Part shown: positions 1 through 64,000 of the stretch, in pieces
How positions within the stretch are numbered: position 1 is the stretch's first letter
Layout: every line of letters starts with the position of its first letter
Assembly: GCA_028820655.1 (NCBI GenBank)
Contig: JAPPIK010000014.1
Location: forward strand, 124,001-188,000
Direction of reading: 5' to 3'
DNA length: 64,000 nt
Origin: Candidatus Poribacteria bacterium
GTDB taxonomy: Bacteria; Poribacteria; WGA-4E; JAJDTR01
Made by a program: the position numbers and the translations under genes
The notes under the pieces: generated by a model
The model's database searches: none
Seen by the model: the letters and a program-made list of their open reading frames with translations, nothing else
What the model was told of the DNA's origin: nothing

Positions 1-2
1 AG

Positions 3-1124
3 CTGCCGCAATGGAGTGATCTTCAATTCCTTACCGCGCAGCTTCACGCGTTTCCGCAGTTGGATGAGGTCGAAGTCGGTACCGAGCTTGTCATCGGTCC
101 GCGCGCGAACAAACCGCTCACGCTTGACATACCGGTTTTTGTGTCGGACATGAGTTTTGGCGCGCTGTCCGCCGAGGCGAAAACCGCCTTGGCGCGCGGC
201 GCCGAGATGGCAGGAACAGGGATATGCTCCGGCGAGGGCGGGATGCTCCCGGAAGAACAGGCTGAGAACAGCCGCTATTTTTACGAGTTGGCTTCGGCTC
301 GGTTCGGTTTTTCGTGGGATAAACTCCACCTCGTGCAAGCCTTTCATTTCAAAGGGGGACAGGGCGCCAAAACGGGCACCGGCGGGCATTTGCCGGGCGA
401 AAAGGTGCAGGGAAAGATCGCCGAGGTGCGGGGTCTGATTGCCGGACAACCCGCGGTCTCACCCGCCAGATTCCCGGATTGGGACAGTCTGGATGATTTC
501 AGGGGATTTGCAAGCGAGGTTCGTAAGGAAACCGGCGGCATCCCGGTCGGATTCAAGTTGTCGGCTCAACACATCGAGGAAGACATCGAGACGGCTCTCC
601 GGGTCGGGGTCGATTACATCATTCTTGATGGTCGCGGCGGGGGTACCGGTGCCGCGCCGCTGATTTTCCGGGACAACATCTCCGTGCCGACGATGCCTGC
701 GGTCGCGCGTGCTCGCAAGTTCCTGGACGAAACGGGGAACGGCGATGTTACCTTGATTGCGACAGGGGGATTAAGAAGTCCCTCCGACTTTGCGAAGGCG
801 CTCGCGTTGGGTGCGGACGGAGTAGCTATTGCAAACTCGGCGATGCAGGCGATCGGGTGTGTGGGAATGAGAGCCTGCCATACCAACAATTGTCCGGTCG
901 GAATCGCCACGCAAAAGGAGAGTCTCCGTGCGCGGCTCATCGTGGGCGAGGCGGCCGTTCGGCTGAATCGCTTTCTCGGCGCGGCAACCGAATTGATGCA
1001 GACGCTGGCGCGCGCCTGCGGGCACACGCATCTCAATCAGTTGTGCGCGGATGACCTTACGACGTGGAATCGCGACGTAGCCTATTTGACCGGCGTGAAA
1101 TATGCAGGTGTGGTGCCATTATAA
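3..1124 (+). CDS. FMN/3Fe-4S glutamate-synthase-like protein (5' end outside window)
   Basis: The frame is open from the first bases of the window, so the true start lies upstream; the TTG at 60 is internal. The protein matches the FMN-binding synthase domain of GltB-type glutamate synthases, an (alpha/beta)8 barrel that transfers ammonia to 2-oxoglutarate. Visible hallmarks are FVSDMSFGALSAEAK, ICSGEGGMLPEEQ, KGGQGAKTGTGGHLP, ILDGRGGGTGAAP and TGGLRSPSDFAKALALGAD (FMN phosphate region). The cysteine cluster CVGMRACHTNNCPVG has the C-x5-C-x4-C spacing of the 3Fe-4S ligands. No amidotransferase domain or C-terminal beta-helix is present: the protein stops soon after the synthase barrel, as in the short 'FMN-binding glutamate synthase family' proteins rather than full-length GltB. 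Whether it makes glutamate cannot be decided from this fragment. Confidence 0.9.
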   Translation: MPQWSDLQFLTAQLHAFPQLDEVEVGTELVIGPRANKPLTLDIPVFVSDMSFGALSAEAKTALARGAEMAGTGICSGEGGMLPEEQAENSRYFYELASARFGFSWDKLHLVQAFHFKGGQGAKTGTGGHLPGEKVQGKIAEVRGLIAGQPAVSPARFPDWDSLDDFRGFASEVRKETGGIPVGFKLSAQHIEEDIETALRVGVDYIILDGRGGGTGAAPLIFRDNISVPTMPAVARARKFLDETGNGDVTLIATGGLRSPSDFAKALALGADGVAIANSAMQAIGCVGMRACHTNNCPVGIATQKESLRARLIVGEAAVRLNRFLGAATELMQTLARACGHTHLNQLCADDLTTWNRDVAYLTGVKYAGVVPL

Positions 1125-1324
1125 TCAGAACTGTCGCGCATGACATGATTGAGAACGGATATCCATATTGCGACATTGTTGGAGTGATGTCAAAGAACTA
1201 CTAGCGTGATAGCTAGCCAAGTCATCTACTCGCTTGCCTCCTCACTTTCCTGCGCTGGGTCTCTGTATCTCCGTGATATAATTAGGAAAGATGCCTAGTA
1301 TTTGAGCCTTTTTCGAAAAATAAC

Positions 1325-1353
1325 TTGAAAACTTAACATGTGTATAGTATAAT
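1325..1353 (+). promoter_or_regulatory. Sigma-70-type promoter for the tcmP pair
   Basis: TTGAAA (1325-1330), a 17-bp spacer and a perfect TATAAT (1348-1353) lie 18 bp before the start codon of the downstream gene, with an AAGGAG ribosome site in between. The 5' leader would be very short. An almost identical 29-bp sequence occurs on the minus strand at 15207-15235. Confidence 0.75.
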
Positions 1354-1371
1354 GTCACAAGGAGAAGAAGA

Positions 1372-2472
1372 ATGAGTAAAACCGATGAGAAATATTGGTC
1401 GGAGTACACGGGATTACAACATGCAAAACATCGATTATTGAGCAAATACTTGGGTGGTTGGTATCCAATCTTGGCTAGCGCAAACGGTCGTGTAATTTAT
1501 ATAGACTGTCATGCCGGACGTGGACGTCACACCACTGGACATGAAGGATCGCCAATTCTAGCACTCCAGATACTGCTAAATCATCAGAGCAGGAATCGCA
1601 TACTGAATGGCACAGATTTACACTTCGTTTTCTTTGAGAATGATGATCAGAATTATGAATATCTGGGTGACGAAATTACCGCTTTAGGCGATATTCCCAA
1701 GAACGTCCACATTCACCGTTTTGAATCGGATTATGAAGCGGCTCTTTGTGAAATAGTAGATAATCTATGGCAACGTGGGGAACGCCTCGCACCTTCGTTT
1801 GTTTTTGTTGATCCGTACGGATTTAAGTTATCAATGGCCCTCCTTAACAGCTTGCTGAGATTTCGTGGGTGTGAACTTCTGATAAACTTGATGTATCGTT
1901 ATATCAATATGGCGACAACTCGGCCCGAGCACTCTAGCAACATGGATGCTCTCTTTGGATGTCACGACTGGCATGAGTTGTCTAGTATTAAAAATCCTGA
2001 AGATCGCCAGAATGAAATCATCTCTCTCTTTTCGCACCAACTGCAAGCAAAGTTTGTAACACATATGAATATGATTGGTGATACGAACGGGCTAAAATAC
2101 GTCCTTTTGCACGCCAGCAACCATGCAAAGGACCGGAAATTGATGAAAGATTCAATATGGGCTGTGAGCCCGGATGGTAGTTTCTCTGCTTACCAACGGG
2201 CGAATCCCGATCAGCTAGTGGTTATTGAACCTAAACCCAACTTAGGACCACTTAAAGATGCACTTTGGACGGTCTTCGCGGGAAAGCAGCTACGCATGGA
2301 AAAGATATACGAATGGCTTCTAGGCGAATTGTATCTAGAAAAGCATGTACACGAAGTGTTACGAGAGTACCGAAAACAAGAATTCATAAAGTGCAGTGAT
2401 TATGGTACGCGGTTCGCTTTTAGCAACAATCCTTTGGTTTCGTTTCCTTCAGAAAGGCCAGCGGGAAGTTGA
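1372..2472 (+). CDS. tcmP: Three-Cys-motif partner protein TcmP
   Basis: The 366-residue protein resembles the TcmP family (TIGR04474), defined by co-occurrence with Gp37/Gp68-like three-Cys proteins, and the next gene is exactly such a partner. Visible features are the N-terminal YWSEYTGLQHAKHRLLSKYL, then YIDCHAGRGRHTTGHEGSP (about residues 43-61), which resembles a methyltransferase-type nucleotide-binding loop. FVFFEND (acidic end of strand 2) and SFVFVDPYGF (about 142-151), reminiscent of the catalytic loop of Rossmann methyltransferases, follow. The start is supported by AAGGAG about 9 bp upstream and the promoter at 1325. The gene is visibly A+T-richer than its neighbours and uses different codons, which suggests horizontal acquisition. 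The biochemical role of TcmP is not established; methyl transfer is only an inference from the motifs. Confidence 0.85.
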   Translation: MSKTDEKYWSEYTGLQHAKHRLLSKYLGGWYPILASANGRVIYIDCHAGRGRHTTGHEGSPILALQILLNHQSRNRILNGTDLHFVFFENDDQNYEYLGDEITALGDIPKNVHIHRFESDYEAALCEIVDNLWQRGERLAPSFVFVDPYGFKLSMALLNSLLRFRGCELLINLMYRYINMATTRPEHSSNMDALFGCHDWHELSSIKNPEDRQNEIISLFSHQLQAKFVTHMNMIGDTNGLKYVLLHASNHAKDRKLMKDSIWAVSPDGSFSAYQRANPDQLVVIEPKPNLGPLKDALWTVFAGKQLRMEKIYEWLLGELYLEKHVHEVLREYRKQEFIKCSDYGTRFAFSNNPLVSFPSERPAGS

Positions 2473-2511
2473 TTTGTCACATATAAGAATATAAGAAAAG
2501 GAAAAAATCTT

Positions 2512-3282
2512 ATGTCTACGCAATCAACCATTGAATGGACCGAGGCAACTTGGAATCCAGTGACTGGCTGTATCAAGATTAGCCCGGGCTGTAAGCATTG
2601 CTATGCAGAACGGTTGGCGTCTAGACTTAAAGAGATGGGACTACGTAACTACGCTAACGGTTTCGAACTCACGCTACATGAACACATGCTTCAAAAGCCG
2701 CTATATTGGAAAAAACCGCAAATGATTTTCGTTAATTCTATGAGCGACTTATTCCATGACGGCGTGCCTGTCCTCTTTATTCAAAGAGTCTTTAGTGTCA
2801 TGCGCCGCGCCGCTTGGCATCAATTCCAGGTGTTGACGAAGCGCGCGGAGCGGTTACTGGAACTAAGCACTGTACTGGACTGGTCCGATAACATATGGAT
2901 GGGTGTGAGCGTCGAAAATTACGATTATCAGTTTCGAATAAATTTGCTGCGTCAGAGTGAGGCACGCTTCAAGTTTCTCTCGCTTGAACCTTTACTTGGT
3001 CCGATTCCAGACTTGGATCTTGCGGGAATCGACTGGGTGATTGTTGGAGGCGAATCGGGGCCTGGGGCAAGACCGATGAAGAAGGAATGGGTACTGGAAA
3101 TCCGAGATAACTGCAAAGCGTCCGGCGTCCCGTTTTTCTTCAAACAGTGGGGCGGCGTGAACAAGAAACGAGCGGGGCGTGAACTGGAAGGACAGATATG
3201 GGACGAGTTGCCCGTAGCGATGAGAGGTAACTCCCAAGTGAACAGAGGAGAAGATGAGAATACGCTTTCGCTGTTTCCTTAA
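2512..3282 (+). CDS. Phage Gp37/Gp68-like three-Cys protein (DUF5131)
   Basis: The 256-residue protein opens with IEWTEATWNPVTGC and carries the three-cysteine motif C20-x6-C27-x2-C30 that names the system; the spacing resembles, but is not identical to, a radical-SAM iron-sulfur motif. FVNSMSDLFHDGVP, FQVLTKRAERL, NIWMGVSVEN, FLSLEPLLGP, DWVIVGGESGPGARPM and PFFFKQWGG are all characteristic of the DUF5131/Gp37-Gp68 family found in phages and mobile islands. It starts 39 bp after tcmP in the same direction, so the two are probably one operon. AAAGGA precedes the ATG by about 9 bp. The reaction is unknown; an iron-sulfur-dependent modification is the usual inference for the family. Confidence 0.88.
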   Translation: MSTQSTIEWTEATWNPVTGCIKISPGCKHCYAERLASRLKEMGLRNYANGFELTLHEHMLQKPLYWKKPQMIFVNSMSDLFHDGVPVLFIQRVFSVMRRAAWHQFQVLTKRAERLLELSTVLDWSDNIWMGVSVENYDYQFRINLLRQSEARFKFLSLEPLLGPIPDLDLAGIDWVIVGGESGPGARPMKKEWVLEIRDNCKASGVPFFFKQWGGVNKKRAGRELEGQIWDELPVAMRGNSQVNRGEDENTLSLFP

Positions 3283-3476
3283 TCCATCCGAGTAGAAGGA
3301 GAGGCAATGAGAAGAGTTCAAATTGCCACATACAGCGAGTTGGAAAAATCGGCAGCCTGTTCACGGACGAGCGTGTTTTCACTCACGCCGGCTTTGATCA
3401 ATTCCTCCGTGTCCGCACTGATAGTCAGTGCGTTCTCTTGTGTGATTGCCAACTCGTGCATACGAACCACCGCCTT

Positions 3477-4187
3477 TTACTTCAGCCTTCCCGAACGATA
3501 GCCGTCCTTGTCCCACGTGTTTACCACACCGTTTCCATATTCATTTACACCTACAATCGCACGCGTTCTATTTCTCGCGTTGCCTCTGCCAGCAACACTG
3601 ACCTTTCCCCCATACTCATCACTTGTCATCATAGCCCCAACCTTTCCATCAGCATCTAACACAACCACCAACCCGTGTCCATGTTCGTTTATTCCGATAC
3701 CTGCGGTGCCTGATGATTCTGTATTGCTGTAGCAGTTGATAAACCCACCCTGTTCCATGATTCTCATAGTTGCCATGCTCGTTCTGTCTTTGCCATGGAC
3801 CCAGACAGCACCGCCATGTTCATCAATACCCATCCGTGCCCCACCTTCACCATTCTTGCCTCTCACTTTTACAAGCCCGCCTTGTTCGTCGACACCTATC
3901 TCTACCCTACCCCTGCCATCACTTACTCTAATACCCGCACCAGATTTGACACGCAAATCAACACTTCCTTCATCTCCCCACACTCCAACTCCCAGAGGTC
4001 CTACAGTCACCCCTTGTCCTGGCATCGCTTGGTTTTTTACAGTTATACCTCTACAGGCGATCTTTCCGAACTCTACATCCTTCACTTCATTCTGCGCTCC
4101 GAGCGGCGCGATCGAACCTGCCGCCATCGTTAGAACTGCCCCGACAACACCGCCAATTACCGCAAACAACACCTCTTTCTTGCGCAT
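3477..4187 (-). CDS. Exported repeat protein, probable beta-solenoid, copy 1
   Basis: I do not recognise a named family. The start chosen is the ATG at 4187, because AGGAGG stands 6 bp before it; an upstream in-frame ATG at 4220 has no such site. Residues about 7-27 are a hydrophobic signal anchor ending near APLGAQ. Then comes EVKDVEFGKIACRGITV, shared with the paralogue at 4697-5191. The rest is at least five imperfect repeats of 20-25 residues built on 'GI(D/N)E(H/Y)GG.V.V.G', ending in VNEYGNGVVNTWDKDGYR. The regular G/V pattern suggests a beta-solenoid or beta-propeller-like fold outside the cytoplasmic membrane. It lies 19 bp downstream of the 4207-4527 gene, so the two are likely co-transcribed. 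Function unknown. Confidence 0.7.
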   Translation of the reverse strand: MRKKEVLFAVIGGVVGAVLTMAAGSIAPLGAQNEVKDVEFGKIACRGITVKNQAMPGQGVTVGPLGVGVWGDEGSVDLRVKSGAGIRVSDGRGRVEIGVDEQGGLVKVRGKNGEGGARMGIDEHGGAVWVHGKDRTSMATMRIMEQGGFINCYSNTESSGTAGIGINEHGHGLVVVLDADGKVGAMMTSDEYGGKVSVAGRGNARNRTRAIVGVNEYGNGVVNTWDKDGYRSGRLK

Positions 4188-4206
4188 CCTGAATCCTCCT
4201 TTTGAT

Positions 4207-4527
4207 TTAAGAGTTGCCATCCTGTCGTTTTACCAGTGGACACTCTATAATCCTGGTATACCTCGAACTCAGTAGATTTAGCTCCCACACATATTCATCA
4301 TAAGGTTCAGTAAAATCCTCGTCAATATCGGGAAAACCGCTTGGAAAAACTGTTTTCTCCGTCACTAACTGCCACTGTTCCTCACGTACGCCATGAAGAT
4401 TTAACTCATTTACAACTTTTCGCTTGGCATCAGCAAACGAGTCCGCCTCAAATTCACCTTTGCACGACGCGCTGCCAAAACACTCGAATTGGAACCACCC
4501 TTTTTGATCGTCTTTCAGTTTCATCAT
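4207..4527 (-). CDS. Small hypothetical protein
   Basis: The 106-residue protein has no family I recognise. It starts at one of two consecutive ATG codons, with GGAG about 6-9 bp upstream. It contains FQFECFGSASCKGEFEADSFADAKRKVVNELNLHGV, a pattern of two close cysteines followed by an amphipathic helix that resembles small cytosolic domains such as DUF1508/YegP-like or response-domain fragments, but I would not assign either. The C-terminal half is acidic (SGFPDIDEDFTEPYDEYVWE). It directly precedes the exported repeat gene, which suggests an operon. Confidence 0.55.
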   Translation of the reverse strand: MMKLKDDQKGWFQFECFGSASCKGEFEADSFADAKRKVVNELNLHGVREEQWQLVTEKTVFPSGFPDIDEDFTEPYDEYVWELNLLSSRYTRIIECPLVKRQDGNS

Positions 4528-4555
4528 TATTTCTCCGTTTTGTGCGAATGAGATT

Positions 4556-4577
4556 GGGGACGCTTTACGGCGTCCCC
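4556..4577. other. Stem-loop between two minus-strand genes
   Basis: GGGGACGC and GCGTCCCC form a perfect 8-bp stem around a 6-base loop. No T tract follows on either strand, so it is not a classic intrinsic terminator. It may attenuate or stabilise the transcript between the genes ending at 4697 and starting at 4527. The flanking 170 bp also contain a very short acidic open frame (ending 4685) that may be a gene remnant. Confidence 0.35.
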
Positions 4578-4696
4578 TGCAAATCCTGCTGCTACTTCAA
4601 CACGCCACTGATTGATTGGCGTACCGACGCTAGAATTACCAGATGAATTTAATGCCTTTGATTATGAAGAAGACTATGAGGAATAAGATTCGCCTT

Positions 4697-5191
4697 TCAC
4701 TTCAAATTCGCCAAGCGATACCCGTTCTTGTCCCACGTTGATACCGCGCCGTTACCCGACTCATTGACACCCATTGACGCTCGCGTGTAGGCATCACCCC
4801 TGCCAAACACAGCTACATTGCCGCCATATTCGCCTATCGTTACCCCAACACCACCCGCGCCACCCGCTCCTTCGCCCTTCATATTGCTGAACACATAAAC
4901 GATTCCACCATTTTCATCAACGCCAATATGCACCGCTGATCTCACTGGTTTATCCTTATTACCCTTGCTAGTCACCCAAATCAGACCGCCATGTCCCGCG
5001 GGTAATATCGTAGCCGCCGGCTCTCCATTTGGAAAAACCACTGTCAGTTCCGTACAGGTAATCTTACCAAACTCCACATCCTTCGCTTCATTTTGCGCCT
5101 CGAGTGGTGCGATCAAACCCACGGCCATAACTAGAACCGCCCCAACAACACCGCCTATTACCGCCGCCGCAAACACATGTTTCCTCAACAT
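4697..5191 (-). CDS. Exported repeat protein, copy 2
   Basis: This is a shorter paralogue (164 residues) of the product at 3477-4187. The ATG at 5191 is chosen because AAGGAG lies about 8 bp upstream. Residues about 7-28 form the signal anchor (VIGGVVGAVLVMAVG), followed by EAQNEAKDVEFGKITCTELTV, nearly the same as in copy 1. The repeat region holds fewer units (VHIGVDENGGIVYVFS, VTIGEYGGNVAVFGRGD, SMGVNESGNGAVSTWDKNGYRLANLK). The two copies share both ends and differ in the number of central repeats, as expected if repeats are gained or lost. Function unknown; a surface or periplasmic location is inferred. Confidence 0.7.
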   Translation of the reverse strand: MLRKHVFAAAVIGGVVGAVLVMAVGLIAPLEAQNEAKDVEFGKITCTELTVVFPNGEPAATILPAGHGGLIWVTSKGNKDKPVRSAVHIGVDENGGIVYVFSNMKGEGAGGAGGVGVTIGEYGGNVAVFGRGDAYTRASMGVNESGNGAVSTWDKNGYRLANLK

Positions 5192-5231
5192 AAGATTCTC
5201 CTTAAAGTTGTATGTCAATATCTTGCTCGGT

Positions 5232-5618
5232 TCATTCGGGAGGGCTTTTGTCAGTGTCAGGCGGACCAAACCGATTAGTGTCTGCTGTCCCTTTAACAAA
5301 TCCCACGAGTATAACTATAGCCAGGATACCAAGATACGGAACAAACACTATGAACATCCACCATCCCGACAAATTTATGTCGTGCAGCCGCCTTATGTCT
5401 AACAGTATCCAAAAAATCAAAAGGACGAATTTCCCAAGCAATAGCACAACGACGCCTATTTCAAAAGAACCGGCTGCCGATCCAATCCCAATGATAGAGA
5501 TTAAGAAAAGTAAGGCATGAATTCCCGTTAATATCGCAGCCCCTTTCCAAAAGGTACTTCGGGAGATTCGTCTTTGTGTTTCACCAAAACAACGCTGCCA
5601 AGTGCTCTCTTTTTTCAT
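5232..5618 (-). CDS. DUF805 inner-membrane protein
   Basis: The 128-residue protein matches the DUF805 (YhaH-like) family: QRRISRSTFWKGAAI at the N-terminus, three to four hydrophobic segments, RRLHDINLSGWWMFIVFVP in the middle and NRFGPPD at the C-terminus. DUF805 proteins are small inner-membrane proteins without an assigned biochemical role. It is the first gene of a leftward run that continues into the exported repeat proteins. No strong ribosome site is visible before the ATG. Confidence 0.85.
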   Translation of the reverse strand: MKKESTWQRCFGETQRRISRSTFWKGAAILTGIHALLFLISIIGIGSAAGSFEIGVVVLLLGKFVLLIFWILLDIRRLHDINLSGWWMFIVFVPYLGILAIVILVGFVKGTADTNRFGPPDTDKSPPE

Positions 5619-5698
5619 AAGTCATTTCGATTTTATGTCAATGAGAATGGGGACGCCGCGAAAAGCCCCCCATCTCCCGCTACTCCCAACGGCACGGG

Positions 5699-6124
5699 TT
5701 ACTCCGTCTCGTTATCCGGCAGTCTGGCTAAATCCCTTAATTCGCATGTTTCCTTCTCAAGACAGTATGCGAATGTCACCGCGTCGCATTCGTTGATATG
5801 ACTGCCAAAACCCTCCTCGACCAATTTGAAACAGTATCCTTTTAGTTCGGTGAGTGTATAGTTCAGTAATTTAATGGCGCCCTGTCTCTAATCATCACAA
5901 ATGCCTTGATGTTCTAAAACGACTTCGTATTCGTGAAGATATACGGCGACGGTGTTGAAATGGATGTGGTGATCACGTCGGATGTTACCTACGTCGCTGT
6001 AAAAGACCTCTTTAATTTTCCGTAAGTGATACGTCGGGTTTCCGTGACCGTCAGGGGCGGTTGATTGACGGGAATTCTTCCCCCGTGCCGTATCTGCACA
6101 AGGGTTATCGCATACGGAGTATGC
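5699..6124 (-). pseudogene. Broken gene with internal TAG and no start codon
   Basis: Read leftwards from 6124, one frame gives 142 codons of protein-like sequence interrupted only by a TAG at 5890-5888. Before it the text includes DGHGNPTYHLRKIKEVFYSD and HIHFNTVAVYLHEYEVVLEH; after it LTELKGYCFKLVEEG, INECDAVTFAYCLEKETCEL and a natural TAA at 5701-5699. Both halves are in the same frame and have coding-like composition, while no ATG, GTG or TTG is usable at the 5' side, where two stops precede the frame. I read this as the 3' part of a gene that lost its start and gained a nonsense codon. I do not recognise the family. Confidence 0.5.
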
Positions 6125-6143
6125 CTACTACTGGCAATTTGGG

Positions 6144-7010
6144 TTAGCTTATAGAAACGGAGGGGCGGTCGACAATCTCTTTGGTGTGAGTGACATATTC
6201 CTTCGATAGCAGTTCCCTTGTCTCCGGCGACAACCGGTCCAAGATTTCCTGCGGTAGCTCGATGTCCTGCGAGTTCATCCACGCCAACATATACTGCGGG
6301 GCATATCGAAACACCATGAAGCGGCGACCCCGGTCCTTTGGCTTCCACTTTAGTGCGCCGTGAACGACCTGGTCGGAAGCGATCACGACATCCCCCGCCC
6401 TCGGTGTAATGTTGACAATGCCAAATGGAAAACTGCCATCAATGCAGCATTTGTCATACTCATAACCATTTTTTTCCATGGTTTCAGAGATTGAATCTGG
6501 CCATTTCAACTTACTCTTGTGGGAACCCGGGATTAGGAGTAGACCACCGTCCCCGGGGTAGACATCATCAAGATACCAAAAAACGTTGAAGAAGTCGCAA
6601 TACACCACGTCGCTGTACGGGTGCGTCCAATGGATGTCACGCGAGAATCCGACACCGTCCCGATCCTGTTCCCGGATGGAGTGAAGGTATAGGTATTCGC
6701 AGTCGTGTGTATCGAGCATCAGGCTTCCCCTGAGCAGTCCCGGTTTGTCCGCTGTCAGTTCCTTGATTATCGGCCAAGTGGCCCCATGCGTCAGCAGCCG
6801 TTCCAACGCCTTGTCGAATGCAAACCCGCGACTGTGATGATGAAACACCGGTGTATGCATGTAGCGAAATCCATCCGGAAATTCCTCATGCGGGGTGTTG
6901 ATGTATCGATCGACGGCATCCTGCGCCTCCTGCAATTCGTCACCCGATATTACCTTTCGCAGATGGAGGTAACCTGTCGCGTCGAACACGTAGCGTTGTT
7001 CAGGTGTCAT
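6144..7010 (-). CDS. Phytanoyl-CoA dioxygenase (PhyH) family protein
   Basis: The 288-residue protein has the PhyH double-stranded beta-helix signature: FWYLDDVYPGDGGLLLIPGSHK (about residues 144-165), the distal histidine in VVHGALKW (H217) and the 2-oxoglutarate-anchoring arginine in GRRFMVFRYAP. The proximal metal site is unusual: DIHWTHPYSD puts T129, not Asp, two residues after H127, so the normal H-x-D is not obvious. Either H130/D134 serve, or the metal site is altered. AGGAG lies about 8 bp before the ATG. These Fe(II)/2-oxoglutarate enzymes hydroxylate small organic substrates; the substrate is not predictable here. It stands alone between the broken gene and the IolD-like gene. Confidence 0.88.
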   Translation of the reverse strand: MTPEQRYVFDATGYLHLRKVISGDELQEAQDAVDRYINTPHEEFPDGFRYMHTPVFHHHSRGFAFDKALERLLTHGATWPIIKELTADKPGLLRGSLMLDTHDCEYLYLHSIREQDRDGVGFSRDIHWTHPYSDVVYCDFFNVFWYLDDVYPGDGGLLLIPGSHKSKLKWPDSISETMEKNGYEYDKCCIDGSFPFGIVNITPRAGDVVIASDQVVHGALKWKPKDRGRRFMVFRYAPQYMLAWMNSQDIELPQEILDRLSPETRELLSKEYVTHTKEIVDRPSVSIS

Positions 7011-7172
7011 TATATTCTCCTAAAGGTCGAAGTTGGGGGCGGAAAGGGGATCTCTACCGCGGTTCCGGTCGGTAACCTGCTGGCTGTCCCTAAGCAACCA
7101 GACTGCTGCGACTAGGGACGCAACTACAAATTGTAGGTGTTCGGATTTGTGTCACATTAGATTGAACACGCC

Positions 7173-9080
7173 CTAATAATGAAAGCGTTGCGAACGCAAT
7201 CCGTCCTCATATTCTCGTCGTCGATCTTGCGTCTCGGGATCGTCGCTCGTCTCCGCCGCCGCCACATCCCACCACACGCCGGAATCCGGGAGGTAGTGAT
7301 GCGGTTCAACATCGGCAACAATCACGCAAGTTCGACTTTCCCCGCGGGCTTCCTGCAAGGCGGCGCGCACGCCATCCGGTGTTGTTTCATGCCATGAGCG
7401 CGCCCCAAAACTGGCTGCGTTCTGAGCGAAGTCTATCCTCATGTATTCGCCTTCAAGCCGATTTCTCTCCCCATCCCGCGCACGGAACTCATTTCCAAAT
7501 CTGCGTCCCGCTCGGAGCATCTGCAATGCGCAGATGGATTGAAAGCCGTGGTTTTCGGACACAATCACGGTGAGTTTCAATCCTTCCTGCATCGCCGTCA
7601 CCAACTCTGTGGGGTTCATCAGATAGGTGCCGTCGCCGATAAACACAAAAACTTCGCCTTCCGGCTGTGTCATACGGACTCCCAACCCCGCGGGCAATTC
7701 GTAACCCATGCACGAATAGCCGAATTCAATGTGGCACTTCCGATTTCGCGTGGCATCCCACATCTTGACCAGATCACCCGGCGGCGTTCCCGCTGCCGCG
7801 ACAATCGTGTCCCCCGGTTGCGCCTCCTCGTTGATGATTCGGATTAACTTGCCTTGGCTCATAGCCTCGCCCGGGACCTCCTCGGCTACGGCAGCGCACA
7901 GTTGTTCCGCCCACTCCCGATTCAAGCCTTCGATTTCCGACGTGTACGCTGTATTCGGTTGAATCCCGGCGCCCTCGGCGGCTTGCGTCAGTGCCGAAAT
8001 TGCTTCACGAGCATCGGCAACGATTGGCAGCCCGCTCTGCTTGTAAGCGTCGTGTCCTCCAACGTTTATGTTGACGAATTTCACCTGCGGGTTATTGAAA
8101 GCCGATTGGGAACCTGTCGCAAAATCCATCATGCGGCATCCAACCCCGATCACCAGATCCGATTGGCTGGAAATTTTTGCTGCGGCGGGGGTGCCGGTGA
8201 CGCCCTGCCCTCCCAGAAGCAGCGGGGACGGTTCACGTATTGCTCCTTTTCCGGCGAACGTTTCGCTCACGGGAATACCCAACAGGGAGGAAAACTCCTG
8301 AAGCGCCTCCCATGCTTCCGAATAATGGACACCGCCGCCGGCGATTATCATCGGGCGTTCCGCCGCCTTCAACAAACTTAAGGCTTCCGCGATGCTCTGA
8401 GGATCCGGGACTCGCCGCTCCACTCGCCATGCGCGTCTTTCAAAGAAATCTGTCGGATAGTCGTATGCGTGGGCCTGCACATCTTGCGGCAATGAGAGGG
8501 TAACGGGACCCGTGTCGGCGGGATCTGTCAGTACCCGCATGGCTTCGGGAAGTGCGGTCAGGAGTTGCTCAGGTCTAGATATGCGATCGAAAAATCGACT
8601 GACAGGTCTGAAGCAGTCGTTGACGCTGACATCGGCGGAAACCGGGTGTTCGAGTTGCTGCAACACAACGCCCTGATGCCGTGTGGCATAGTAATCGGAT
8701 GGTAACAGTAAAACGGGCAATCGGTTGGTGGCAGCCGTGGCTGCACCGCTAATCATGTTCGTTGCTCCGGGACCTATCGACGACGTGCAAGCGAGTGTAG
8801 CGAGTCGATGATTAGCCTTCGCGAATCCGAGGGCAGTGTGTACCATGGACTGCTCGTTTCGGGGTTGGCGGTACGGCAGGTCTTCCCCGTATTCGTACAG
8901 CGCTTGACCGAGACCGGCGACGTTTCCGTGTCCAAATATGCCAAACATGGATGGGATCAGTCGGCGGGTATTGCCATCGCGTTCGCTGAACTGTGCTTGC
9001 AAGTATTTGACGAGCGCCTGTGCCATCGTCAAACGGATAGTTTCTTGTGATTGCGGCAATTTGTAGTCCCTCCTTTTCAT
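7173..9080 (-). CDS. iolD: Trihydroxycyclohexane-dione hydrolase-like ThDP enzyme (IolD family)
   Basis: The 635-residue protein belongs to the acetolactate-synthase superfamily and is closest in pattern to IolD, which opens the ring of 3D-trihydroxycyclohexane-1,2-dione in myo-inositol catabolism. It has TIRLTMAQALVKYL, the PYR-domain catalytic Glu in NEQSMVH (E76), ACTSSIGPGATNM and the ThDP/Mg motif GDGTYLMNPTEL with ENHGF in the PP domain. Two starts are possible: the ATG at 9080, and a TTG at 9059 preceded 8 bp by AAAGGAGGG, which is the better ribosome site. No other complete inositol operon is present, so the enzyme may serve a related cyclic polyol or be part of a scattered pathway with the Gfo/Idh (IolG-like) genes. 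Confidence 0.88.
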   Translation of the reverse strand: MKRRDYKLPQSQETIRLTMAQALVKYLQAQFSERDGNTRRLIPSMFGIFGHGNVAGLGQALYEYGEDLPYRQPRNEQSMVHTALGFAKANHRLATLACTSSIGPGATNMISGAATAATNRLPVLLLPSDYYATRHQGVVLQQLEHPVSADVSVNDCFRPVSRFFDRISRPEQLLTALPEAMRVLTDPADTGPVTLSLPQDVQAHAYDYPTDFFERRAWRVERRVPDPQSIAEALSLLKAAERPMIIAGGGVHYSEAWEALQEFSSLLGIPVSETFAGKGAIREPSPLLLGGQGVTGTPAAAKISSQSDLVIGVGCRMMDFATGSQSAFNNPQVKFVNINVGGHDAYKQSGLPIVADAREAISALTQAAEGAGIQPNTAYTSEIEGLNREWAEQLCAAVAEEVPGEAMSQGKLIRIINEEAQPGDTIVAAAGTPPGDLVKMWDATRNRKCHIEFGYSCMGYELPAGLGVRMTQPEGEVFVFIGDGTYLMNPTELVTAMQEGLKLTVIVSENHGFQSICALQMLRAGRRFGNEFRARDGERNRLEGEYMRIDFAQNAASFGARSWHETTPDGVRAALQEARGESRTCVIVADVEPHHYLPDSGVWWDVAAAETSDDPETQDRRREYEDGLRSQRFHY

Positions 9081-9195
9081 TTCTCAATGGGATTTGCACG
9101 ACGGAGTTGCGATGCTATTGTACCGCTATGCAAATCCGAGCAACATAATTTTTCACGCTATGTAATGTAGATCGAATGAACTCCTCGGCGCAGCG

Positions 9196-10467
9196 TTAAC
9201 CCTTAGAATCGACGAGGACGGGCACTCTGTGAATGACGTTTCCGAGGTAGCCTTTGGGATTCCACGGCTGCCGGAAGGGTTGGGCATCGCCCCTATCGTC
9301 AAACGCGCGCGCCCATATTTCATAGTATCCCCTGTTTTCAAACGAGAGTTCGGATTCCCACGTATACCAAGCATAGCGATTCATCGGCGATTGCAACCGT
9401 GCCTCTCGCCAACTGACTCCGTAATCATCAGAAACGTAGAGCTTATCAACCTTATTCTCGCCTGCCCAAGCATGTCCGCCAACATTTACGGGGCTCGTCG
9501 ATTTGACTGCCACGCCCGGTTGGGGAGTGGTAATAAGTGACTTCACAATCCACGACGTAGCAATCTCCATATCCTGCTTCGCCGGTGTGTTTCCCGGTAC
9601 CGCTGGATATGACGAAACGCGGTACGAATACCCGCTCATCTTTTCCGAGTCGTGCACCCGTTCTCTCACCCAAATTCGGTTGAGCCACTTCTGCATCGCG
9701 CTGCCGATCCAACCGGGCACAATCAGTCTCGCCGGAAATCCGTGCGCCGCGGGCAGGTCTTGCCCGTTCATTTTGAAGGCGATGAGTGTATGCTCATCCA
9801 TGGCTTTCTCAATTGGAATTCCCCGCGAAAACGCCTCGCCCGATTCAGGCGGCGAGTCTTCGCCGTAGTTTCCAAGATAAACGGCCTGCGGCTTTAAACC
9901 GGCATGGTTCAACACATCGCGTAGGCGAATACCGGTCCATTCGCTGCACCCTACAGCGCCTCGATTCCACGGCGTACCACCAACTTTCGGCTCAAAAAGG
10001 CTTCTTCCATTCCCGGCGCATTCCAGCACGACTCTTAGGCTAACTTGCGGTAAACGGAGCAGGTCGTCCATGGATAGTGAGAGATTTCTGCCAACTGCTC
10101 CATCAACGGTTAACCTCCATCCGTTTAGGTCTTTTCTTTTCGCGCGTTCCGGAATGTCACCGTTATTTCGCACGAAGTGCCGGGCAATGGGAGTGACGGG
10201 ATCGCGAAGCAGATGAGGCGGGAATTCGCCGTTAAAGGGATTCTCGGAGTGGACAATCATATCGGGCTTTGGCAAAGTCTCGGATTGTATGTCCGCAGCG
10301 GCGCTAGTCGTAAGCTTTTGACCTAGCGATTCTCCGAGAATAACCTCCAAAAATCCGCCAAAGATGCCCCAGCTAGTCAGCGCGGCACTTTTTCCCGCCG
10401 TCCCGAGAAATCGTCGGCGCGAGTAGGAAGGCGAAGAAGAATGGGCGTAAAAGGTGCGTTTAGTCAT
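9196..10467 (-). CDS. Tat-exported sulfite-oxidase-like molybdoenzyme
   Basis: The 423-residue protein starts with a twin-arginine signal (SRRRFLGTAG, about residues 16-25), so it folds in the cytoplasm and is exported. The molybdopterin domain shows VVLECAGNGR with the Mo-ligating cysteine C150, GAVGCSEWTGIRLRDVL, and the GFPARLIVPGWIGSAMQKWL motif. The C-terminal part (SPVNVGGHAWAGENKVDKLYVS onward) is the Ig-like Mo-co dimerisation domain. There is no haem domain, so an external electron acceptor is needed, as for bacterial SorA/SorT-type sulfite dehydrogenases. No cytochrome gene is adjacent. The physiological substrate may be sulfite or another oxyanion. Confidence 0.92.
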   Translation of the reverse strand: MTKRTFYAHSSSPSYSRRRFLGTAGKSAALTSWGIFGGFLEVILGESLGQKLTTSAAADIQSETLPKPDMIVHSENPFNGEFPPHLLRDPVTPIARHFVRNNGDIPERAKRKDLNGWRLTVDGAVGRNLSLSMDDLLRLPQVSLRVVLECAGNGRSLFEPKVGGTPWNRGAVGCSEWTGIRLRDVLNHAGLKPQAVYLGNYGEDSPPESGEAFSRGIPIEKAMDEHTLIAFKMNGQDLPAAHGFPARLIVPGWIGSAMQKWLNRIWVRERVHDSEKMSGYSYRVSSYPAVPGNTPAKQDMEIATSWIVKSLITTPQPGVAVKSTSPVNVGGHAWAGENKVDKLYVSDDYGVSWREARLQSPMNRYAWYTWESELSFENRGYYEIWARAFDDRGDAQPFRQPWNPKGYLGNVIHRVPVLVDSKG

Positions 10468-10943
10468 TTTTGGAAACGGACGTTTCTGTTATGAACCGGA
10501 TAAGCTATCTACGGTTTTTGATGTCCGAGGATCTGTAAAAAGCCGCTCTCTTTGGATTGAGGTGTTGGGTGTCGTACAACTTCGGTACTCGCCTAACACA
10601 TCGCAAAACAGAATCTCATTGTGACTGATACCGGTTCGCGCTTTCCCGGTCAACCCAATCTATGCCTCGTTGATCTTTCCCAATAAGAAATGATGGGCAA
10701 TGCCCGCTCGGATACACTTTTATCAGTTGTCAGTCGTTGCTTTCAATGGTCAATGAAGTTCTCGAACAATCTAAAATTATATGATATACTGTTATTGTAT
10801 CGGATGCAACACTTCTCTAACACAAAGCAATTGGCTCTGAAGTGCGTATCGGCAAGTGTCGCGACGCTAGGGAGATTTTCGAGCGATGCAAACCGGATAT
10901 GGTAGGTATCCTCGTGTAAAACGAGTGAGATGGGAGACCGCTG
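10468..10943. other. Divergent intergenic region without a supported gene
   Basis: This stretch separates the leftward molybdoenzyme gene from the rightward flavin reductase gene. I see no convincing coding frame. An A+T-rich patch around 10775-10800 (TTATATGATATACTG) could hold a -10 element for the flavin reductase, but no good -35 hexamer stands at the right distance. Confidence 0.4.
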
Positions 10944-11405
10944 ATGGCGATTGATTCAATGCTGCAACGGCGTGTCATGGGCCGCTTTGCAACCGGCGTG
11001 ACACTGTTAACGACGCGGTTTGACGAGGGGATTCTAGGTATGACTGCAAACGCCGTAATGTCCCTTTCACTTGAACCGCCCCTAATAGTTGTCGCCGTTG
11101 ACAAGAAGAACTCGATGCACGAGTGCTTGATTCAAGGTAGGTGCTTTGCGCTGAATATGCTGCGAGCGGACCAAGAAGCGATTTCACGTCGATTCGCCAT
11201 CTCCGGACCCAAGGATTTTTCGGGGTTAAGTCTGACCAAGGCAGAAACCGGGGCACCCATTCTGGTTGATGCTATTGCATTTGTGGACTGCAAACTGGTG
11301 GATGTGCTTCCCGCGGGCGATCACGACATGTTCGTCGGCGAACCGGTCGCCGGCGAAGAACGCGATGGAGAACCGCTTCTTTTTTACAGCGGCGAGTACA
11401 GGTAA
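10944..11405 (+). CDS. Flavin reductase-like FMN-binding protein
   Basis: The 153-residue protein is of typical length for the HpaC-like flavin reductase domain family: MGRFATGVTLLTTRFDEG, GMTANAVMSLSLEPPLIVVAVDK (flavin-contacting strand-turn), CFALNMLRADQE and the C-terminal GDHDMFVGEPV. Such proteins reduce FMN or FAD with NAD(P)H and supply it to two-component monooxygenases or other flavoproteins. GGGAG about 8 bp before the ATG supports the start. No partner monooxygenase is adjacent, although the tandem ABM protein at 17822-18529 is nearby. Confidence 0.9.
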   Translation: MAIDSMLQRRVMGRFATGVTLLTTRFDEGILGMTANAVMSLSLEPPLIVVAVDKKNSMHECLIQGRCFALNMLRADQEAISRRFAISGPKDFSGLSLTKAETGAPILVDAIAFVDCKLVDVLPAGDHDMFVGEPVAGEERDGEPLLFYSGEYR

Positions 11406-11576
11406 TAGTCAGGAAGTTCGTCGATCAAATCCGAATTTGATGGTTGTATCGTATTGGTCTAATGAAAGGGATACGCGGGGTGCCGTATACCTTTCGATTC
11501 TATAGTGCCTTTTAATGATTCGTGCGGGGCGCGCACCTTACGGGAATTGGAAAAAACGGCGTCTCCGGTCGTAATC

Positions 11577-14537
11577 CTAATTCGAGGTGTTGTCGATACT
11601 CAGTAAATAACTGAAGGCGTCCGACACCGGCTCAACGTAGGTAAGACCATCGGACCTACGCAGTGTGGTCGTTCCGATTTCATTTCTATCTTCGTCTAAC
11701 GCCGCAGCTTGATTCGCGTCGATCGCGAAGCCGCATTCCGATCCGTCCGGTAGAATTACCTCATATGTCTCATCGGGAAGAATCCTACAGATTCCGACGC
11801 CGTTTCCTTCCGCCAGCGGGAATCGCGTTGATTTGCCGCGAGCATCGATAAAGATATATTCGGGTGTCACCGCATAATCAGCCCGGTGACCTTGGACCTC
11901 GCCGCTAAAAACCTCGATCGCCCCATCTTCCGTCCAGCCGGCGTAACCGTTCGGAGGCAGGTCCAACCGCTTGCCGTAGGCGTCCACGACCATGCGTTCG
12001 TCATGTGCATTTCCGTTTACGGCGGTGATGCACCCGTTCTCATAGCGGGTCACAATCTGGGAGCGTCTGTAAGTGCCGGAGGCCACGGCGGCGGTGGTAT
12101 CCAAGAGATTACCATCCGCGTCCGCATACCGTATTTCCGCCACGCTAGAGAGCGTATAGCGGCTCTGCAATTGCTGTAGCATATAGTAGATTCGCAACAC
12201 GCGCGGTAGAGGGTCTTCGTAGTGGAGAATGCCGACGTGTCCAAACGCGATGGTCGCGGCAATGTGCCGGTCGCTTTTCGGATCCTCTCCTGAACGTCCG
12301 CTCGGTTCAGGTTCCTCTCCGCGGTAGAACATGCCGTACTCTCCCATTGCGATATTCGTGCACAGATCGTGGGTTTTCCGAAGTTCAAAGTCCACCAACC
12401 ACGGTCCCCACGCCAGCTTCACCTCGCCCGCACGGTCCTGAGCGTAGTTCCCGTCAATCAGACCGCTAAAGATGAAGTGGTGACCGCCCTCGGAGAAAAC
12501 AGGTCCCTGGAATGTTTCCTTCTGGATTAACATGGTTTCTCCGTAGGCATAGAAGGTTGCCGCAAACGTGGCGGCGCCCGGCACACGGTAATCGTAATCT
12601 ACAAAATCCAAGGTGTGAAGCGTATGCACGTCGAGGTAACTCGCGTTGAATCCGTATTTTTCATGAATGATCGGCGACAGCAACTCGCAATATTCCGGGG
12701 ATCTGGCGGGCTTGGCTCGGTAGCAGCGGCGCCATCCCCCGTGCATCCGATTGTCCGGGTGTCGAGTGATCATATCGGTGTCCCAGAATTCATTCACGGC
12801 TGCAATATCGAGGAACTGCATGTAAGGACCGTATCGGTAGCCGATGTCGTCCCGCATCACACGGGAATATTCCGCCCATCCCTCATCACCGCCCTTTTCC
12901 GGGGCGCCGCGGGTACGGAACGTGAAACTCTCACCGCTGTCTCGCCATCCGCCTTCGTGGTCGGTGATAGTCATTTGGGTAATTCCGTATCGGTGCAGTT
13001 TTTTGAAAAAGCGTATCCCGCCTTCTCGTGGATATTCGGACTGGTGAGCCTTCCAGAGCCGGGTTCCCACGTGCTCCAGCCAAGGGGACTTTGGGTTCGG
13101 TATAGTAGGTAACATCTCTTCGTAACGCGGGGAAAGGGTGATGAAAAAACGCTCGTAGCAGTCAACCCGCTCGCCGTTGGTTTTGGGGATATACCGCGTT
13201 CCCGTATTGTAGATGACTCCGTCAGGCGTAATGGCGGGATTGGGAAGCAGCATCGACGCGTTGGACAGATACCAGTCGGTGTTTCCGGTCAGGAACAACG
13301 GGGCGTCTTGCGCACCGCCGACAACGACTGCCGGGCGCCCATCGGGAATGTAGCCGTTGTAGGTGTAAAACGGGTTGGCGACCAGCCGTGGATTCTCCAC
13401 GCCGACAGCCTTGCCGTATCTTACCTCTGAAACATTGCCGCCGGGGGCGAGCGTATCGATCACCAGCGATTTGTTCCAGAGCCGATACACGTATATCGCA
13501 CCTTGAGTGATTCCACTTGCTCTAAGACGCCATCGGGAGACGACCTTCTCATCTTGGAGCGTGGTGCCAAGATGTTCGGCGGACTCCGGGGGAGAGGGAG
13601 CATTCCCGCCTGTCACCAAATACACGCCGCCGCCGACACACGGCCGAATGGTGTCGCCTCGTCCCTGCCATTCGGTGCTGATGTCCCCCAAGGTGCCGGT
13701 ACGCGGCTGAAGCCTGTAGATTAGCGTGCCGTCCGCGCCTTCGTAGCGAAAAGAAAACCCATCGCCTTCCTCCTGAATGCTCGTCGTGAATTCTTCGGTC
13801 AAATTGTCGGGTAGAATGGTTTGTTCGCGCGTCGGAAACGGAAGTTTGCCGGGACCGGTGTTCGTTCCGGTTCCTTGACCGGGAAACATCGGGATACCTC
13901 GGAGTGGGCGTGCCGTGAAATAGAGTGGTTTAAAGTCTTCCGTGAACACGGCAAGATTGTCGAAACAGATTAGGCGGTCTTCCGGTTCGTCGGAATCTCG
14001 AATGATGAACCCGGTGAAGGCGGATCCATTGGCAACCTGTTCAATCTGATCTGGGGACAAACGGTAGTAGGAGAGGAACCACCCCCAATGGTCCCAATCG
14101 GCGCGCATTGGAAACCGCATTTCAGCGCCATCGGAATTTGTGAACAGAACGGTTAATTTTGGACGGTGACGTTCTTTGCCGAAGATCCAGAAGGAGATAA
14201 CGTCAAAGCCGTTCCGGACGGGGATGGGGGCTGGGGGGTTGATGCGAATCTCGGGCTCTCCGCCGGTCTCATGATAGGTGAGTTTGGCGACGTATTTGCC
14301 CCAGATTTGCTGTTCTCGCGAGCGCACGAATTGAGCATTCGCATGGGTTGATTCAATGCGCCACCCTGTCAAATCCTCAAAATCAATTAAGGGCGGATGG
14401 GCGGGTTCGGAGCGGTTCGCCCACTCCATCTCGTAGGGGCGCTGACCGACGACCTCCTTATCCTCACTCCAGCTTGTGCTGGTTGCGGCGAGGAAAGTCG
14501 TTACGAACATTGTTGTAAATAAGATTTCTGTTGTCAA
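11577..14537 (-). CDS. Large secreted glycoside-hydrolase-like protein
   Basis: The 986-residue product starts at a TTG supported by AGGAGG 7 bp upstream. A signal peptide (about residues 1-22) is followed by a jelly-roll-like, possibly carbohydrate-binding region (about 48-200: LIDFEDLTGWRIES, RNGFDVISFWIFGKE, LICFDNLAVFTEDF). A galactose-mutarotase-like beta-sandwich region (about 250-470) and a TIM-barrel-like catalytic region (about 485-760) follow, with MTITDHEGGWRDSG, GPYMQFLDIAAVNEFW, SYLDVHTLHTLD (D636, possible nucleophile) and GPVFSEGGHH (E683, possible acid/base). A beta-rich C-terminal domain completes it. The order resembles GH101-like or DUF5696-like enzymes, but I cannot assign a CAZy family. 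It probably acts on an external polysaccharide or glycan. Confidence 0.75.
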   Translation of the reverse strand: MTTEILFTTMFVTTFLAATSTSWSEDKEVVGQRPYEMEWANRSEPAHPPLIDFEDLTGWRIESTHANAQFVRSREQQIWGKYVAKLTYHETGGEPEIRINPPAPIPVRNGFDVISFWIFGKERHRPKLTVLFTNSDGAEMRFPMRADWDHWGWFLSYYRLSPDQIEQVANGSAFTGFIIRDSDEPEDRLICFDNLAVFTEDFKPLYFTARPLRGIPMFPGQGTGTNTGPGKLPFPTREQTILPDNLTEEFTTSIQEEGDGFSFRYEGADGTLIYRLQPRTGTLGDISTEWQGRGDTIRPCVGGGVYLVTGGNAPSPPESAEHLGTTLQDEKVVSRWRLRASGITQGAIYVYRLWNKSLVIDTLAPGGNVSEVRYGKAVGVENPRLVANPFYTYNGYIPDGRPAVVVGGAQDAPLFLTGNTDWYLSNASMLLPNPAITPDGVIYNTGTRYIPKTNGERVDCYERFFITLSPRYEEMLPTIPNPKSPWLEHVGTRLWKAHQSEYPREGGIRFFKKLHRYGITQMTITDHEGGWRDSGESFTFRTRGAPEKGGDEGWAEYSRVMRDDIGYRYGPYMQFLDIAAVNEFWDTDMITRHPDNRMHGGWRRCYRAKPARSPEYCELLSPIIHEKYGFNASYLDVHTLHTLDFVDYDYRVPGAATFAATFYAYGETMLIQKETFQGPVFSEGGHHFIFSGLIDGNYAQDRAGEVKLAWGPWLVDFELRKTHDLCTNIAMGEYGMFYRGEEPEPSGRSGEDPKSDRHIAATIAFGHVGILHYEDPLPRVLRIYYMLQQLQSRYTLSSVAEIRYADADGNLLDTTAAVASGTYRRSQIVTRYENGCITAVNGNAHDERMVVDAYGKRLDLPPNGYAGWTEDGAIEVFSGEVQGHRADYAVTPEYIFIDARGKSTRFPLAEGNGVGICRILPDETYEVILPDGSECGFAIDANQAAALDEDRNEIGTTTLRRSDGLTYVEPVSDAFSYLLSIDNTSN

Positions 14538-14663
14538 GGTGATTCCTCCTAAACGGTGAGTGACCAGAAGTCTGTTTTAATATATAGTTGGTTAAAACAC
14601 TCCAAAGCCTGATTGAATAAACGGTAGCATAGCCATTTTGGGCATTTGAAAGCTATTACCTGT

Positions 14664-14700
14664 GGGATCTCTATCGCACTCGCTATTCACTCGCTTGATC
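14664..14700 (+). repeat. GATC-bounded dispersed repeat, best single copy
   Basis: The unit runs from GGGATCTCTATCGC to CACTCGCTTGATC, about 37 bp. Copies on both strands occur only in intergenic DNA across the window (see the finding on this family). Confidence 0.75.
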
Positions 14701-14755
14701 TCCGCTTACCGACGATGAGACCACAACTAATGCCAGACCAATTGTTCTCTTTCTC

Positions 14756-14890
14756 GTGGACAGAACTAAACAGTTCCGGTTGATGGGTATCGTGTTTTTT
14801 TTCCTTGTAATTGCGGGATTCACATGGGTGCGACGGTTCCGCGCGTCGCAGATTCACGATACTCGCGATAAACCGCTTGGGAACCAGTAA
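14756..14890 (+). CDS. Possible small membrane protein or gene remnant
   Basis: A GTG-initiated frame of 44 codons encodes a basic stretch, one transmembrane segment (MGIVFFFLVIAGFTWV) followed by RRFRASQ, and a polar tail ending DKPLGNQ. Positive-inside charge favours a real single-pass protein. The frame is open further upstream, to a stop at the repeat boundary near 14700, without a better start, and there is no ribosome site. It could therefore be the tail of a gene cut off by the repeat. Confidence 0.25.
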   Translation: MDRTKQFRLMGIVFFFLVIAGFTWVRRFRASQIHDTRDKPLGNQ

Positions 14891-15098
14891 TGATGCGAGT
14901 TAGAAGCAATTGCCACGGTTTACTATTATGTGCGAATTTCTGCGAGTATATTTCCACCCACCCTCTCCCACAGACACAAAATAGAGGCGGGTAACGATAT
15001 GAATTCCGGCCCTTTTCATTAACAGGTAGTTATTGGTATTGTTGGAAATACGCTTCATCGGGATTTGTATCATGATTTTATCGCGCGGGATATACTAT

Positions 15099-15195
15099 GG
15101 GATCACTATCGGGATTTGCTATCGACTTAAGATCTTTATCACATGGGATATTCTATCAGGATTAGCTATCGCGCTCGCTATTCACTCGTTAAATC
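15099..15195 (+). repeat. Degenerate tandem run of the GATC-bounded repeat
   Basis: Successive imperfect units carry GGGATCACTATC, GGGATTTGCTATCG, AGATCTTTATCA and AGGATTAGCTATCGCGCTCG, followed by CTATTCACTCG. This shows that the dispersed repeat also expands locally. Confidence 0.6.
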
Positions 15196-15206
15196 ATCTA
15201 GATCGA

Positions 15207-15235
15207 ATTATACTATATACATGTTAAGTTTTCAA
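15207..15235 (-). promoter_or_regulatory. Leftward sigma-70-type promoter, near copy of the one at 1325
   Basis: Read on the minus strand it gives TTGAAA, a 17-bp spacer and TATAAT. It differs from the promoter at 1325-1353 by one base in 29. It points toward the large secreted protein gene that starts at 14537, about 670 bp away, with only repeats in between. Confidence 0.6.
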
Positions 15236-15620
15236 GCGAAAGATGGGGGCTATTGCATGAAATTGAGATACACATGTTTTCATGGAGTGGCGCACGGGTT
15301 GCAATCTCGCTGACAAGAGCCTAAATCGCGGATAAAGCTTCATATATTTCGTTCCGCCGGAACGAATTGATGCCACACGTTAGTTTTAGCCTTAAAGCAT
15401 GAATTATGAACCGGTATCAACTTCGGCTGAATCAGGAAAGATGTCTAATTTAATTGCCCGTATATACATATCGCTCCCTTGGAGCGAAGGTATCCGTCGC
15501 AAAGCCAGTGCGATTGTGTGTTTAGTTTGCTGAAGATACACCCGTGCATTGCTAGTTTTTCAATATCATGCACACTGTTATTCAGTTGTTCAAAAGAACT
15601 GGTTCTAACATTTTCTGCCG

Positions 15621-16589
15621 TTATTTCGATGAAGCCAGTTTGGCGGCGAGATTAAATGCGCACGAGAAATTCCGGGTCGATGCGATTCCCTTGTACGCGA
15701 TGTCAAACCCGGTGCCGTGATCTACGGAAGTTCGGACAATGGGCAAGCCCAGCGTCACGTTCACGGTTTCGTGGAAGCCGTGAAGTTTCATGGGGATATG
15801 GCCCTGGTCGTGGTACATGCACACGACAGCGTCAAAATCGCCCGCAAGTGCTTTCATGAAGAGCGTGTCAGGTGCAATGGGGCCACACGCATCAATGCCT
15901 AGGCGCTGCGCCTCCCTGATGGCTGGCGCGATGTCCTCGATCTCATCGTTGCCAAACGCGCCATCCTCCCCCGCATGAGGATTGAGGCCCGCGACGGCAA
16001 TTCTCGCACGTGGGAACAGCTTTTTGGCGGCGGAGTGGGTCATTTGAAGCACGGACAACACACGCTCGCGTTTCACGAGGTTTACCGCCTCCTTAAGTGA
16101 AACGTGGGTTGATACATGGGTGACTATCAGTTTTGGAGCGACGAGGCTTAGAACGTAATCCGAGACGCCGCACATGTCGGCGATGAACTCCGTATGACCC
16201 TGAAAATTCGGAAAGGAATGTCGGCTGGCAGCCTTGTTTATCGGGAGTGTCGCTACGGCATCGATTTTTTCTTCTAAGGCATGTTCCGTAGCAATCTCAA
16301 CGTATTTCACGGCTGCGGCGCCAGCTTTCGCCGAGATCTTGCCCACTGTTACGTCTGTGCGATTGAGTTCCCGGCAGTCGAAGACATTGAGACGTTTAGG
16401 TTTGGCGTCCTTCACCGAGGCGACGGGATGTAAATCGAGATTCAAATTTAGTTTTTCCCTGGCAAATTCCAAAACCTCCAAATCACCGAATAACACATAC
16501 GTATGCGGCAAAATATTCCCTGCGGCTGAGCGCAAGAGAAGTTCAGGGCCTAGACCGCAGGCGTCTCCCATGGTTATCCCGATTAGCAC
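15621..16589 (-). CDS. PdxA-family 4-phospho-hydroxyacid dehydrogenase
   Basis: The 322-residue protein matches the PdxA family throughout: GITMGDACGLGPELLLR at the N-terminus, PINKAASRHSFPNFQGHTEF, LNPHAGEDGAFG (H205) and CMYHDQGHIPMKLHGF (H260), the latter two being metal-ligand regions, and VRTSVDHGTGFDIAYKG at the end. PdxA oxidises 4-phosphohydroxy-L-threonine in pyridoxal phosphate synthesis. PdxA2 paralogues oxidise 4-phospho-D-threonate or erythronate in sugar-acid catabolism. The surrounding catabolic genes and absence of pdxJ favour the second role, but the sequence alone does not settle it. The start is a GTG with a weak GGAAGG site about 10 bp upstream. Confidence 0.9.
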   Translation of the reverse strand: MLIGITMGDACGLGPELLLRSAAGNILPHTYVLFGDLEVLEFAREKLNLNLDLHPVASVKDAKPKRLNVFDCRELNRTDVTVGKISAKAGAAAVKYVEIATEHALEEKIDAVATLPINKAASRHSFPNFQGHTEFIADMCGVSDYVLSLVAPKLIVTHVSTHVSLKEAVNLVKRERVLSVLQMTHSAAKKLFPRARIAVAGLNPHAGEDGAFGNDEIEDIAPAIREAQRLGIDACGPIAPDTLFMKALAGDFDAVVCMYHDQGHIPMKLHGFHETVNVTLGLPIVRTSVDHGTGFDIAYKGIASTRNFSCAFNLAAKLASSK

Positions 16590-16682
16590 GAGAAGAAACC
16601 TTCCAATTCATAGGGTTGAATCTAATAATTCATTTTCCGATGGCGAGTGCACCTCGACGTGTTATGAGCGATAGCCCCAAAC

Positions 16683-17762
16683 CTACTCCTCCGGCCACTC
16701 CTCAAGGGGATGGCGACGTTGGGTTAAGGGAATGGACACCCGCGCGCCAAGTCGATGGGATTCGTAGGTGCCCTGAATGAGTTCGAGCGCCTTTACGGCT
16801 TGGGCGCCGCTTAGCGGATGCTCGTCACCGGTCTCGATGCATCGAACGAATTCTTCCACCGCGATTCGGTAGACCGCGTCCCAACTACCGGGGCCTCGTC
16901 CGGCGAGCTCGGTCGTCGGTAGTTCTATCGGTTGCCAGATATTGTCCTCCGGACTGTCGGACCACAGCGCGTCCGAGCGATGCATCAGAGGACAAGGGGA
17001 TTCCGGTACTCGTATCGCCAAGGCCCCCTCTGTTCCAATTAACTCGATACCAAAGTATTCCGGTTCCGCCCGCCAGAAATCGACCGTCGCGGTAACGCCG
17101 TTCTTGAACCCAAGAGTGGTCGTCGATTTGTCCCCTGCCATCGGACCCATTCCCCCGGGATGGGGTTGAATGTCTATCGCAGTCGCCGGTTTGCCGTCGG
17201 TTGTCACGTAACCGTCAAGCCATTCCGCATCCCCGGCAAAGAAACGGGCGATGTCAAAGAGGTGGGTTCCGAGATTGATTAAGTTGTGCCCCGAGGGATT
17301 CGAACTCCGCGAGGTCGCCCGCATCGTCAGCAGGTCGCCGATATACCCCTCCTCCAAGAGCCTTTTCGCTCGGATATGGTAGGGGTCGCATCGTCTGATA
17401 TTGTAGATAGCCAACTGGATTCCCGCCCGATCGCATGCCGCCACCATCTCGTCGGCATGAGTGAGCGAGATCGCGATGGGCTTTTCGCCCAAAACGTGAA
17501 TGCCCCGTTCCGCCGCCGCAAGTGTCATTTCGTACAGTTGGATGGGATTGGTGTCTATTTCGACAATGTCCAGATCCGCGTTGGCTAACATGTCGTCATA
17601 GCTTGAATAGATTGTAGAGATACCGAGTTCTTGGAACAGTTCCCTCTCGGCGTCGTTTTGAGCGGCGGCTGCGACCAGTTCAACTCGCGGCGCGGCGTTC
17701 AGTGCGGAGACATGGGAACTCAAATGGGTTGTTCCAACGATGCCTGTACGGTAGATTTTCAT
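16683..17762 (-). CDS. Gfo/Idh/MocA family oxidoreductase
   Basis: The 359-residue protein has the N-terminal Rossmann fold (GIVGTTHLSSHVSAL), the catalytic lysine motif HVLGEKPIA (about residues 92-100) and the C-terminal alpha/beta dimerisation domain with GHNLINLGTHLFDIARFF carrying the usual His/Asp region. Members oxidise or isomerise sugars, inositols and glycosides with NAD(P). It is tandem with, and about 60 bp downstream of, the tandem ABM gene, with a hairpin between them. The C-terminal ESHRLGARVSIPL is typical of the family. Confidence 0.92.
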   Translation of the reverse strand: MKIYRTGIVGTTHLSSHVSALNAAPRVELVAAAAQNDAERELFQELGISTIYSSYDDMLANADLDIVEIDTNPIQLYEMTLAAAERGIHVLGEKPIAISLTHADEMVAACDRAGIQLAIYNIRRCDPYHIRAKRLLEEGYIGDLLTMRATSRSSNPSGHNLINLGTHLFDIARFFAGDAEWLDGYVTTDGKPATAIDIQPHPGGMGPMAGDKSTTTLGFKNGVTATVDFWRAEPEYFGIELIGTEGALAIRVPESPCPLMHRSDALWSDSPEDNIWQPIELPTTELAGRGPGSWDAVYRIAVEEFVRCIETGDEHPLSGAQAVKALELIQGTYESHRLGARVSIPLTQRRHPLEEWPEE

Positions 17763-17781
17763 AGTGGGCGCCTAGAGTTAA

Positions 17782-17813
17782 GAACCCAAGTTTTCAAGAA
17801 AAAACTTGGGTTC
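17782..17813. terminator. Perfect 13-bp hairpin after a minus-strand gene
   Basis: GAACCCAAGTTTT pairs perfectly with AAAACTTGGGTTC around the loop CAAGAA. It begins 8 bp beyond the stop codon of the leftward gene 17822-18529. The stem contains its own A/T tracts, so it may act as a terminator for that gene. The same hairpin recurs at 50485-50516. Confidence 0.55.
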
Positions 17814-17821
17814 GAGGCAAG

Positions 17822-18529
17822 TTAGCGGTTGGGTTTTCCGGCACTCCAGTTCCAATTATCCGGTGGCCAAACATTGGCGCCGACGACTTTGTCCTTATTG
17901 TCAGCCAGTGAAAAACCGGGGGCGTACCAGTCTTTGACTTCCTCAACCCAGCGTTTTATGTGAGGTGTACCTCTGTGATATTCGAACGCCGCTTTGTTCA
18001 CATAGACCTCGTAAAGGTAGAGTGCCGATCGATCTTCCTGGTTTTGGTAGATGTCGAATCTAAGACATCCCTGTTCTTCGTTGACCGATCCAATTGCATC
18101 GCGGCGCAACGACTCGATGAAATCGGACACATGATCGTCTTTGACTTTGATAGGTGCGTGAATTACAAACAAGCCCCTGTCAAAGGCATCGTCTTCTACG
18201 GCGGAGGGACGTTGTGAATCCCAGCAAGCGTCGCCAAGAGGAAATACAGGGCGGTACTTTGCATACTCGGGGGGCGAGGCTGTCCAGTTCTTTGTGGTTT
18301 GTGAGAATCTTTGGTAGTGGGGAAGGCTCAGATGTTCGTAAAATGCGCCCATATCGTTGTAGATTTGGCACAGACCGAGTTTCGTGGAGTCGTTTTCATC
18401 TTGAATGACATCGTAGCGCCGGCACCCGGGTTCGCTTTTTACCGTAGTCTTGGCATTCAATACCGCCTCGCGGATAAGATCGTCCACGTGTTGCTCTTTT
18501 GCATGGATGGGTATCATTAGAACTTCCAT
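17822..18529 (-). CDS. Tandem antibiotic-biosynthesis-monooxygenase (ABM) domain protein
   Basis: The 235-residue protein contains two copies of the about 95-residue ABM/YgiN ferredoxin-like fold. Domain 1 (about 1-95) has MIPIHAKEQHVDDLIREAV, EPGCRRYDVIQDEND and YEHLSLPHYQRFSQ. Domain 2 (about 118-215) has VIHAPIKVKDDHVSDFIESL, EQGCLRFDIYQNQED and VYVNKAAFEYHRGTPHIKRW. Single-domain members form dimers, so a tandem copy is an intramolecular dimer. Members act as cofactor-poor monooxygenases or quinol-related enzymes, and the substrate is unknown. A weak ribosome site precedes the ATG. Confidence 0.9.
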   Translation of the reverse strand: MEVLMIPIHAKEQHVDDLIREAVLNAKTTVKSEPGCRRYDVIQDENDSTKLGLCQIYNDMGAFYEHLSLPHYQRFSQTTKNWTASPPEYAKYRPVFPLGDACWDSQRPSAVEDDAFDRGLFVIHAPIKVKDDHVSDFIESLRRDAIGSVNEEQGCLRFDIYQNQEDRSALYLYEVYVNKAAFEYHRGTPHIKRWVEEVKDWYAPGFSLADNKDKVVGANVWPPDNWNWSAGKPNR

Positions 18530-18862
18530 AGATTTCCTCGTTTCTCGCAGTTGTAATTACTGCATCCGCATCGGGGAGGTTGTTTTCAGTGCAGACTACT
18601 GTGTTGCTATTTTATCAAGGAGTGTGAAAATGAGTCAAGACAATTCAGTTTCCGAGACCTGGGAAGCGCAATGCGCCTGAGGAGATTCTTTCGATTTTAT
18701 GACCGAAGAACGTCTCTGCGGGAGTGAGATAAAAAGGACCGAGAATTGAGAAAAAGTCGACTTTGTCTAAATCGGGAGACTGTCCTGTAATGACCTATAC
18801 CAGTGGAATAAGGATGGAAGATAATCCGGAATCACGTACAATTACGGTGGTTTCAAAATCGC
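18530..18862. other. Intergenic region before the CRTAC1 gene
   Basis: This separates the leftward ABM gene from the rightward CRTAC1 gene. The only notable items are a tiny frame with a good ribosome site (18630-18680) and the promoter that follows at 18863. No larger coding frame is convincing. Confidence 0.4.
18630..18680 (+). CDS. Possible 16-residue peptide
   Basis: ATG is preceded 7 bp by AAGGAG, and the frame MSQDNSVSETWEAQCA then stops. The ribosome site is among the better ones in the window, yet the frame is tiny and polar with a C-terminal cysteine. It could be a leader peptide or chance. Confidence 0.2.
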   Translation: MSQDNSVSETWEAQCA

Positions 18863-18891
18863 TTTACAACGCGCTCTCATCGGTGTATAAT
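18863..18891 (+). promoter_or_regulatory. Sigma-70-type promoter of the CRTAC1 gene
   Basis: TTTACA (18863-18868), a 17-bp spacer and a perfect TATAAT (18886-18891). Transcription would begin around 18898, which rules out the TTG at 18899 as a start and favours the ATG at 18938. Confidence 0.6.
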
Positions 18892-18937
18892 CCACCTTTT
18901 GACGCCCTTCACCATTACTCTCCGAATCGACCTTTTT

Positions 18938-20689
18938 ATGTTTGGGCAGATTGAAAGCGCTCTGAGCCGCGTAACCATCGGCCTGGTTTGTCTAGTTACA
19001 GTTGTCGCTATAGCAACCACAGGTCATACAGACAGGGATAAGCCGCTGTTCACCGAGATTACGTCTGCGGTGGGGCTTGAGGAAAGTTTGGAGCCGTGGC
19101 CTTCCGATGGTACCTATACGTTGCCGGAGATCATGGGAGGCGGAGTTGCGTTGTTTGATTACGACAACGATAACGACCTCGATCTCCTCCATATCCGATC
19201 ACTACTGTTTCGCGAACCCACCGGCGAGAAGGAGAGACGTCCTTCGGAGATCGCCGGCGGACACTGGGCGGGACTTTTCTGGACGCATTTTCGCCTCTTT
19301 CAGCAGCAGGCGGATGGTTCGTTTTCAGATGTTACGGATCTTGCGGGCTTCGACGATGCCGGTTATGGGCAGGGGGTGGCTGTTGGAGACACGGACAATG
19401 ACGGCGACTTAGACCTTTTTGTGACGAATTTTGGCCCCGATGTCTTCTACCGAAACAACGGCGATGGAACGTTTGCCGATGCGACGGACGCCGCCGGTTT
19501 TTCTAAGGGAGGTTGGAGCACATCTGCCGCGTTCTTGGATTACGATGCCGACGGGTATTTAGATCTTTATGTAGCTCGATATCTTCGATTCGATCCCGCT
19601 GTCTCCTGCCGAAGACTGAGTGATGCACGCGACTATTGCGGCCCTCAGAGTTTTGAAGGCATACCGGACTCGCTCTATAGGAATAACGGCGACGGTACGT
19701 TTACCGATGTGACCCTCGAAGTTGGAATCGTTTCGTCCGACAAAGGGCTGGGTGTTGTTTGTGCGGACTTTACTTCGGATGGTTGGGTAGATCTATACGT
19801 TGCCAACGACGGAGAAGCGAATCGGCTCTGGGTCAACTCGGGATCGGGCGCTTTTTTCGATGAAGCCATTATGAGGGGTTTGGCTTTCAACACACACGGC
19901 AAGGCGGAAGCCAGCATGGGTGTCACTGTTGGGGACGTGAATCGTGACGGCGAACTCGACCTGTTTATGACCCATTTCGTTCGTGAAACCAACACCCTCT
20001 ATCTCGCATCACCGTATGGGATATTCAGTGACGCAACCGATAATTCGGGATTCTCGGGAATTGATTTGCCGTTCACCGGGTTTGGGTGCGGTTTTTTCGA
20101 TTTCGATCACGATGCTGATCTTGATATCGCGCTCGTGAACGGACGAGTGATGCGAGGTCCTGTACTCCCGGGAGTCAACCTCGGTACATTCTGGAAGCCC
20201 TACGCGGAACCGAACTTACTATTTGAGAATGATGGTCGCGGGCAGTTCAGCGGCGTAGGCGCACGCGGCGGTAACTTCACTTCACAAGTCGAGATTAGCC
20301 GCGGTCTGGCATTCGGCGATATTGACCGAGACGGCGACCTGGACTTTGTCGTCGGTAACATCTGGGGAACTCCGCGCGTGTTCAGGAATGATGCGCCCGC
20401 ACTCGGGACACATTGGCTGTCAGTCCGTGCTATGACAGGGAAGCGCGATGCTATCGGCGCACGGGTCACGGTGGTAGCCGACGGTGTCAAGTTCGTCGGA
20501 CTGGTGCTGCCAGCCTACAGCTACTTGAGCAGCAGTGAATTCAAAGCTCATTTCGGATTGGGAGAGATTGAGGAGGTCGAGGCGGTTGAAGTCCTTTGGC
20601 CCGATGGAGACAAGGAGCGTTTCAGAGTGTCCGGGATTGACAGAGTGATAACCCTTCGCCAAGGTGAAGGCGAATCCCTCGGAAGCTAA
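18938..20689 (+). CDS. CRTAC1-type FG-GAP / ASPIC-UnbV protein, copy 1
   Basis: The 583-residue protein is secreted (hydrophobic segment VTIGLVCLVTVVAIATTG within the first 35 residues). Repeated Ca-binding FG-GAP-like units follow, each with 'D.DNDGD.DL' loops (VALFDYDNDNDLDLL, VGDTDNDGDLDLFVTNFG, FLDYDADGYLDLYVARY, VGDVNRDGELDLFMTHFV, FGDIDRDGDLDFVVGN). The C-terminal ASPIC/UnbV domain is clear (DAIGARVTVVADG, SYLSSSEFKAHFGLG, VLWPDGDKERF). The fold is an extracellular integrin-alpha-like beta-propeller, probably binding carbohydrate or protein. The ATG at 18938 fits the promoter at 18863. A paralogue lies at 30507-32210. Confidence 0.92.
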   Translation: MFGQIESALSRVTIGLVCLVTVVAIATTGHTDRDKPLFTEITSAVGLEESLEPWPSDGTYTLPEIMGGGVALFDYDNDNDLDLLHIRSLLFREPTGEKERRPSEIAGGHWAGLFWTHFRLFQQQADGSFSDVTDLAGFDDAGYGQGVAVGDTDNDGDLDLFVTNFGPDVFYRNNGDGTFADATDAAGFSKGGWSTSAAFLDYDADGYLDLYVARYLRFDPAVSCRRLSDARDYCGPQSFEGIPDSLYRNNGDGTFTDVTLEVGIVSSDKGLGVVCADFTSDGWVDLYVANDGEANRLWVNSGSGAFFDEAIMRGLAFNTHGKAEASMGVTVGDVNRDGELDLFMTHFVRETNTLYLASPYGIFSDATDNSGFSGIDLPFTGFGCGFFDFDHDADLDIALVNGRVMRGPVLPGVNLGTFWKPYAEPNLLFENDGRGQFSGVGARGGNFTSQVEISRGLAFGDIDRDGDLDFVVGNIWGTPRVFRNDAPALGTHWLSVRAMTGKRDAIGARVTVVADGVKFVGLVLPAYSYLSSSEFKAHFGLGEIEEVEAVEVLWPDGDKERFRVSGIDRVITLRQGEGESLGS

Positions 20690-20698
20690 GCTAATTCT

Positions 20699-20912
20699 AA
20701 GAGCCTGTTTTAAAAATACAATTTGTAGGGTGCGCACTGCGCACCAGCCTTTAAAAGCCCCGGAGGGGCGGAAGGTGTATAGAAACACCGAACCCCCACG
20801 CATCTAAGCCCCAGCGGGGCGAAAGGTATATAGCGAGCAATTACAAAAACATGAAAAAACAGTCTTCAAATGACGAAAACTGGCTTGGCTGCCGACTTTT
20901 CAAACAGGTTCT
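20699..20912. mobile_element. MITE-like element with AGARCCTGTTTKAAAA inverted ends
   Basis: The left end reads AAGAGCCTGTTTTAAAAAT and the right end, in reverse complement, reads TAGAACCTGTTTGAAAAGT. Inside are GTAGGGTGCGCACTGCGCACC and two GCCCC/GGGGC hairpins, each followed by GAAAGGTRTATAG-type sequence (20756-20785 and 20812-20836). There is no coding capacity. A related element with the same ends lies at 57911-58051. It occupies the space between the CRTAC1 gene and the next PhyH gene. Confidence 0.55.
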
Positions 20913-21069
20913 AATGCAAGTTGCAACTTACAGGATTATAGTAGATCCCGCGCGATAGAGAACCCCCGTGCTGCACAGGTGGCAGTTCGGGTTATCTATC
21001 TGAATGATCCGCAATTTCCACGATTGTTGCGGAGCCAACCCAGCCGACAGTGGCGAGGTGAGAACACAG

Positions 21070-21864
21070 ATGGCCAGCCCGATAACTGATGAAAATTGGG
21101 AAATAGAATCCATAGTTTCGGATGAGCAGGTGAATTTCTACCGCGAGCGCGGCTATCTAAAATTCGGTAGGATTTTCACGAAACTGGAATTGGACCTATT
21201 GCGCGATCACGTTGATGGCATGATTGACTCGTTGCCGGAAAACAAACGCCCGGAACAGATGGATGTGCCGCATTTCGAAGATCCCTTTCTTTTCAAATAC
21301 CTAACGCATCCGCGTGTATTGGATGTTATCGAGCGATTCATCGGTCCGGATATTGTCCTGTGGTCCAGTCATTTCATTAGTAAACGATCCGGCGACGGTT
21401 TGGCGGTGCCTTGGCACCAAGACGGCGTTTATTGGGGGAAGCGTTTGGAGCCAATGCGCGTTATCACCATGTGGTTGGCGGTTGACGAGTCCCTTGTTTC
21501 TAATGGATGCATGCGAGTGATTGCCGGAAGCCACAAACTTCGCGATCAACGGTATGAGGAGGTGGACAATCACAACGAAAACCTGTTTCATCACGAGGTT
21601 GTCGCGGACGACATCGATCCGTCAAAAATCGTGGATTTGGAACTGCAGATCGGAGAATGTCACTTCCATGACGGTTTCACCATCCACGGCTCCAACCCCA
21701 ACACTTCTAATAAGCGGCGTTGCGGCTACACGATGCGTTACATGCCCGCCACGGTGCGTTGCAACGATCCAGCGCTGAATCCCAACCATCACATCTATCT
21801 TTTGCGCGGAGAGGATCGTACCGGTGGATCGAATATCTACACACCTTTGCCAATGGTGGCATGA
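21070..21864 (+). CDS. Phytanoyl-CoA dioxygenase (PhyH) family protein
   Basis: This is a canonical PhyH protein of 264 residues from the ATG at 21070 (GAGGTGAG lies upstream; an in-frame ATG at 21004 is less likely). It has WHQDGVYW (H116-x-D118), TMWLAVDESLVSNGCMRVIAGSHK, the distal histidine in FTIHGSNPN (H206) and the 2-oxoglutarate arginine in KRRCGYTMRYMP. All three metal ligands are in place, so it should be an active Fe(II)/2-oxoglutarate dioxygenase on a small organic substrate. It is followed 69 bp later by a GHL10-like gene in the same direction. Confidence 0.93.
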   Translation: MASPITDENWEIESIVSDEQVNFYRERGYLKFGRIFTKLELDLLRDHVDGMIDSLPENKRPEQMDVPHFEDPFLFKYLTHPRVLDVIERFIGPDIVLWSSHFISKRSGDGLAVPWHQDGVYWGKRLEPMRVITMWLAVDESLVSNGCMRVIAGSHKLRDQRYEEVDNHNENLFHHEVVADDIDPSKIVDLELQIGECHFHDGFTIHGSNPNTSNKRRCGYTMRYMPATVRCNDPALNPNHHIYLLRGEDRTGGSNIYTPLPMVA

Positions 21865-21933
21865 GTTCATAGACAAGACGAAGTATTGACCCGTAGCTGG
21901 CGCGATTGCATTGTGTAGAGAGCGATTCATCAA

Positions 21934-23100
21934 ATGATCGATATAGCCATCGTTAATCCGAGTCGGTCTCCCGCGAAGTGTGCGCAGGTCGGTGTACGGA
22001 AGATCATTTCCACCTTCTACGAAGGGGTGCTCACAAGTCATGAGTGGCTGAGGTGCCGCAAATCGACGGGAGCGGCGGATATTGAATATTACGGACAATA
22101 TCCGGGCGCCGAATCTCGAGATCTGCTTTTGAATCTGAGTCAGGAGGCGCATCGTTCAGGCGTTGAAGTGCACCCGTATTCGCTTGTGGCAATCGCTGGC
22201 GTGTGGTCGGGTTCGCGTCGAACAGTACCCCGCACGATAATTCCCGATGGCAGGATACCCCGATTCGCGGTTGAGCATCCGGAGTACATGTCTCGAGGGC
22301 GCGATGGAAGAAGTTGGCTTGATTGGGAGGTGGGCGAACCGGTTCTGGGTTACGACATTGGCTACATGTCGTTGGCTTATCCCGAAGTTCGGGAATATGT
22401 CATAGCCGGGCTAGTGGCGTACGCGCGTGAATTCGCGGCAGACGGCGTCCAATTGGAATTTGTGCAAGTCTTGGCGGAGGGCGAAGAGGTGTGGCCGCTG
22501 GGCTATGACGCCCCCGCTATCGCACACTACACCGAATCCCATGGATCCGACCCGCGCGAAATCGGTAACGACGATGAACCGTGGACGCGCCTACGTGCGG
22601 GCTACTACACTCAATTGATGAGAGAGTTGAGAGAAGAGTTCTCGAGTCTGGGAAGAAACGTCGAAATCTCGGTCGCCACCGAAGGCGTTTGGTCTGCCCC
22701 GGATGGCGCGTACAAACTGATGTTGGATTGGCCTGCTTGGGTTGACGAGGGATTGGTTGACGCTTTGCATCCAAGATTCTGGATTATAGACCCGCACTAT
22801 CCGCTAAGTTACCCAAACAGCGAAACCGGTTCATGGTACGTGGAACCGGCTAGAATCGAGAAGGAGATTGCTACGGTAAAAGAGGTGGTCGGGGAGAAGT
22901 GCGAAATTTACGGCACTGTGCTCGGCAAGAATGGCGGCGGTGGTATACCGGTCGGCGAGTTTGTTGAGCGGACGGTCGCTGCGGCGAAGGCGATGATCGA
23001 AGCGGGTTCGGACGGTTTCGGCATATACGCCGATGACCACCTTATGTCCGAGACGAAATTTTGGGATGCTCTCCGTCAAATAAGCACAGGTCGATTCTGA
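21934..23100 (+). CDS. TIM-barrel glycoside-hydrolase-like protein (GHL10-like)
   Basis: The 388-residue cytoplasmic protein (no signal peptide) looks like the putative glycosidase group related to GHL10/DUF4015. Features are VEVHPYSLVAIAGVW, EHPEYMSRGRDGRSWLDW (typical HPEW-like motif), SLAYPEVREYVIAGLVAYAREFAADGVQLEF and ISVATEGVWSAPD, DALHPRFWIIDPHYP and a final barrel strand GSDGFGIYADDHL. The barrel pattern of acidic residues at strand ends (E in VQLEFVQ, D in IYADDH) is consistent with glycosidase chemistry. The exact family and substrate are uncertain. Confidence 0.65.
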   Translation: MIDIAIVNPSRSPAKCAQVGVRKIISTFYEGVLTSHEWLRCRKSTGAADIEYYGQYPGAESRDLLLNLSQEAHRSGVEVHPYSLVAIAGVWSGSRRTVPRTIIPDGRIPRFAVEHPEYMSRGRDGRSWLDWEVGEPVLGYDIGYMSLAYPEVREYVIAGLVAYAREFAADGVQLEFVQVLAEGEEVWPLGYDAPAIAHYTESHGSDPREIGNDDEPWTRLRAGYYTQLMRELREEFSSLGRNVEISVATEGVWSAPDGAYKLMLDWPAWVDEGLVDALHPRFWIIDPHYPLSYPNSETGSWYVEPARIEKEIATVKEVVGEKCEIYGTVLGKNGGGGIPVGEFVERTVAAAKAMIEAGSDGFGIYADDHLMSETKFWDALRQISTGRF

Positions 23101-23237
23101 TCAATTTGCAACAATAGCATTATATCATACCACTTTGCTTAAGCATCAGTGAATACAGTGTTTTCCTCACTCCGGAACCGATCGGATGCGAATAGCTTGA
23201 GTTCCGGCCCAATTTTACTACGACTAAGGAATTAACT

Positions 23238-24041
23238 ATGAGCACTTTTTCAATGCAGGATGTTCAGCAATATTCCGTGCCTGGCGGAGCCGTAGCGCTC
23301 TGGTGGTTGGGGCAGGCGGGATTTCTCATCAAGAGTCCCCAAGGGAAGATAATTGCGCTCGACCCATATCTGACAAATTCATGCAAACCCCTTGGCGAGG
23401 AGGTTGGATTTAACATGGATAGGCTCGTGCCGCCGCCGCTCCCGCCTGAAGACTTGGTTGGAATTGATCTCTATCTGATGACGCACAGCCACCAGGATCA
23501 CTTGGATCCTGAAACGCTAGAGGGATATCGCGCAGCCGGCGGACAAGGACCCTACGCCGCCCCCGCAGAGACGATCGAGAAGTTGGAGGAACTAGGGGTG
23601 TCAGCCGACCAAACGACAATGGTTTGGCCCAACAAAACCTTTACGGTCGGTGATATAACCCTGCGTGCCACATTTGCAATCCCTTTCGGCGGTGATGACC
23701 TTACCCATGTCGGTTATCTCGCCTTCATCTCCGGCGGTCCAACCGTCTATTTTACAGGGGACACTTCCTATCACGATTTGATCGCCACCAGTGTGGCTGA
23801 ACATCAACCGGAAGTGATGGTGACGGTGATTAATCCCGCTTTTCGCAACCTCGCTCCCGGCGAAGCGTCGCTCCTCGCGAAACAGATTGACGCGAAGGTT
23901 GTTATTCCCTGTCACCATGACCTGTTCCCGGACAATCAACAACCGCCGCAGATGCTCCGCACCAACCTCCATATTCTAGGGATAGGCGATCGGTATCAGC
24001 CTTTGGAGCACGGGAAACCGTATGTCTACCCGCAGGCATGA
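23238..24041 (+). CDS. UlaG-like metallo-beta-lactamase-fold hydrolase
   Basis: The 267-residue protein has VALWWLGQAGFLIKSPQGKIIALDPYLTNS and the metal motif MTHSHQDHLDPETL (H-x-H-x-D-H). TVYFTGDTSYH (further metal Asp) and VVIPCHHDLFPDN (late His) complete the set typical of UlaG, the L-ascorbate-6-phosphate lactonase. Family members hydrolyse lactones or phosphoesters of sugars. An AAGGA site 8 bp before the ATG supports the start. It sits between a GHL10-like gene and a dehydrogenase gene, consistent with sugar-acid catabolism. Confidence 0.92.
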   Translation: MSTFSMQDVQQYSVPGGAVALWWLGQAGFLIKSPQGKIIALDPYLTNSCKPLGEEVGFNMDRLVPPPLPPEDLVGIDLYLMTHSHQDHLDPETLEGYRAAGGQGPYAAPAETIEKLEELGVSADQTTMVWPNKTFTVGDITLRATFAIPFGGDDLTHVGYLAFISGGPTVYFTGDTSYHDLIATSVAEHQPEVMVTVINPAFRNLAPGEASLLAKQIDAKVVIPCHHDLFPDNQQPPQMLRTNLHILGIGDRYQPLEHGKPYVYPQA

Positions 24042-24185
24042 TAATTTACCCTTGGCGATGGATTGGTTTAATTGTGTCGTGCAACAGCATGGGCATGTCC
24101 GTGGAAGCAGAAGCCTGCGGCATGTTACACTTCTCGAAATGCCCCGAACACACTATTGACGAACCATCGCGGTATCAACTTTTTT

Positions 24186-25277
24186 ATGCCGGACAAGACC
24201 CATTCAGCGGTGGCAATAGCCACGCGGAAAATGAAAATCCAAGTTTTTGACCTTCCGGTGATTGGTGAGGATGACGGTTTGCTGAAGGTCGAGATGTGCG
24301 GGGTATGTGGGAGCGACCCGCGAATCTTCGAATGGACCGACCCCGAAAGATTTCCGCTCATCATGGGTCACGAAGTGCTCGGGCGCATTGAAGAGATAGG
24401 AAGCCAAGCGTCCGCGAGATGGGGGATCGAAAAGGGAGATCGGGTTGTTGTTGAGCATCTCTTTGGGTGCGGACATTGCCGCATGTGTCTCATAGGCGAA
24501 TACCGTTTCTGCTTTGAACAGCTCGGTTACGGCGGTCCCATTCCATCAAGCGTCCCGCCGCACCTTTGGGGCGCTTATGGGGAATACATGTATCTCGCGC
24601 CAAACTCCAGAATCCATCGCATTGCGCGAGATGTTCCGGCTGAAGCAGCCGCCATGACCTGCGCCAACATCGGAAACGGAATTCGCTGGGTGCGAACGAA
24701 GGGAGGCGTTTCCGTCGGAGACACGGTGGTCGTCATCGGGCCGGGAGGGCAAGGATTAGCCGCCGTGCTAGCCGCTCGCGAGGCGGGCGCTGCGATAATC
24801 GTAGTAATTGGGCTTATGGGCGATAACCACCGTTTTCAACTTGCGGGGGAATTCGGCGCAACCCATTTCATTAACATAGAGACTGAAGATCCGGTGCAGA
24901 GCGTGCGAAAACTCACTGGGGGTGCATTGGCAGATGTGGTTATGGACCTCACTGGCGCCACGAGTTCCGCACCACTGTCCTTGGAACTCGTGCGACCCAT
25001 GGGTACCATTGTATTGGGGTCGAATACCGGAGAGGCGTCGGTACCGCTGGTATCCAGCAAAATAGCCGCGAAAGAGATACGCTATCAGGGTGTGAACTCG
25101 CACGATACATCCGCCGTGCGAGCCGCCATCAAACTCGTCGAATCTCGCCGCTATCCGATTCAAAAGATGGTCACCCATTACTTTGAGTTGGCGGAAGTCG
25201 AAACCGCGGTGCGCGCGGCAGGGGGTGAAATCCGTTTGGACGGGTTCATAAAGGGCGTTATTGTGCCCAATCCGTAA
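24186..25277 (+). CDS. Zinc-dependent medium-chain alcohol/polyol dehydrogenase
   Basis: From the ATG at 24186 the protein has 363 residues; the frame is open further upstream, but that part is not family-like. It has the catalytic zinc site (EMCGVCGSDP, GHEVLGRIEEIG), the structural zinc cysteines in FGCGHCRMCLIGEYRFC (C-x2-C-x2-C-x7-C) and the NAD-binding VVVIGPGGQGLAAVLAAREAGA. Threonine-, sorbitol- and galactitol-type dehydrogenases share this layout. The substrate is probably a polyol or hydroxy-acid in the surrounding catabolic set. Confidence 0.9.
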   Translation: MPDKTHSAVAIATRKMKIQVFDLPVIGEDDGLLKVEMCGVCGSDPRIFEWTDPERFPLIMGHEVLGRIEEIGSQASARWGIEKGDRVVVEHLFGCGHCRMCLIGEYRFCFEQLGYGGPIPSSVPPHLWGAYGEYMYLAPNSRIHRIARDVPAEAAAMTCANIGNGIRWVRTKGGVSVGDTVVVIGPGGQGLAAVLAAREAGAAIIVVIGLMGDNHRFQLAGEFGATHFINIETEDPVQSVRKLTGGALADVVMDLTGATSSAPLSLELVRPMGTIVLGSNTGEASVPLVSSKIAAKEIRYQGVNSHDTSAVRAAIKLVESRRYPIQKMVTHYFELAEVETAVRAAGGEIRLDGFIKGVIVPNP

Positions 25278-25350
25278 TCCGACTCGCCGCCTCGAATGAG
25301 CGTCGAGCGCGACTGGGTCCGGCAACTTGCTGCAAGGAATCTATATCTAT

Positions 25351-26439
25351 ATGAGAGACTGGAGTAACCTTGAAAAATGTCGAGTTGTGCGCTTGAATGC
25401 CGCCCTATTTCCTGTAGGCGAGATTGAAGCCGCTCTTTGCGAAGAATATCACCTCAGACCGGTGCAGGTGGAAGCGAATTCCCCGGAAGAGATAATTCCA
25501 TATGTGGCGGATTGTGATGCGCTTTTTGCCGTCTCGGTGTCTTTGCCGGAAGCGGTCGTTTCGAACCTCTCGCGGTGCCGAGTTATTTCAAGGCTCGGCA
25601 CCGGAACAGACAAGATTGATGTCGCCATGGCGGCTCGGATGGGAATTCTGGTGACGAATGTCCCGTACTTCTGCGTCGAGGAGCAGGCGGATCATACGAT
25701 GGCGCTACTGTTGGCGTTGGCGCGGCAGCTTCCCCGGATGGCACGGGCGATGGCGGAAGGCGCATGGAGCCGGTCGAAACGACAGGCGCGGAGCAACCAG
25801 CGGCTTTCGACACAGACCTTGGGGTTGATCGGATTCGGGAATTCGGCGAAGGCGACGGCGAGACGCGCAAGGGGCTTTGGCATGCGCGTGATTGCCACAC
25901 GCCGCAACATGAAGGCGCCCCGCCGCGAAGCCGACGAGCTGGGGGTGGAGATGCTATCCCTTAACACACTGCTCGCCGAATCGGACTACGTATCTCTGCA
26001 CGTGCCGTTGGATTCCGACACGTATCATATGCTGGCTGAGGCTCAGCTGCGAAAGATGAAGCCGGGAGCATATCTGATTAATACGTCTCGGGGGGCGTTG
26101 GTCGACGAAATGGCGTTGGTGAAGAGCCTTCGCGAAGGAAGATTGAGCGGTGCCGGACTGGATACATTCGAGGGTATAAATCCGTTCACGGAAGATGAGT
26201 CTCCGCCTGACCATCCGCTAATGGAGCTTGACAATGTTGTGCTAACCCCGCACGTTGGCGCCGCATCCGTTCAAGCGGCGCAGGATGTTTCCAGAGGTGG
26301 TGTACAAAACGTCGTATCGGTGTTGAGCGGGCACATGCCTCTTGCCGAGAATATCGTCAATCCGAGTGTGACGCCGAGATTTCCGCTTGCGGAGTATGAT
26401 GCTTCGCTCTTTGAAGATGGCACACATCAAGACGCTTAG
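25351..26439 (+). CDS. D-2-hydroxyacid dehydrogenase (CtBP/PGDH-like)
   Basis: The protein of about 362 residues belongs to the D-isomer-specific 2-hydroxyacid dehydrogenases. It has VISRLGTGTDKIDVAMAARMGI, EQADHTMALLLALAR, the NAD-binding TLGLIGFGNSAKATARRARGF, the catalytic Arg in INTSRGALVDE, and the C-terminal LTPHVGAAS carrying the catalytic histidine. Between them AGLDTFEG is the usual region of the acidic partner. The ATG at 25351 follows AAGGA by about 11 bp; an in-frame TTG at 25327 is the alternative. It starts shortly after the zinc dehydrogenase, probably in the same operon. Confidence 0.92.
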   Translation: MRDWSNLEKCRVVRLNAALFPVGEIEAALCEEYHLRPVQVEANSPEEIIPYVADCDALFAVSVSLPEAVVSNLSRCRVISRLGTGTDKIDVAMAARMGILVTNVPYFCVEEQADHTMALLLALARQLPRMARAMAEGAWSRSKRQARSNQRLSTQTLGLIGFGNSAKATARRARGFGMRVIATRRNMKAPRREADELGVEMLSLNTLLAESDYVSLHVPLDSDTYHMLAEAQLRKMKPGAYLINTSRGALVDEMALVKSLREGRLSGAGLDTFEGINPFTEDESPPDHPLMELDNVVLTPHVGAASVQAAQDVSRGGVQNVVSVLSGHMPLAENIVNPSVTPRFPLAEYDASLFEDGTHQDA

Positions 26440-26669
26440 TATCACCACGTTGAGCGGTTGAATTGCGTTGAAAGCATGGAAGATCGGAAGAATGGAAGAT
26501 GCCCTTCCCTACTACATTTTCTATAATTCCTCAAGAGCGGAGTGTTGTCAATTTAATAGTTGCCCAACCAATAGGTTACATTAGGACTGCTGGATTTCTC
26601 AATCCAGCAGGAGCGAGTCGGGCAATTGCGTTTAGATCGGCTATGAAGAACGATTGGAAATAACGGTAA

Positions 26670-27638
26670 ATGGACGCGACGTGGGATTATGCAAATGCGC
26701 GAGAATACGTCAAACGGATTCATGAGGGCATGCCTCCGGTGCTCATCAGCGCAGCCGTGACGGGGGAGCATCAAAAGAGCGACAATCCGGGAGTGCCGGT
26801 GACGGCCGAGGAGCAGGCTGACGAGGCGGCTGATGTTTATACTGCGGGTGCGCGGATCATTCACATCCATGCCCGCCAAGCCCATGACCCAACCAAGAGC
26901 ACGAATGACCCTTCCCGCTACCGAGAAATCAATGCGATGATGCGGGAAAAAGCGCCCGACATCCTCATCGACAATTCCCAAACCGTTTCCAAACTGTCAA
27001 CTCCGACCGGTGCGTTGATCGGCTCCGCTTATTTCTTTCGCTCCGCTCCGATCGAAGCGGCGCCGGACATCATGTCGCTAAATCCCGGTCCCATGACCTT
27101 TCGAAGCGGCGCATCCTACACGGGCGGCGTCGGGATTCCGAGCACGGTATACGCCACAACCTTCGACCACACCGAACGCGCGGCGAACACGGCGCGAGAA
27201 CACGGGATAAAACCGCAGGTGTTTCTCTACCATCCGGGGCATCTTGACATTCTAGATCATCTTATTGCAAATGATGCACTCGACAAACCCTATTTTGTTC
27301 AACTGGTATTCGGGCAGCAGAGCGGCATCTCCACCAGCCCCGAGAATGTGATGTCGATGATAAGAAACCTGCCTGAAGATACTATCTTCCAGACCTGTGC
27401 TTTGGGGCTGGAGGAGATACAAGTGAATGTCCTGTCTCTTCTATTGGGAGGTCATGTTCGCACCGGGTTGGAGGATAGTCTACTTTTCCAAAAGGGTACA
27501 CTCGCCCAAAGTAACGTTCAGCTAGTCGAGCGCATCGTGCGGATTGCCAATGCGTTGGGGCGGCGGGTCGCTACCGCGGAGGAAGCTCGCCGGATGTTGG
27601 GTATTCGCTGTTCGCCGAATGCGCACCGGCCTAGGTAG
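26670..27638 (+). CDS. Beta-keto acid cleavage enzyme (BKACE, DUF849)
   Basis: The 322-residue protein matches the DUF849/BKACE family, named after 3-keto-5-aminohexanoate cleavage enzyme, which condenses a beta-keto acid with acetyl-CoA and releases acetoacetate. It has PPVLISAAVTGEHQKSDNPGVP, the zinc-binding IIHIHARQ (H65, H67), SLNPGPMTF, LFYHPGH-like FLYHPGHLDIL and LGGHVRTGLEDS near the end. The substrate of individual BKACEs varies widely. It follows the hydroxyacid dehydrogenase in the same direction by 230 bp. Confidence 0.92.
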   Translation: MDATWDYANAREYVKRIHEGMPPVLISAAVTGEHQKSDNPGVPVTAEEQADEAADVYTAGARIIHIHARQAHDPTKSTNDPSRYREINAMMREKAPDILIDNSQTVSKLSTPTGALIGSAYFFRSAPIEAAPDIMSLNPGPMTFRSGASYTGGVGIPSTVYATTFDHTERAANTAREHGIKPQVFLYHPGHLDILDHLIANDALDKPYFVQLVFGQQSGISTSPENVMSMIRNLPEDTIFQTCALGLEEIQVNVLSLLLGGHVRTGLEDSLLFQKGTLAQSNVQLVERIVRIANALGRRVATAEEARRMLGIRCSPNAHRPR

Positions 27639-28533
27639 GAGCGATCTCCAGGTCGCGACTTGCACCCTGGCGGAGAGCGATGCGGATAGACTCACTTGAT
27701 CCCATTCTATCCTATACCGTCGCTCGATCCTTAACTTCCGCATTATAGACTTATGAAATCTTGAATTTTTGCATACTAGATTTTAGGGGATATCTCCTCG
27801 AACGGGCAAAAACCGCCTAGATACTTCCGCGAGTCAGATTGATTGTCCGGTTTTCCCATCCATCACCAGTTTCAGACAATAGTCGGCAACTAAGGAATCT
27901 ATTCACATAGCACTCCGCTGGAGCGGGGAATCGCGACCTGGAGCTCGCTCCGACGGACGGCGTAGGGGGTCGCGATTTGGAAATCGCTCCCACAGATGAC
28001 GCGGGGGATCGCGAGAGGGAAAAGATCTCTATCACGATGCTTATTCGGTCACTTGATCTATTCGCTCGTTTTATTCCCGCCGGGGCAATTAGAGGCTGGT
28101 GCGCGGTGCGCACCCTACAAACTCGGTATTCGCTCGTTTGCAGGATTTCTACCGCGCTCGTTATCTACTCGCTTGCTCCCTAAGGAATCTATTCACATGG
28201 CACTCCGCTGGAGTGCAAGAATTGAGTTTTCTCCCCGCTATCGACATCCCGCTCCACTGGAGCGGGGAATCGCGACCTGGAGATCGCTCCGACGGACGGC
28301 GTAGGGGGTCGCGATTTGGAAATCGCTCCCACAGATGACGCGGGGGATCGCGAGAGGGAAAAGATCTCTATCGCGCTCGCTATCCACTCGCTTGATTACC
28401 CTAAAAGGTACTTTTCAAACGGGCTCATTTCTGTCCATTATGGTGCACGATTCGGCCACATAAGAAATTGAACTTTTAGGTGCTCGATAATGCGGATGAT
28501 AAGTGATCCATTCTGAAATGAGGAGACAAGCCT
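27639..28533. repeat. Repeat-dense intergenic region with a 116-bp direct duplication
   Basis: Two nearly identical blocks, 27918-28034 and 28257-28372, carry the GAATCGCGACCTGGAG ... GGGGGATCGCGAGAGGG sequence. They differ by one substitution and one A insertion. Each block is preceded by CTAAGGAATCTATTCACAT and runs into a GATC-bounded repeat (28025-28059 and 28363-28397). Other motifs are GGTGCGCGGTGCGCACCCTACA (28100-28121) and GTAGGAGCGATCTCCAGGTC (27636-27655). The last 100 bp (28405-28503) resemble 63174-63275. I find no gene in this stretch. Confidence 0.7.
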
Positions 28534-29340
28534 ATGTCTGTACCTACCACAAACGCCGACGGCAAACCGGCAATTGAATTCACCGAAGAGCAGAAGTACA
28601 TTTTTGATACAAGGGGTTGGATAGCTATTCCCGATGTGTTGACGGATGATGAGATTGTGGAAATGCGAGATTTCTGCTACTGTCTAAAGAGGGATCCGGA
28701 ATCGATTCCAGTACATCACCGCTATTCGGTTGGAGGACCGCTTGAGAAATTGGCGGACCACCCGCTTGTGCTCGGATTCATGAACGAGTTTGTGTCGACA
28801 GGATACTCGAGCGAGGACTGTTACGGTTTTCGTTTCGAGAGCACATTTCTGACAATTAGGCCTAAAGGGCATGACAATTTTAATCCTCACGGTGGACAGG
28901 GGATATTTACCTTCCCCGGGAATTCACACACCTATCGTCTCCATCCCGGCAAAGCGCACAGCGGATTGACGCGGGTCGTGTGGGAACTGAATCCGGTCAA
29001 GAAGGGGGGCGGAGGAACACTGTTTTTAACGGGAAGTCACAAAGCCGCTTTTCCTACTCCGAAATCGGCCCATAATCGAGACAGCATTCTTTGGGAGGAC
29101 TATAGCTGTCCGGCAGGATCGGCGCTCTTCTTTACGGAGGCGATTACCCACACCGGCGCTCGGTGGGAGGACGATACGGTCGACCGGGTTGCCGTATTCA
29201 ACTGTTATAACGTTGTAGGCAACAAGTGGCACAAGTGGGATCCTCACCCAAAACACCTCGCCGAGATGTCATTCAAACGCCAAACCCTCTTTCGCCCGGT
29301 TCATTGTCAGGACAATGTCCCCTCTCCTAAAAACGTTTAG
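28534..29340 (+). CDS. PhyH-like protein with an H-G-G metal motif
   Basis: The 268-residue protein has the PhyH beta-helix core: FTEEQKYIFDTRGWIAIPDVL, WELNPVKKGGGGTLFLTGSHK, and a distal histidine in AITHTGARWEDD (H206) with R218 in DRVAVFNCY. Where the first metal motif H-x-D is expected, it reads NFNPHGGQG (H119-G120-G121). No carboxylate stands at the Asp position. In 2-oxoglutarate halogenases the Asp is replaced by Ala or Gly so that chloride can bind, but many environmental PhyH-like proteins also carry HGG, so halogenation is only a possibility. An AGGAG site about 9 bp upstream supports the start. Confidence 0.85.
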   Translation: MSVPTTNADGKPAIEFTEEQKYIFDTRGWIAIPDVLTDDEIVEMRDFCYCLKRDPESIPVHHRYSVGGPLEKLADHPLVLGFMNEFVSTGYSSEDCYGFRFESTFLTIRPKGHDNFNPHGGQGIFTFPGNSHTYRLHPGKAHSGLTRVVWELNPVKKGGGGTLFLTGSHKAAFPTPKSAHNRDSILWEDYSCPAGSALFFTEAITHTGARWEDDTVDRVAVFNCYNVVGNKWHKWDPHPKHLAEMSFKRQTLFRPVHCQDNVPSPKNV

Positions 29341-29376
29341 GTGAATTGAAGAAGATGAGTTGCTCAGGAATGAATC

Positions 29377-30351
29377 ATGTCCAAGTTGCGAATCGGTATC
29401 GTTGGATCCGGCGGGGCAGCAAAGTCCGGCGTCGAACAGTTTTCCATAATTGATACAGCCAACATCGCTGCGGTCGCCTCGCGGAACCATCGCACAGGTG
29501 AGGAGTTGGCTCTGCGCCACGAGTCGGAGTTTATGCCTGATTGGCGAAATCTTGTGCGGCATACCGATGTCGATGGAGTTGCAATTTTCACCCACAACGA
29601 CAGCCATGGTGAAATCGCCATTGCCGCGCTTGATGCGGACAAACATGTATTCGTCGAATACCCGTTGGCGCGATCCCTTGATCAAGGTGAAGCTGTAATC
29701 AGGTTAGCAAAATCCAAGAACCGAATACTACGTGTCTCTCACGCCGAACCTGTGTCAAATATGCACAAGGCGATCAAGCGAAAAGTTCAAGCACTTGGCG
29801 GTCTACTCTGGGCGGGCTTTTGGCGGCTGACCCCAGGCCGCGGCGCGCGGCCCGAAATCCTGCTTAATCTGCCTGTCTCGGGACCGCCGGCGCATTTCTT
29901 TATCTATCACATCTACCCGGCGGTAGATATTTTTGGACGTGCGCAGTGGGTCGAGGGTTCCGCTGTCTATGAAGGCTTGGACGATGTGGGGAGATATGAC
30001 CGCTTCATTAACACCGTTACCGTCGGATTTTCGAAAGGCGGCGTCGGACAGTGGACGTGGGCGGGCGGTGTTGAAACGAATGGACCCGAGCAGCATAGTC
30101 GATACGTGTTGAACGGCGGCACGGTGTTGGATGATGGTGACGGTTGGCATTGTGCCACCTCCGCGGGAATCGAGGAAATTCGACCGCTTGAAGCATCGAG
30201 CGTCTCAATCCATGAAAGATGGACCTGCGAAATCCTTAATGGCGATTCGGAAACGGCATTCGCCGACGCAGCCGTAGCGTTAGAGGCAATCCGGATTAGC
30301 TTGGCTGCCGAACAGTCGATGCGAGAGCATAAGCGGATTGCCCTGACCTGA
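29377..30351 (+). CDS. Gfo/Idh/MocA-like protein lacking the catalytic lysine
   Basis: The 324-residue protein starts 37 bp after the PhyH-like gene (AGGAA 8 bp before the ATG) and has the Rossmann motif LRIGIVGSGGAAKSG. The usual E-K-P motif reads HVFVEYPLARS, so the catalytic lysine is replaced by tyrosine. The C-terminal part retains PAHFFIYHIYPAVDIF, where the family has its substrate-binding His and Asp. It may be a non-oxidative or regulatory member, or use another base. Its tight pairing with the H-G-G PhyH-like gene suggests a joint pathway. Confidence 0.85.
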   Translation: MSKLRIGIVGSGGAAKSGVEQFSIIDTANIAAVASRNHRTGEELALRHESEFMPDWRNLVRHTDVDGVAIFTHNDSHGEIAIAALDADKHVFVEYPLARSLDQGEAVIRLAKSKNRILRVSHAEPVSNMHKAIKRKVQALGGLLWAGFWRLTPGRGARPEILLNLPVSGPPAHFFIYHIYPAVDIFGRAQWVEGSAVYEGLDDVGRYDRFINTVTVGFSKGGVGQWTWAGGVETNGPEQHSRYVLNGGTVLDDGDGWHCATSAGIEEIRPLEASSVSIHERWTCEILNGDSETAFADAAVALEAIRISLAAEQSMREHKRIALT

Positions 30352-30435
30352 ATCTACCCGTAATGGAGACGAATAAACACTATAGTCGCAGTAATTTCTA
30401 ATCGACCATCATTGGGAACCGTACCCTCTTTGGAC

Positions 30436-30464
30436 TTGACGAAGAAAGGGGTTTCTGATATGCT
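30436..30464 (+). promoter_or_regulatory. Sigma-70-type promoter of the second CRTAC1 gene
   Basis: TTGACG (30436-30441), a 17-bp spacer and TATGCT (30459-30464), 42 bp before the ATG at 30507. Confidence 0.5.
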
Positions 30465-30506
30465 GGAAAATGGATTTTAGTATAGAGATTTGCGCCGTCG
30501 TAGATA

Positions 30507-32210
30507 ATGCCGAGACTTCGTTTGATCCTCCTAAAGTTTATTGTCCGCTCCGTAGTCGCCGGCATCTTATTTGTGCCGTTAGATTTGTGCGGGAATGCAT
30601 CGCCGTGGTTTACAGAGGTAACCGTTGAGGCCGGCATTCGTTTCAAGCATACCGATGGACGCAGCGGAGAAAGGTACTTTCTTGAGACCCTTGGAGCCGG
30701 CGCGGCGTGGTTCGATTACGACAGAGACGGGGACGTGGACCTCTATTTTGTGAACGGTGCCAGCTTACCGGGCGCGCAAATCGATGTGCCTCCCACGAAT
30801 GTACTCTATCGAAACAACGGGGATATGACTTTCACCGATGTCACCGTGCAGGCGAAGGTGGGAGATGGATCGTACGGTTTCGGCTGCTGTGTCGGCGATT
30901 TCGACAACGACGGATGGCAGGACCTTTACATCACGAATTTTGGTGCAAATATCCTGTATCGCAACAACGGCGACGGCAGTTTTTCCGACGTGACCGAGAC
31001 GGCAGGGGTTGGAGAGGAGCGCTGGAGTGCCAGCGCCGCATTCGCCGATTATGACAAAGATGGCGATCTTGACCTGTACGTCGCCAACTACTTGGATTAT
31101 CGGTTGGAGGAAAACACGGTCTGCCATCGAGGAGATCTGCGCGTATACTGCCCTCCTGCGGATTTCACTGGAGCGCCTGATACGCTTTTCGAAAACAAGG
31201 GTGACGGCACGTTTGTAGATGTTTCGCGCAAATCAGGGGTGTTTAATCCGGAGGGTAAGGGATTGGGCGTCGTGTGGGGCGATTACGACAACGACGGTTA
31301 TCCCGATATATTTGTTGCCAACGACACGACAGCAGACATGCTTTACCGAAACAACGGTGACGGCACATTTATGGATGTGGCGCTGTTCGTCGGCGTCGCG
31401 CTCGGCGCGAAGGGGATTCCGATGGGTGGCATGGGCACCAGTTTTGGCGACTACGATAACGACGGCGGATTGGACATCGTCGTAACAAACTTCCAAGACG
31501 ATCCGAACAGCCTTTATCACGGCGAGGGCGACGGCACGTTCGCGGACGCAAGCTATTCAAGTCGATTGGGCGGAGTGAGTTTGCCTTATGTGGGTTGGGG
31601 CGTAGATTTTGTGGACCTGGATAACGATGGGCTTGTCGATCTGTTTGTCGGAAATGGAAATATATACGACAACGTGGAAAAGTTTGATCCGGGCTACACG
31701 TATCCGCAGCGCAACCTTGTCTTCAGAAACCAAGGCGACGGAACGCTGAATGAAATCTCCAATCGGTGCGGCCCCGGACTGGAGTTAAACAAAGTCAGCC
31801 GCGGCGTCGCGTTCGGAGACTACGATAATGACGGCGACATCGACATCCTCGTCACCAATTCAAACCAAACGCCCGACCTCCTTCTGAACGAATCCGGCAG
31901 TCAATACAATTGGCTCGGTTTGAAACTCGTGGGGACGTCAAGCAACAAAGATGCGATCGGGGCACGCGTGAGGCTCTTCGCACCGGGACTTGAACCGCAA
32001 CTACGAGAGGTGAAGAGCGGTTCCAGTTACCTCTGTCAAAGTGACATGCGTTTGCACTTCGGACTGGGAATGGCCTCAAGTGTCACTCGCATTGAGATCC
32101 GGTGGCCCAGTGGATTGGAAGAAGCGTTTGAGGGGATAAAACCGAATCAGTTTCTGGAAATCCGTGAAGGGGAGAAACAGGTACTTTATTTTGACTCGCG
32201 AAACCAATAA
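30507..32210 (+). CDS. CRTAC1-type FG-GAP / ASPIC-UnbV protein, copy 2
   Basis: The 567-residue secreted protein is a paralogue of 18938-20689. A signal peptide (about residues 1-30, ending near CGNAS) is followed by WFTEVTVEAGIRFKHTDG, the standard CRTAC1 opening. At least seven Ca-binding repeat loops follow (WFDYDRDGDVDLYFVNG, VGDFDNDGWQDLYITNFG, FADYDKDGDLDLYVANY, WGDYDNDGYPDIFVAND, FGDYDNDGGLDIVVTNF, FVDLDNDGLVDLFVGN, FGDYDNDGDIDILVTN). The ASPIC/UnbV C-terminus reads DAIGARVRLFAPG, SYLCQSDMRLHFGLG, IRWPSGLEEAF. It is expected to be an extracellular beta-propeller; the ligand is unknown. Confidence 0.94.
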   Translation: MPRLRLILLKFIVRSVVAGILFVPLDLCGNASPWFTEVTVEAGIRFKHTDGRSGERYFLETLGAGAAWFDYDRDGDVDLYFVNGASLPGAQIDVPPTNVLYRNNGDMTFTDVTVQAKVGDGSYGFGCCVGDFDNDGWQDLYITNFGANILYRNNGDGSFSDVTETAGVGEERWSASAAFADYDKDGDLDLYVANYLDYRLEENTVCHRGDLRVYCPPADFTGAPDTLFENKGDGTFVDVSRKSGVFNPEGKGLGVVWGDYDNDGYPDIFVANDTTADMLYRNNGDGTFMDVALFVGVALGAKGIPMGGMGTSFGDYDNDGGLDIVVTNFQDDPNSLYHGEGDGTFADASYSSRLGGVSLPYVGWGVDFVDLDNDGLVDLFVGNGNIYDNVEKFDPGYTYPQRNLVFRNQGDGTLNEISNRCGPGLELNKVSRGVAFGDYDNDGDIDILVTNSNQTPDLLLNESGSQYNWLGLKLVGTSSNKDAIGARVRLFAPGLEPQLREVKSGSSYLCQSDMRLHFGLGMASSVTRIEIRWPSGLEEAFEGIKPNQFLEIREGEKQVLYFDSRNQ

Positions 32211-32339
32211 ATAAGCGTCAATGTAACAGACTTTTTTTGCCGAATTTTCGGGTTAGATCGAGGTAGTAATGTGACGAGATTATACACGTGTTCGATATGC
32301 ATGGCGGTGTGATACTTAAATCGAAGGAGATTACGTTTA

Positions 32340-33170
32340 ATGGAGCGCAGTAACAGAATGCAGGGCAAACGGATTCTTATCACGGGGGCAGGCACCGGAA
32401 TCGGACGAGAAGTCGCACTGGAGTACGCAAGAGAGGGCGCCGCGGTTGTCCTTCATTACGCCCACAGTTCGGACGGCGCAGAGTCCGCTGTAGCAGAGAT
32501 CGAAGGTGCAGGCGGGAAAGCAACTGCCTTTAAATCGGACTTCACGGATGTCAACTCCGTTAAAGAGTTGGCAAACCGGGCAGTCGAATTTCTTGGCGGG
32601 CTTGACGTGCTTGTCAACAACGCCGGTATCACGATGAATCTGCCGTTCGAGGATGTCACGCCGGAACAGTTCGACACGCTGTACAACGTGAACATACGCG
32701 CCCAGTTCTTTCTCACGCAATCCGCACTGCCGCAGTTGGTCGAGAGCCAGGGGGTTGTAATCAACCTTACGTCCATCCACGCTTTCGAGGGATTTCCGGA
32801 GCACTCGGTATATGCCGGAACCAAGGGCGCGATTGTTGCCTTTACGCGTGAACTCGCCATTGAACTGGCGGTGCAGGGTGTGCGGGTGAACGCGATTGCT
32901 CCTGGTGCCGTTGAGGTGGAGAACCATTACAAAGCGATTCCCGATTACGACCCGAAGGCAAATGGTCAAATGATTCCTTGCGGGTTTGAAGGCGTGCCGT
33001 TGGACATCGCTCGTGTAGCCGTTTTCCTTGCATCCGACGATGCTCGCTATATCATCGGTCAGACGATCATCGTAGACGGCGGCACGACCTCTTGGATGCC
33101 GTTCAACGACGGTTTCCGGCAGCGAGGCGGCGACGCGCGTTTCGGGAGAGGTTACGTTCCGGGATTATGA
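32340..33170 (+). CDS. Short-chain dehydrogenase/reductase
   Basis: The 276-residue protein is a classical SDR: NAD(P)-binding ILITGAGTGIGREVA (about residues 12-26), LVNNAGITMN, and the catalytic Ser-Tyr-Lys (S145, Y158, K162 in LTSIHAFEGFPEHSVYAGTK). The C-terminal IIGQTIIVDGG is the usual family ending and resembles glucose or galactose dehydrogenases. AAGGAG lies 10 bp before the ATG. Its stop codon overlaps the start of the alpha-galactosidase gene (ATGA), so the two are translationally coupled. This suggests that the released sugar is oxidised by the SDR. Confidence 0.93.
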   Translation: MERSNRMQGKRILITGAGTGIGREVALEYAREGAAVVLHYAHSSDGAESAVAEIEGAGGKATAFKSDFTDVNSVKELANRAVEFLGGLDVLVNNAGITMNLPFEDVTPEQFDTLYNVNIRAQFFLTQSALPQLVESQGVVINLTSIHAFEGFPEHSVYAGTKGAIVAFTRELAIELAVQGVRVNAIAPGAVEVENHYKAIPDYDPKANGQMIPCGFEGVPLDIARVAVFLASDDARYIIGQTIIVDGGTTSWMPFNDGFRQRGGDARFGRGYVPGL

Positions 33171-35257
33171 CCGCGAAACTAATCCGGAGACGGCTGACGA
33201 TGCGACGGGAGCTGGCTGCTTTATTGGCAATCGCGATGGTGGTGGCTGTAGCAAACATGGCAGAGGGGGCAAAACCGACAATGGAAGAGTTGGATGATTC
33301 AAGAGCGTGGGTCGCAACTCACTTTGATTCTGGCGGTGAGTCTCCGCCTTTTTCGTTTCGCTATAACGGTCAGTCGATAAAGCAAACGCTCCGTGAATGG
33401 CGAACGGACAGTGTTTCGCAGGAGTTGGATGACTCACGAATTGAAAGGATTCTCACCTACACCGACCCGAGAACCGGACTTGAAGTCCGATGCGTGGTTA
33501 CTGAATACAGTGATTATCCCGCGGTTGAATGGGTAGTTTTCTTTGAGAACAAGGGCAGCGGCACGACGCCCATTATTTCCGAAGTCCAAGCGGCAGATAT
33601 TTTGCTCTCAATCTCGCCGGGTGACTTCGTCGTCTATCACGCAGACGGGAGCCACGCTGATCCCACGGATTTTCACCCTCGCGAAACAAAACTGACCCGC
33701 GGGGAAGAGCTGCGCTTCGCACCCTACGGAGGCAGATCATCGGACGGTGTCCTCCCATATTTCAATCTAAAGAAACCCAACGGCAATGGAATGATCGCCG
33801 CTATCGGTTGGACCGGGCAGTGGGCGGCATCGTTCACACAACAAGGTGATGCGGAAGTCAAATTTCTAGCCGGTATGGAGGCCACCCACCTGAAATTGCA
33901 CCCCGGTGAAAAAATTAGGACGCCGTCAATCCTATTGTGCTTTTGGAACGAGAATCGAACGCACGGTCAGAATCTTTTCAGAAGCCTTCTGCTCAAACAC
34001 TATTCGCCTACCGCCGAAGGTGTTCTCGCCGATGTGCCCGTTGGCGCGTCGCCTCATAGCGAGATTGCCTTCGAATCAACCACCGAAACCAACATGATTG
34101 AAGGAATTACAAAGGTAACCTCGAACGAGCTGCCGATTGACACGTGGTGGATTGATGCGGGTTGGTTTGTGTGCCCGGATGCCGCAACAGGCGGAAGGAA
34201 TTGGGCGAGAGGCGTTGGAAACTGGGATGCCGATCCCGAACGTTACCCCAACGGTATGAAGCCCGTGGCAGATGCCGCGCACCAAAACGGATTGAAGTTT
34301 CTGCTGTGGTTTGAACCGGAGCGCGTCATGCCCGGTACATGGCTATTCGAAAACCGCCCGGAATGGCTGCTGGCGCCGCCGACCGACCTTCCTCCCGAGC
34401 TCCAATATGAAAAGAATGATGGATTCCATCTGTTGGATTTGGGCAACCCGGAAGCGCTCGCGTGGGCGAAAGAGACTTTTTCAGGGATGATTGGGGAGGT
34501 TGGGATTGATATCTACCGGCACGACTGCAATATCTACCCTTTGCACTATTGGCGTGATGGCGAAGCGCCGGACAGACAGGGTATTAACGAGATTCGGTAT
34601 ATCACAGCGCTCTATACGTTTTTTGACTCGCTCCAGCGCGAACACCCGAACCTTCTTATCGATAACTGCGCCAGCGGCGGTCGTCGACTCGACTTCGAGA
34701 TGCTGCGTCGGTCAGCCGCGCTGTGGCGTAGTGATCACTGCTGGGATGCGGATGTGGAACAAAGCATGACTTACGGGCTGTCGCTCTGGATGCCGCTGCA
34801 CGGGGTGGGTTCGATCTCGGTCGATCCGTACGATTTTCGCAGCGGCATGGGCACCAATTTCTCGGCGTCATTGAGGTATTATTCCGATTCCACCATCTGG
34901 GAACCAGCCAAACGACTTTTCACGGAATACAGGTCGATTCGCCACCTATTTCATGGTGATTTCTACCCCCTTACGCCGTACAGCATATCTCCAGATGCGT
35001 GGATTGCGTGGCAATTTCATCGATCCGACCTTGATGAAGGCATGGTGCAAGCGTTCCGCAGGTCCGGTAGCGATGTCTCCAATTCCGTCTTCAAACTTCG
35101 CGGATTGTCACCCGAGGCGCAATACGCGGTGACGAACTTTGATGTGCCGGGAACCTCGCAAATGACCGGAGAGGAACTCATGTACGAAGGACTTTCTATC
35201 TTAATCAACCAAGCGCGGGGTTCTGCGGTCATTGTCTATAAGCCACTTAATGAATGA
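33167..35257 (+). CDS. Secreted GH36-type alpha-galactosidase
   Basis: From the overlapping ATG at 33167 (or a second ATG at 33200 with GGAG upstream) the protein has about 696 residues. A signal peptide (RRELAALLAIAMVVAVANMAEGA) is followed by the N-terminal beta-sandwich and the clan GH-D barrel with DTWWIDAGWF, FLLWFEPERVMPG, the nucleophile in DIYRHDCN (D453), IDNCASGGRRLDFEMLRRS and the acid/base in WRSDHCW (D523). All these are GH36 hallmarks, and the order and size fit bacterial alpha-galactosidases and related alpha-N-acetylgalactosaminidases. It should release alpha-linked galactose outside the cytoplasm. Confidence 0.94.
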   Translation: MTAKLIRRRLTMRRELAALLAIAMVVAVANMAEGAKPTMEELDDSRAWVATHFDSGGESPPFSFRYNGQSIKQTLREWRTDSVSQELDDSRIERILTYTDPRTGLEVRCVVTEYSDYPAVEWVVFFENKGSGTTPIISEVQAADILLSISPGDFVVYHADGSHADPTDFHPRETKLTRGEELRFAPYGGRSSDGVLPYFNLKKPNGNGMIAAIGWTGQWAASFTQQGDAEVKFLAGMEATHLKLHPGEKIRTPSILLCFWNENRTHGQNLFRSLLLKHYSPTAEGVLADVPVGASPHSEIAFESTTETNMIEGITKVTSNELPIDTWWIDAGWFVCPDAATGGRNWARGVGNWDADPERYPNGMKPVADAAHQNGLKFLLWFEPERVMPGTWLFENRPEWLLAPPTDLPPELQYEKNDGFHLLDLGNPEALAWAKETFSGMIGEVGIDIYRHDCNIYPLHYWRDGEAPDRQGINEIRYITALYTFFDSLQREHPNLLIDNCASGGRRLDFEMLRRSAALWRSDHCWDADVEQSMTYGLSLWMPLHGVGSISVDPYDFRSGMGTNFSASLRYYSDSTIWEPAKRLFTEYRSIRHLFHGDFYPLTPYSISPDAWIAWQFHRSDLDEGMVQAFRRSGSDVSNSVFKLRGLSPEAQYAVTNFDVPGTSQMTGEELMYEGLSILINQARGSAVIVYKPLNE

Positions 35258-35401
35258 GTTTCGAGATACCCTTTGTTCGGTCGCGCGTCCAAGTTGATTG
35301 ACGCGTCAAGTCTGTAGACTCGATTATTTTATTGTGTGCGACGAGTCATAAGCGGATGATTCTGTTGACGGCGTTATGCGTGCCATCGCGAGTCCACAAA
35401 A

Positions 35402-36250
35402 ATGAAAGGAATACGAACTGTGAAAGTCACGGTATATAGGTTCACGAGCCATTTCATCGTTATGTTTATCGTATGTTTGACATTGGCCGGGAACAGCCGC
35501 GCTCAACCGTTTTTGAAGGGGGTTGAGGCCATGTGGCTATTTGATGAAGGCAAGGGCAAAATGGTCAAAGACTCTTCCGGAAACGGCCATCACGGGGAGT
35601 TTAAGGGCAAGCCGGAATTTATCGAGGGAAAATTCGGCACGGCGCTGGACTTCGGCGGTCCGGAGGAGGGGGATTGGATACAGATGGACGCACCGGTCGT
35701 TGTAGACACCGTCGATTTTAGTATCGGTTTTTGGATGAAACCCGCCAGACCTCAAAATTGCTGGGGAAATGTGATATCTAGTCGAGATCACGACGGGGGA
35801 GATGCGGGTATAGCCATCGCGGAAAGCGGTTGTCTCGACAACTGGTATAGGATTATCATTGGTGGCGTAATTAATTGGGATAAGGTGGGTAATCCCAGAA
35901 ACGCCGTCCGGCCGAAGGCTCTTGAGTGGAATCATGTAGTCTTTGTCCGTCAAGGTAGAGAAGGTATTTGGTATCTTAATGGCAAGCCGGATCGCCCCAA
36001 GCGGGGCGGATTCTACATTGACTTGGGTTCGGAACGCCCCGTAGGCCCGTCGCGAGAAAATTTCCGCATTGCAACCGCCATATTCAATGAAGGCAGGTCT
36101 TATAGGGGAGCACTCGATGAAGCCTTTATCTTCAAAAGGGCATTGACTCAACTTGAAGTTTCAAGGGTAATGGAAAGTGGGTTGGTTGGGGCGCAGGCAG
36201 TAGATGCGAAAGACAAAATTGCGACAGTCTGGGGACGGATAAAGACCTAA
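35402..36250 (+). CDS. Secreted LamG-domain protein, copy 1 of 3
   Basis: The 282-residue protein has a signal peptide (FIVMFIVCLTLAGNSRAQ) and a single LamG/concanavalin-A-like domain: VEAMWLFDEGKGKMVKDSSG, GKFGTALDFGG, VVDTVDFSIGFWMKP, EWNHVVFVRQGREGIWYLNG and GALDEAFIFKRALTQLEV. A GTG at 35420 with AAGGA 9 bp upstream may be the true start. Such proteins bind carbohydrates or other ligands at the cell surface. It has two adjacent paralogues (36412-37236, 37517-38347) with the same C-terminal GAQAVDAKDKIATVWGRIK. Confidence 0.9.
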   Translation: MKGIRTVKVTVYRFTSHFIVMFIVCLTLAGNSRAQPFLKGVEAMWLFDEGKGKMVKDSSGNGHHGEFKGKPEFIEGKFGTALDFGGPEEGDWIQMDAPVVVDTVDFSIGFWMKPARPQNCWGNVISSRDHDGGDAGIAIAESGCLDNWYRIIIGGVINWDKVGNPRNAVRPKALEWNHVVFVRQGREGIWYLNGKPDRPKRGGFYIDLGSERPVGPSRENFRIATAIFNEGRSYRGALDEAFIFKRALTQLEVSRVMESGLVGAQAVDAKDKIATVWGRIKT

Positions 36251-36411
36251 TCTAGGGTCGCTGAGCTATTCGTATTTCACTGTCCCATCTTACTAGCTTG
36301 TATCAAATTGGGCAGCGGACACCTTACAAATATACGGATTGAGTGTTGGACAATTAGAATTCTGCATCGATTCCGAATCTTGCAAAAGTGAGAGGAGTTC
36401 AAGACATTACG

Positions 36412-37236
36412 ATGGAAGTGAATAGATTTGTGTGGCTCTGCGGCGCCTGTTTCATGGTTTGTGCGGTATTGACCGGGAAGAGTCACGCTCAAGCGTTCTT
36501 GAACAAGGTTGAAGCTATTTGGCTCTTCGACGAAGGCAAGGGAAATACCGTCGAAGATTCTTCCGGTAACGGTCATGAAGGCGAGTTTAGGGGTGAACCG
36601 CAATACGTCGAAGGAAAATTTGGCACGGCGCTGGAATTTGGCGGACCTAAAGAAAGAGAATGGATAGAAATGGACGGTCCCGTCCCGGTGAATACTGAAG
36701 ATTTTTCCTTTGGTTGTTGGATTAAACCCCAGAGAGCCCAAGTTTGCCATGCAAGTATTCTGAGCGCCAGGGATGCGAACAATTCGGAGGATGGCTTTGA
36801 GTTTGACCAACTCCAGTGTGCACACAACCGGTACAGGATAGTCATCGGCGGCGTCATAAATTGGAATGAAGTAGGTAATCCAAGAAATACGGTGCGCCCG
36901 GTACCAGATGAATGGAATCATATCGTCTTTGTTCGCCAAGGTAGGGAGGGCATTTGGTTTCTCAACGGGAAACCGGATCGCCCTAAGCGTGGAGGTTTTT
37001 ACGTTGACTTGGGCTCGGTGCGCGCGGTGACGCCTAACAAGGAGAACTTTCGCATCGGCGCCCCCATATATGACGACGGCCTCTGTTTCCACGGTGTTCT
37101 TGACGAAGTCTTTATCTTCCGAAGAGCACTGTCTCAGTTGGAGGTTTCGACAGTGATGGAAAAGGGGATCGTGGGAGCGCAGGCGGTTGACGCGGAAGGC
37201 AAGATTGCAACCGTTTGGGGACATATAAAGTCTTAA
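36412..37236 (+). CDS. Secreted LamG-domain protein, copy 2 of 3
   Basis: The ATG at 36412 gives 274 residues; a GTG at 36388 is the in-frame alternative, and AGGAG lies between them. The signal peptide (FVWLCGACFMVCAVLTGKSHAQ) and the LamG motifs (VEAIWLFDEGKGNTVEDSSG, GKFGTALEFGG, EWNHIVFVRQGREGIWFLNG, LDEVFIFRRALSQLEV) match copy 1 closely. The ligand-facing region between (for instance HASILSARDANNSEDGFEFD) differs, suggesting divergence of binding specificity. Confidence 0.9.
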   Translation: MEVNRFVWLCGACFMVCAVLTGKSHAQAFLNKVEAIWLFDEGKGNTVEDSSGNGHEGEFRGEPQYVEGKFGTALEFGGPKEREWIEMDGPVPVNTEDFSFGCWIKPQRAQVCHASILSARDANNSEDGFEFDQLQCAHNRYRIVIGGVINWNEVGNPRNTVRPVPDEWNHIVFVRQGREGIWFLNGKPDRPKRGGFYVDLGSVRAVTPNKENFRIGAPIYDDGLCFHGVLDEVFIFRRALSQLEVSTVMEKGIVGAQAVDAEGKIATVWGHIKS

Positions 37237-37516
37237 ACTCATCAACATGGCGGCTATCCATGATTCGCACCGGACTTTCACTGTTGGAGCGGTCAAGAAT
37301 ACGGTTTGGATAGCATGGAATTACGGGAGATCAAACGAAAGATCACTAACTGCGATTGATGGATCTCGGGGCGACATGAAGTCGAGACTTGGATATTGCT
37401 CCCACAGAATTGGGGCGCGTACTTATGCAATTGCGACACAGAGCAATCCGAAACGCTTCCATTGGATGAAAGGCTACTCTAGCTATACGCCACCAAACAC
37501 AATAGGAGTTCAATCC

Positions 37517-38347
37517 ATGTTAATGATGATAAAGAAATTCTCGTACCTTTGCTTTGCCTGTATCGTGATCGGTTCGACTTCGACCTGGAGGAGCCATGCT
37601 CAACCTATTCTTGAGGATGTCGTGGGTATGTGGCTCTTCGATGAAGGCAGGGGCAAAGACGTAAGGGACGCGTCCGGAAATAGGCTTCACGGCGAGTTTG
37701 GGCGCAAACCGGAGTTCGTTGAAGGAATATTCGGTACGGCTCTGCAATTCAGCGGCGGAGAGGAGGGGCCTTGGCTAGAAATGGATGGCCCTATCAAGAT
37801 TGAGAGCGTTGATTTTTCCTTCGGCTGCTGGATGATACCGGGGAGACCGCAAATCTGCTGGTCAACTGTCCTATCGGCAAAGGATCAACATAAGGCAGAT
37901 GTAGGGTTCGCCCTTGAACAGAGCAACTGTTTGAACAATTGGTACAGGCTTGTCATCGGCAATGTATTCAATTGGAACATCATAGGAAATCCAAGAAACA
38001 CAGTCCGTCCGAAACCGGAGGAATGGAACCATGTCGCGTTTGTCCGTCACGGCAGGGACGGGATTTGGTATCTTAACGGGGAGCCGGATCGCCCAAAGCG
38101 GGGCAACTATTATGTTGATCTAGGGTCGGTCGAACCCGTGAAGCCCTCGCGAGAAAATTTTCGAATAGGCAATACCGTATTTGACGAGCGGCGAGGCTGG
38201 AAGGGAACCCTTGACGAAGTCTTTATCTTCAGCAGGGCGTTGAGCCAACTTGAGGTTCAGACAGTCATGGAAAAGGGACTCATCGGAGCACAGGCGGTTG
38301 ATTCGAAGGACAAGATCGCAGCAATCTGGGGACGAATAAAGTCTTAA
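37517..38347 (+). CDS. Secreted LamG-domain protein, copy 3 of 3
   Basis: The ATG at 37517 is preceded 8 bp by AGGAG and gives 276 residues; the frame is open for 90 codons further upstream, but without family similarity. It has the signal peptide (FSYLCFACIVIGSTSTWRSHAQ), then VGMWLFDEGRGKDVRDASG, GIFGTALQFSGG, EWNHVAFVRHGRDGIWYLNG and LDEVFIFSRALSQLEV. The tandem array ends here. Confidence 0.9.
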   Translation: MLMMIKKFSYLCFACIVIGSTSTWRSHAQPILEDVVGMWLFDEGRGKDVRDASGNRLHGEFGRKPEFVEGIFGTALQFSGGEEGPWLEMDGPIKIESVDFSFGCWMIPGRPQICWSTVLSAKDQHKADVGFALEQSNCLNNWYRLVIGNVFNWNIIGNPRNTVRPKPEEWNHVAFVRHGRDGIWYLNGEPDRPKRGNYYVDLGSVEPVKPSRENFRIGNTVFDERRGWKGTLDEVFIFSRALSQLEVQTVMEKGLIGAQAVDSKDKIAAIWGRIKS

Positions 38348-38439
38348 TCATGCGTTGTTCACGATCAGTATTCGTCTACGGAGATCGTGAAACAACCAAC
38401 AAATACGTCGTATGACTAAGGACCGAGGATGTATTCGCA

Positions 38440-39279
38440 ATGACGGCACTCAAATTGACGGACCTTCAGTTGGATTATTTTAGGACGTTTGGTTTCCTGA
38501 GTTTCCCGGGACTGCTGGCGGACCAAATCGACGACATCACCACCGCGTTTGAAGCGGTCTGGGAAGAACGAGGGGGCGGACATCATGGCAAACCGCATGA
38601 CGGCAAGGCGCGCTCCTGTATTGTGCCCTTTATCGATCAGAGCGCCCGACTGTGTGCGCTGCTAGATGACGCGGGAATCCATGGCATCGCCTCCAGCCTG
38701 CTCGGCGATGATTTCAATTATATGGGCAGTGACGGCAACTACTATGTGGGTGACACCGGTTGGCATTCCGATGGTTGGAATCCGGACTTCCTACACGTCA
38801 AATTCGCGTTTTACCTCGACCCTCTGACCCGCGATACAGGCGCAATTCGGGTTATCCCGGGGAGCCACCTGCCCGGCGACACCTATGCGAATTCGCTCGC
38901 TGAAAAAGTCGGGAAGAGCCAAGAATTGTGGGATGCACACGGCAAGGATATTCCCGCTGTCGCGCTGGAAACCATACCGGGCGACGTCGTTTGCTTTAAT
39001 CACAACACGAAACACGCCGCATTCGGCGGAAGTACGCGGCGGCGAATGTTCACGATTAACCTATGCGAACGATACCCCGAGGACCAGTTGGACACGCTTC
39101 GCGGTTACATCAGCGGACATGCACGGTACTGGGTCGAACGAGTGTACGGAGAAATCATGGTTGCTACTGCGGGTCCGGGACGGATGCACCACCTAGAGCA
39201 GGTACTGGCAAACGACGGCCACCTCGCCGAACTTGGCCGACAAGCGAAAGAGACAATGACAGAGCCTTCACGCGGTTGA
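38440..39279 (+). CDS. Phytanoyl-CoA dioxygenase (PhyH) family protein
   Basis: This canonical PhyH protein of 279 residues has GWHSDGWNPD (H109-x-D111), FYLDPLTRDTGAIRVIPGSH, the distal histidine in FNHNTKHAAFGG (H192) and the 2-oxoglutarate arginines in TRRRMFTINL. It is a close paralogue of 43980-44816 (same LDPLTR(D/N)TGA and HA(A/S)FGG segments). The substrate is unknown. It precedes the DUF6785-type transporter-like gene by about 230 bp in the same direction. Confidence 0.93.
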   Translation: MTALKLTDLQLDYFRTFGFLSFPGLLADQIDDITTAFEAVWEERGGGHHGKPHDGKARSCIVPFIDQSARLCALLDDAGIHGIASSLLGDDFNYMGSDGNYYVGDTGWHSDGWNPDFLHVKFAFYLDPLTRDTGAIRVIPGSHLPGDTYANSLAEKVGKSQELWDAHGKDIPAVALETIPGDVVCFNHNTKHAAFGGSTRRRMFTINLCERYPEDQLDTLRGYISGHARYWVERVYGEIMVATAGPGRMHHLEQVLANDGHLAELGRQAKETMTEPSRG

Positions 39280-39512
39280 ACATCGGTCCTGTTCGCCCAA
39301 ACCGAACTCTTATAATCTTTCAATGCAATCGACTCTAGTCTGACTCGAAGTTTGGTGATGCCATAGTAGTCGAATCTCCCTCACAACAGCCCATTCCCGT
39401 TAAACGGAAACGCTGACGATAGAAGAGCGAATATTTTTATATTATGAGATTGCGTTTTCGGGGTTGCGGCGCCTTCACTCCCCGCTAACTTCTTGCCACC
39501 GACACTAACCGG

Positions 39513-41444
39513 ATGTCATCAGACCACCCAAAACAGGATGCCGCCGTCACCTGGCGTATAATACTAATCGCCATCCTGCTGATTCCGTTAAACTCATACT
39601 GGATCATGCAGATGGAGGCGATATACTATTCCGCACACTCAACGCTCATTGCGCTGTTTTTCAACGTGGTCTTCAACGTCCTCGTTTTCATGGGGCTCAA
39701 CCTCCCGCTTCGCAGGTTTGCACCAAAACTCGTGTTTCGGCAAGGCGAGTTGATTACCCTATACATAATGTTGAGCCAATCAGCGGCGTTAGTTGGGCAC
39801 AGTATGCTGCAGATCCTCCCTCCGTCGATGGCGGCTCCCTTTGGTCTGGCAACGCCGGAGAACGAGTGGAGCGAACTCTTTGGCCGCTATATCCCCAAGT
39901 GGCTCGCGATCACCGATCAGTGGACACTGGATGGGTACATTACCGGAGTAAAAACGGAGTCCTCGCTCTATACGGCTCGTCACATTGAGGCGTGGGTCAG
40001 TCCGGTATTGATATGGTCAGCGTTCATCTGTGTGCTGATGTTCGTGATGATCTGCATCAACATCATCATTCGCAAACAGTGGGCAGATCGGGAACGATTG
40101 ACATTTCCGATTGTGCAGATCCCGTTCCACATGACCAACCCCGCCTCCAAGCTGTTCTCGAACAGGCTGTTCTTGATTAGCTTCGGCGTGGTAAGCCTAA
40201 TCAGTTTGGTCAACGGACTTCACTTCTTCTTTCCCACCGTCCCCTACCTGCGTGTAAGACCGTACGATCTTGGCACCTTGTTTACGACGAAGCCGTGGAA
40301 TGCACTAGGCACCACGATGCTGACATTTCGTCCGTTCATCCTCGGTCTTATCTTCCTGATTCCGTTGGATATCGCTTTCTCGTGCTGGTTCTTTTTCTTC
40401 TTTTGGAAAGCACAGATTATTCTAGGGAGCGTTATGGGATTCCGCCAGCGACCGGAATTTCCGGAGCAGAGCACCGGCGCCTACATCGCCCTTTTCGTCA
40501 TCGCCTTATGGATTGGGAAGGGTCATTTGGTGCGTATCGTCAAATCCATGTTCCATCTCGCAAAACGAGAGGACAGGGACGATGGTGCCACCGAACCGCT
40601 AAGCTACAGGAATGCCATGTTGGGATTGGTACTCGGATTCTCATTTCTTGTGCTATTCTGTTGGAAAGCGGGTATGACAATATGGGCGGCGGCGATATTC
40701 TTCGCGCTGTATCTTATGACGGAGATCGGCGTCACTCGGATTCGCGCGGAGGTCGGTTCGCCCATCCACGATCTGCACTTTGCGGGACCGGAATACATTA
40801 TGGTGGATACGGTGGGAACGCGCAAGATGGGCGCCGCAAATCTAACGGTTCTCTCTTTCTTTTGGTTCCTCACCCGCGCGCACTACAGCGATGTGATGCC
40901 CCATCAGCTTGAAGGATTCAAGTTGGCTGATCAGGCGCGAATGAATAACCGGCGCGTACTTCTCGCCATGGTCATCGCCACGGTGCTTGGCACGGTGGTC
41001 GCTTTTTGGGCGGTCTTGGATTCGGCGTATCAACACAGTGGCGTCATCATGACATGGGCAGGTCTGGAACCGTTCAAACGCCTAGCCGGATGGTTGTCCT
41101 ATCCCACCTCGACCGACATGGTGGGAGTGGGATTCTTTGCGTACGGGTTGTTGTTCGGCATCTTTCTGATGGTTATGCGTTGGCAATTCCTGTGGTGGCC
41201 CTTCCATCCGGCAGGTTACGCCGTCTCCAGTACTTACCAGATGCGCGGTTTGTGGTCCATGTTCCTTTTGGGGTGGCTCATCAAGTGGCTGGTCTTGAGG
41301 CACGGCGGGTTACGACTTCATCGACAGGTGTTGCCTCTATTCTTCGGTATGGTTCTCGGCGAATTCGCGGTGGGCGGCTTTTGGGCGCTTTTCGGGATAG
41401 TATTCAGAACCGAGACATACGGTTTCACCGCGTGGTGGTATTGA
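39513..41444 (+). CDS. Large polytopic membrane protein (DUF6785/DUF6784-like)
   Basis: The 643-residue protein has about 13-14 hydrophobic segments. The N-terminal part (WRIILIAILLIPLNSYWIMQMEAI, FNVVFNVLVFMGLNLPLRRFAP, FRQGELITLYIMLSQSAALVGHSM) and C-terminal part (MVGVGFFAYGLLFGIFLMVMRWQFLWWPFHPAGYAV) look like the DUF6785 and DUF6784 domain pair seen in Planctomycetota and Poribacteria-like genomes. Those proteins resemble OPT-type transporters in layout. Transport of peptides or small organics is an inference; the sequence shows only the membrane architecture and the conserved loops (AEVGSPIHDLHFAGPEY). Confidence 0.8.
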   Translation: MSSDHPKQDAAVTWRIILIAILLIPLNSYWIMQMEAIYYSAHSTLIALFFNVVFNVLVFMGLNLPLRRFAPKLVFRQGELITLYIMLSQSAALVGHSMLQILPPSMAAPFGLATPENEWSELFGRYIPKWLAITDQWTLDGYITGVKTESSLYTARHIEAWVSPVLIWSAFICVLMFVMICINIIIRKQWADRERLTFPIVQIPFHMTNPASKLFSNRLFLISFGVVSLISLVNGLHFFFPTVPYLRVRPYDLGTLFTTKPWNALGTTMLTFRPFILGLIFLIPLDIAFSCWFFFFFWKAQIILGSVMGFRQRPEFPEQSTGAYIALFVIALWIGKGHLVRIVKSMFHLAKREDRDDGATEPLSYRNAMLGLVLGFSFLVLFCWKAGMTIWAAAIFFALYLMTEIGVTRIRAEVGSPIHDLHFAGPEYIMVDTVGTRKMGAANLTVLSFFWFLTRAHYSDVMPHQLEGFKLADQARMNNRRVLLAMVIATVLGTVVAFWAVLDSAYQHSGVIMTWAGLEPFKRLAGWLSYPTSTDMVGVGFFAYGLLFGIFLMVMRWQFLWWPFHPAGYAVSSTYQMRGLWSMFLLGWLIKWLVLRHGGLRLHRQVLPLFFGMVLGEFAVGGFWALFGIVFRTETYGFTAWWY

Positions 41445-41545
41445 TTGGTCAGTGAGAGGGGAAGGATGGAAGAAGGAAACTCGATCCTTGCTCAGTCGCT
41501 CAATCTCGACTTACTGGAGTAGGAGGAATGTTGAGGTGGTGGTTG

Positions 41546-43534
41546 TTAGTAAGGGGTGCCGACGGATACAGGCGCGCCAGTGATGCGCACGCTGCCGGAC
41601 TCGGGAACAACAAACACTCGGGCGCAGTCTATTCCGTGTCCCGGATGCTGCCTTGAGGCGTTTAGGGACGGTTGTCCCCGATCAGCGTTATCAATCTTCC
41701 AAGACGTATAAGGTTTCGAGTAAACCATATTCACATAATCGCCTCCCGCCTTGGATTGATAATACCACCCATTTCTCCCTTGGGTGCCGCTATACCCCTT
41801 TGAGGCTTGGTAGGTTGTCCCATTCTCGTAGGTTATCTTCGGATCCCAATAGGTGTTGTCGTGCGCTGTGCCATGCACCATGTTCACAATGAAAAAGATC
41901 CTGTCGCCCGATTTAACTTCAACTTTAACATCGTGGTATTGCCTGTCAGCGCTGTGTTGGCAATAAGCCCATCCCTCGTCGGGCCAAACCTGGTCATCAT
42001 TCTTCAAAATTTTGAGGTTAACCCCATCACCCGTTCTTGGCCTTGATTCATATAGCGCACGGCGATCACTAATCGGCGCGAAGATGTATTTCATCAGAAA
42101 TCGTGAATCTTCGGTAACCTGTTTTGACCGTATTTCTTGGTCGAATTTACGATTCAACTCGACCTGGCCCTTCATGTGCCCCTCTTCTCTCACTTTCCTA
42201 GAGTTGCTAAGGCTGAAGTGATTCGCCATTCCTAACAAGAACGCCGCACATACTATGCATGCCTCAAAACGCCTGGAACTGTTTCGGTGACTTAGGAGAG
42301 AGAACGCGCTCAGCAGTGCGACAATAAGGATAAGAGTCGCACTCAGGTAGTAGTAGCCGCCTCTCCAAATGTCAGCCCAAGCGAGCGGATTGTGCCGCAT
42401 ATAGAGTAGCATTATCATGAATACACAGGATAGAAACCCCGTCGTTACCATCAATACTAACGCAACGCGATCAGTCAAGCCTCGTCTCGAATTGCCATTG
42501 GAGGAGGTGCGAGGGGTTTTCTTGAAGGCAGATAAAGCAATGAGAATGTATGCGGCAAGTGCAAGCCCCCAAGACAGATAGTAGCCGTCCCAGATATTTC
42601 CAACGGCTAACTGAAGCTGAAGAACGGTCAACTTGAACCCGTTCCATATACCTCTAACGTAGCCGTCGAAATCGTGAAGCAGGAAGAAACGCAATGAAGT
42701 CCAACTTCGATCCGGAGGGTGCCCCCGAACCGCATTAATGATATATGGACACACCAGATAGTCCCAGACGAGATAAAAGCCAAACGCTATCGAAAACGCA
42801 GAGGCGAAAAATAGAAGATGCCGGAATTCTTGTCCACTGCGATGCCGTATTCCCGCTATCAGTAGGCTCAACGCAATCAGCCACAAACCGATCATGACCC
42901 CCTGCTTGTCCGTGACAAATGACAGAAAGGCGCCCAGCCCCAGTAGCACGTAAACAATCACATTGTGGGGCTTGGATGGCGGTTTCAACCAGTGAATAAG
43001 GCATAATATTCCTAAGGCAGCCCAGAATGCAGCCATGATCTTTCCGCATCGAAAATATATGCCGTGCATCACGAGCATCTGCGGTGTCAGCAGAAAAAGC
43101 ATCGCTAACACCATGCATGATACCCGCCGAAACGTGGGGAGCAGTTCTCTTACGATGAAATAGAGCACGATCACGGTCAGGATGGCAAAGGTGATCTGCG
43201 TAATGCTGCGAAACCCGTACGAAAAGAAGGGAATCTTGTTTAAGAGTAGCACCATTTGAGCATCGATATACTCAAAGACATAACTAAACTCCCGCGCTTG
43301 ATAGTTGTCCCAGTCGGTAGGTGTCGGGTCAAAGAACTTTGCGACTTCGCTCCAAAATCCGCCGGTTGGGTTACCGTAGTAGGCCATGAAGGTCTCGGTT
43401 TCGCCATGTATCACCGGCCGTGAGTTCTTCAGAGTGGTGCACCATATTCCCGCCATGATTACAAACATCAAGGCGAACACGACGCGAAGTCTATCACTGA
43501 ACAATTTGCTTAACGTTGGGATTATGGTATCCAT
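41546..43534 (-). CDS. GT-C-like membrane protein with C-terminal beta domain, copy 1 of 3
   Basis: The 662-residue protein has about 11-12 hydrophobic segments in residues 15-440. A large early loop (GETETFMAYYGNPTGGFWSEVAKFFDP and NYQAREFSYVFEYIDAQ) follows the first segment, as in GT-C-type membrane glycosyltransferases. After the last segment a soluble region of about 200 residues contains WPDEGWAYCQHS, DVKVEVKSGDRIFFIVNM, NTYWDPKITYENG and SGTQGRNGWYYQ, a pattern typical of carbohydrate-binding-like beta-sandwich modules. Two paralogues follow at 46115 and 48278. No catalytic motif can be proven, so glycosyl transfer is an inference from topology. Confidence 0.65.
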   Translation of the reverse strand: MDTIIPTLSKLFSDRLRVVFALMFVIMAGIWCTTLKNSRPVIHGETETFMAYYGNPTGGFWSEVAKFFDPTPTDWDNYQAREFSYVFEYIDAQMVLLLNKIPFFSYGFRSITQITFAILTVIVLYFIVRELLPTFRRVSCMVLAMLFLLTPQMLVMHGIYFRCGKIMAAFWAALGILCLIHWLKPPSKPHNVIVYVLLGLGAFLSFVTDKQGVMIGLWLIALSLLIAGIRHRSGQEFRHLLFFASAFSIAFGFYLVWDYLVCPYIINAVRGHPPDRSWTSLRFFLLHDFDGYVRGIWNGFKLTVLQLQLAVGNIWDGYYLSWGLALAAYILIALSAFKKTPRTSSNGNSRRGLTDRVALVLMVTTGFLSCVFMIMLLYMRHNPLAWADIWRGGYYYLSATLILIVALLSAFSLLSHRNSSRRFEACIVCAAFLLGMANHFSLSNSRKVREEGHMKGQVELNRKFDQEIRSKQVTEDSRFLMKYIFAPISDRRALYESRPRTGDGVNLKILKNDDQVWPDEGWAYCQHSADRQYHDVKVEVKSGDRIFFIVNMVHGTAHDNTYWDPKITYENGTTYQASKGYSGTQGRNGWYYQSKAGGDYVNMVYSKPYTSWKIDNADRGQPSLNASRQHPGHGIDCARVFVVPESGSVRITGAPVSVGTPY

Positions 43535-43979
43535 TAGGAATCGATTTGAGCTCGATGATTGGAAGGTACGACTATCGTCCGTTTGAGTTAGATTTCATCG
43601 CGCTAACATAAGATGAGTCTGAAGGTGACATCCTCTCCGCGAATGGGACATTTCCGGCTTGATGAGTTTCGTATTTTTTCTATAGCAAAACCAACATTCA
43701 TTTATGCACTGCGATAGGTTCGGTTTCCTATCCGAACCGGAATTCTTCCAGTCTAGTAGCTGGGTTGGAAGGGGAAATCAATCGCACAGGATTTTCTATC
43801 GCCCTCGTTATCCACTCAGTTGATCCTTGTCCAATCGCACCTACCGCAACATGTGTAAATGTGAATGGAATCTACTATAGACATCGGCGTCTGGAGTGGA
43901 TTAAGATTGACGGCCGGCAGCCCGCAGATGACAGACCGATGCGTGCGCTCGCATCGGTCATCGCTCTGGATGCCGAGAG
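43535..43979. other. Intergenic region with repeat copy and hairpin
   Basis: I see no gene. A GATC-type repeat copy lies at 43788-43826 (AGGATTTTCTATCGCC to CAGTTGATCC). GGTTCGG and CCGAACC (43717-43738) form a 7-bp stem that could end transcription of the leftward PhyH gene at 43980. Confidence 0.5.
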
Positions 43980-44816
43980 TCACACTCTCAACTCTTGACC
44001 AACTACTTCCCGGGCAAGATCGGGGAATATTTCGTCGTGAATTGCAATAGGTTGGTGGAGATGAATCCTCCGATTCTCGTCGGCTGTGTCTATCATGGTG
44101 GGGTGGAACATCCCGGCGCCGGTCGTGAGTTTATATCCTCCGGGTGAATGCGAGCTAAGATATCGACGTGCCAATTCCAGATCATCTTGGGTCTTGGCGT
44201 GGCGTGTACAGTTCATGGTAAACATCCGGCGGCGATTTCCGCCACCAAATGAGGCGTGGTATAAGTCGTGGTTAAAAATCACGATATCGCCAGGGTTCGT
44301 CTCAACCGCAATGCTACCGGGAAACTCGGAGGGCGGGACGCCAAACAACTCCATGGAATTGTTCACATCGATCTTTTCCTTGCGCACAAAATGGTCAGGG
44401 CGGTGTGAACCCGGAATTAGGCGCAGTGCCCCGGTGTTGCGTGTAAGCGGATCGAGATAAAAGGCTGTTTTGGCGGCGAATAGCTGACCCCAACTTCCGT
44501 CGGGATGCCAGCCGGTATCACCGCTATAATAATTGCCGTCGCCGCTGCAATAGTTGAAATCCTCTCCCAGAACACCCCCGATAAGATCAAGAATTGCCGG
44601 GTGATCCACGAGCCTACACATGTCCGGATGGTGTTCGATGGGGCCCAGAAACATGGTACGAGTCGAACCGTCATGATTCTTGCCGCCGGCGCAATTTTGA
44701 ATGGACCATTCGAATCCTTGAATGATTTTGTCGGTTTCATCCTGTGAAAACAGTTGTCGAATCATCAGATAACCGAAGGTGTCGAAAAAATCCAATTGTT
44801 CTTGAGTCAGTTTCAT
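43980..44816 (-). CDS. Phytanoyl-CoA dioxygenase (PhyH) family protein
   Basis: The 278-residue protein starts at an ATG with AAGGAG about 9 bp upstream. It has GWHPDGSWG (H104-x-D106), FYLDPLTRNTGALRLIPGSH, the distal histidine in FNHDLYHASFGGG (H187) and arginines in NRRRMFTMNC. All metal ligands of an active Fe(II)/2-oxoglutarate dioxygenase are present. It is a close paralogue of 38440-39279. It lies between two GT-C-like genes and is divergent from the DapA-family lyase gene. Confidence 0.93.
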   Translation of the reverse strand: MKLTQEQLDFFDTFGYLMIRQLFSQDETDKIIQGFEWSIQNCAGGKNHDGSTRTMFLGPIEHHPDMCRLVDHPAILDLIGGVLGEDFNYCSGDGNYYSGDTGWHPDGSWGQLFAAKTAFYLDPLTRNTGALRLIPGSHRPDHFVRKEKIDVNNSMELFGVPPSEFPGSIAVETNPGDIVIFNHDLYHASFGGGNRRRMFTMNCTRHAKTQDDLELARRYLSSHSPGGYKLTTGAGMFHPTMIDTADENRRIHLHQPIAIHDEIFPDLAREVVGQELRV

Positions 44817-45025
44817 TTGCGTAGTCTCCTTGGAAGGTTAAGTCCAGAGCATTTCGCATTAGATGAAGAGAAATCGACGCACCTTGTTAATCGCGAAAAA
44901 CTGTAGTTGGCGCGATCTGAATTCACACGGCTTTCATTATAATGCAGACTGATTGGAATTACAACGATTTAGCGAGGCTTTTATCGTCAATTGACACGTG
45001 TATAATTTCAGAAAGGAAACACACC

Positions 45026-45919
45026 ATGGTTCAGATTGAAGGGATTGTGCCCGTCGTACCCACCCCATTCGACGATCTCGGACGAATCGATGAAGAGGGG
45101 TTACGCAAACTGGTTGACTTCTGCGTGGATGACGGCGCCTGCGCCATCTGCCTACCCGCCTACGTTGGCGAATTCTACAAACTCTCCGATCAAGAGCGGT
45201 GTGACGTCGTGCAAATCGCCGTGGATCAGGCGTCAGGCCGCATTCCCGTGATCGGACAAGCGAACCATCCGTCGTCGCAGGTTGCATTGAATCTCGCACA
45301 TCGCATGGAGGCATCGGGGGTTTCCATGATCAGCATGGCGGCGCCGCGCATTTTCGCGTTGAGCGAGGACGATCTGTTGCGCTACTTTCGTACCGTATGC
45401 CAATCCATTGGCGCCCCGCTCCTGATCCAAGACTTCAATCCGGGTGGCGCCACGATCGGAGCCGATTTCGCGAAGAGGCTGCATGCCGACTGCCCCAATT
45501 TCCGCTATCTCAAATTGGAAGAACCGATGATGTCCGCCAAGGTGCAGCGCATCCTCGAAGCTACCGGAGGTGAGATTGGCGTCCTGGAGGGTTGGGGCGG
45601 GCTTTACATGATGGAACTCGTTCCTAGCGGAATATGCGGCGTGATGCCCGGTGTACCGCTATTACGCGTGCTGAATGAGGTCTTCTGGAAGACCAAACAA
45701 GGAGAAAAGGAGGCAGCCTACCCCGCTTATCAGAGCGTATTGCCATTCATCGTCTTCACGTTGGAGCATCTGGAACTCTACTTGCACGTGGAGAAGCGAT
45801 TGCTGAAGGCGATGGGATTAATCTCTTCCGCCCATGTGCGCGACGCAACCATCCAGCTTGACCCGCACACCCAAGCCTATGCGGAATGGTTAATCGAAAA
45901 GGTGCTGCCGCTAGTATAA
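45026..45919 (+). CDS. Dihydrodipicolinate synthase family aldolase/lyase
   Basis: From the ATG at 45026 (AAAGGAA 9 bp upstream; a perfect TATAAT at 45001-45006) the protein has 297 residues, typical for the DapA/NanA family. It has GIVPVVPTPFDDLGRIDEEGLRKLVDF and the Schiff-base lysine in FRYLKLEEP (K163). The conserved catalytic tyrosine of DapA (in YN-P) is replaced: the equivalent segment reads LIQDFNPGG (F137). This points away from lysine biosynthesis toward a keto-acid or sugar-acid aldolase/dehydratase. An upstream extension of the frame to 44942 would precede the likely promoter and is not used. Confidence 0.9.
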   Translation: MVQIEGIVPVVPTPFDDLGRIDEEGLRKLVDFCVDDGACAICLPAYVGEFYKLSDQERCDVVQIAVDQASGRIPVIGQANHPSSQVALNLAHRMEASGVSMISMAAPRIFALSEDDLLRYFRTVCQSIGAPLLIQDFNPGGATIGADFAKRLHADCPNFRYLKLEEPMMSAKVQRILEATGGEIGVLEGWGGLYMMELVPSGICGVMPGVPLLRVLNEVFWKTKQGEKEAAYPAYQSVLPFIVFTLEHLELYLHVEKRLLKAMGLISSAHVRDATIQLDPHTQAYAEWLIEKVLPLV

Positions 45920-46020
45920 TCATAATCTCGAAATATAAAAGAACCGATTACTATGGTCGCAGTGCGGTAGGTAGGTGTGGCATCCGCCCATTGCATGCAA
46001 ACGGCAGACGTGCACTGAAT

Positions 46021-46056
46021 GGGGTCTCTATCGCACTCATCATTCATTCGCTTGAC
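46021..46056 (+). repeat. GATC-type dispersed repeat copy
   Basis: This copy reads GGGGTCTCTATCGCACTCAT to CATTCGCTTGACT, a variant of the family in which both terminal GATC tetramers have diverged. It lies in the gap between the DapA-family gene and the second GT-C-like gene. Confidence 0.6.
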
Positions 46057-46114
46057 TACTACTTACGAACCGACATCGGCGATGCAGACTGATGATCTAA
46101 ACAGCTGCATGTTG

Positions 46115-48112
46115 TTAATAAGGCGTGCCCACACATACCGGAGCGCCGGTCACACGTATGGTACCGGGCTTGGGAATAACGAACACACGCGCACAGTCAA
46201 ATCCTCTTGCCGGGCGTTGCTTGGAGGAATTCAACGAGGGCAGACCGCCCCGTCTCCACGTGTTACGGCGACTGTCATAAACCATATCCACGAAGTTCTC
46301 ACCCTCCCTGTATTGGTACTGCCACCCGTTCAATCCCTGTGTACCGCTAAATCCCTGTGAAGCTTGGTGGGTGGTTCCATCTTCATAGGTTATTGCCGGA
46401 TTCCAATAGGTGCTGTCAAATCCCATGCCTTGGTTAATGTTCACGAGGAAGTAAAGTTTGTCACCTGCACTCACATTCACCTTGAGATCGTGATGGCGCC
46501 TGTCGGCGCTGTGTTTAGAATGCGCCCAGCCCTTTGCGGGCCAAATCTGATCGTCGTTCATCAATATCTTGAGGTTGACGCCATCACCGACTCTTGGTCT
46601 TGCTCTGTACAAGGCGCCGCGCTCGTTAGCGGGGGCGAAGATGTACCGCATTAGGAAGCGTGAATCTTCGGTCACTTGCTTTGACCTTATCTCTTGGTCG
46701 TATAGGAGATTTGCCTCGAGTATTTCCCTCTTGGAATCGCGCTCCCATCCGAAGCCCATGGTCTTGGGGAGGTTCAGGTAATTCGCCATGCAGATCAAGA
46801 ACACGGCACATACGATGAAGGTCTCGACTCGCTTTGAACCGTTGCGGCGACTGAGCATCGAGAACACGATCAGAAGCGCGACAATCAGAATAAGCGTCGC
46901 GCTCTGATAGTAGTAGCCGCCTCTCCAAATGTCGGGCCAAGCGAGCGGAGTATGCCGCATGTATAGGAGCATAATCATGAACACGCAGGTGAGGATCGCC
47001 GTAAGCAGCATTGCCCCCAAAGCAGCGTGATCCCCCAAACCTCGCCTCGAATTCTCATCGTCACCTACAGGATCGCCGGGGGATTTCTTTACGGCAGATA
47101 AGGCTATGAGGAATAATGCAACAGACAGAAGCCCCCAAGACAAAAAATTGCCGTCCCAGAAATTCCCGAACGCCAACTGGATTTGGAGGGCAGTCAACTT
47201 TAATCCGTTCCAGATGCCCTTCATGTATGAGGATTGATCGTGGTTCAGGAAGAAACTCAGGGAGGACCAACTTCGATCCGGAGGGTATCCTCTAACGGTT
47301 TCAATGATGAATGGACACAGCCCGTAATCCCAGTAGACGTAGAAGCAGAAAGCTGCGGAGAACGAAGCCGCAAAAAATATGAGGTGCCGGCACGATTGAT
47401 TCCGATAACACCGAATCCATCCCATGATAAGGCTCAAGCCTATTAACCACAGACCGATCATCACCGCTTGTTTGTCCGTGATAAACGACAAAATGGCGCC
47501 GAAGCCAAGCAATGCATATGCAAACACACTGTGTCGTGTGATAACGGGTTTTAGCCAGCGAATCAGGCAGAGAATCCCGAGGGCCGCCCAGAATGCTGTA
47601 ACGGTCTTGCCGCAGCGAAAGTATTCGGCTTGCATCGCGAGCATCTGAGTCGAAAGCGGGAAAAGCATTGCCAAAACCAGACATGATGTCCGCCGAAACG
47701 CGGGAAGCAGTTCTCTGGCAATGAAATACAATACGACACAGCTTAGTATGGCAAAGGAGATTTGAGAGACGCTGCGAAAGCCGTACGAAAAGAACGGGAT
47801 TTTGTTTAGTAATATCACCATCCGAGCGTCAATGTACTCAAAGAGATATCCCAGCTCTCGCGCTTGATAGTTGTCCCAGTCCGTCGGCGCCGGGTCAAAA
47901 AACTTTGCAACTTCGCTCCAGAAACTGCCAGTCGGGTTGCCGTAGAACGCCAAGAAGGTCTCCGTTTCAAAATGTATAATGGGCCGGGTAGTTATCAGAC
48001 CGGTGCACCAGATCCCAACCAATATGAATAGCATCAGGACATATGCGAGTTGAGGTCTATCGCTTAACGTCCTTCTCAATGATATAATCGTGTCCATATG
48101 GTACCGGTTCAA
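46115..48112 (-). CDS. GT-C-like membrane protein with C-terminal beta domain, copy 2 of 3
   Basis: The 665-residue paralogue of 41546-43534 is similar over its whole length: HFETETFLAFYGNPTGSFWSEVAKFFDP, NYQARELGYLFEYIDARMVILLNKIPFFSYGFRS, DKQAVMIGLWLIGLSL, MIMLLYMRHTPLAWPDIWRGGYYYQSATLIL in the membrane part, and DLKVNVSAGDKLYFLVNI, STYWNPAITYEDG, SGTQGLNGWQYQYREG in the C-terminal domain. The second ATG (48097) aligns with the start of copy 1. The downstream neighbour 48278-50260 is the third copy. Confidence 0.65.
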   Translation of the reverse strand: MNRYHMDTIISLRRTLSDRPQLAYVLMLFILVGIWCTGLITTRPIIHFETETFLAFYGNPTGSFWSEVAKFFDPAPTDWDNYQARELGYLFEYIDARMVILLNKIPFFSYGFRSVSQISFAILSCVVLYFIARELLPAFRRTSCLVLAMLFPLSTQMLAMQAEYFRCGKTVTAFWAALGILCLIRWLKPVITRHSVFAYALLGFGAILSFITDKQAVMIGLWLIGLSLIMGWIRCYRNQSCRHLIFFAASFSAAFCFYVYWDYGLCPFIIETVRGYPPDRSWSSLSFFLNHDQSSYMKGIWNGLKLTALQIQLAFGNFWDGNFLSWGLLSVALFLIALSAVKKSPGDPVGDDENSRRGLGDHAALGAMLLTAILTCVFMIMLLYMRHTPLAWPDIWRGGYYYQSATLILIVALLIVFSMLSRRNGSKRVETFIVCAVFLICMANYLNLPKTMGFGWERDSKREILEANLLYDQEIRSKQVTEDSRFLMRYIFAPANERGALYRARPRVGDGVNLKILMNDDQIWPAKGWAHSKHSADRRHHDLKVNVSAGDKLYFLVNINQGMGFDSTYWNPAITYEDGTTHQASQGFSGTQGLNGWQYQYREGENFVDMVYDSRRNTWRRGGLPSLNSSKQRPARGFDCARVFVIPKPGTIRVTGAPVCVGTPY

Positions 48113-48277
48113 ACCGGCTGCTTATAGTCGTTGCAACGAATGATTAACGTGCCCGAGAAAAATGACACGCTTCTGTACCACAATCTTATTGGGTTGTGCC
48201 CGCAAACTAACAGTTTGCGGTACGATGGTGTTACCTGCTGAATCAATTATGCCGCCAAAGGACTATAGTTTTGATGA

Positions 48278-50260
48278 CTACGGGCTCCTCACGCAAACGG
48301 GAGCGCCGGTCACCCGTACCTTACCGATTTTTGGAGCGACAAACACTCGGGCGCTCTCCCCTCCGAAACCGGGCCGCTGTCTGTTAGCTTTCAGCAAAGG
48401 AAAACCGTGATGTCTCCAGGATTTTTGACGGCTGTCGTAGACCAGACCCGCGTAGTTCGCTCCATCCTTGTATTGATAGCGCCACCCGTTCTTTCCTTGC
48501 GTGCCGCTGAATCCCTTCGAGGCTTTGAAGGTCGATCCATCTTCGTAGGTTATCACCGGATCCCAGTAGGCGGTATCGAACCCCATACCTTCGTGCGCGC
48601 CTACAAGGAAATAGAGTGTGTCACCGGACTCAACCTCCACTTTGACATCGTACCGTAGTCTGTCGGCGTTGTTTTTGGAATGCGCCCAACCCTCTTTGGG
48701 CCAAATTTGACCGTCGTTCTTCATGATCTTCATATTGAGGCCGCCGCCATGGCTTCCCCTTGCCTTGTAAAGCTCGCGGCGTTCGCCTGCCGGCGCAAAG
48801 ATGAATCTCACGACGAAACTTGCGGATTCGTTCACCTGCTTCGAGCGTATCTCTTCATCGTATGTACGATTCTGTTCTATCTGCTCCATCATGTGTCCGT
48901 ACCCCCATCCGGCACCCCTTGTCTTGTCGAGGCCTAGATAATTCGCGATGCACATCAGGAAAACCCCACACACGATGTATGTTTCGAACCTACTCGACCT
49001 GTTCCGGCGGCTGAGAAACGAAAACACGATCAGAAGCGCAAGGATGAGAATAAGAGTGGCGCTTTGATAATAGTATCCGCCTTTCCAAAGGTCTTCCCAC
49101 GCGAGCGGATTGTGCCGCATGTAGAGAAGCATGATCATGAACACGCACGTCAGTAATGCCGTTACTAGCACAGTTGCCAGCGCCGTGCGATCCGACAAGC
49201 CCCGCCTCGAATCGTCAATTGTGTTGCCGGGTGCACCGGGGGTTTTCTGTATCGCCGCTAAAGCAACGAGTATATACGCCGCCAGCGCAAGCCCCCAAGA
49301 CAGTAGATTGCCGTCCCAGACGTTTCCGAACGCCAACTGGATTTGTAGAGCGGTTAATTTGACCCCATGCCAGAGACCTCCGATGTACGCGGCGGCGCCT
49401 TGAGAAAGGAAGAAACTCAAGGAGGACCAACTCCGATCGGGATGGTACCCGTTCACGGCTTGGATGATGTATGGACACAACCGGTAATCCCAGTAGAGAT
49501 AGAAGCAGAATGCCCCCGCAAACGAAGCCGCGAAAAATAGAAAGTGCCGGTAGGTTTGATTCCGATGACGCCGAATCACCGCCATAATGCCGCTCAAGCC
49601 GATCAACCACAGACCGGTCATTACCCCCTGTTTATCCGTGATATACGACAAAAAGGCGCCCAATCCCAGCAGTATGTAAGAAGCCGCGTGCCACGGCTTG
49701 GCCGGCTGCTTTAGCCAGTGAATCAGGCAGAGAATCCAGAGCGCAGTCCAGAACGCGGTTACCGTCTTTCCGCATCGGAAGTAGAGTCCGTGCATTACGA
49801 GCATTTGGGTTGAAACCGGAAAAAGCATGGCTAAGACCATACATGATGTTCGCCGAAATGCCGGCAACAGTTCCCTTGCGATGAAATACAGCACGAACGC
49901 CGTTAGGATGGTGAAAGTGATTTGCATGACGCTGCGAAAACCGTATGAAAAGAAAGGGACCTTGTTAAAGAGTAATAACGCTTGAGCATCGACATACTCG
50001 AAGCCATAGCCCAACTCCCGCGCCTGATAGGCGTCCCAGTCCGTAGAAACGGGGTCAAAGAATTTTGAAACCTCGCTCCAAAACCCTCCGGTGGGGTTTC
50101 CGTAGTTCGTCAAGAAGGACTCCGCCTCACGGTGTATTATTGGCCTCATGTTCTTTAAGCTAGCGCCCCATACGGCTACCATGATGATGAACATCACGGC
50201 AAACGCGAACCGGGGTTTGTCGTGGAACTCTGTTCTTAACGTTCGTATTAAAGTGTACAT
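48278..50260 (-). CDS. GT-C-like membrane protein with C-terminal beta domain, copy 3 of 3
   Basis: The 660-residue paralogue has the same layout: HREAESFLTNYGNPTGGFWSEVSKFFDP, AYQARELGYGFEYVDAQALLLFNKVPFFSYGFRS, DKQGVMTGLWLIGLSGIM, MIMLLYMRHNPLAWEDLWKGGYYYQSATLIL, then DVKVEVESGDTLYFLVGA, TAYWDPVITYEDGSTFKAS and SGTQGKNGWRYQYKDG. The membrane part is better conserved among the copies than the extreme C-terminus. No signal for a particular sugar or lipid donor can be read from the sequence. Confidence 0.65.
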   Translation of the reverse strand: MYTLIRTLRTEFHDKPRFAFAVMFIIMVAVWGASLKNMRPIIHREAESFLTNYGNPTGGFWSEVSKFFDPVSTDWDAYQARELGYGFEYVDAQALLLFNKVPFFSYGFRSVMQITFTILTAFVLYFIARELLPAFRRTSCMVLAMLFPVSTQMLVMHGLYFRCGKTVTAFWTALWILCLIHWLKQPAKPWHAASYILLGLGAFLSYITDKQGVMTGLWLIGLSGIMAVIRRHRNQTYRHFLFFAASFAGAFCFYLYWDYRLCPYIIQAVNGYHPDRSWSSLSFFLSQGAAAYIGGLWHGVKLTALQIQLAFGNVWDGNLLSWGLALAAYILVALAAIQKTPGAPGNTIDDSRRGLSDRTALATVLVTALLTCVFMIMLLYMRHNPLAWEDLWKGGYYYQSATLILILALLIVFSFLSRRNRSSRFETYIVCGVFLMCIANYLGLDKTRGAGWGYGHMMEQIEQNRTYDEEIRSKQVNESASFVVRFIFAPAGERRELYKARGSHGGGLNMKIMKNDGQIWPKEGWAHSKNNADRLRYDVKVEVESGDTLYFLVGAHEGMGFDTAYWDPVITYEDGSTFKASKGFSGTQGKNGWRYQYKDGANYAGLVYDSRQKSWRHHGFPLLKANRQRPGFGGESARVFVAPKIGKVRVTGAPVCVRSP

Positions 50261-50484
50261 GCGGTTTTGTTTTAGACTTGCCGTATATGAGTTATAGTGA
50301 AGCGCCGGTCAATGATTCCAAATGGTTAATTTTGCAAAATAATATGGTTAATGCCGGGTGCCGGTAGTTCACATTGTCTGAACTGTGATTTGTGTGATTT
50401 CTGCCATTACCTTGATTGCATGCGGCAAGTAGCCGCTCATGAGCCGGCTAGATCGTAATCTTGAGGTCACTAGGATTCTCGGAA

Positions 50485-50516
50485 GAAACCAAGTTTTCAA
50501 GAAAAAACTTGGTTTC
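50485..50516. terminator. Perfect 13-bp hairpin, same family as 17782-17813
   Basis: GAAACCAAGTTTT pairs with AAAACTTGGTTTC around CAAGAA. It starts 8 bp beyond the stop codon of the leftward frame 50525-50935, exactly as the other copy does after its gene. Confidence 0.55.
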
Positions 50517-50524
50517 AACATGCA

Positions 50525-50935
50525 TTAAATTCTTAGGGTATAGACCACCAAATTGTACGTCGAAGGATTCCACCCTACATAAATTGTCGCAGTCGATGCG
50601 TTTCGACTCGAAAAAGGCGTCGAAGTGCGTCCCGGCTTGGCTTCGCGCCGATTTATGCGCCGTATTTTGAGTGCGCGAAATACTGCGATATCTTGCGAAT
50701 ATAGCTTTGACCCCTCTCCCCGCAGCGCTGAAACGAAGGCAAAAAATGCCTCAACCTCATGACCGGGCATCGCCTCGATTCGCTCAGACCCCGACAATGG
50801 CGGCGCGGATCCGGGGCAAGAACAGTTGAACGTGACAGACGACTTGGAATCAGATTCGACATTTATCCTTTCGTTTCTTCCCGAATTCGCGTCATAAAAC
50901 CGTGCGCCCCGGTCATCAAAGCCCATACGACACAC
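50525..50935 (-). CDS. Hypothetical protein with own promoter and terminator-like hairpin
   Basis: The 136-residue frame (start MCRMGFDDRGARFYDANSG) has no family I recognise. It has a central stretch with SSVTFNCSCPG and AMPGHEVEAFFAFVSAL, and a basic C-terminal third. Support for it being real comes from context: a TTGACA-17-TATACT promoter lies about 70 bp upstream on the same strand, and a 13-bp hairpin stands 8 bp after its stop. No good ribosome site is visible. Overlapping plus-strand frames are less plausible. Confidence 0.4.
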   Translation of the reverse strand: MCRMGFDDRGARFYDANSGRNERINVESDSKSSVTFNCSCPGSAPPLSGSERIEAMPGHEVEAFFAFVSALRGEGSKLYSQDIAVFRALKIRRINRREAKPGRTSTPFSSRNASTATIYVGWNPSTYNLVVYTLRI

Positions 50936-51002
50936 ATAGGATTCTCGTCACGGCGTGATTTCGTGTGGGGGAGTGTGGACGCGACCGACCCCAACCCGCC
51001 TA

Positions 51003-51031
51003 AGTATACTATACATGTGTATAGTTGTCAA
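51003..51031 (-). promoter_or_regulatory. Leftward consensus promoter with palindromic spacer
   Basis: On the minus strand it reads TTGACA, a 17-bp spacer, TATACT. The spacer contains the inverted repeat CTATAC-N4-GTATAG (51009-51024), which could be an operator for a repressor. The downstream half (CATGTATAGTATA) is shared with the promoters at 1325 and 15207. Confidence 0.65.
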
Positions 51032-51323
51032 TGGTAAAAACCGGGGAACATTACAATCAATTCTTACGCATAGGACCAACGTGCCTGCTTGCAACCAATC
51101 TCAATTCCACTCTGAATGCTGGAGAACCCGCTGTTGTAGGCAGCAACTTGCGTTATTATACCAGAAAAGCAGCGAAAATGAAAATTCGGGCGGAGCCGTG
51201 AGAGTTCAGGGCTGAAAATCGCGTGTGAGGGAAATGCCAAACAATAAAACTATGTAGCGCAGCATGGGACCTCATCTATTCCGATTGTTGTGCGAGATGC
51301 TTTAGGAGGTGTTCATTATTTTC

Positions 51324-51352
51324 TTGACAACGAGTCTGAGCATTGATATGTT
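51324..51352 (+). promoter_or_regulatory. Rightward promoter upstream of the A24 peptidase gene
   Basis: TTGACA (51324-51329), a 17-bp spacer and TATGTT (51347-51352), about 200 bp before the peptidase start. The long leader includes the imperfect hairpin near 51480-51508. Confidence 0.5.
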
Positions 51353-51554
51353 ACCATTTGGAACCCGCAAGAGAAGGAAATTGTACCTCGAAAGTAAAGT
51401 CGTTCGAATGCTGAGGCGAATGTCTCTAAATTAAACGGAATTGGCTCATGTCAAAAGAAAGTGCAACGAGACTTTGAGAAACCGCGTTTTCAAGAATAAA
51501 CTCGGTTCACCTACATATTCATATACATGAGCGATGGGATTTAGGAAATAAACG

Positions 51555-52673
51555 ATGAGCGGATATGATATTTTACTGGTAGTTATCTTAATAATATTCT
51601 GCGGTTGGGCGAGTTACACCGATCTCAAAGAGAAGAAAATCAAAAATATCTGCTCAATGGGTTTGATTTATGCCGGAATCGTAACTCAAGTCATGTTATT
51701 TCTTCTCGGTGAAACCAAAATCGGAAACATGCTATCCGTTTTCATCATGGGAGGTATTATTGCCTTCGGCATGTTCTGGTTGGGAATCCTGGCGCCCGGA
51801 GACGCCAAACTGTATTGGGGAGTTGCCATGATTCTGCCCCCGTCTATATGGGGACGGAATCTTGCCGGACTTCCGTATCCGGCGTTGATAATCTTCATCA
51901 ATATCTTCATTGTATATTTCGTTTATAGCCTCGTGACGACATGCGTTAGGTATTTTTCGTCGCACAGATCGCTCGCATTAACCAAGGCGTTGCCGGCAGT
52001 GAAAGAGTCCTTCAAGCAACTTCCCGGAGGGATGTGGTCTTTGTTCCAATTTCTGATAATCATATTCGGGGTTATGTTGTTTGCCTACCAGTCGCAAACG
52101 CGGGCTAATATTTGGCACTTGGTTGTTGCGATTCTCCTGTACCAACTGCTGAAGTATGCACTGGAATCCCACGCAAACAGACACATCTCTATTTTGGTGT
52201 ATCTCGCACTGTTCATCGCGATTCTGATGGATCCGGTTCTGCTCGGCGCTTTTTGGAAAAGGGTTTTGGTTTTTGCTATTGCGTATCGACTCGTTTTGCC
52301 CGTCGTTCGTACGTATGTGCTTGATTTGGATATGTCCTGTCTCAGTCAGGTCGTACCTGTCAAAGATCTTCAACCGGGGATGAACCCCGCCGAGAAAATC
52401 GTCAAGGTTCAGACGGATGAGGGAGTGAGGTACGAGAAAGAGGAGGCTTTGGTTTCCAATCTGCACAATGCGAACTTGGTGGTTTCCCCGACGCCGGAAG
52501 GGTTGTCGGATGAAAAGGTACGGGAACTAAAAGCGTTGGCGGACGCGGGATTTTTCAAAGGATTCGATGACAGTTTGGCGATTCAACGCGCCATACATTT
52601 CGCGCCGATTATTTTGGCGGGCACCCTCCTCACGGTTCTTTGCGGGGGACCATTTTACGGCATAATTACCTAG
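51555..52673 (+). CDS. A24 (prepilin-peptidase-like) membrane protease
   Basis: The 372-residue protein has about eight hydrophobic segments. The two catalytic aspartates of A24 peptidases are visible: SYTDLKEKKIKN (D23) and LAPGDAKLYWG (D83, the GxGD-type motif with Pro in place of the first Gly). The N-terminal half matches the peptidase core without a methyltransferase domain, like preflagellin/small prepilin peptidases. The second half adds more membrane segments and a cytosolic stretch (VVPVKDLQPGMNPAEKIVKV ... LVVSPTPEGLSDEKVRELKALADAG). AGGA 9 bp before the ATG supports the start. No pilin or secretion genes are nearby; the genes that follow suggest it could process the leader peptide encoded at 57366. 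Confidence 0.85.
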   Translation: MSGYDILLVVILIIFCGWASYTDLKEKKIKNICSMGLIYAGIVTQVMLFLLGETKIGNMLSVFIMGGIIAFGMFWLGILAPGDAKLYWGVAMILPPSIWGRNLAGLPYPALIIFINIFIVYFVYSLVTTCVRYFSSHRSLALTKALPAVKESFKQLPGGMWSLFQFLIIIFGVMLFAYQSQTRANIWHLVVAILLYQLLKYALESHANRHISILVYLALFIAILMDPVLLGAFWKRVLVFAIAYRLVLPVVRTYVLDLDMSCLSQVVPVKDLQPGMNPAEKIVKVQTDEGVRYEKEEALVSNLHNANLVVSPTPEGLSDEKVRELKALADAGFFKGFDDSLAIQRAIHFAPIILAGTLLTVLCGGPFYGIIT

Positions 52674-53207
52674 TGGTTGATTTTCTAAGTACGTATGTGA
52701 AGTGTTAGTGGTTAACATGGTCCGAACTGTGATTTATGTGATTTGGATGATTACGATGATTTAGTGTGTGGTAGTTTGATTGGCAATTGTCTGAATGGGA
52801 TCTCTATCAGGATTTTCTATCGCATTCGCTATTCACTCATTTGATCACTCACTATCCATTCGCTTGATCGGATTAAACGGATTAAAGGATTTAGGGATCC
52901 CGATGGGAGCCCTATCAGGATTAACTATGGGATCTCTATCGCGCTCATTATCCATTCGCTTGATCCTTCACTATTCGTTCAGTTGATCACTCGTTATTCA
53001 CTCGCTTGATCGGATTGAGTCATTGCACCGCGTTAGTAGAGAGGTCGGGACCGGGAGATCCGTCCTACAGAAAAGACACAGAAACCAAGTTTTTCCAACG
53101 TGGAAACGCGAAATTGGCAGATTTCAGCCCAATTTACCTATTATTTAGCAAACGTGAACCAAAAACTCGGTTTCTCTGTTTCTAGCCAACGTAAGTATTG
53201 AGGGTGA
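52674..53207. repeat. Tandem GATC-type repeats and A/T-rich inverted sequence
   Basis: From 52798 to 53015 the GATC-bounded repeat occurs as several tandem imperfect units (CTATTCACTCATTTGATC, CTATCCATTCGCTTGATCGG, GGATCTCTATCGCGCTCATT, GTTATTCACTCGCTTGATCGG). At 53088-53177 AAACCAAGTTTTT and AAAAACTCGGTTT face each other about 70 bp apart, related to the 13-bp hairpin family. I find no gene here. Confidence 0.65.
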
Positions 53208-54863
53208 GTGAGACTCATGAGGCAATACAAAGTGATCGAGACGGCGGAGGGCGTTTACTTGGCGCATATACCTCGCCATCAACTCATACAGATCGACGCT
53301 TTGGCAAAAGATGTCTTGGAATTGTATGACTCCCGCAGCGCAGAGCAGATTGAGGAGATTCTGGCGGGTAAATACCCAGTCCCCGAGATTCAAGGCTGCC
53401 TCGAAGAACTTCAATCCTTCTTTGACGGCGAGGCGTCGCAAACAGAGAGTTCCCTCGTGCAACAAGGGCGCCGACCAAAAATCGTCGCTCCCAGGTTGAG
53501 ACCGCAGAAGACCGAAATGCGGTGGGACACACTGGGAGCGTCGGTGGCTCACACACATCTACTTGGTGCGTTGTCCAAAGTTGCCGAAGTGCACTCGAAC
53601 CAAAAGTTTGAAGGAGCAGATATCCATTTTGTCGATTTTCAGCCGGATGACAAGCCGTCCATATCCCGATTTATCGCCGAGAACTATGACGGCGTTCTAC
53701 TTTGGTATGTCGATGAGTTCGAGTTTTTGCCCTTACTCCGGTATCTGGATGCGCCCGTGGTCTTGCCGGTTTATGCCGAAAGAGGAGGCAATGGCAGAAT
53801 CATAAACGGCATGCTGCGCTGGTATTCGGCAATGCGCTCCTTTGACAGTTTTATGGTGCTTACGCAATCCCCCGCGGATTTTTACGCAAAATTTTTTCAT
53901 GACACGTCGATATTTAGCACAGTTCCCTGCGGCGTTGACAGCACGTTCTTTTCCCCGATGGATAGGGAGGAGGCGAAAGCGAAGGTTACCGAGTGGATAG
54001 GGCGCCCCGAAATTGCCGAACAGCCGATTGTCGGTTATCTCTCCCGCTTTGACACGATGAAGGGGGCAGCGATTTTTGTCGATTTGGCTCGGTTGTTGCC
54101 GGATGTCCTGTTCTTGGCGGTGGGCCCGATAGAAGCCGATGAGTACCGTTTTCCGCCCAATTTCATCCATGCGGGACGGCAGCCGAGGGAAAATTTGCCC
54201 GTTTTCTATAACGCCTTCGACCTCTTCTGTTTTCCAAGCATCGCCGGTTCGGAAACCTTCGGTTTGGTGGTGTTGGAGTCCATGGCGTGCGGAACCGTGC
54301 CAATCGTTTCATCCTTTGACGGACCCAAGTATGTGGTCGGCGATGCCGGGGTGGTGGTCAAAGCGGCGACGTTTGAAAAGGATATGGTCACTATCTCCGG
54401 CTACGCCTCGCCTCATGCGTTTGCCGCCGCCGTGAAAGATTTACTCGCGGATGACGCCAAAAGGAGAACGCTTGGGGAGAAAGCCCGAGAGCGGAGCCTC
54501 ACGTACTCTTGGGAGGCGAGCGCGGCATGTCTTTTGGAGGTGTTTGAAGGTCTTAATCAAAAGCGCGAGTTGCGGCATGGCGGGAACCGGTTCCCGGTCG
54601 TATTCGGGCGGAATCTTCAAAGGGACGGCGCCACTGCTCCGAAAGCCACGGTGGTTGGCATCACTCGAGATGGAAAATCGCCCATGGGCGGACGCGCGCT
54701 TGACCTGTCGGTTGAAGAGGGGATTGCGCTTGCGTTGTCCCGTCGACACACGCCTCATGAGATTGAGGTCGTCTTGTCGCACCTGTACCGCGACAGCGAA
54801 AAAGTCAGCCAAAGTCTCCAACGCATTCACGCTTATGTGGCATCCCAATTGGAAACTGTTTAG
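53208..54863 (+). CDS. PqqD/RRE-like domain fused to a GT4 glycosyltransferase
   Basis: This is a 551-residue fusion. Residues about 4-75 (YKVIETAEGVYLAHIP, IQIDALAKDVLELYD, SAEQIEEILAGKYPVPEIQGCLEELQSFF) have the beta-strand/three-helix pattern of PqqD-like RiPP-precursor recognition elements (RRE). Residues about 110-455 form a GT-B glycosyltransferase of family GT4 type: TVPCGVDSTFFSP, VGYLSRFDTMKGAAIFVDLARLLP, FLAVGP, LPVFYNAFDLFCFPS and the donor-site SETFGLVVLESMACG (E-x7-E). The start is GTG 53208 or ATG 53217. A leader-binding domain joined to a glycosyltransferase suggests that it glycosylates a ribosomal peptide; the peptide at 57366 is the natural candidate. The RRE assignment rests on pattern only. 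Confidence 0.8.
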   Translation: MRLMRQYKVIETAEGVYLAHIPRHQLIQIDALAKDVLELYDSRSAEQIEEILAGKYPVPEIQGCLEELQSFFDGEASQTESSLVQQGRRPKIVAPRLRPQKTEMRWDTLGASVAHTHLLGALSKVAEVHSNQKFEGADIHFVDFQPDDKPSISRFIAENYDGVLLWYVDEFEFLPLLRYLDAPVVLPVYAERGGNGRIINGMLRWYSAMRSFDSFMVLTQSPADFYAKFFHDTSIFSTVPCGVDSTFFSPMDREEAKAKVTEWIGRPEIAEQPIVGYLSRFDTMKGAAIFVDLARLLPDVLFLAVGPIEADEYRFPPNFIHAGRQPRENLPVFYNAFDLFCFPSIAGSETFGLVVLESMACGTVPIVSSFDGPKYVVGDAGVVVKAATFEKDMVTISGYASPHAFAAAVKDLLADDAKRRTLGEKARERSLTYSWEASAACLLEVFEGLNQKRELRHGGNRFPVVFGRNLQRDGATAPKATVVGITRDGKSPMGGRALDLSVEEGIALALSRRHTPHEIEVVLSHLYRDSEKVSQSLQRIHAYVASQLETV

Positions 54864-55638
54864 TCCATAAATCTAGCAGGGGATGTTGGTTCGCCGTACT
54901 GCAATTCAATGCTTGTTCCTACACCATATGCGAATTGTAGGAGCGATCAAGCGAACGAATAGTGAGTGCGATAGAGATCCCTCTCCAGGTCGCGAATGCT
55001 TGTTGCCGCGCAAGGTTTGGATCGATCTAAACTAGGACTTACGCCGCGAGCGTCAAATACGCCTAATTCGGGAGTAGGGAATAACGATCGTTATTCCATA
55101 GAAATCAAGTTACCTGAGTTCGTATGGGATTGGTAGGGTTTCTGTCCTAAAACGCTTAACTTTGTGGTTTTTCCGCCAAGAAATCATGGCTTCAACGTAC
55201 ATCTAAGCCCCAGAGGGGCGACACTTGGATAGCGTCCTTGAATACGTCGGAAAGTGACAGCAATCGGTTATTCCAAAGTGGGTGATGTAACCGACACAAC
55301 CAACCTGTCGGGATCTCTATCGCACTCGCTATCCACTCGTTTGATCCCCTCGGGGGCTTGGGAGAGTAAATTTCGCTGTTTCTATACACCTTTCGCCCCT
55401 TTGGGGGCTAAGAGGTTGGCGCGTAATGCACGCCCTACAGATGTGCTCTTCAAACAAGCTTTGAGACATTGAAGCCACATGACTAACACGCTAAAACGCT
55501 TAAACTCAATCTCGATGGGTAATAACGATCATTATTCCCTACAGAAGCTTTGGCGCAGCATCAGTTCATCGCCGCAATCATTAGATTGCGCATTTTGCGT
55601 AAGTCCTGTAAACAATAATCCCAATTGGAAACGCAATC
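54864..55638. repeat. Repeat-rich spacer between the two RRE-GT genes
   Basis: It holds an inverted GATC-type copy (54945-54981), a direct copy with perfect GGGATC/GATCCC ends (55310-55348) and REP-like GCCCC/GGGGC hairpins with GTATAG-type tails (55204-55234 and 55346-55410). A right-end sequence CGCCCTACAGATGTGCTCTTCAAAC-like (55428-55452) is related to the MITE-like family. AATAACGATCGTTATTCC (55081-55098) is a near-perfect palindrome, repeated as AATAACGATCATTATTCC at 55521-55538. I see no coding frame. Confidence 0.65.
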
Positions 55639-55938
55639 ATGATTGAATTTCCTACGAAATTAAACGCCTTGCACCCGTTTTCTCATAACCTGGCGGAGGA
55701 AGTTGACCCGCTTGGAGAAGCACAATACATCGCCGATCTTACGGCGGGTTGTGTTTTGGAGATTACCCCCTTGATTGCGGGGATCCTGAGCTTGTGCGAA
55801 TCCAAATCGAACCCCGAGATTCGGGAGACACTGCGTTCCCGATTTTCGGATGCAGAGATTTCCGAAGCGTACCGTTATCTATGGCAGCTTGGGAGTGCGG
55901 GGATTCTGTTTTCGGGCAAGACCCATCGCTCGGATTAG
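55639..55938 (+). CDS. PqqD/RRE-like domain, first part of a split RRE-GT gene
   Basis: The 99-residue product resembles a stand-alone PqqD-like domain: FSHNLAEEVDPLGEAQYIADLTAGCVLEITPLIAGILSLCE, then NPEIRETLRSRFSDAEISEAYRYLWQLGSAGILFSG. It ends at a TAG (55936-55938). The following glycosyltransferase is in the same frame, with no other stop in the 27 bp between. The whole stretch therefore equals the fused gene at 53208 interrupted by one nonsense codon. It may be translated as a separate RRE partner, read through, or be a mutation. The TAG is an ordinary stop elsewhere in this window. Confidence 0.75.
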   Translation: MIEFPTKLNALHPFSHNLAEEVDPLGEAQYIADLTAGCVLEITPLIAGILSLCESKSNPEIRETLRSRFSDAEISEAYRYLWQLGSAGILFSGKTHRSD

Positions 55939-55965
55939 GATAAGTCCTTCACAAACACCGTTCTT

Positions 55966-57273
55966 GTGGCTCCCGGCTTTCTCTACACCCTTGGGCGGCA
56001 GTCGTTCGTGACGCGGTTGGTGTGTTATCAGATGTTACGCACGCTGTGCCGCGAAATGGAACTGCACGCTCCGCTCTTTGTCGAGGAATCGGACGTTGCC
56101 CTGCCGGAAGATTTTGACTGGGAGGGGGTTCAGCCGTTCACTATGCCGGCGAATTCCACCGCCTCCTATATGAATCTATGTCCAGCCGCTTACGGGGGCA
56201 CCCTCAGTCTCCCCGGTTCCGGTTTCGGAGATCTCGTCATTTCGCAATTCGCGTCACCTCCGGCAGTTTTCTATGTTTCCAGTGGCAGTTTCGATTTGCA
56301 ATCCACCTTAGACAAGTATTTTGCGCTGCGCGATTGCGACCGTTTGTGCGTTGACGCCTGGTGGATTAAAGAACGGCTTTCGACTCTGGTCCCGAATCCG
56401 GATAAAATCGCCGTGGTTCCAACGGGAGTTGATTCGGAATTCTTTCAACCGATGGATACCGGCGGCTGCAAAACCGAACTCGCTTCCGCATTCCGGAATG
56501 AATCCATAAAAGACCTGCCGTTGGTGTTGCTTTTTCTCCCAACTCTGAGCCGCGAAAGCCGTGCGTTTGTGGAAAAACTCGCGGGGCTCAACCCGCAGAT
56601 GTTCTTCATGGTGGTTCTTTGCCAAGCCTCAGAAGGGAGGGAATGGGGTTTGGAGAATATCGAAGTTTTCCCTATCGCGGACCTTGCCGATTATAACAGC
56701 CTTCCTATTCTATTCAACGCCGCAGCGCTGGGTTTCTTCCCCGCGAAATCGGGAAATCAGCTTCACCCTTTGCAGAACGCGCTGTGCTGCGGCGTCCCGG
56801 TGATTGTTTCCGGACCGGAAAGCTTGAAAACAACCATGCCTGCTTTGGGGACATATCTTTCAGTCGAGGGGAATCAAACAGTTGATGAAACGGTTGGGGC
56901 GCTGTCGGAACTCATGAGGAAACTATTGAAAGACACGGATGAGTTGCGCGGACTAAGGAAAAGGTCGCGAGAGATAGGCGTTACCTTTGGCTGGGCTGAA
57001 ATGGCGAAGTCGGTTCGAGAACTATTCACCGACTTGACGGTGGAGCGCTCCGACAGTCCAGCCAACCCGATGTCCCCGGTCGGATTCTATCAATACCATT
57101 ATGACATCGTGACGGGAGCGGTTACTCCCTCCGCTTACGAACGCACATCCGGCACGCCGCGAGAAATTGATGAACTTATCACCACCGATCTGTTGGCTGG
57201 GGCTACGTCGGAGGGGGTACAGCAGGTGGTGGAATTTCTCGCAACGGATTCATCAACAACGAAAAAACGTTAA
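55966..57273 (+). CDS. GT-B glycosyltransferase-like protein, second part of a split RRE-GT gene
   Basis: The 435-residue frame begins at a GTG with no clear ribosome site, 27 bp after the TAG that ends the RRE part. It keeps GT4-like features (VVPTGVDSEFFQPMD, ADYNSLPILFNAAALGFFP, CCGVPVIVSGPESLKT). The donor-site E-x7-E is lost: the aligned segment reads SGNQLHPLQNALCCG, with neither glutamate. The C-terminal tail (DVERSDSPANPMS ... TTDLLAGATSEGVQQVVEFL) aligns with the end of copy 1. It may be a pseudoenzyme working with the active copy at 53208, or a decaying gene. Confidence 0.7.
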   Translation: MAPGFLYTLGRQSFVTRLVCYQMLRTLCREMELHAPLFVEESDVALPEDFDWEGVQPFTMPANSTASYMNLCPAAYGGTLSLPGSGFGDLVISQFASPPAVFYVSSGSFDLQSTLDKYFALRDCDRLCVDAWWIKERLSTLVPNPDKIAVVPTGVDSEFFQPMDTGGCKTELASAFRNESIKDLPLVLLFLPTLSRESRAFVEKLAGLNPQMFFMVVLCQASEGREWGLENIEVFPIADLADYNSLPILFNAAALGFFPAKSGNQLHPLQNALCCGVPVIVSGPESLKTTMPALGTYLSVEGNQTVDETVGALSELMRKLLKDTDELRGLRKRSREIGVTFGWAEMAKSVRELFTDLTVERSDSPANPMSPVGFYQYHYDIVTGAVTPSAYERTSGTPREIDELITTDLLAGATSEGVQQVVEFLATDSSTTKKR

Positions 57274-57365
57274 AACGACTTCATTCCGGCTAAAACGCCG
57301 TCTGAAGAACTCCCCGGTGTGTAGTTGATCAAGGGGAGTTATCCTAGAAAGGAGGTAAATCTCTA

Positions 57366-57659
57366 ATGAGAAGTCATTTGAGGTCAGTGGCAAAGCGGAA
57401 AGTGTCCGATTTCCTTCTCCGTGAAGACGGAATGGTGGGCAATAGGACGGCATTCTCGGCGGCGGCATTTGTAAGTACGACCGCCCTGGCAGCGACGCTG
57501 CTTGTTTCCACAGACGCCGGCGCAGACAACCCCGCAGGAGATCATTGTCCTGTGCATCCGGAGCACTGTGCTCCCGGTGAGTTCTGTTGCCGGGTTTATG
57601 ACGGTTTAGTTTGGGATTATGACTGCCTAAAACATGGCGCCCAATGTGGTGATTGTTAA
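57366..57659 (+). CDS. Cysteine-rich peptide with leader, candidate RiPP precursor
   Basis: The 97-residue peptide is preceded by one of the strongest ribosome sites in the window (AAAGGAGG, 9 bp before the ATG). Residues 1-25 are charged (KRKVSDFLLREDGMVG), residues about 29-48 are hydrophobic (TAFSAAAFVSTTALAATLLV), then STDAGA and a cysteine-rich C-terminus. The seven cysteines are C61, C68, C74, C75, C87, C94 and C97: spacing C-x6-C-x5-CC-x11-C-x6-C-x2-C, like disulfide-rich knottin-type peptides. DAGA|DN would suit signal peptidase, and G22 or G25 before the hydrophobic stretch would suit an A24 peptidase. It follows the two RRE-GT genes in the same direction, so I infer that it is their substrate. 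Confidence 0.75.
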   Translation: MRSHLRSVAKRKVSDFLLREDGMVGNRTAFSAAAFVSTTALAATLLVSTDAGADNPAGDHCPVHPEHCAPGEFCCRVYDGLVWDYDCLKHGAQCGDC

Positions 57660-57910
57660 CACGGGGTACATAGGTCATCCTGCGTTATTTAATGTCTTGT
57701 TGTTGACTCATGCCACGTTTTACCCTTTTTGTCCATCAACTGGCAAAGTGGCAATTATGCGGTCAAACCGTAGACACATGAGTTTCCACCGCTGATTGGT
57801 TTATTTCTTATTTGCCGTTTCGCCGACTTGATTGGAGCGGGGTGGCCATTTGTTAATTTACACGGAGATTGATAACGTGGGATGATCTATGCCTTTGATT
57901 CTAATCATTA
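57660..57910. other. Gap after the precursor gene
   Basis: No further small cysteine-rich frame or coding sequence is visible. A TTTTTG tract near 57722 follows weakly paired sequence and could end the operon. Confidence 0.35.
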
Positions 57911-58051
57911 AGAACCTGTTTGAAAAGTCATTTCGAGTAGAATCATGCGTCTCGAAACCGAGTTTTTTCCTCAAAACTTGATTTCTTTCTACCACAACTC
58001 TGCAGGTTGCCCAGTGCGCGCCTTAAAAATCGTACTGTTCAAACAGGTTCT
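57911..58051. mobile_element. MITE-like element with AGAACCTGTTTGAA inverted ends
   Basis: The left end is AGAACCTGTTTGAAAAGT, and the right end in reverse complement is TAGAACCTGTTTGAACAGT. The interior of about 105 bp includes CGAAACCGAGTTTTTTCC and CAGTGCGCGCC, motifs shared with the other dispersed repeats. There is no coding frame. It matches the ends of 20699-20912. Confidence 0.55.
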
Positions 58052-58399
58052 AAAACGCAAAAGAATACTGTCTCGATCCCGTTTCCTGTGGATTGCTTTT
58101 TTATTTGAGAATCAAACCTGAAGAAAAGGTCTTCTGTTTATGACACAATAGGTTGGCTTTGTTGTTAATCCCAAGCCAATGCGGGGTAGTCAACAATATT
58201 GGTGGTTTTTTTGAAGCCATTCTTGTTGTTTTCGATAATCGGGCGCCGCAATCGAAATACAACCTAAAAGGCCAGTTTAAATCATTGATACCATAGCCAT
58301 TTGCTGGGGGATTTGGCGCCGGTGCGTCCTGCACATCCCTCAAATGTACTTTCAAGCAGGCGCTACGAGGGAGAAAAATACGATTCCAGTTGAAATCTG

Positions 58400-59205
58400 G
58401 GTGTCTCCTGCTATTGGCGTTTATGGTCATGTCGAACAACACAGCGGAGAGGTTTTAACCAAGAATCGTCTTTGCATCGAACCGCGATGGCAACTGCGAC
58501 ATCTTCTCTATGGACTTAACCGGAAACAATGTCGTCCAACTCACCGACCACCTAGCATCCGATATATTCCCCGCTTGCTCGCAGGATGGGAGAAGGATTG
58601 CGTTTACATCAAAACGCGGCATTACACATGACTGTATGTGATGGACAGTAATGGCAGCAACGTGATTAGACTTACCCAGGACAATCTCTTCGAAAGCCGC
58701 GCTACTTGGTCACCGGATAGCACAGCGATTGACTTTTCATCTGCCCGTCGGCCCGTAGGCAACTCGGTCATGCATGCGATTAACGCCGATGAAGAGATAG
58801 AAACGATGGTGACAAGCCACAAGTGGGCTGAGATTAGGCCAAGTTGGTCGCCGGACGGAAGAAAGATTGCGTTTCACTCGCGGCCCGCCTCTGGATGAAT
58901 GGCGACACTTTTGTGATGAATGCTGGAGATAAAAAGTTAGCGATGCTTAATGACTAGGAGGATAACAATAGGCAACCCGCCTATGTGCGGAATGGGACAA
59001 GATTCGCATTTGAGTCTGACTGGGACGGAGATTAGAAATCTTTCCTGATGGACTCGAACGGGAGGAACGTGGTCAACCGTAAGAATACCCTTCCCGGTAT
59101 TTAGGACGTATCTTCTTCTTGGATGCCTTGTGCATTGGCAGTCAACCCAAACGGCAAGTTGCCTATATCTTGGGGAGAACTCAAACGCACCGGCAAACCG
59201 TGATG
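58400..59205 (+). pseudogene. Decayed TolB-like beta-propeller gene
   Basis: The sequence aligns by eye with the gene at 59493-60494 from its signal peptide (CTGCTATTGGCGTTTATGGT) through RIVFASNRDGN, WSPDGRKIAF-like repeats and the 3' end (CAAGTTGCC..ATCTTGGGGA). A one-base deletion near 58632 shifts the frame, further deletions follow around 58885-58935, and stops occur in all frames. It is the degenerate first member of a tandem family of three. Confidence 0.75.
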
Positions 59206-59380
59206 ATGTCATGAAATCGACACGTGCCGAAGAGAATATCAAGTTTTCATAGAACGGATACCCAGATTTTCAAGTCATCGCCAGGAATTAGAGAATCAAA
59301 ATTGCTACCTGCAAAATCTTAGACATTCGCCACCGTTACTTTTCTTGAGAATAATGAATTTATTGCAAGGATTTCGTAGC

Positions 59381-59417
59381 AATCAAGCGACTGAATAAGG
59401 AGCGCGATAGAGATCCT
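59381..59417 (-). repeat. GATC-type dispersed repeat copy
   Basis: On the minus strand it reads AGGATCTCTATCGCGCTCC to AGTCGCTTGATT. It lies in the gap between the pseudogene and the first intact TolB-like gene. Confidence 0.6.
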
Positions 59418-59492
59418 TCGTGCTAAAAAAGTGCCAACCTAGGTTGGAGGATTCTCTAGAAGTGAAGAACCCGAAAAAGGAGAATATTAACG

Positions 59493-60494
59493 GTGAATAA
59501 AATCAGCCCATTCATGAGAAGATGCCTATTTCTACTGCTATTCGCGTTAGTGGTTACGTCGGACAGCACAGCGCAGGAATTTGGACCGAGAATCGTCTTT
59601 GCATCGAACCGCGATGGCAACTGGGACATTTACTCCATGGACGTAAACGGAGACAATCTCCTCCAACTCACCGACCACCCGGCATCCGATAAATATCCCG
59701 CTTGCTCGCCGGATGGGAGAAGGATTGCGTTTACCTCAGATCGCGGCGTCACCGATGACCTGTATGTGATGGATAGCGATGGTAAAAACGTCGTGAGGCT
59801 CACCCATGACGATTTTTTTGAAACCGGCGCTAGTTGGTCGCCGGATGGAACGAAGATTGCCTTTGCATCTTTCCGAATTGTTGTTGGCAACACGGAAATC
59901 TACGTGATGGACCGCGATGGAAATAACGCGATGAATTTGACGAAACACAAGTGGCACGATGTTAGCCCGAGTTGGTCGCCAGATGGGAGCAAGATGGCGT
60001 TTGTCTCCTTCCGTGACGGCGGATTCAATACTCCCCATCATATATTCGTGATGAATGCAGATGGAACAGGAAGGCGGAATCTCACTGCCGACACCATCCT
60101 AAGGTTCAATTCCGCTCCCACTTGGTCGCCAGACGGACACAGAATTGCTTTCAATTCGCTGCGCCACTTCTTCCCTGCTCCCTCGCGCAATGACGTTTTC
60201 GTGATAACCGCCGACGGGAAGGAGTTAGAACAGCTTACGGATGGCCCGAGTAGCAGCAGGTCACCCGTCTATTCGCCGGATGGGACAAAGATCGCCTATG
60301 TGTCACGCCGTGGCGGAGACTCTAACGTTATTTTAATGGACGCCAACGGGAATAACAGAGTCAAACTCACGAAAACTGCTCCCGGTATTGATAACGAGGA
60401 TCCTTCCTGGCTACACGGTGGTTTGGCAGTTAACCCTAATGCAAAGTTGCCGGTATCTTGGGGACTTCTCAAACGGCGCGACAACTCGTGGTGA
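59493..60494 (+). CDS. Secreted TolB-like (PD40) beta-propeller protein, copy A
   Basis: The 333-residue protein starts at a GTG with AAGGAG about 10 bp upstream. The signal peptide (LFLLLFALVVTSDSTAQ) is followed by six WD40-like/PD40 repeats with the typical 'WSPDG..IAF.S.R' element (CSPDGRRIAFTSDRG, WSPDGTKIAFASFR, WSPDGSKMAFVSFRDG, WSPDGHRIAFNSLR, YSPDGTKIAYVSRRGG). It closely resembles 61696-62664. Periplasmic binding or scaffolding is likely. There is no TolB N-terminal domain or Pal/TolA neighbour, so it is not tolB proper. Confidence 0.9.
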   Translation: MNKISPFMRRCLFLLLFALVVTSDSTAQEFGPRIVFASNRDGNWDIYSMDVNGDNLLQLTDHPASDKYPACSPDGRRIAFTSDRGVTDDLYVMDSDGKNVVRLTHDDFFETGASWSPDGTKIAFASFRIVVGNTEIYVMDRDGNNAMNLTKHKWHDVSPSWSPDGSKMAFVSFRDGGFNTPHHIFVMNADGTGRRNLTADTILRFNSAPTWSPDGHRIAFNSLRHFFPAPSRNDVFVITADGKELEQLTDGPSSSRSPVYSPDGTKIAYVSRRGGDSNVILMDANGNNRVKLTKTAPGIDNEDPSWLHGGLAVNPNAKLPVSWGLLKRRDNSW

Positions 60495-60608
60495 TGTGAG
60501 TGAACTCGGCACCGACACCTAAACAGCAACTGAAGAACTGAAATCTGCGGCAATTCGTTTCATGTTTACATATATTACCCAAGTTGCCACCTATTCATCA
60601 GGTATCGG

Positions 60609-61448
60609 CTATATGAGTAGATTCTGAGTTGGTTCATATTGGTTGATGCTGGTAGCCACAACAAATAAGACGACTTTCAGTTCAAATCCTTGAGGTGTCA
60701 CGGCATGAATGGATCGCGGTAACAATCTTTCAATCAAACTCGCGGTCGCCTCAACAGACTTGCGGTAATAATTGACCAGATAGGCTTCCCATGGCGGATA
60801 TTGCCGCTTTGAATTCTTCTTACGTATCGACTTCAACTCCACTCCAGCTTCGGCAAGACAGTCTTCAATCTCATAGTTATTGTATGCTTTGTCTCCATAG
60901 GCACGGCTGCCCGCCGGTAAGTCGAAGTCAAAGTATTGTAAGCCTTCAACATCACCGGTGCTGCCCGGAGTCAAAAAGAACTCAACCGGTTGTCGTTGAG
61001 TGGTAACCAGCAGATGAATCTTTAAACCGTAGAAATACCGGCGTTTGGACGACTGATAGCCTCGAAATGTTTCATCGGTGTAGATTCTTGAGCGACGAAT
61101 GCGGATATTGTCACAAACAACAATGGGTATAGTATCTACGGCGTAGCGTTTCTGCTTATTGAGTTGTACGAAGCTCTCGCCCAAGATGTCGAATAGATCG
61201 ATGAGCATGGGTTTAATTCGGTGAAGCCGTCGATTAAACCGGCTTTTTGAGAGCATGTTTGGAATATAACCGTGAGTTTGAAGAAAATCACGAGCGGTTT
61301 CGAAATTGGCACCGAAAAAGAGTGTTGCCACCAGTGCTGTCGTCAAGATTTCGGCATCGGACATCTGAGCTTGTGGGTCTGGCTGATGGTTGAATGCCTT
61401 TAAGAGATCGTCACACAAGCAGAAGACAGTTACAGTTTGAATATCCAT
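60609..61448 (-). CDS. IS982-family transposase
   Basis: From the ATG at 61448 (AAGGAG 5 bp upstream) the protein has 279 residues, the usual IS982 length. It has AQMSDAEILTTALVATLFF, KSRFNRRLHRIKPMLIDLF and the DDE catalytic segments: AVDTIPIVVCDNIRI (first Asp), RGYQSSKRRYFYGLKIHLLVTTQRQPVEFFLTPGS, AYGDKAYNNYEIEDCL (second Asp), and the final acidic region near KSVEATASLIERLLP. It appears intact. It separates the two intact TolB-like paralogues. I could not fix the terminal inverted repeats or target duplication by eye. Confidence 0.93.
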   Translation of the reverse strand: MDIQTVTVFCLCDDLLKAFNHQPDPQAQMSDAEILTTALVATLFFGANFETARDFLQTHGYIPNMLSKSRFNRRLHRIKPMLIDLFDILGESFVQLNKQKRYAVDTIPIVVCDNIRIRRSRIYTDETFRGYQSSKRRYFYGLKIHLLVTTQRQPVEFFLTPGSTGDVEGLQYFDFDLPAGSRAYGDKAYNNYEIEDCLAEAGVELKSIRKKNSKRQYPPWEAYLVNYYRKSVEATASLIERLLPRSIHAVTPQGFELKVVLFVVATSINQYEPTQNLLI

Positions 61449-61695
61449 GGGTTCTCCTTTCGGGTGTTGAGGAAATAGTGAAATCCTCAAATCTAACGAA
61501 AACCCTTGGTGTTTCAATTCAATTATAGGAATGAATATTGACCCCGATAGCGATCCCTTTCCAACCGCACCAAATGGGTGGGATGAATACCGGTTCGGGC
61601 AGGAAACTTAACTTTCCGAAGAGTAGAGATGACTGCAAGTTTTAATATAGAAAATACACTAGAATTGCGCAACCCGATAAAGGAGAAATTGACCC

Positions 61696-62664
61696 ATGAA
61701 TGACACCCTGCGCTCTTTAAGAAGATTCTTGCTTCTATTGTTACTGGTGTTTATGGTTACCTCAGTTAGTATAGCACAGGGATTCGAACCGAGAATCGTC
61801 TTTGCTTCGAACCGCGATGGCGATTGGGACATTTATTCCATGGACGTAAACGGAGACAACCTCCTCCAACTCACAAACCACCCGGCAGCCGATAAATATC
61901 CCGCTAGCTCGCCGGACGGGAGAAGGATTGCGTTTTCCTCAGATCGCGGCGTAACAGATGACCTGTATGTGATGGACAGTGATGGTAGTAACGTGGTAAG
62001 GATCACCCATGACGATTTTTTTGAAACCGACTCGAGTTGGTCGCCGGACGGAACTAAGATTGCCTTTGCATCTTTCCGCCACGTCGTTGGCAACACGGAA
62101 ATCTACGTAATGGATTCCGATGGGAATAACCCGATAAATGTGACCAGACACAAGTGGCACGATGTTAGGCCGAGTTGGTCGCCAGACGGAAGCAAGATGG
62201 CGTTTGTCTCCTTCCGTGACGGCGGCTTCAATACTCCACATCATATATTTGTGATGAATGCAGATGGAACGGAAAGGCGCAATCTCACTGCCGACACCAA
62301 CCTAAGGTTCAATTCCGATCCTACTTGGTCGCCTGACGGACATAGGATTGCTTTCAATTCGCTGCGTCACTTAGTTCCCGCTCATTCGCGCAACGACATT
62401 TTCGTAATAACCGCTGACGGGAAAGAGATGGTGCAACTTACGGACGGACCGAGCACCAACTGGTCGCCCGCGTATGTGCAAGATGGGACAAAAATCGCCT
62501 TCGTGTCACACCGTGACGGAGATAATACTATTTATGTGATGGACACTAACGGGAAGAACATTGTCAAACTCACGAAGACCCCTACCGGAACTGAAAGCAT
62601 ATCTCCTTCTTGGCAGCCTGGGAGAAAAGAATCAAAAACCATTGACAAACAATCCAAGGAGTGA
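61696..62664 (+). CDS. Secreted TolB-like (PD40) beta-propeller protein, copy B
   Basis: The 322-residue paralogue of 59493-60494 has AAAGGAG 9 bp before the ATG. It has a signal peptide (FLLLLLLVFMVTSVSIAQ) and the repeats SSPDGRRIAFSSDRG, WSPDGTKIAFASFRHV, WSPDGSKMAFVSFRDG, WSPDGHRIAFNSLRH and VQDGTKIAFVSHRDG. Nearly all substitutions relative to copy A are conservative, so both are likely functional. The C-terminal tail is different (TEST-like PTGTESISPSWQPGRKESKT). Ligand unknown. Confidence 0.9.
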   Translation: MNDTLRSLRRFLLLLLLVFMVTSVSIAQGFEPRIVFASNRDGDWDIYSMDVNGDNLLQLTNHPAADKYPASSPDGRRIAFSSDRGVTDDLYVMDSDGSNVVRITHDDFFETDSSWSPDGTKIAFASFRHVVGNTEIYVMDSDGNNPINVTRHKWHDVRPSWSPDGSKMAFVSFRDGGFNTPHHIFVMNADGTERRNLTADTNLRFNSDPTWSPDGHRIAFNSLRHLVPAHSRNDIFVITADGKEMVQLTDGPSTNWSPAYVQDGTKIAFVSHRDGDNTIYVMDTNGKNIVKLTKTPTGTESISPSWQPGRKESKTIDKQSKE

Positions 62665-63337
62665 ACGAGGACCAATACGGTCTCCGGTTGCGTAACAAGT
62701 GGCATCTCTATCCAAGAGTGACGGAAGCGATGAGTTTGTCGCATTAAGCGCTGGCCGCTAGGGGCTTGATGCGGTGTCAGACGAAGGAAACCCTATCTCG
62801 GTTGGTTTCACCTTATAGCTTGCTCCCATCCTTTCGACGGCAAATCACTAGATGGGATAAGGGTAAAAGAAAGCACCTGATTTAGAGCTTGGTTGAAGTA
62901 TCCCGAGCAGAGCCATTTTTGGTGATCCGCAAAAAGCATCTTAAAGAATTCATTGTAGTATGCCATTGAAATGTGGGATCCCTTTCGTCTTGACTATCAA
63001 GATCTCCATCGTACGCGTTGTCCACTTGCTTGATCTCAGTTAATCCCGCTCTAGGCCTTAGGTACACTTGGTTTTCGCCTATATACATAGCTTCCTTCCT
63101 GCAGGCGTTGTTAAATGCGGGTGCGCCGGGATCACTAACGTACTCGTTATTCAGTCGGTTGATCGCACCCTACAAATGTACTTTTCAATCAGGCTCTCAT
63201 TTCTGTCAATTGTGATGCGGGATTCGGCCACCTGAGGGATTGAACGTATAGGTACGCGACAATGAGGAAGATAAGAAAAAGTGTTGTCGGGCGCTTGATT
63301 TTCGACGACGGTACCAGAAGTGTCGTCATATTTGGCT
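62665..63337. other. Repeat-bearing intergenic region
   Basis: I find no gene. A divergent GATC-type copy lies at 63000-63035 and another partial one at 63138-63163. The last part, 63174-63275, aligns with 28405-28503 almost throughout (CATTTCTGTC, GATTCGGCCACMT, GATTGAAC, GATAAG in the same order). Confidence 0.55.
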
Positions 63338-64000
63338 ATGAGCAATTTTGACGAATTCTTGGAAACCCACAACATTTCCATCATGGTTAGTATGGAAGCC
63401 GACCATGCCGTATTACTTTTAAGACCGTCGGCAGCCGCGTTCACCATTCCGATTCGGAAGCCGTTAGGATTGTGTTTTCACAACGATCGCTTACTGTTGT
63501 CGTCTGTTGGAAAAGAAAACAGGATTTGGGAATACTGTTTTAAGCACAACGCTTTCTTGCTGAATCGGGTGCATGTGTTGGAAGGCTGGCACTATATCCA
63601 TGAATTGACGTTTTCTGAGGACGTTCCGGTTTTTAATAGCACCGGGACAAATAGTTTACGAACCGTAAACAGCGCCGAGGCGTATCCCATTATATATTCA
63701 CCCCCCGGATTGCCGGAAGAATGGTTGCGGCGTGATGAACGGCATCCCAAGGTGTTGTGGATGAACTCGTTAGCAAAAGTTGGCGACGAATGGGCATATT
63801 CGTGTTTCAGCAAAAATCCTTATTGCAAGTGGGACGCCGAAGGGTATCCGGTATTTACTTGTATGGACAAAAAAGGGGCGGTCTATGTCGGCAATAATGT
63901 CGTGTGTGAAGGATTGACAGTCCCTCATTCGGTGCGTTTTTGGGACGATCGCCTGTGGGTATGCAATAGCGGGTACGGCGAGTTCGGTTACATTGACGAC
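63338..64000 (+). CDS. TIGR03032/DUF4915-like protein (3' end outside window)
   Basis: An open frame of 221 codons runs from the ATG at 63338 to the window edge with no stop. It contains FLETHNISIMVSMEADHAVLLLR, KPLGLCFHNDRLLLSSVGKENRIWEY, the interior HPKVLWMNSLAKVGDEWAY and PHSVRFWDDRLWVCNSGYGEFGYID. The last segment matches the family pattern 'PHSPRW..G.LW...SG.GELG.VD' of TIGR03032/DUF4915. This family is predicted to be a beta-propeller of unknown function, often near secreted or peptide-modifying systems. There is no clear ribosome site. In-frame codons extend upstream to a TGA near 63298, without a better start. Confidence 0.7.
   Translation, partial: MSNFDEFLETHNISIMVSMEADHAVLLLRPSAAAFTIPIRKPLGLCFHNDRLLLSSVGKENRIWEYCFKHNAFLLNRVHVLEGWHYIHELTFSEDVPVFNSTGTNSLRTVNSAEAYPIIYSPPGLPEEWLRRDERHPKVLWMNSLAKVGDEWAYSCFSKNPYCKWDAEGYPVFTCMDKKGAVYVGNNVVCEGLTVPHSVRFWDDRLWVCNSGYGEFGYIDD

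Follow-up and report, generated by a model that had tools for sequence, protein, structure and literature searches.

A conserved locus of Candidatus Poribacteria with RRE–GT4 proteins, a prepilin-type peptidase and cysteine-rich peptides suggests a leader-guided peptide-modification pathway

Enzymes encoded at the locus

We analysed a window of 64,000 nucleotides that forms part of a Candidatus Poribacteria genome. The open reading frames of a preliminary description were all confirmed in the sequence at the positions claimed, and genes for an A24 peptidase, an RRE–GT4 protein, a second protein of similar layout and a small peptide lie on the plus strand between positions 51555 and 57659. The first gene (51555..52673) encodes an A24 (prepilin/GxGD-type) membrane aspartyl peptidase with an archaeal-type C-terminal domain. 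The window protein scored just under the curated cut-offs of both PF01478 (25.0 bits) and the archaeal A24 C-terminal domain PF06819 (23.1 bits); A24 reached 28.4 bits in the genome search, above cut-off, and a relative exceeds both cut-offs. The two catalytic aspartates, Asp23 (YTD) and Asp83 (PGDAK), are invariant in 12 aligned homologues, and the first glycine of the GxGD-like motif is replaced by alanine or serine. This cluster-type A24 family is present in a single copy in the window genome; outside the cluster, that genome encodes a further, canonical A24 and a single T2SS/T4P ATPase. In relatives, the A24 gene is operonic with those for GT-A and GT-B, described below.

GT-A (53208..54863; 551 amino acids) consists of an N-terminal RRE, a GT4 glycosyltransferase domain (PF00534, E = 6.8e-23) and an RRE-like C-terminal domain. 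Its catalytic part has the retaining glycosyltransferase fold type called the GT-B fold (not to be confused with the family GT-B), with MshA closest, and motif reading places the catalytic residues at E349 and E357 of the EX7E motif and at R280 and K285. The EX7E motif is intact in all 33 GT-A proteins, and this motif together with the modelled fold points to an active GT4 enzyme. For the N-terminal domain (residues 4–80; 53217..53447), a profile of 24 such domains matched the RRE of CteB (5wgg residues 4–89) with E = 7.6e-15, and PqqD PF05402 matched 9 of the 24, the window protein itself scoring below the cut-off of 23.4 (21.5 bits, 2.9e-4). Its AF2 model has three strands followed by three helices (βββ-ααα). 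The preliminary description had staked its RRE assignment on similarity to PqqD/RRE, and the assignment stands by sequence (CteB, PqqD) as well as topology; GT-A is a biosynthetic enzyme that carries a PqqD-like RRE domain. The C-terminal domain (residues 462–551; 54591..54860) is tentatively RRE-like. Its AF2 model (pLDDT 85.6) also has three strands and then three helices, and the top PDB folds in a fold comparison were the RREs of TbiB1 and CteB, but with E values of 0.39–0.65 and a TM score of about 0.5. No sequence support for an RRE identity of this domain was found, and profile comparison gave no homology between the N- and C-terminal domains of GT-A (3.5%).

GT-B (55639..57273) combines an RRE with a degenerate GT4 domain. 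The preliminary description had taken it for a second, split copy of the RRE–GT4 architecture: both the RRE and the GT4-like parts are there, but 55639–55938 and 55966–57273 are one frame, cut by a single TAG at 55936–55938, and judged by its sequence GT-B is a distinct second family beside GT-A, not simply a duplicate. The TAG sits in the linker between the RRE (55639–55938) and the GT domain, with a possible restart at GTG 55966, and most relatives are unbroken at about 547 amino acids. We rejected a recoded codon and read the TAG as a stop, because GT-A itself ends in TAG. EX7E is lost in 23/23 full-length GT-B relatives and in 31/31 GT-B/B2 proteins, and GT-B is therefore probably a pseudo-enzyme partner. 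Every GT-A and GT-B protein examined has kept the N-terminal RRE.

A family of cysteine-rich precursor peptides

The 97-residue peptide (57366..57659), described beforehand as having a leader and seven cysteines, was confirmed and follows a Shine–Dalgarno sequence, AGGAGGT (57350..57356). Residues 1–22 (57366..57431) end in F16-x3-E20-D21-G22, with A24 cleavage predicted after G22; a hydrophobic segment and a signal-peptidase-I-like site, A51-G-A53, come next (57432..57524), and then a core of residues 54–97 (57525..57656) with the knottin-like spacing C-x6-C-x5-CC-x11-C-x6-C-x2-C. The peptide has three paralogues in its own genome, and the loci sampled yielded 79 family members. These precursors share a leader of about 45 residues, comprising F-x3-E-[E/D]-G, a hydrophobic stretch and AxA, followed by a hypervariable core, so that a conserved leader and a variable core recur near the enzymes. 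F16 is conserved in 73/78 members, E20 in 76/78, G22 in 78/78 and V24 in 74/78, and alanine occupies position −1 of the AxA site in 63/72. The F-x3-E-[E/D]-G motif resembles a prepilin-peptidase site, and its invariance, together with a conserved, dedicated and operonic A24, lends good support to the earlier suggestion of a pilin-type leader peptidase. Position +5 after the presumed cleavage is lysine, arginine or glutamine, not the glutamate of pilins. A few precursors have a cysteine at +1.

NCBIfam HxsA3 (His-Xaa-Ser RiPP precursor, NF038309) matched the leader of 11 of 30 members (best E 2.1e-5), and at E ≤ 1e-3 a phylum-wide search with this profile returned only these peptides. The match is confined to the leader (profile positions 4–45), listed scores are at most 23.9 against a cut-off of 65 bits, and the core is cysteine-rich without HxS repeats; we rejected membership of that family. 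Searches of the precursors against Pfam gave only stray matches to cysteine-rich families, and those against PDB profiles only unrelated matches.

Conservation and gene neighbourhood

The preliminary description had made its reading depend on a conserved association of these genes in related genomes, and such an association was found. Co-occurrence was scored over 85 genomes of the Poribacteria phylum by Fisher tests that are not corrected for shared ancestry. With shared ancestry thus ignored, GT-A, A24 and peptide co-occur pairwise across the 85 genomes (p ≤ 3e-8 per pair): GT and peptide are both present in 27, GT alone in 6, peptide alone in 2 and neither in 50 (p = 3e-14); the corresponding counts for GT and A24 are 31, 2, 7 and 45 (p = 3e-14), and peptide and A24 give p = 3e-8. 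Precursors were detectable in 29/85 genomes. A24 lies within 15 kb of the GT-A gene in 71/97 cases, always on the same strand (71/71), and in 11/11 cases in three genomes of 1–3 contigs. The gap between GT-A and GT-B is −4 to +23 nucleotides in 24 of 33 cases and that between GT-B and A24 is −8 to +18 nucleotides in 12 of 16. Wherever a GT-A gene lies within 10 kb of a precursor (57 precursors), the two share one strand. As the locus is conserved across the phylum, we do not regard it as a chance arrangement. Among the matches listed in a contig scan beyond the phylum, long ones were from Candidatus Poribacteria only, and the others cover the GT4 domain alone.

The conserved unit is larger than first seen and includes the tentatively RRE-like C-terminal domain of GT-A, the probable pseudo-GT partner, a cytochrome–DsbA protein and beta-propellers. 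Most loci encode a tetrahaem-cytochrome/DsbA fusion with Cytochrome_C554 and GILT/DSBA domains; a gene group first labelled GT4.1 proved to be this protein, which the gene clustering had linked to the GTs solely through one spurious 127-residue open reading frame. Directly after the precursor gene comes a beta-propeller gene in 49/79 cases and a LamG gene in 3/79 (together 52/79), and a secreted PD40 beta-propeller is encoded downstream of the window peptide (59493..60494, plus strand). Several loci also contain genes for a GHMP kinase, a phosphomutase and a nucleotidyltransferase. Among the gene families that recur in the loci there is none of radical SAM enzymes, and PADLOC gave no matches that would indicate anti-phage defence.

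Leader divergence tracks GT divergence (r 0.70–0.77; distance correlation, Mantel test). The RRE, however, tracks the leader no better than the catalytic domain does (partial r −0.07), and we rejected specific RRE–leader coevolution as support: the correlation is real but not above that of the catalytic domain.

Proposed pathway, its rivals and known systems

The locus as first read is partly supported, and the less well supported part is glycosylation of the peptide. Neither the window peptide nor its C15 paralogue has serine or threonine in the core, and the number of core cysteines is even far more often than odd (59:11, p = 4e-9, 70 members), which argues against an O- or S-linked glycocin pattern; an even number leaves no spare cysteine in most members, and in the window peptide, with seven, one could be free. 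The glycosyltransferase is GT4/PF00534, not a SunS-like GT2 enzyme. We therefore rejected the glycocin label, given the unfit GT family and the lack of a clear acceptor. The acceptor may be a non-canonical residue, for which the best-conserved candidate is an aromatic residue two positions before a cysteine.

Taken as a whole, the evidence inclines us, at slightly better than even, to a leader-guided (RiPP-like) peptide-modification pathway of Candidatus Poribacteria. A precursor with a conserved leader and a hypervariable cysteine-rich core would be made, the RRE of GT-A, together with GT-B, would bind the leader, and GT-A would place a sugar on the precursor in the cytoplasm. The dedicated A24 would then cut after Gly22 at the membrane, and the hydrophobic stretch and AxA site would bring out and release the core. 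Disulfides would form outside, aided by the cytochrome c554–DsbA/GILT fusion, and the mature mini-protein would have an extracellular role, probably together with the secreted product of the adjacent beta-propeller gene. We infer leader binding, glycosylation, cleavage sites, step order and biological role; domains, motifs, conservation and operon structure were computed. Several observations weigh against this pathway: no acceptor residue is evident, the AxA site alone could suffice for release and +5 is not glutamate, two genomes have peptides with no detected GT and orphan peptides occur on C35, the RRE shows no closer tie to the leader than the catalytic domain, and the window GT-B is interrupted in a spread-out operon. 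That all these features, namely a prepilin-type leader, RRE–GT4–RRE with a pseudo-GT, non-canonical glycosylation, A24 maturation, cytochrome–DsbA oxidation and beta-propeller pairing, define a new peptide class is a tentative proposal that we hold at less than even.

The spread-out operon raises the possibility, which we consider rather unlikely, that the window copy is a relic that is no longer fully functional, a reading compatible with a working system in relatives. It draws on the nonsense codon in GT-B, on dispersed repeats that fill widened gaps between the genes, and on the split of the gene set, the ABM and cytochrome–DsbA genes lying about 8–9 kb and a second peptide gene 15 kb downstream of the window peptide; together these suggest that the copy may be decaying. 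By contrast, GT-A, A24 and two of the peptides remain whole and retain the conserved motifs, and a split RRE and GT could still work, as the TAG falls in their linker.

We consider it quite improbable that the precursors are pilins or pseudopilins of a diverged Flp/Tad type (class IVb) that A24 processes, that stay anchored in the membrane or are assembled, and that the GTs decorate as pilin glycosyltransferases. Flp/Tad prepilins have F-x3-E-x-G followed by a hydrophobic helix, a layout that these peptides match, and the A24 is dedicated. However, PF04964 (Flp) was found neither among the precursors nor above cut-off in the window genome, glutamate at +5 is replaced, the hydrophobic stretch is followed by a conserved AxA, the loci have no recurrent ATPase or platform gene family, and the RRE fusion would be left unexplained. 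It is also unlikely that the peptides are unglycosylated secreted disulfide-rich mini-proteins, with the RREs recruiting or regulating GT-A/GT-B via the peptide or the GTs modifying the beta-propeller or a surface glycan. The lack of serine and threonine in the window core and of spare cysteines in most members would suit this reading, as would the beta-propeller or LamG gene so often adjacent, and the kinase, phosphomutase and nucleotidyltransferase genes would fit a wider glycan pathway. Against it, the RREs of known systems guide precursors to their enzyme fusion partners (PMC7470986), the RRE is retained in all GT-A and GT-B proteins examined, and precursors near GT-A share its strand.

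If the favoured RiPP-like pathway is correct, leader-guided peptide chemistry would extend to GT4 enzymes and prepilin peptidases, RiPP leaders would be linked to pilin-type processing, and an uncultured phylum would be the source of a large, naturally diversified set of disulfide mini-proteins. Glycocins of the sublancin/SunS type use a GT2 enzyme that is not known to be fused to an RRE, a double-glycine leader and an ABC protease; they likewise pair a small disulfide peptide with a GT in one cluster, whereas the Poribacteria cluster has GT4, mostly no free cysteine and A24. GtfA/GtfB, a tandem GT4-like pair with one active and one inactive member, glycosylates Ser-rich-repeat adhesins; it resembles GT-A/GT-B in pairing but is not known to carry an RRE and has a Ser-rich substrate, and the Poribacteria core may lack serine and threonine altogether. 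Flp/Tad prepilins share the leader end, hydrophobic helix and A24 peptidase, and differ in +5, AxA, the cysteine-rich core and their assembly machinery. HxsA3 is similar in the leader region, but its core consists of His-Xaa-Ser repeats. The nearest RRE by sequence is the CteB type of SCIFF/ranthipeptide radical SAM maturases (PDB 5wgg, 5why), fused in CteB to a radical SAM domain for thioether formation. In the literature, we came across no RiPP whose described pathway includes a prepilin peptidase. DAG-RiPP/lipoprotein hybrids are RiPPs that use general secretion signals (PMC12636315); like bufferins, they are modified peptides exported by the general signal-peptide route, whereas the Poribacteria system replaces lipoprotein or plain Sec processing by A24 and a motif of the prepilin type. 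RRE-Finder flagged RRE–glycosyltransferase fusions in RiPP-like neighbourhoods, which are uncharacterised (PMC7470986), as are RRE fusions to PF00535 (GT2-type) listed in 2025 (PMC12710340); the Poribacteria locus differs in that its enzyme is a GT4 (PF00534) with an RRE-like domain at either end, accompanied by a probable pseudo-GT partner and A24.

A conserved locus across the phylum

The preliminary description had placed an A24 (prepilin-type) peptidase, a GT4 glycosyltransferase fused to a peptide-recognition (RRE) domain, a second copy of that architecture and a cysteine-rich peptide together in one direction, and we found all four genes so arranged (starting at 51555 and 53208, then 55639-57273 and 57366-57659). 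The gene at 51555 encodes a membrane peptidase of the A24 type whose C-terminal domain is archaeal-type. Because another A24, of canonical type, and a single T2SS/T4P ATPase are encoded elsewhere in the genome, the cluster A24 is additional and dedicated. A strong ribosome-binding site (AGGAGGT, at 57350) precedes the gene for the 97-residue peptide. Of the three paralogues of this peptide in the genome, one is encoded 15 kb further downstream on the window's contig and the other two on contig C35.

The predicted association of these genes in related genomes was borne out. Genome G004, which belongs to one class with the window genome, has the gene set on one contig (C15, which is also L108). 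Among 85 genomes of the phylum, the glycosyltransferase was present in 33, the A24 in 38 and the peptide in 29; glycosyltransferase and peptide co-occurred in 27 genomes (Fisher p = 3e-14), glycosyltransferase and A24 in 31 (p = 3e-14) and peptide and A24 in 25 (p = 3e-8), all three values being uncorrected for shared ancestry. An A24 gene lay within 15 kb of 71 of the 97 genes for GT-A (the 53208-type fusion), on the same strand in all 71; these include every one of the 11 GT-A genes in three genomes assembled into one to three contigs. Cluster-type A24 genes with no detected RRE-GT4 were seen in G031, G033, G042, G044, G045, G051 and G084.

The frequent gene order is (cytochrome-DsbA), GT-A, GT-B (the second copy), A24, (ABM-like), with at least one precursor gene; the window departs from it in having A24 first. 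The cytochrome protein combines a Cytochrome_C554 and a GILT/DSBA domain, and its gene sits some 9 kb downstream from the gene for the window peptide (3239-5245 of the downstream stretch, L008), preceded by an ABM-like gene and followed by a second peptide gene. Some loci also carry a GHMP kinase, phosphomutase, nucleotidyltransferase or methyltransferase gene.

For 52 of the 79 precursors, the next gene downstream encodes a beta-propeller or LamG protein. A C-terminal tail resembling sVsP.gKL.TtWG.LK is common to secreted proteins of the beta-propeller, LamG and Kelch types; it was found on 44 of 56 PD40 proteins, 16 of 22 Kelch proteins and 8 proteins from other families (window, 35402-38347 and 59493-62664; loci L008, L009 and L068-L106), and has the look of a lineage-wide tag for sorting or attachment. 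Two PD40 genes flank a DDE transposase (PF13612; 60609-61517, minus strand). Three paralogous multi-spanning membrane proteins of about 660 residues are encoded on the minus strand (41546-43534, 46115-48112 and 48278-50260), and Pfam searches with two of them gave no significant match. A repeat that is dispersed and in part inverted, GGGATCTCTATCGCACTCGCTATCCACTCG..TTGATC, with a periodicity of about 23 nt and a chance expectation of 0, occupies the enlarged intergenic gaps of the window locus (52795-53020, 54941-54981 and 55310-55347; also 14664 and 28361).

The glycosyltransferase and its partner

The gene at 53208 encodes a glycosyltransferase of family GT4 (PF00534, E = 6.8e-23) that has an additional domain at each terminus. 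The N-terminal one, previously described as RRE-like, is a real RRE. When a profile of 24 such domains was compared with the 177,635 distinct sequences of the PDB, the sole strong match was residues 4-89 of CteB (5wgg/5why; E = 7.6e-15), the RRE of that protein, and the runner-up reached E = 0.056. PqqD (PF05402) matched 9 of the 24 domains; the window domain, at 21.5 bits, fell short of the cut-off of 23.4. In an AlphaFold2 model of the 551-residue protein (pLDDT 83.4, pTM 0.72), residues 7-76 form the three strands then three helices of an RRE, followed by a glycosyltransferase of GT-B fold that most resembles MshA. The C-terminal 90 residues likewise form three strands followed by three helices (pLDDT 85.6), and their top PDB folds are the TbiB1 and CteB RREs, though at E values of 0.39-0.65 and a TM of about 0.5; sequence comparison gave no support for RRE identity, and we tentatively call this modelled domain RRE-like.

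The EX7E motif is intact in all 33 GT-A proteins (E349 and E357 in the window) and lost through a two-residue gap in 23 of 23 GT-B proteins and 8 of 8 GT-B2 proteins. GT-B lies downstream of GT-A, at a spacing of -4 to +23 nt in 24 of 33 cases. By analogy with GtfA/GtfB, the partner role of GT-B may lie in substrate binding or in folding. The window copy, earlier thought to be split, is present as one frame with a single in-frame TAG (55936-55938) in the linker joining RRE and glycosyltransferase domain; it may therefore have lost its function, or its RRE and glycosyltransferase domain may go on functioning as separate pieces.

The precursor family

An iterated profile search of 43 stretches (40 neighbourhoods plus the window, L008 and L009) found 79 precursors with a common layout: a conserved leader (F16 in 73, E20 in 76, G22 in 78 and V24 in 74 of 78), a hydrophobic stretch, an AxA site and a hypervariable core in which cysteines are the main constants. 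Of 70 distinct precursors, 59 carry an even number of cysteines (p = 4e-9). Five of the 11 odd-numbered ones have a lipobox-like cysteine immediately after the AxA-like site. Such a cysteine (ASAC, AAAC, ALAC or DGC) was seen at L079:5312, L084:3295, L098:11546, L102:10800 and L095:16224, and these sequences are possibly lipidated variants.

The window core, C-x6-C-x5-CC-x11-C-x6-C, is spaced like an inhibitor cystine knot; neither it nor that of its C15 paralogue contains Ser or Thr. All 68 cores examined contain Tyr or Trp, and in 54 an aromatic residue stands two residues ahead of a cysteine, which may be a structural feature. One sub-family (L085:5434-6075, L089:15387-15913 and L082:7913-8194) keeps the leader and hydrophobic stretch, ends in a short cysteine-free hydrophobic tail and has a GT-A/GT-B/A24 set of its own.

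A possible pathway and related systems

In the simplest and most likely reading, each step of which is inferred, the RREs would bind the leader, GT-A would transfer a sugar, A24 would cut after Gly22, release would follow AxA and the DsbA fusion would oxidise the peptide. Glycosylation is the weakest of these steps because no acceptor residue stands out. A test for RRE-leader coevolution gave a signal that was not specific.

RRE-glycosyltransferase fusions have already been listed, as uncharacterised (PMC7470986, PMC12710340). In the literature searched, mostly without subscription papers, no paper joins prepilin peptidase, RiPP and leader peptide, or RiPP, glycosyltransferase and Flp pilin. 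Among the matches listed, the distribution suggests that the system is confined to Poribacteria. The F-x3-E-x-G of the precursors is the pattern that ends Flp/Tad prepilin leaders; whereas those prepilins have Glu at +5, the precursors have K, R or Q, and a search for the Flp family (PF04964) did not detect it. The leaders of 11 of 30 precursors match HxsA3, a family of His-Xaa-Ser RiPP precursors, over the leader portion of the latter (best E = 2.1e-5), and across the phylum the HxsA3 profile gave three matches at E ≤ 1e-3, each of them a precursor of the Poribacterial family.
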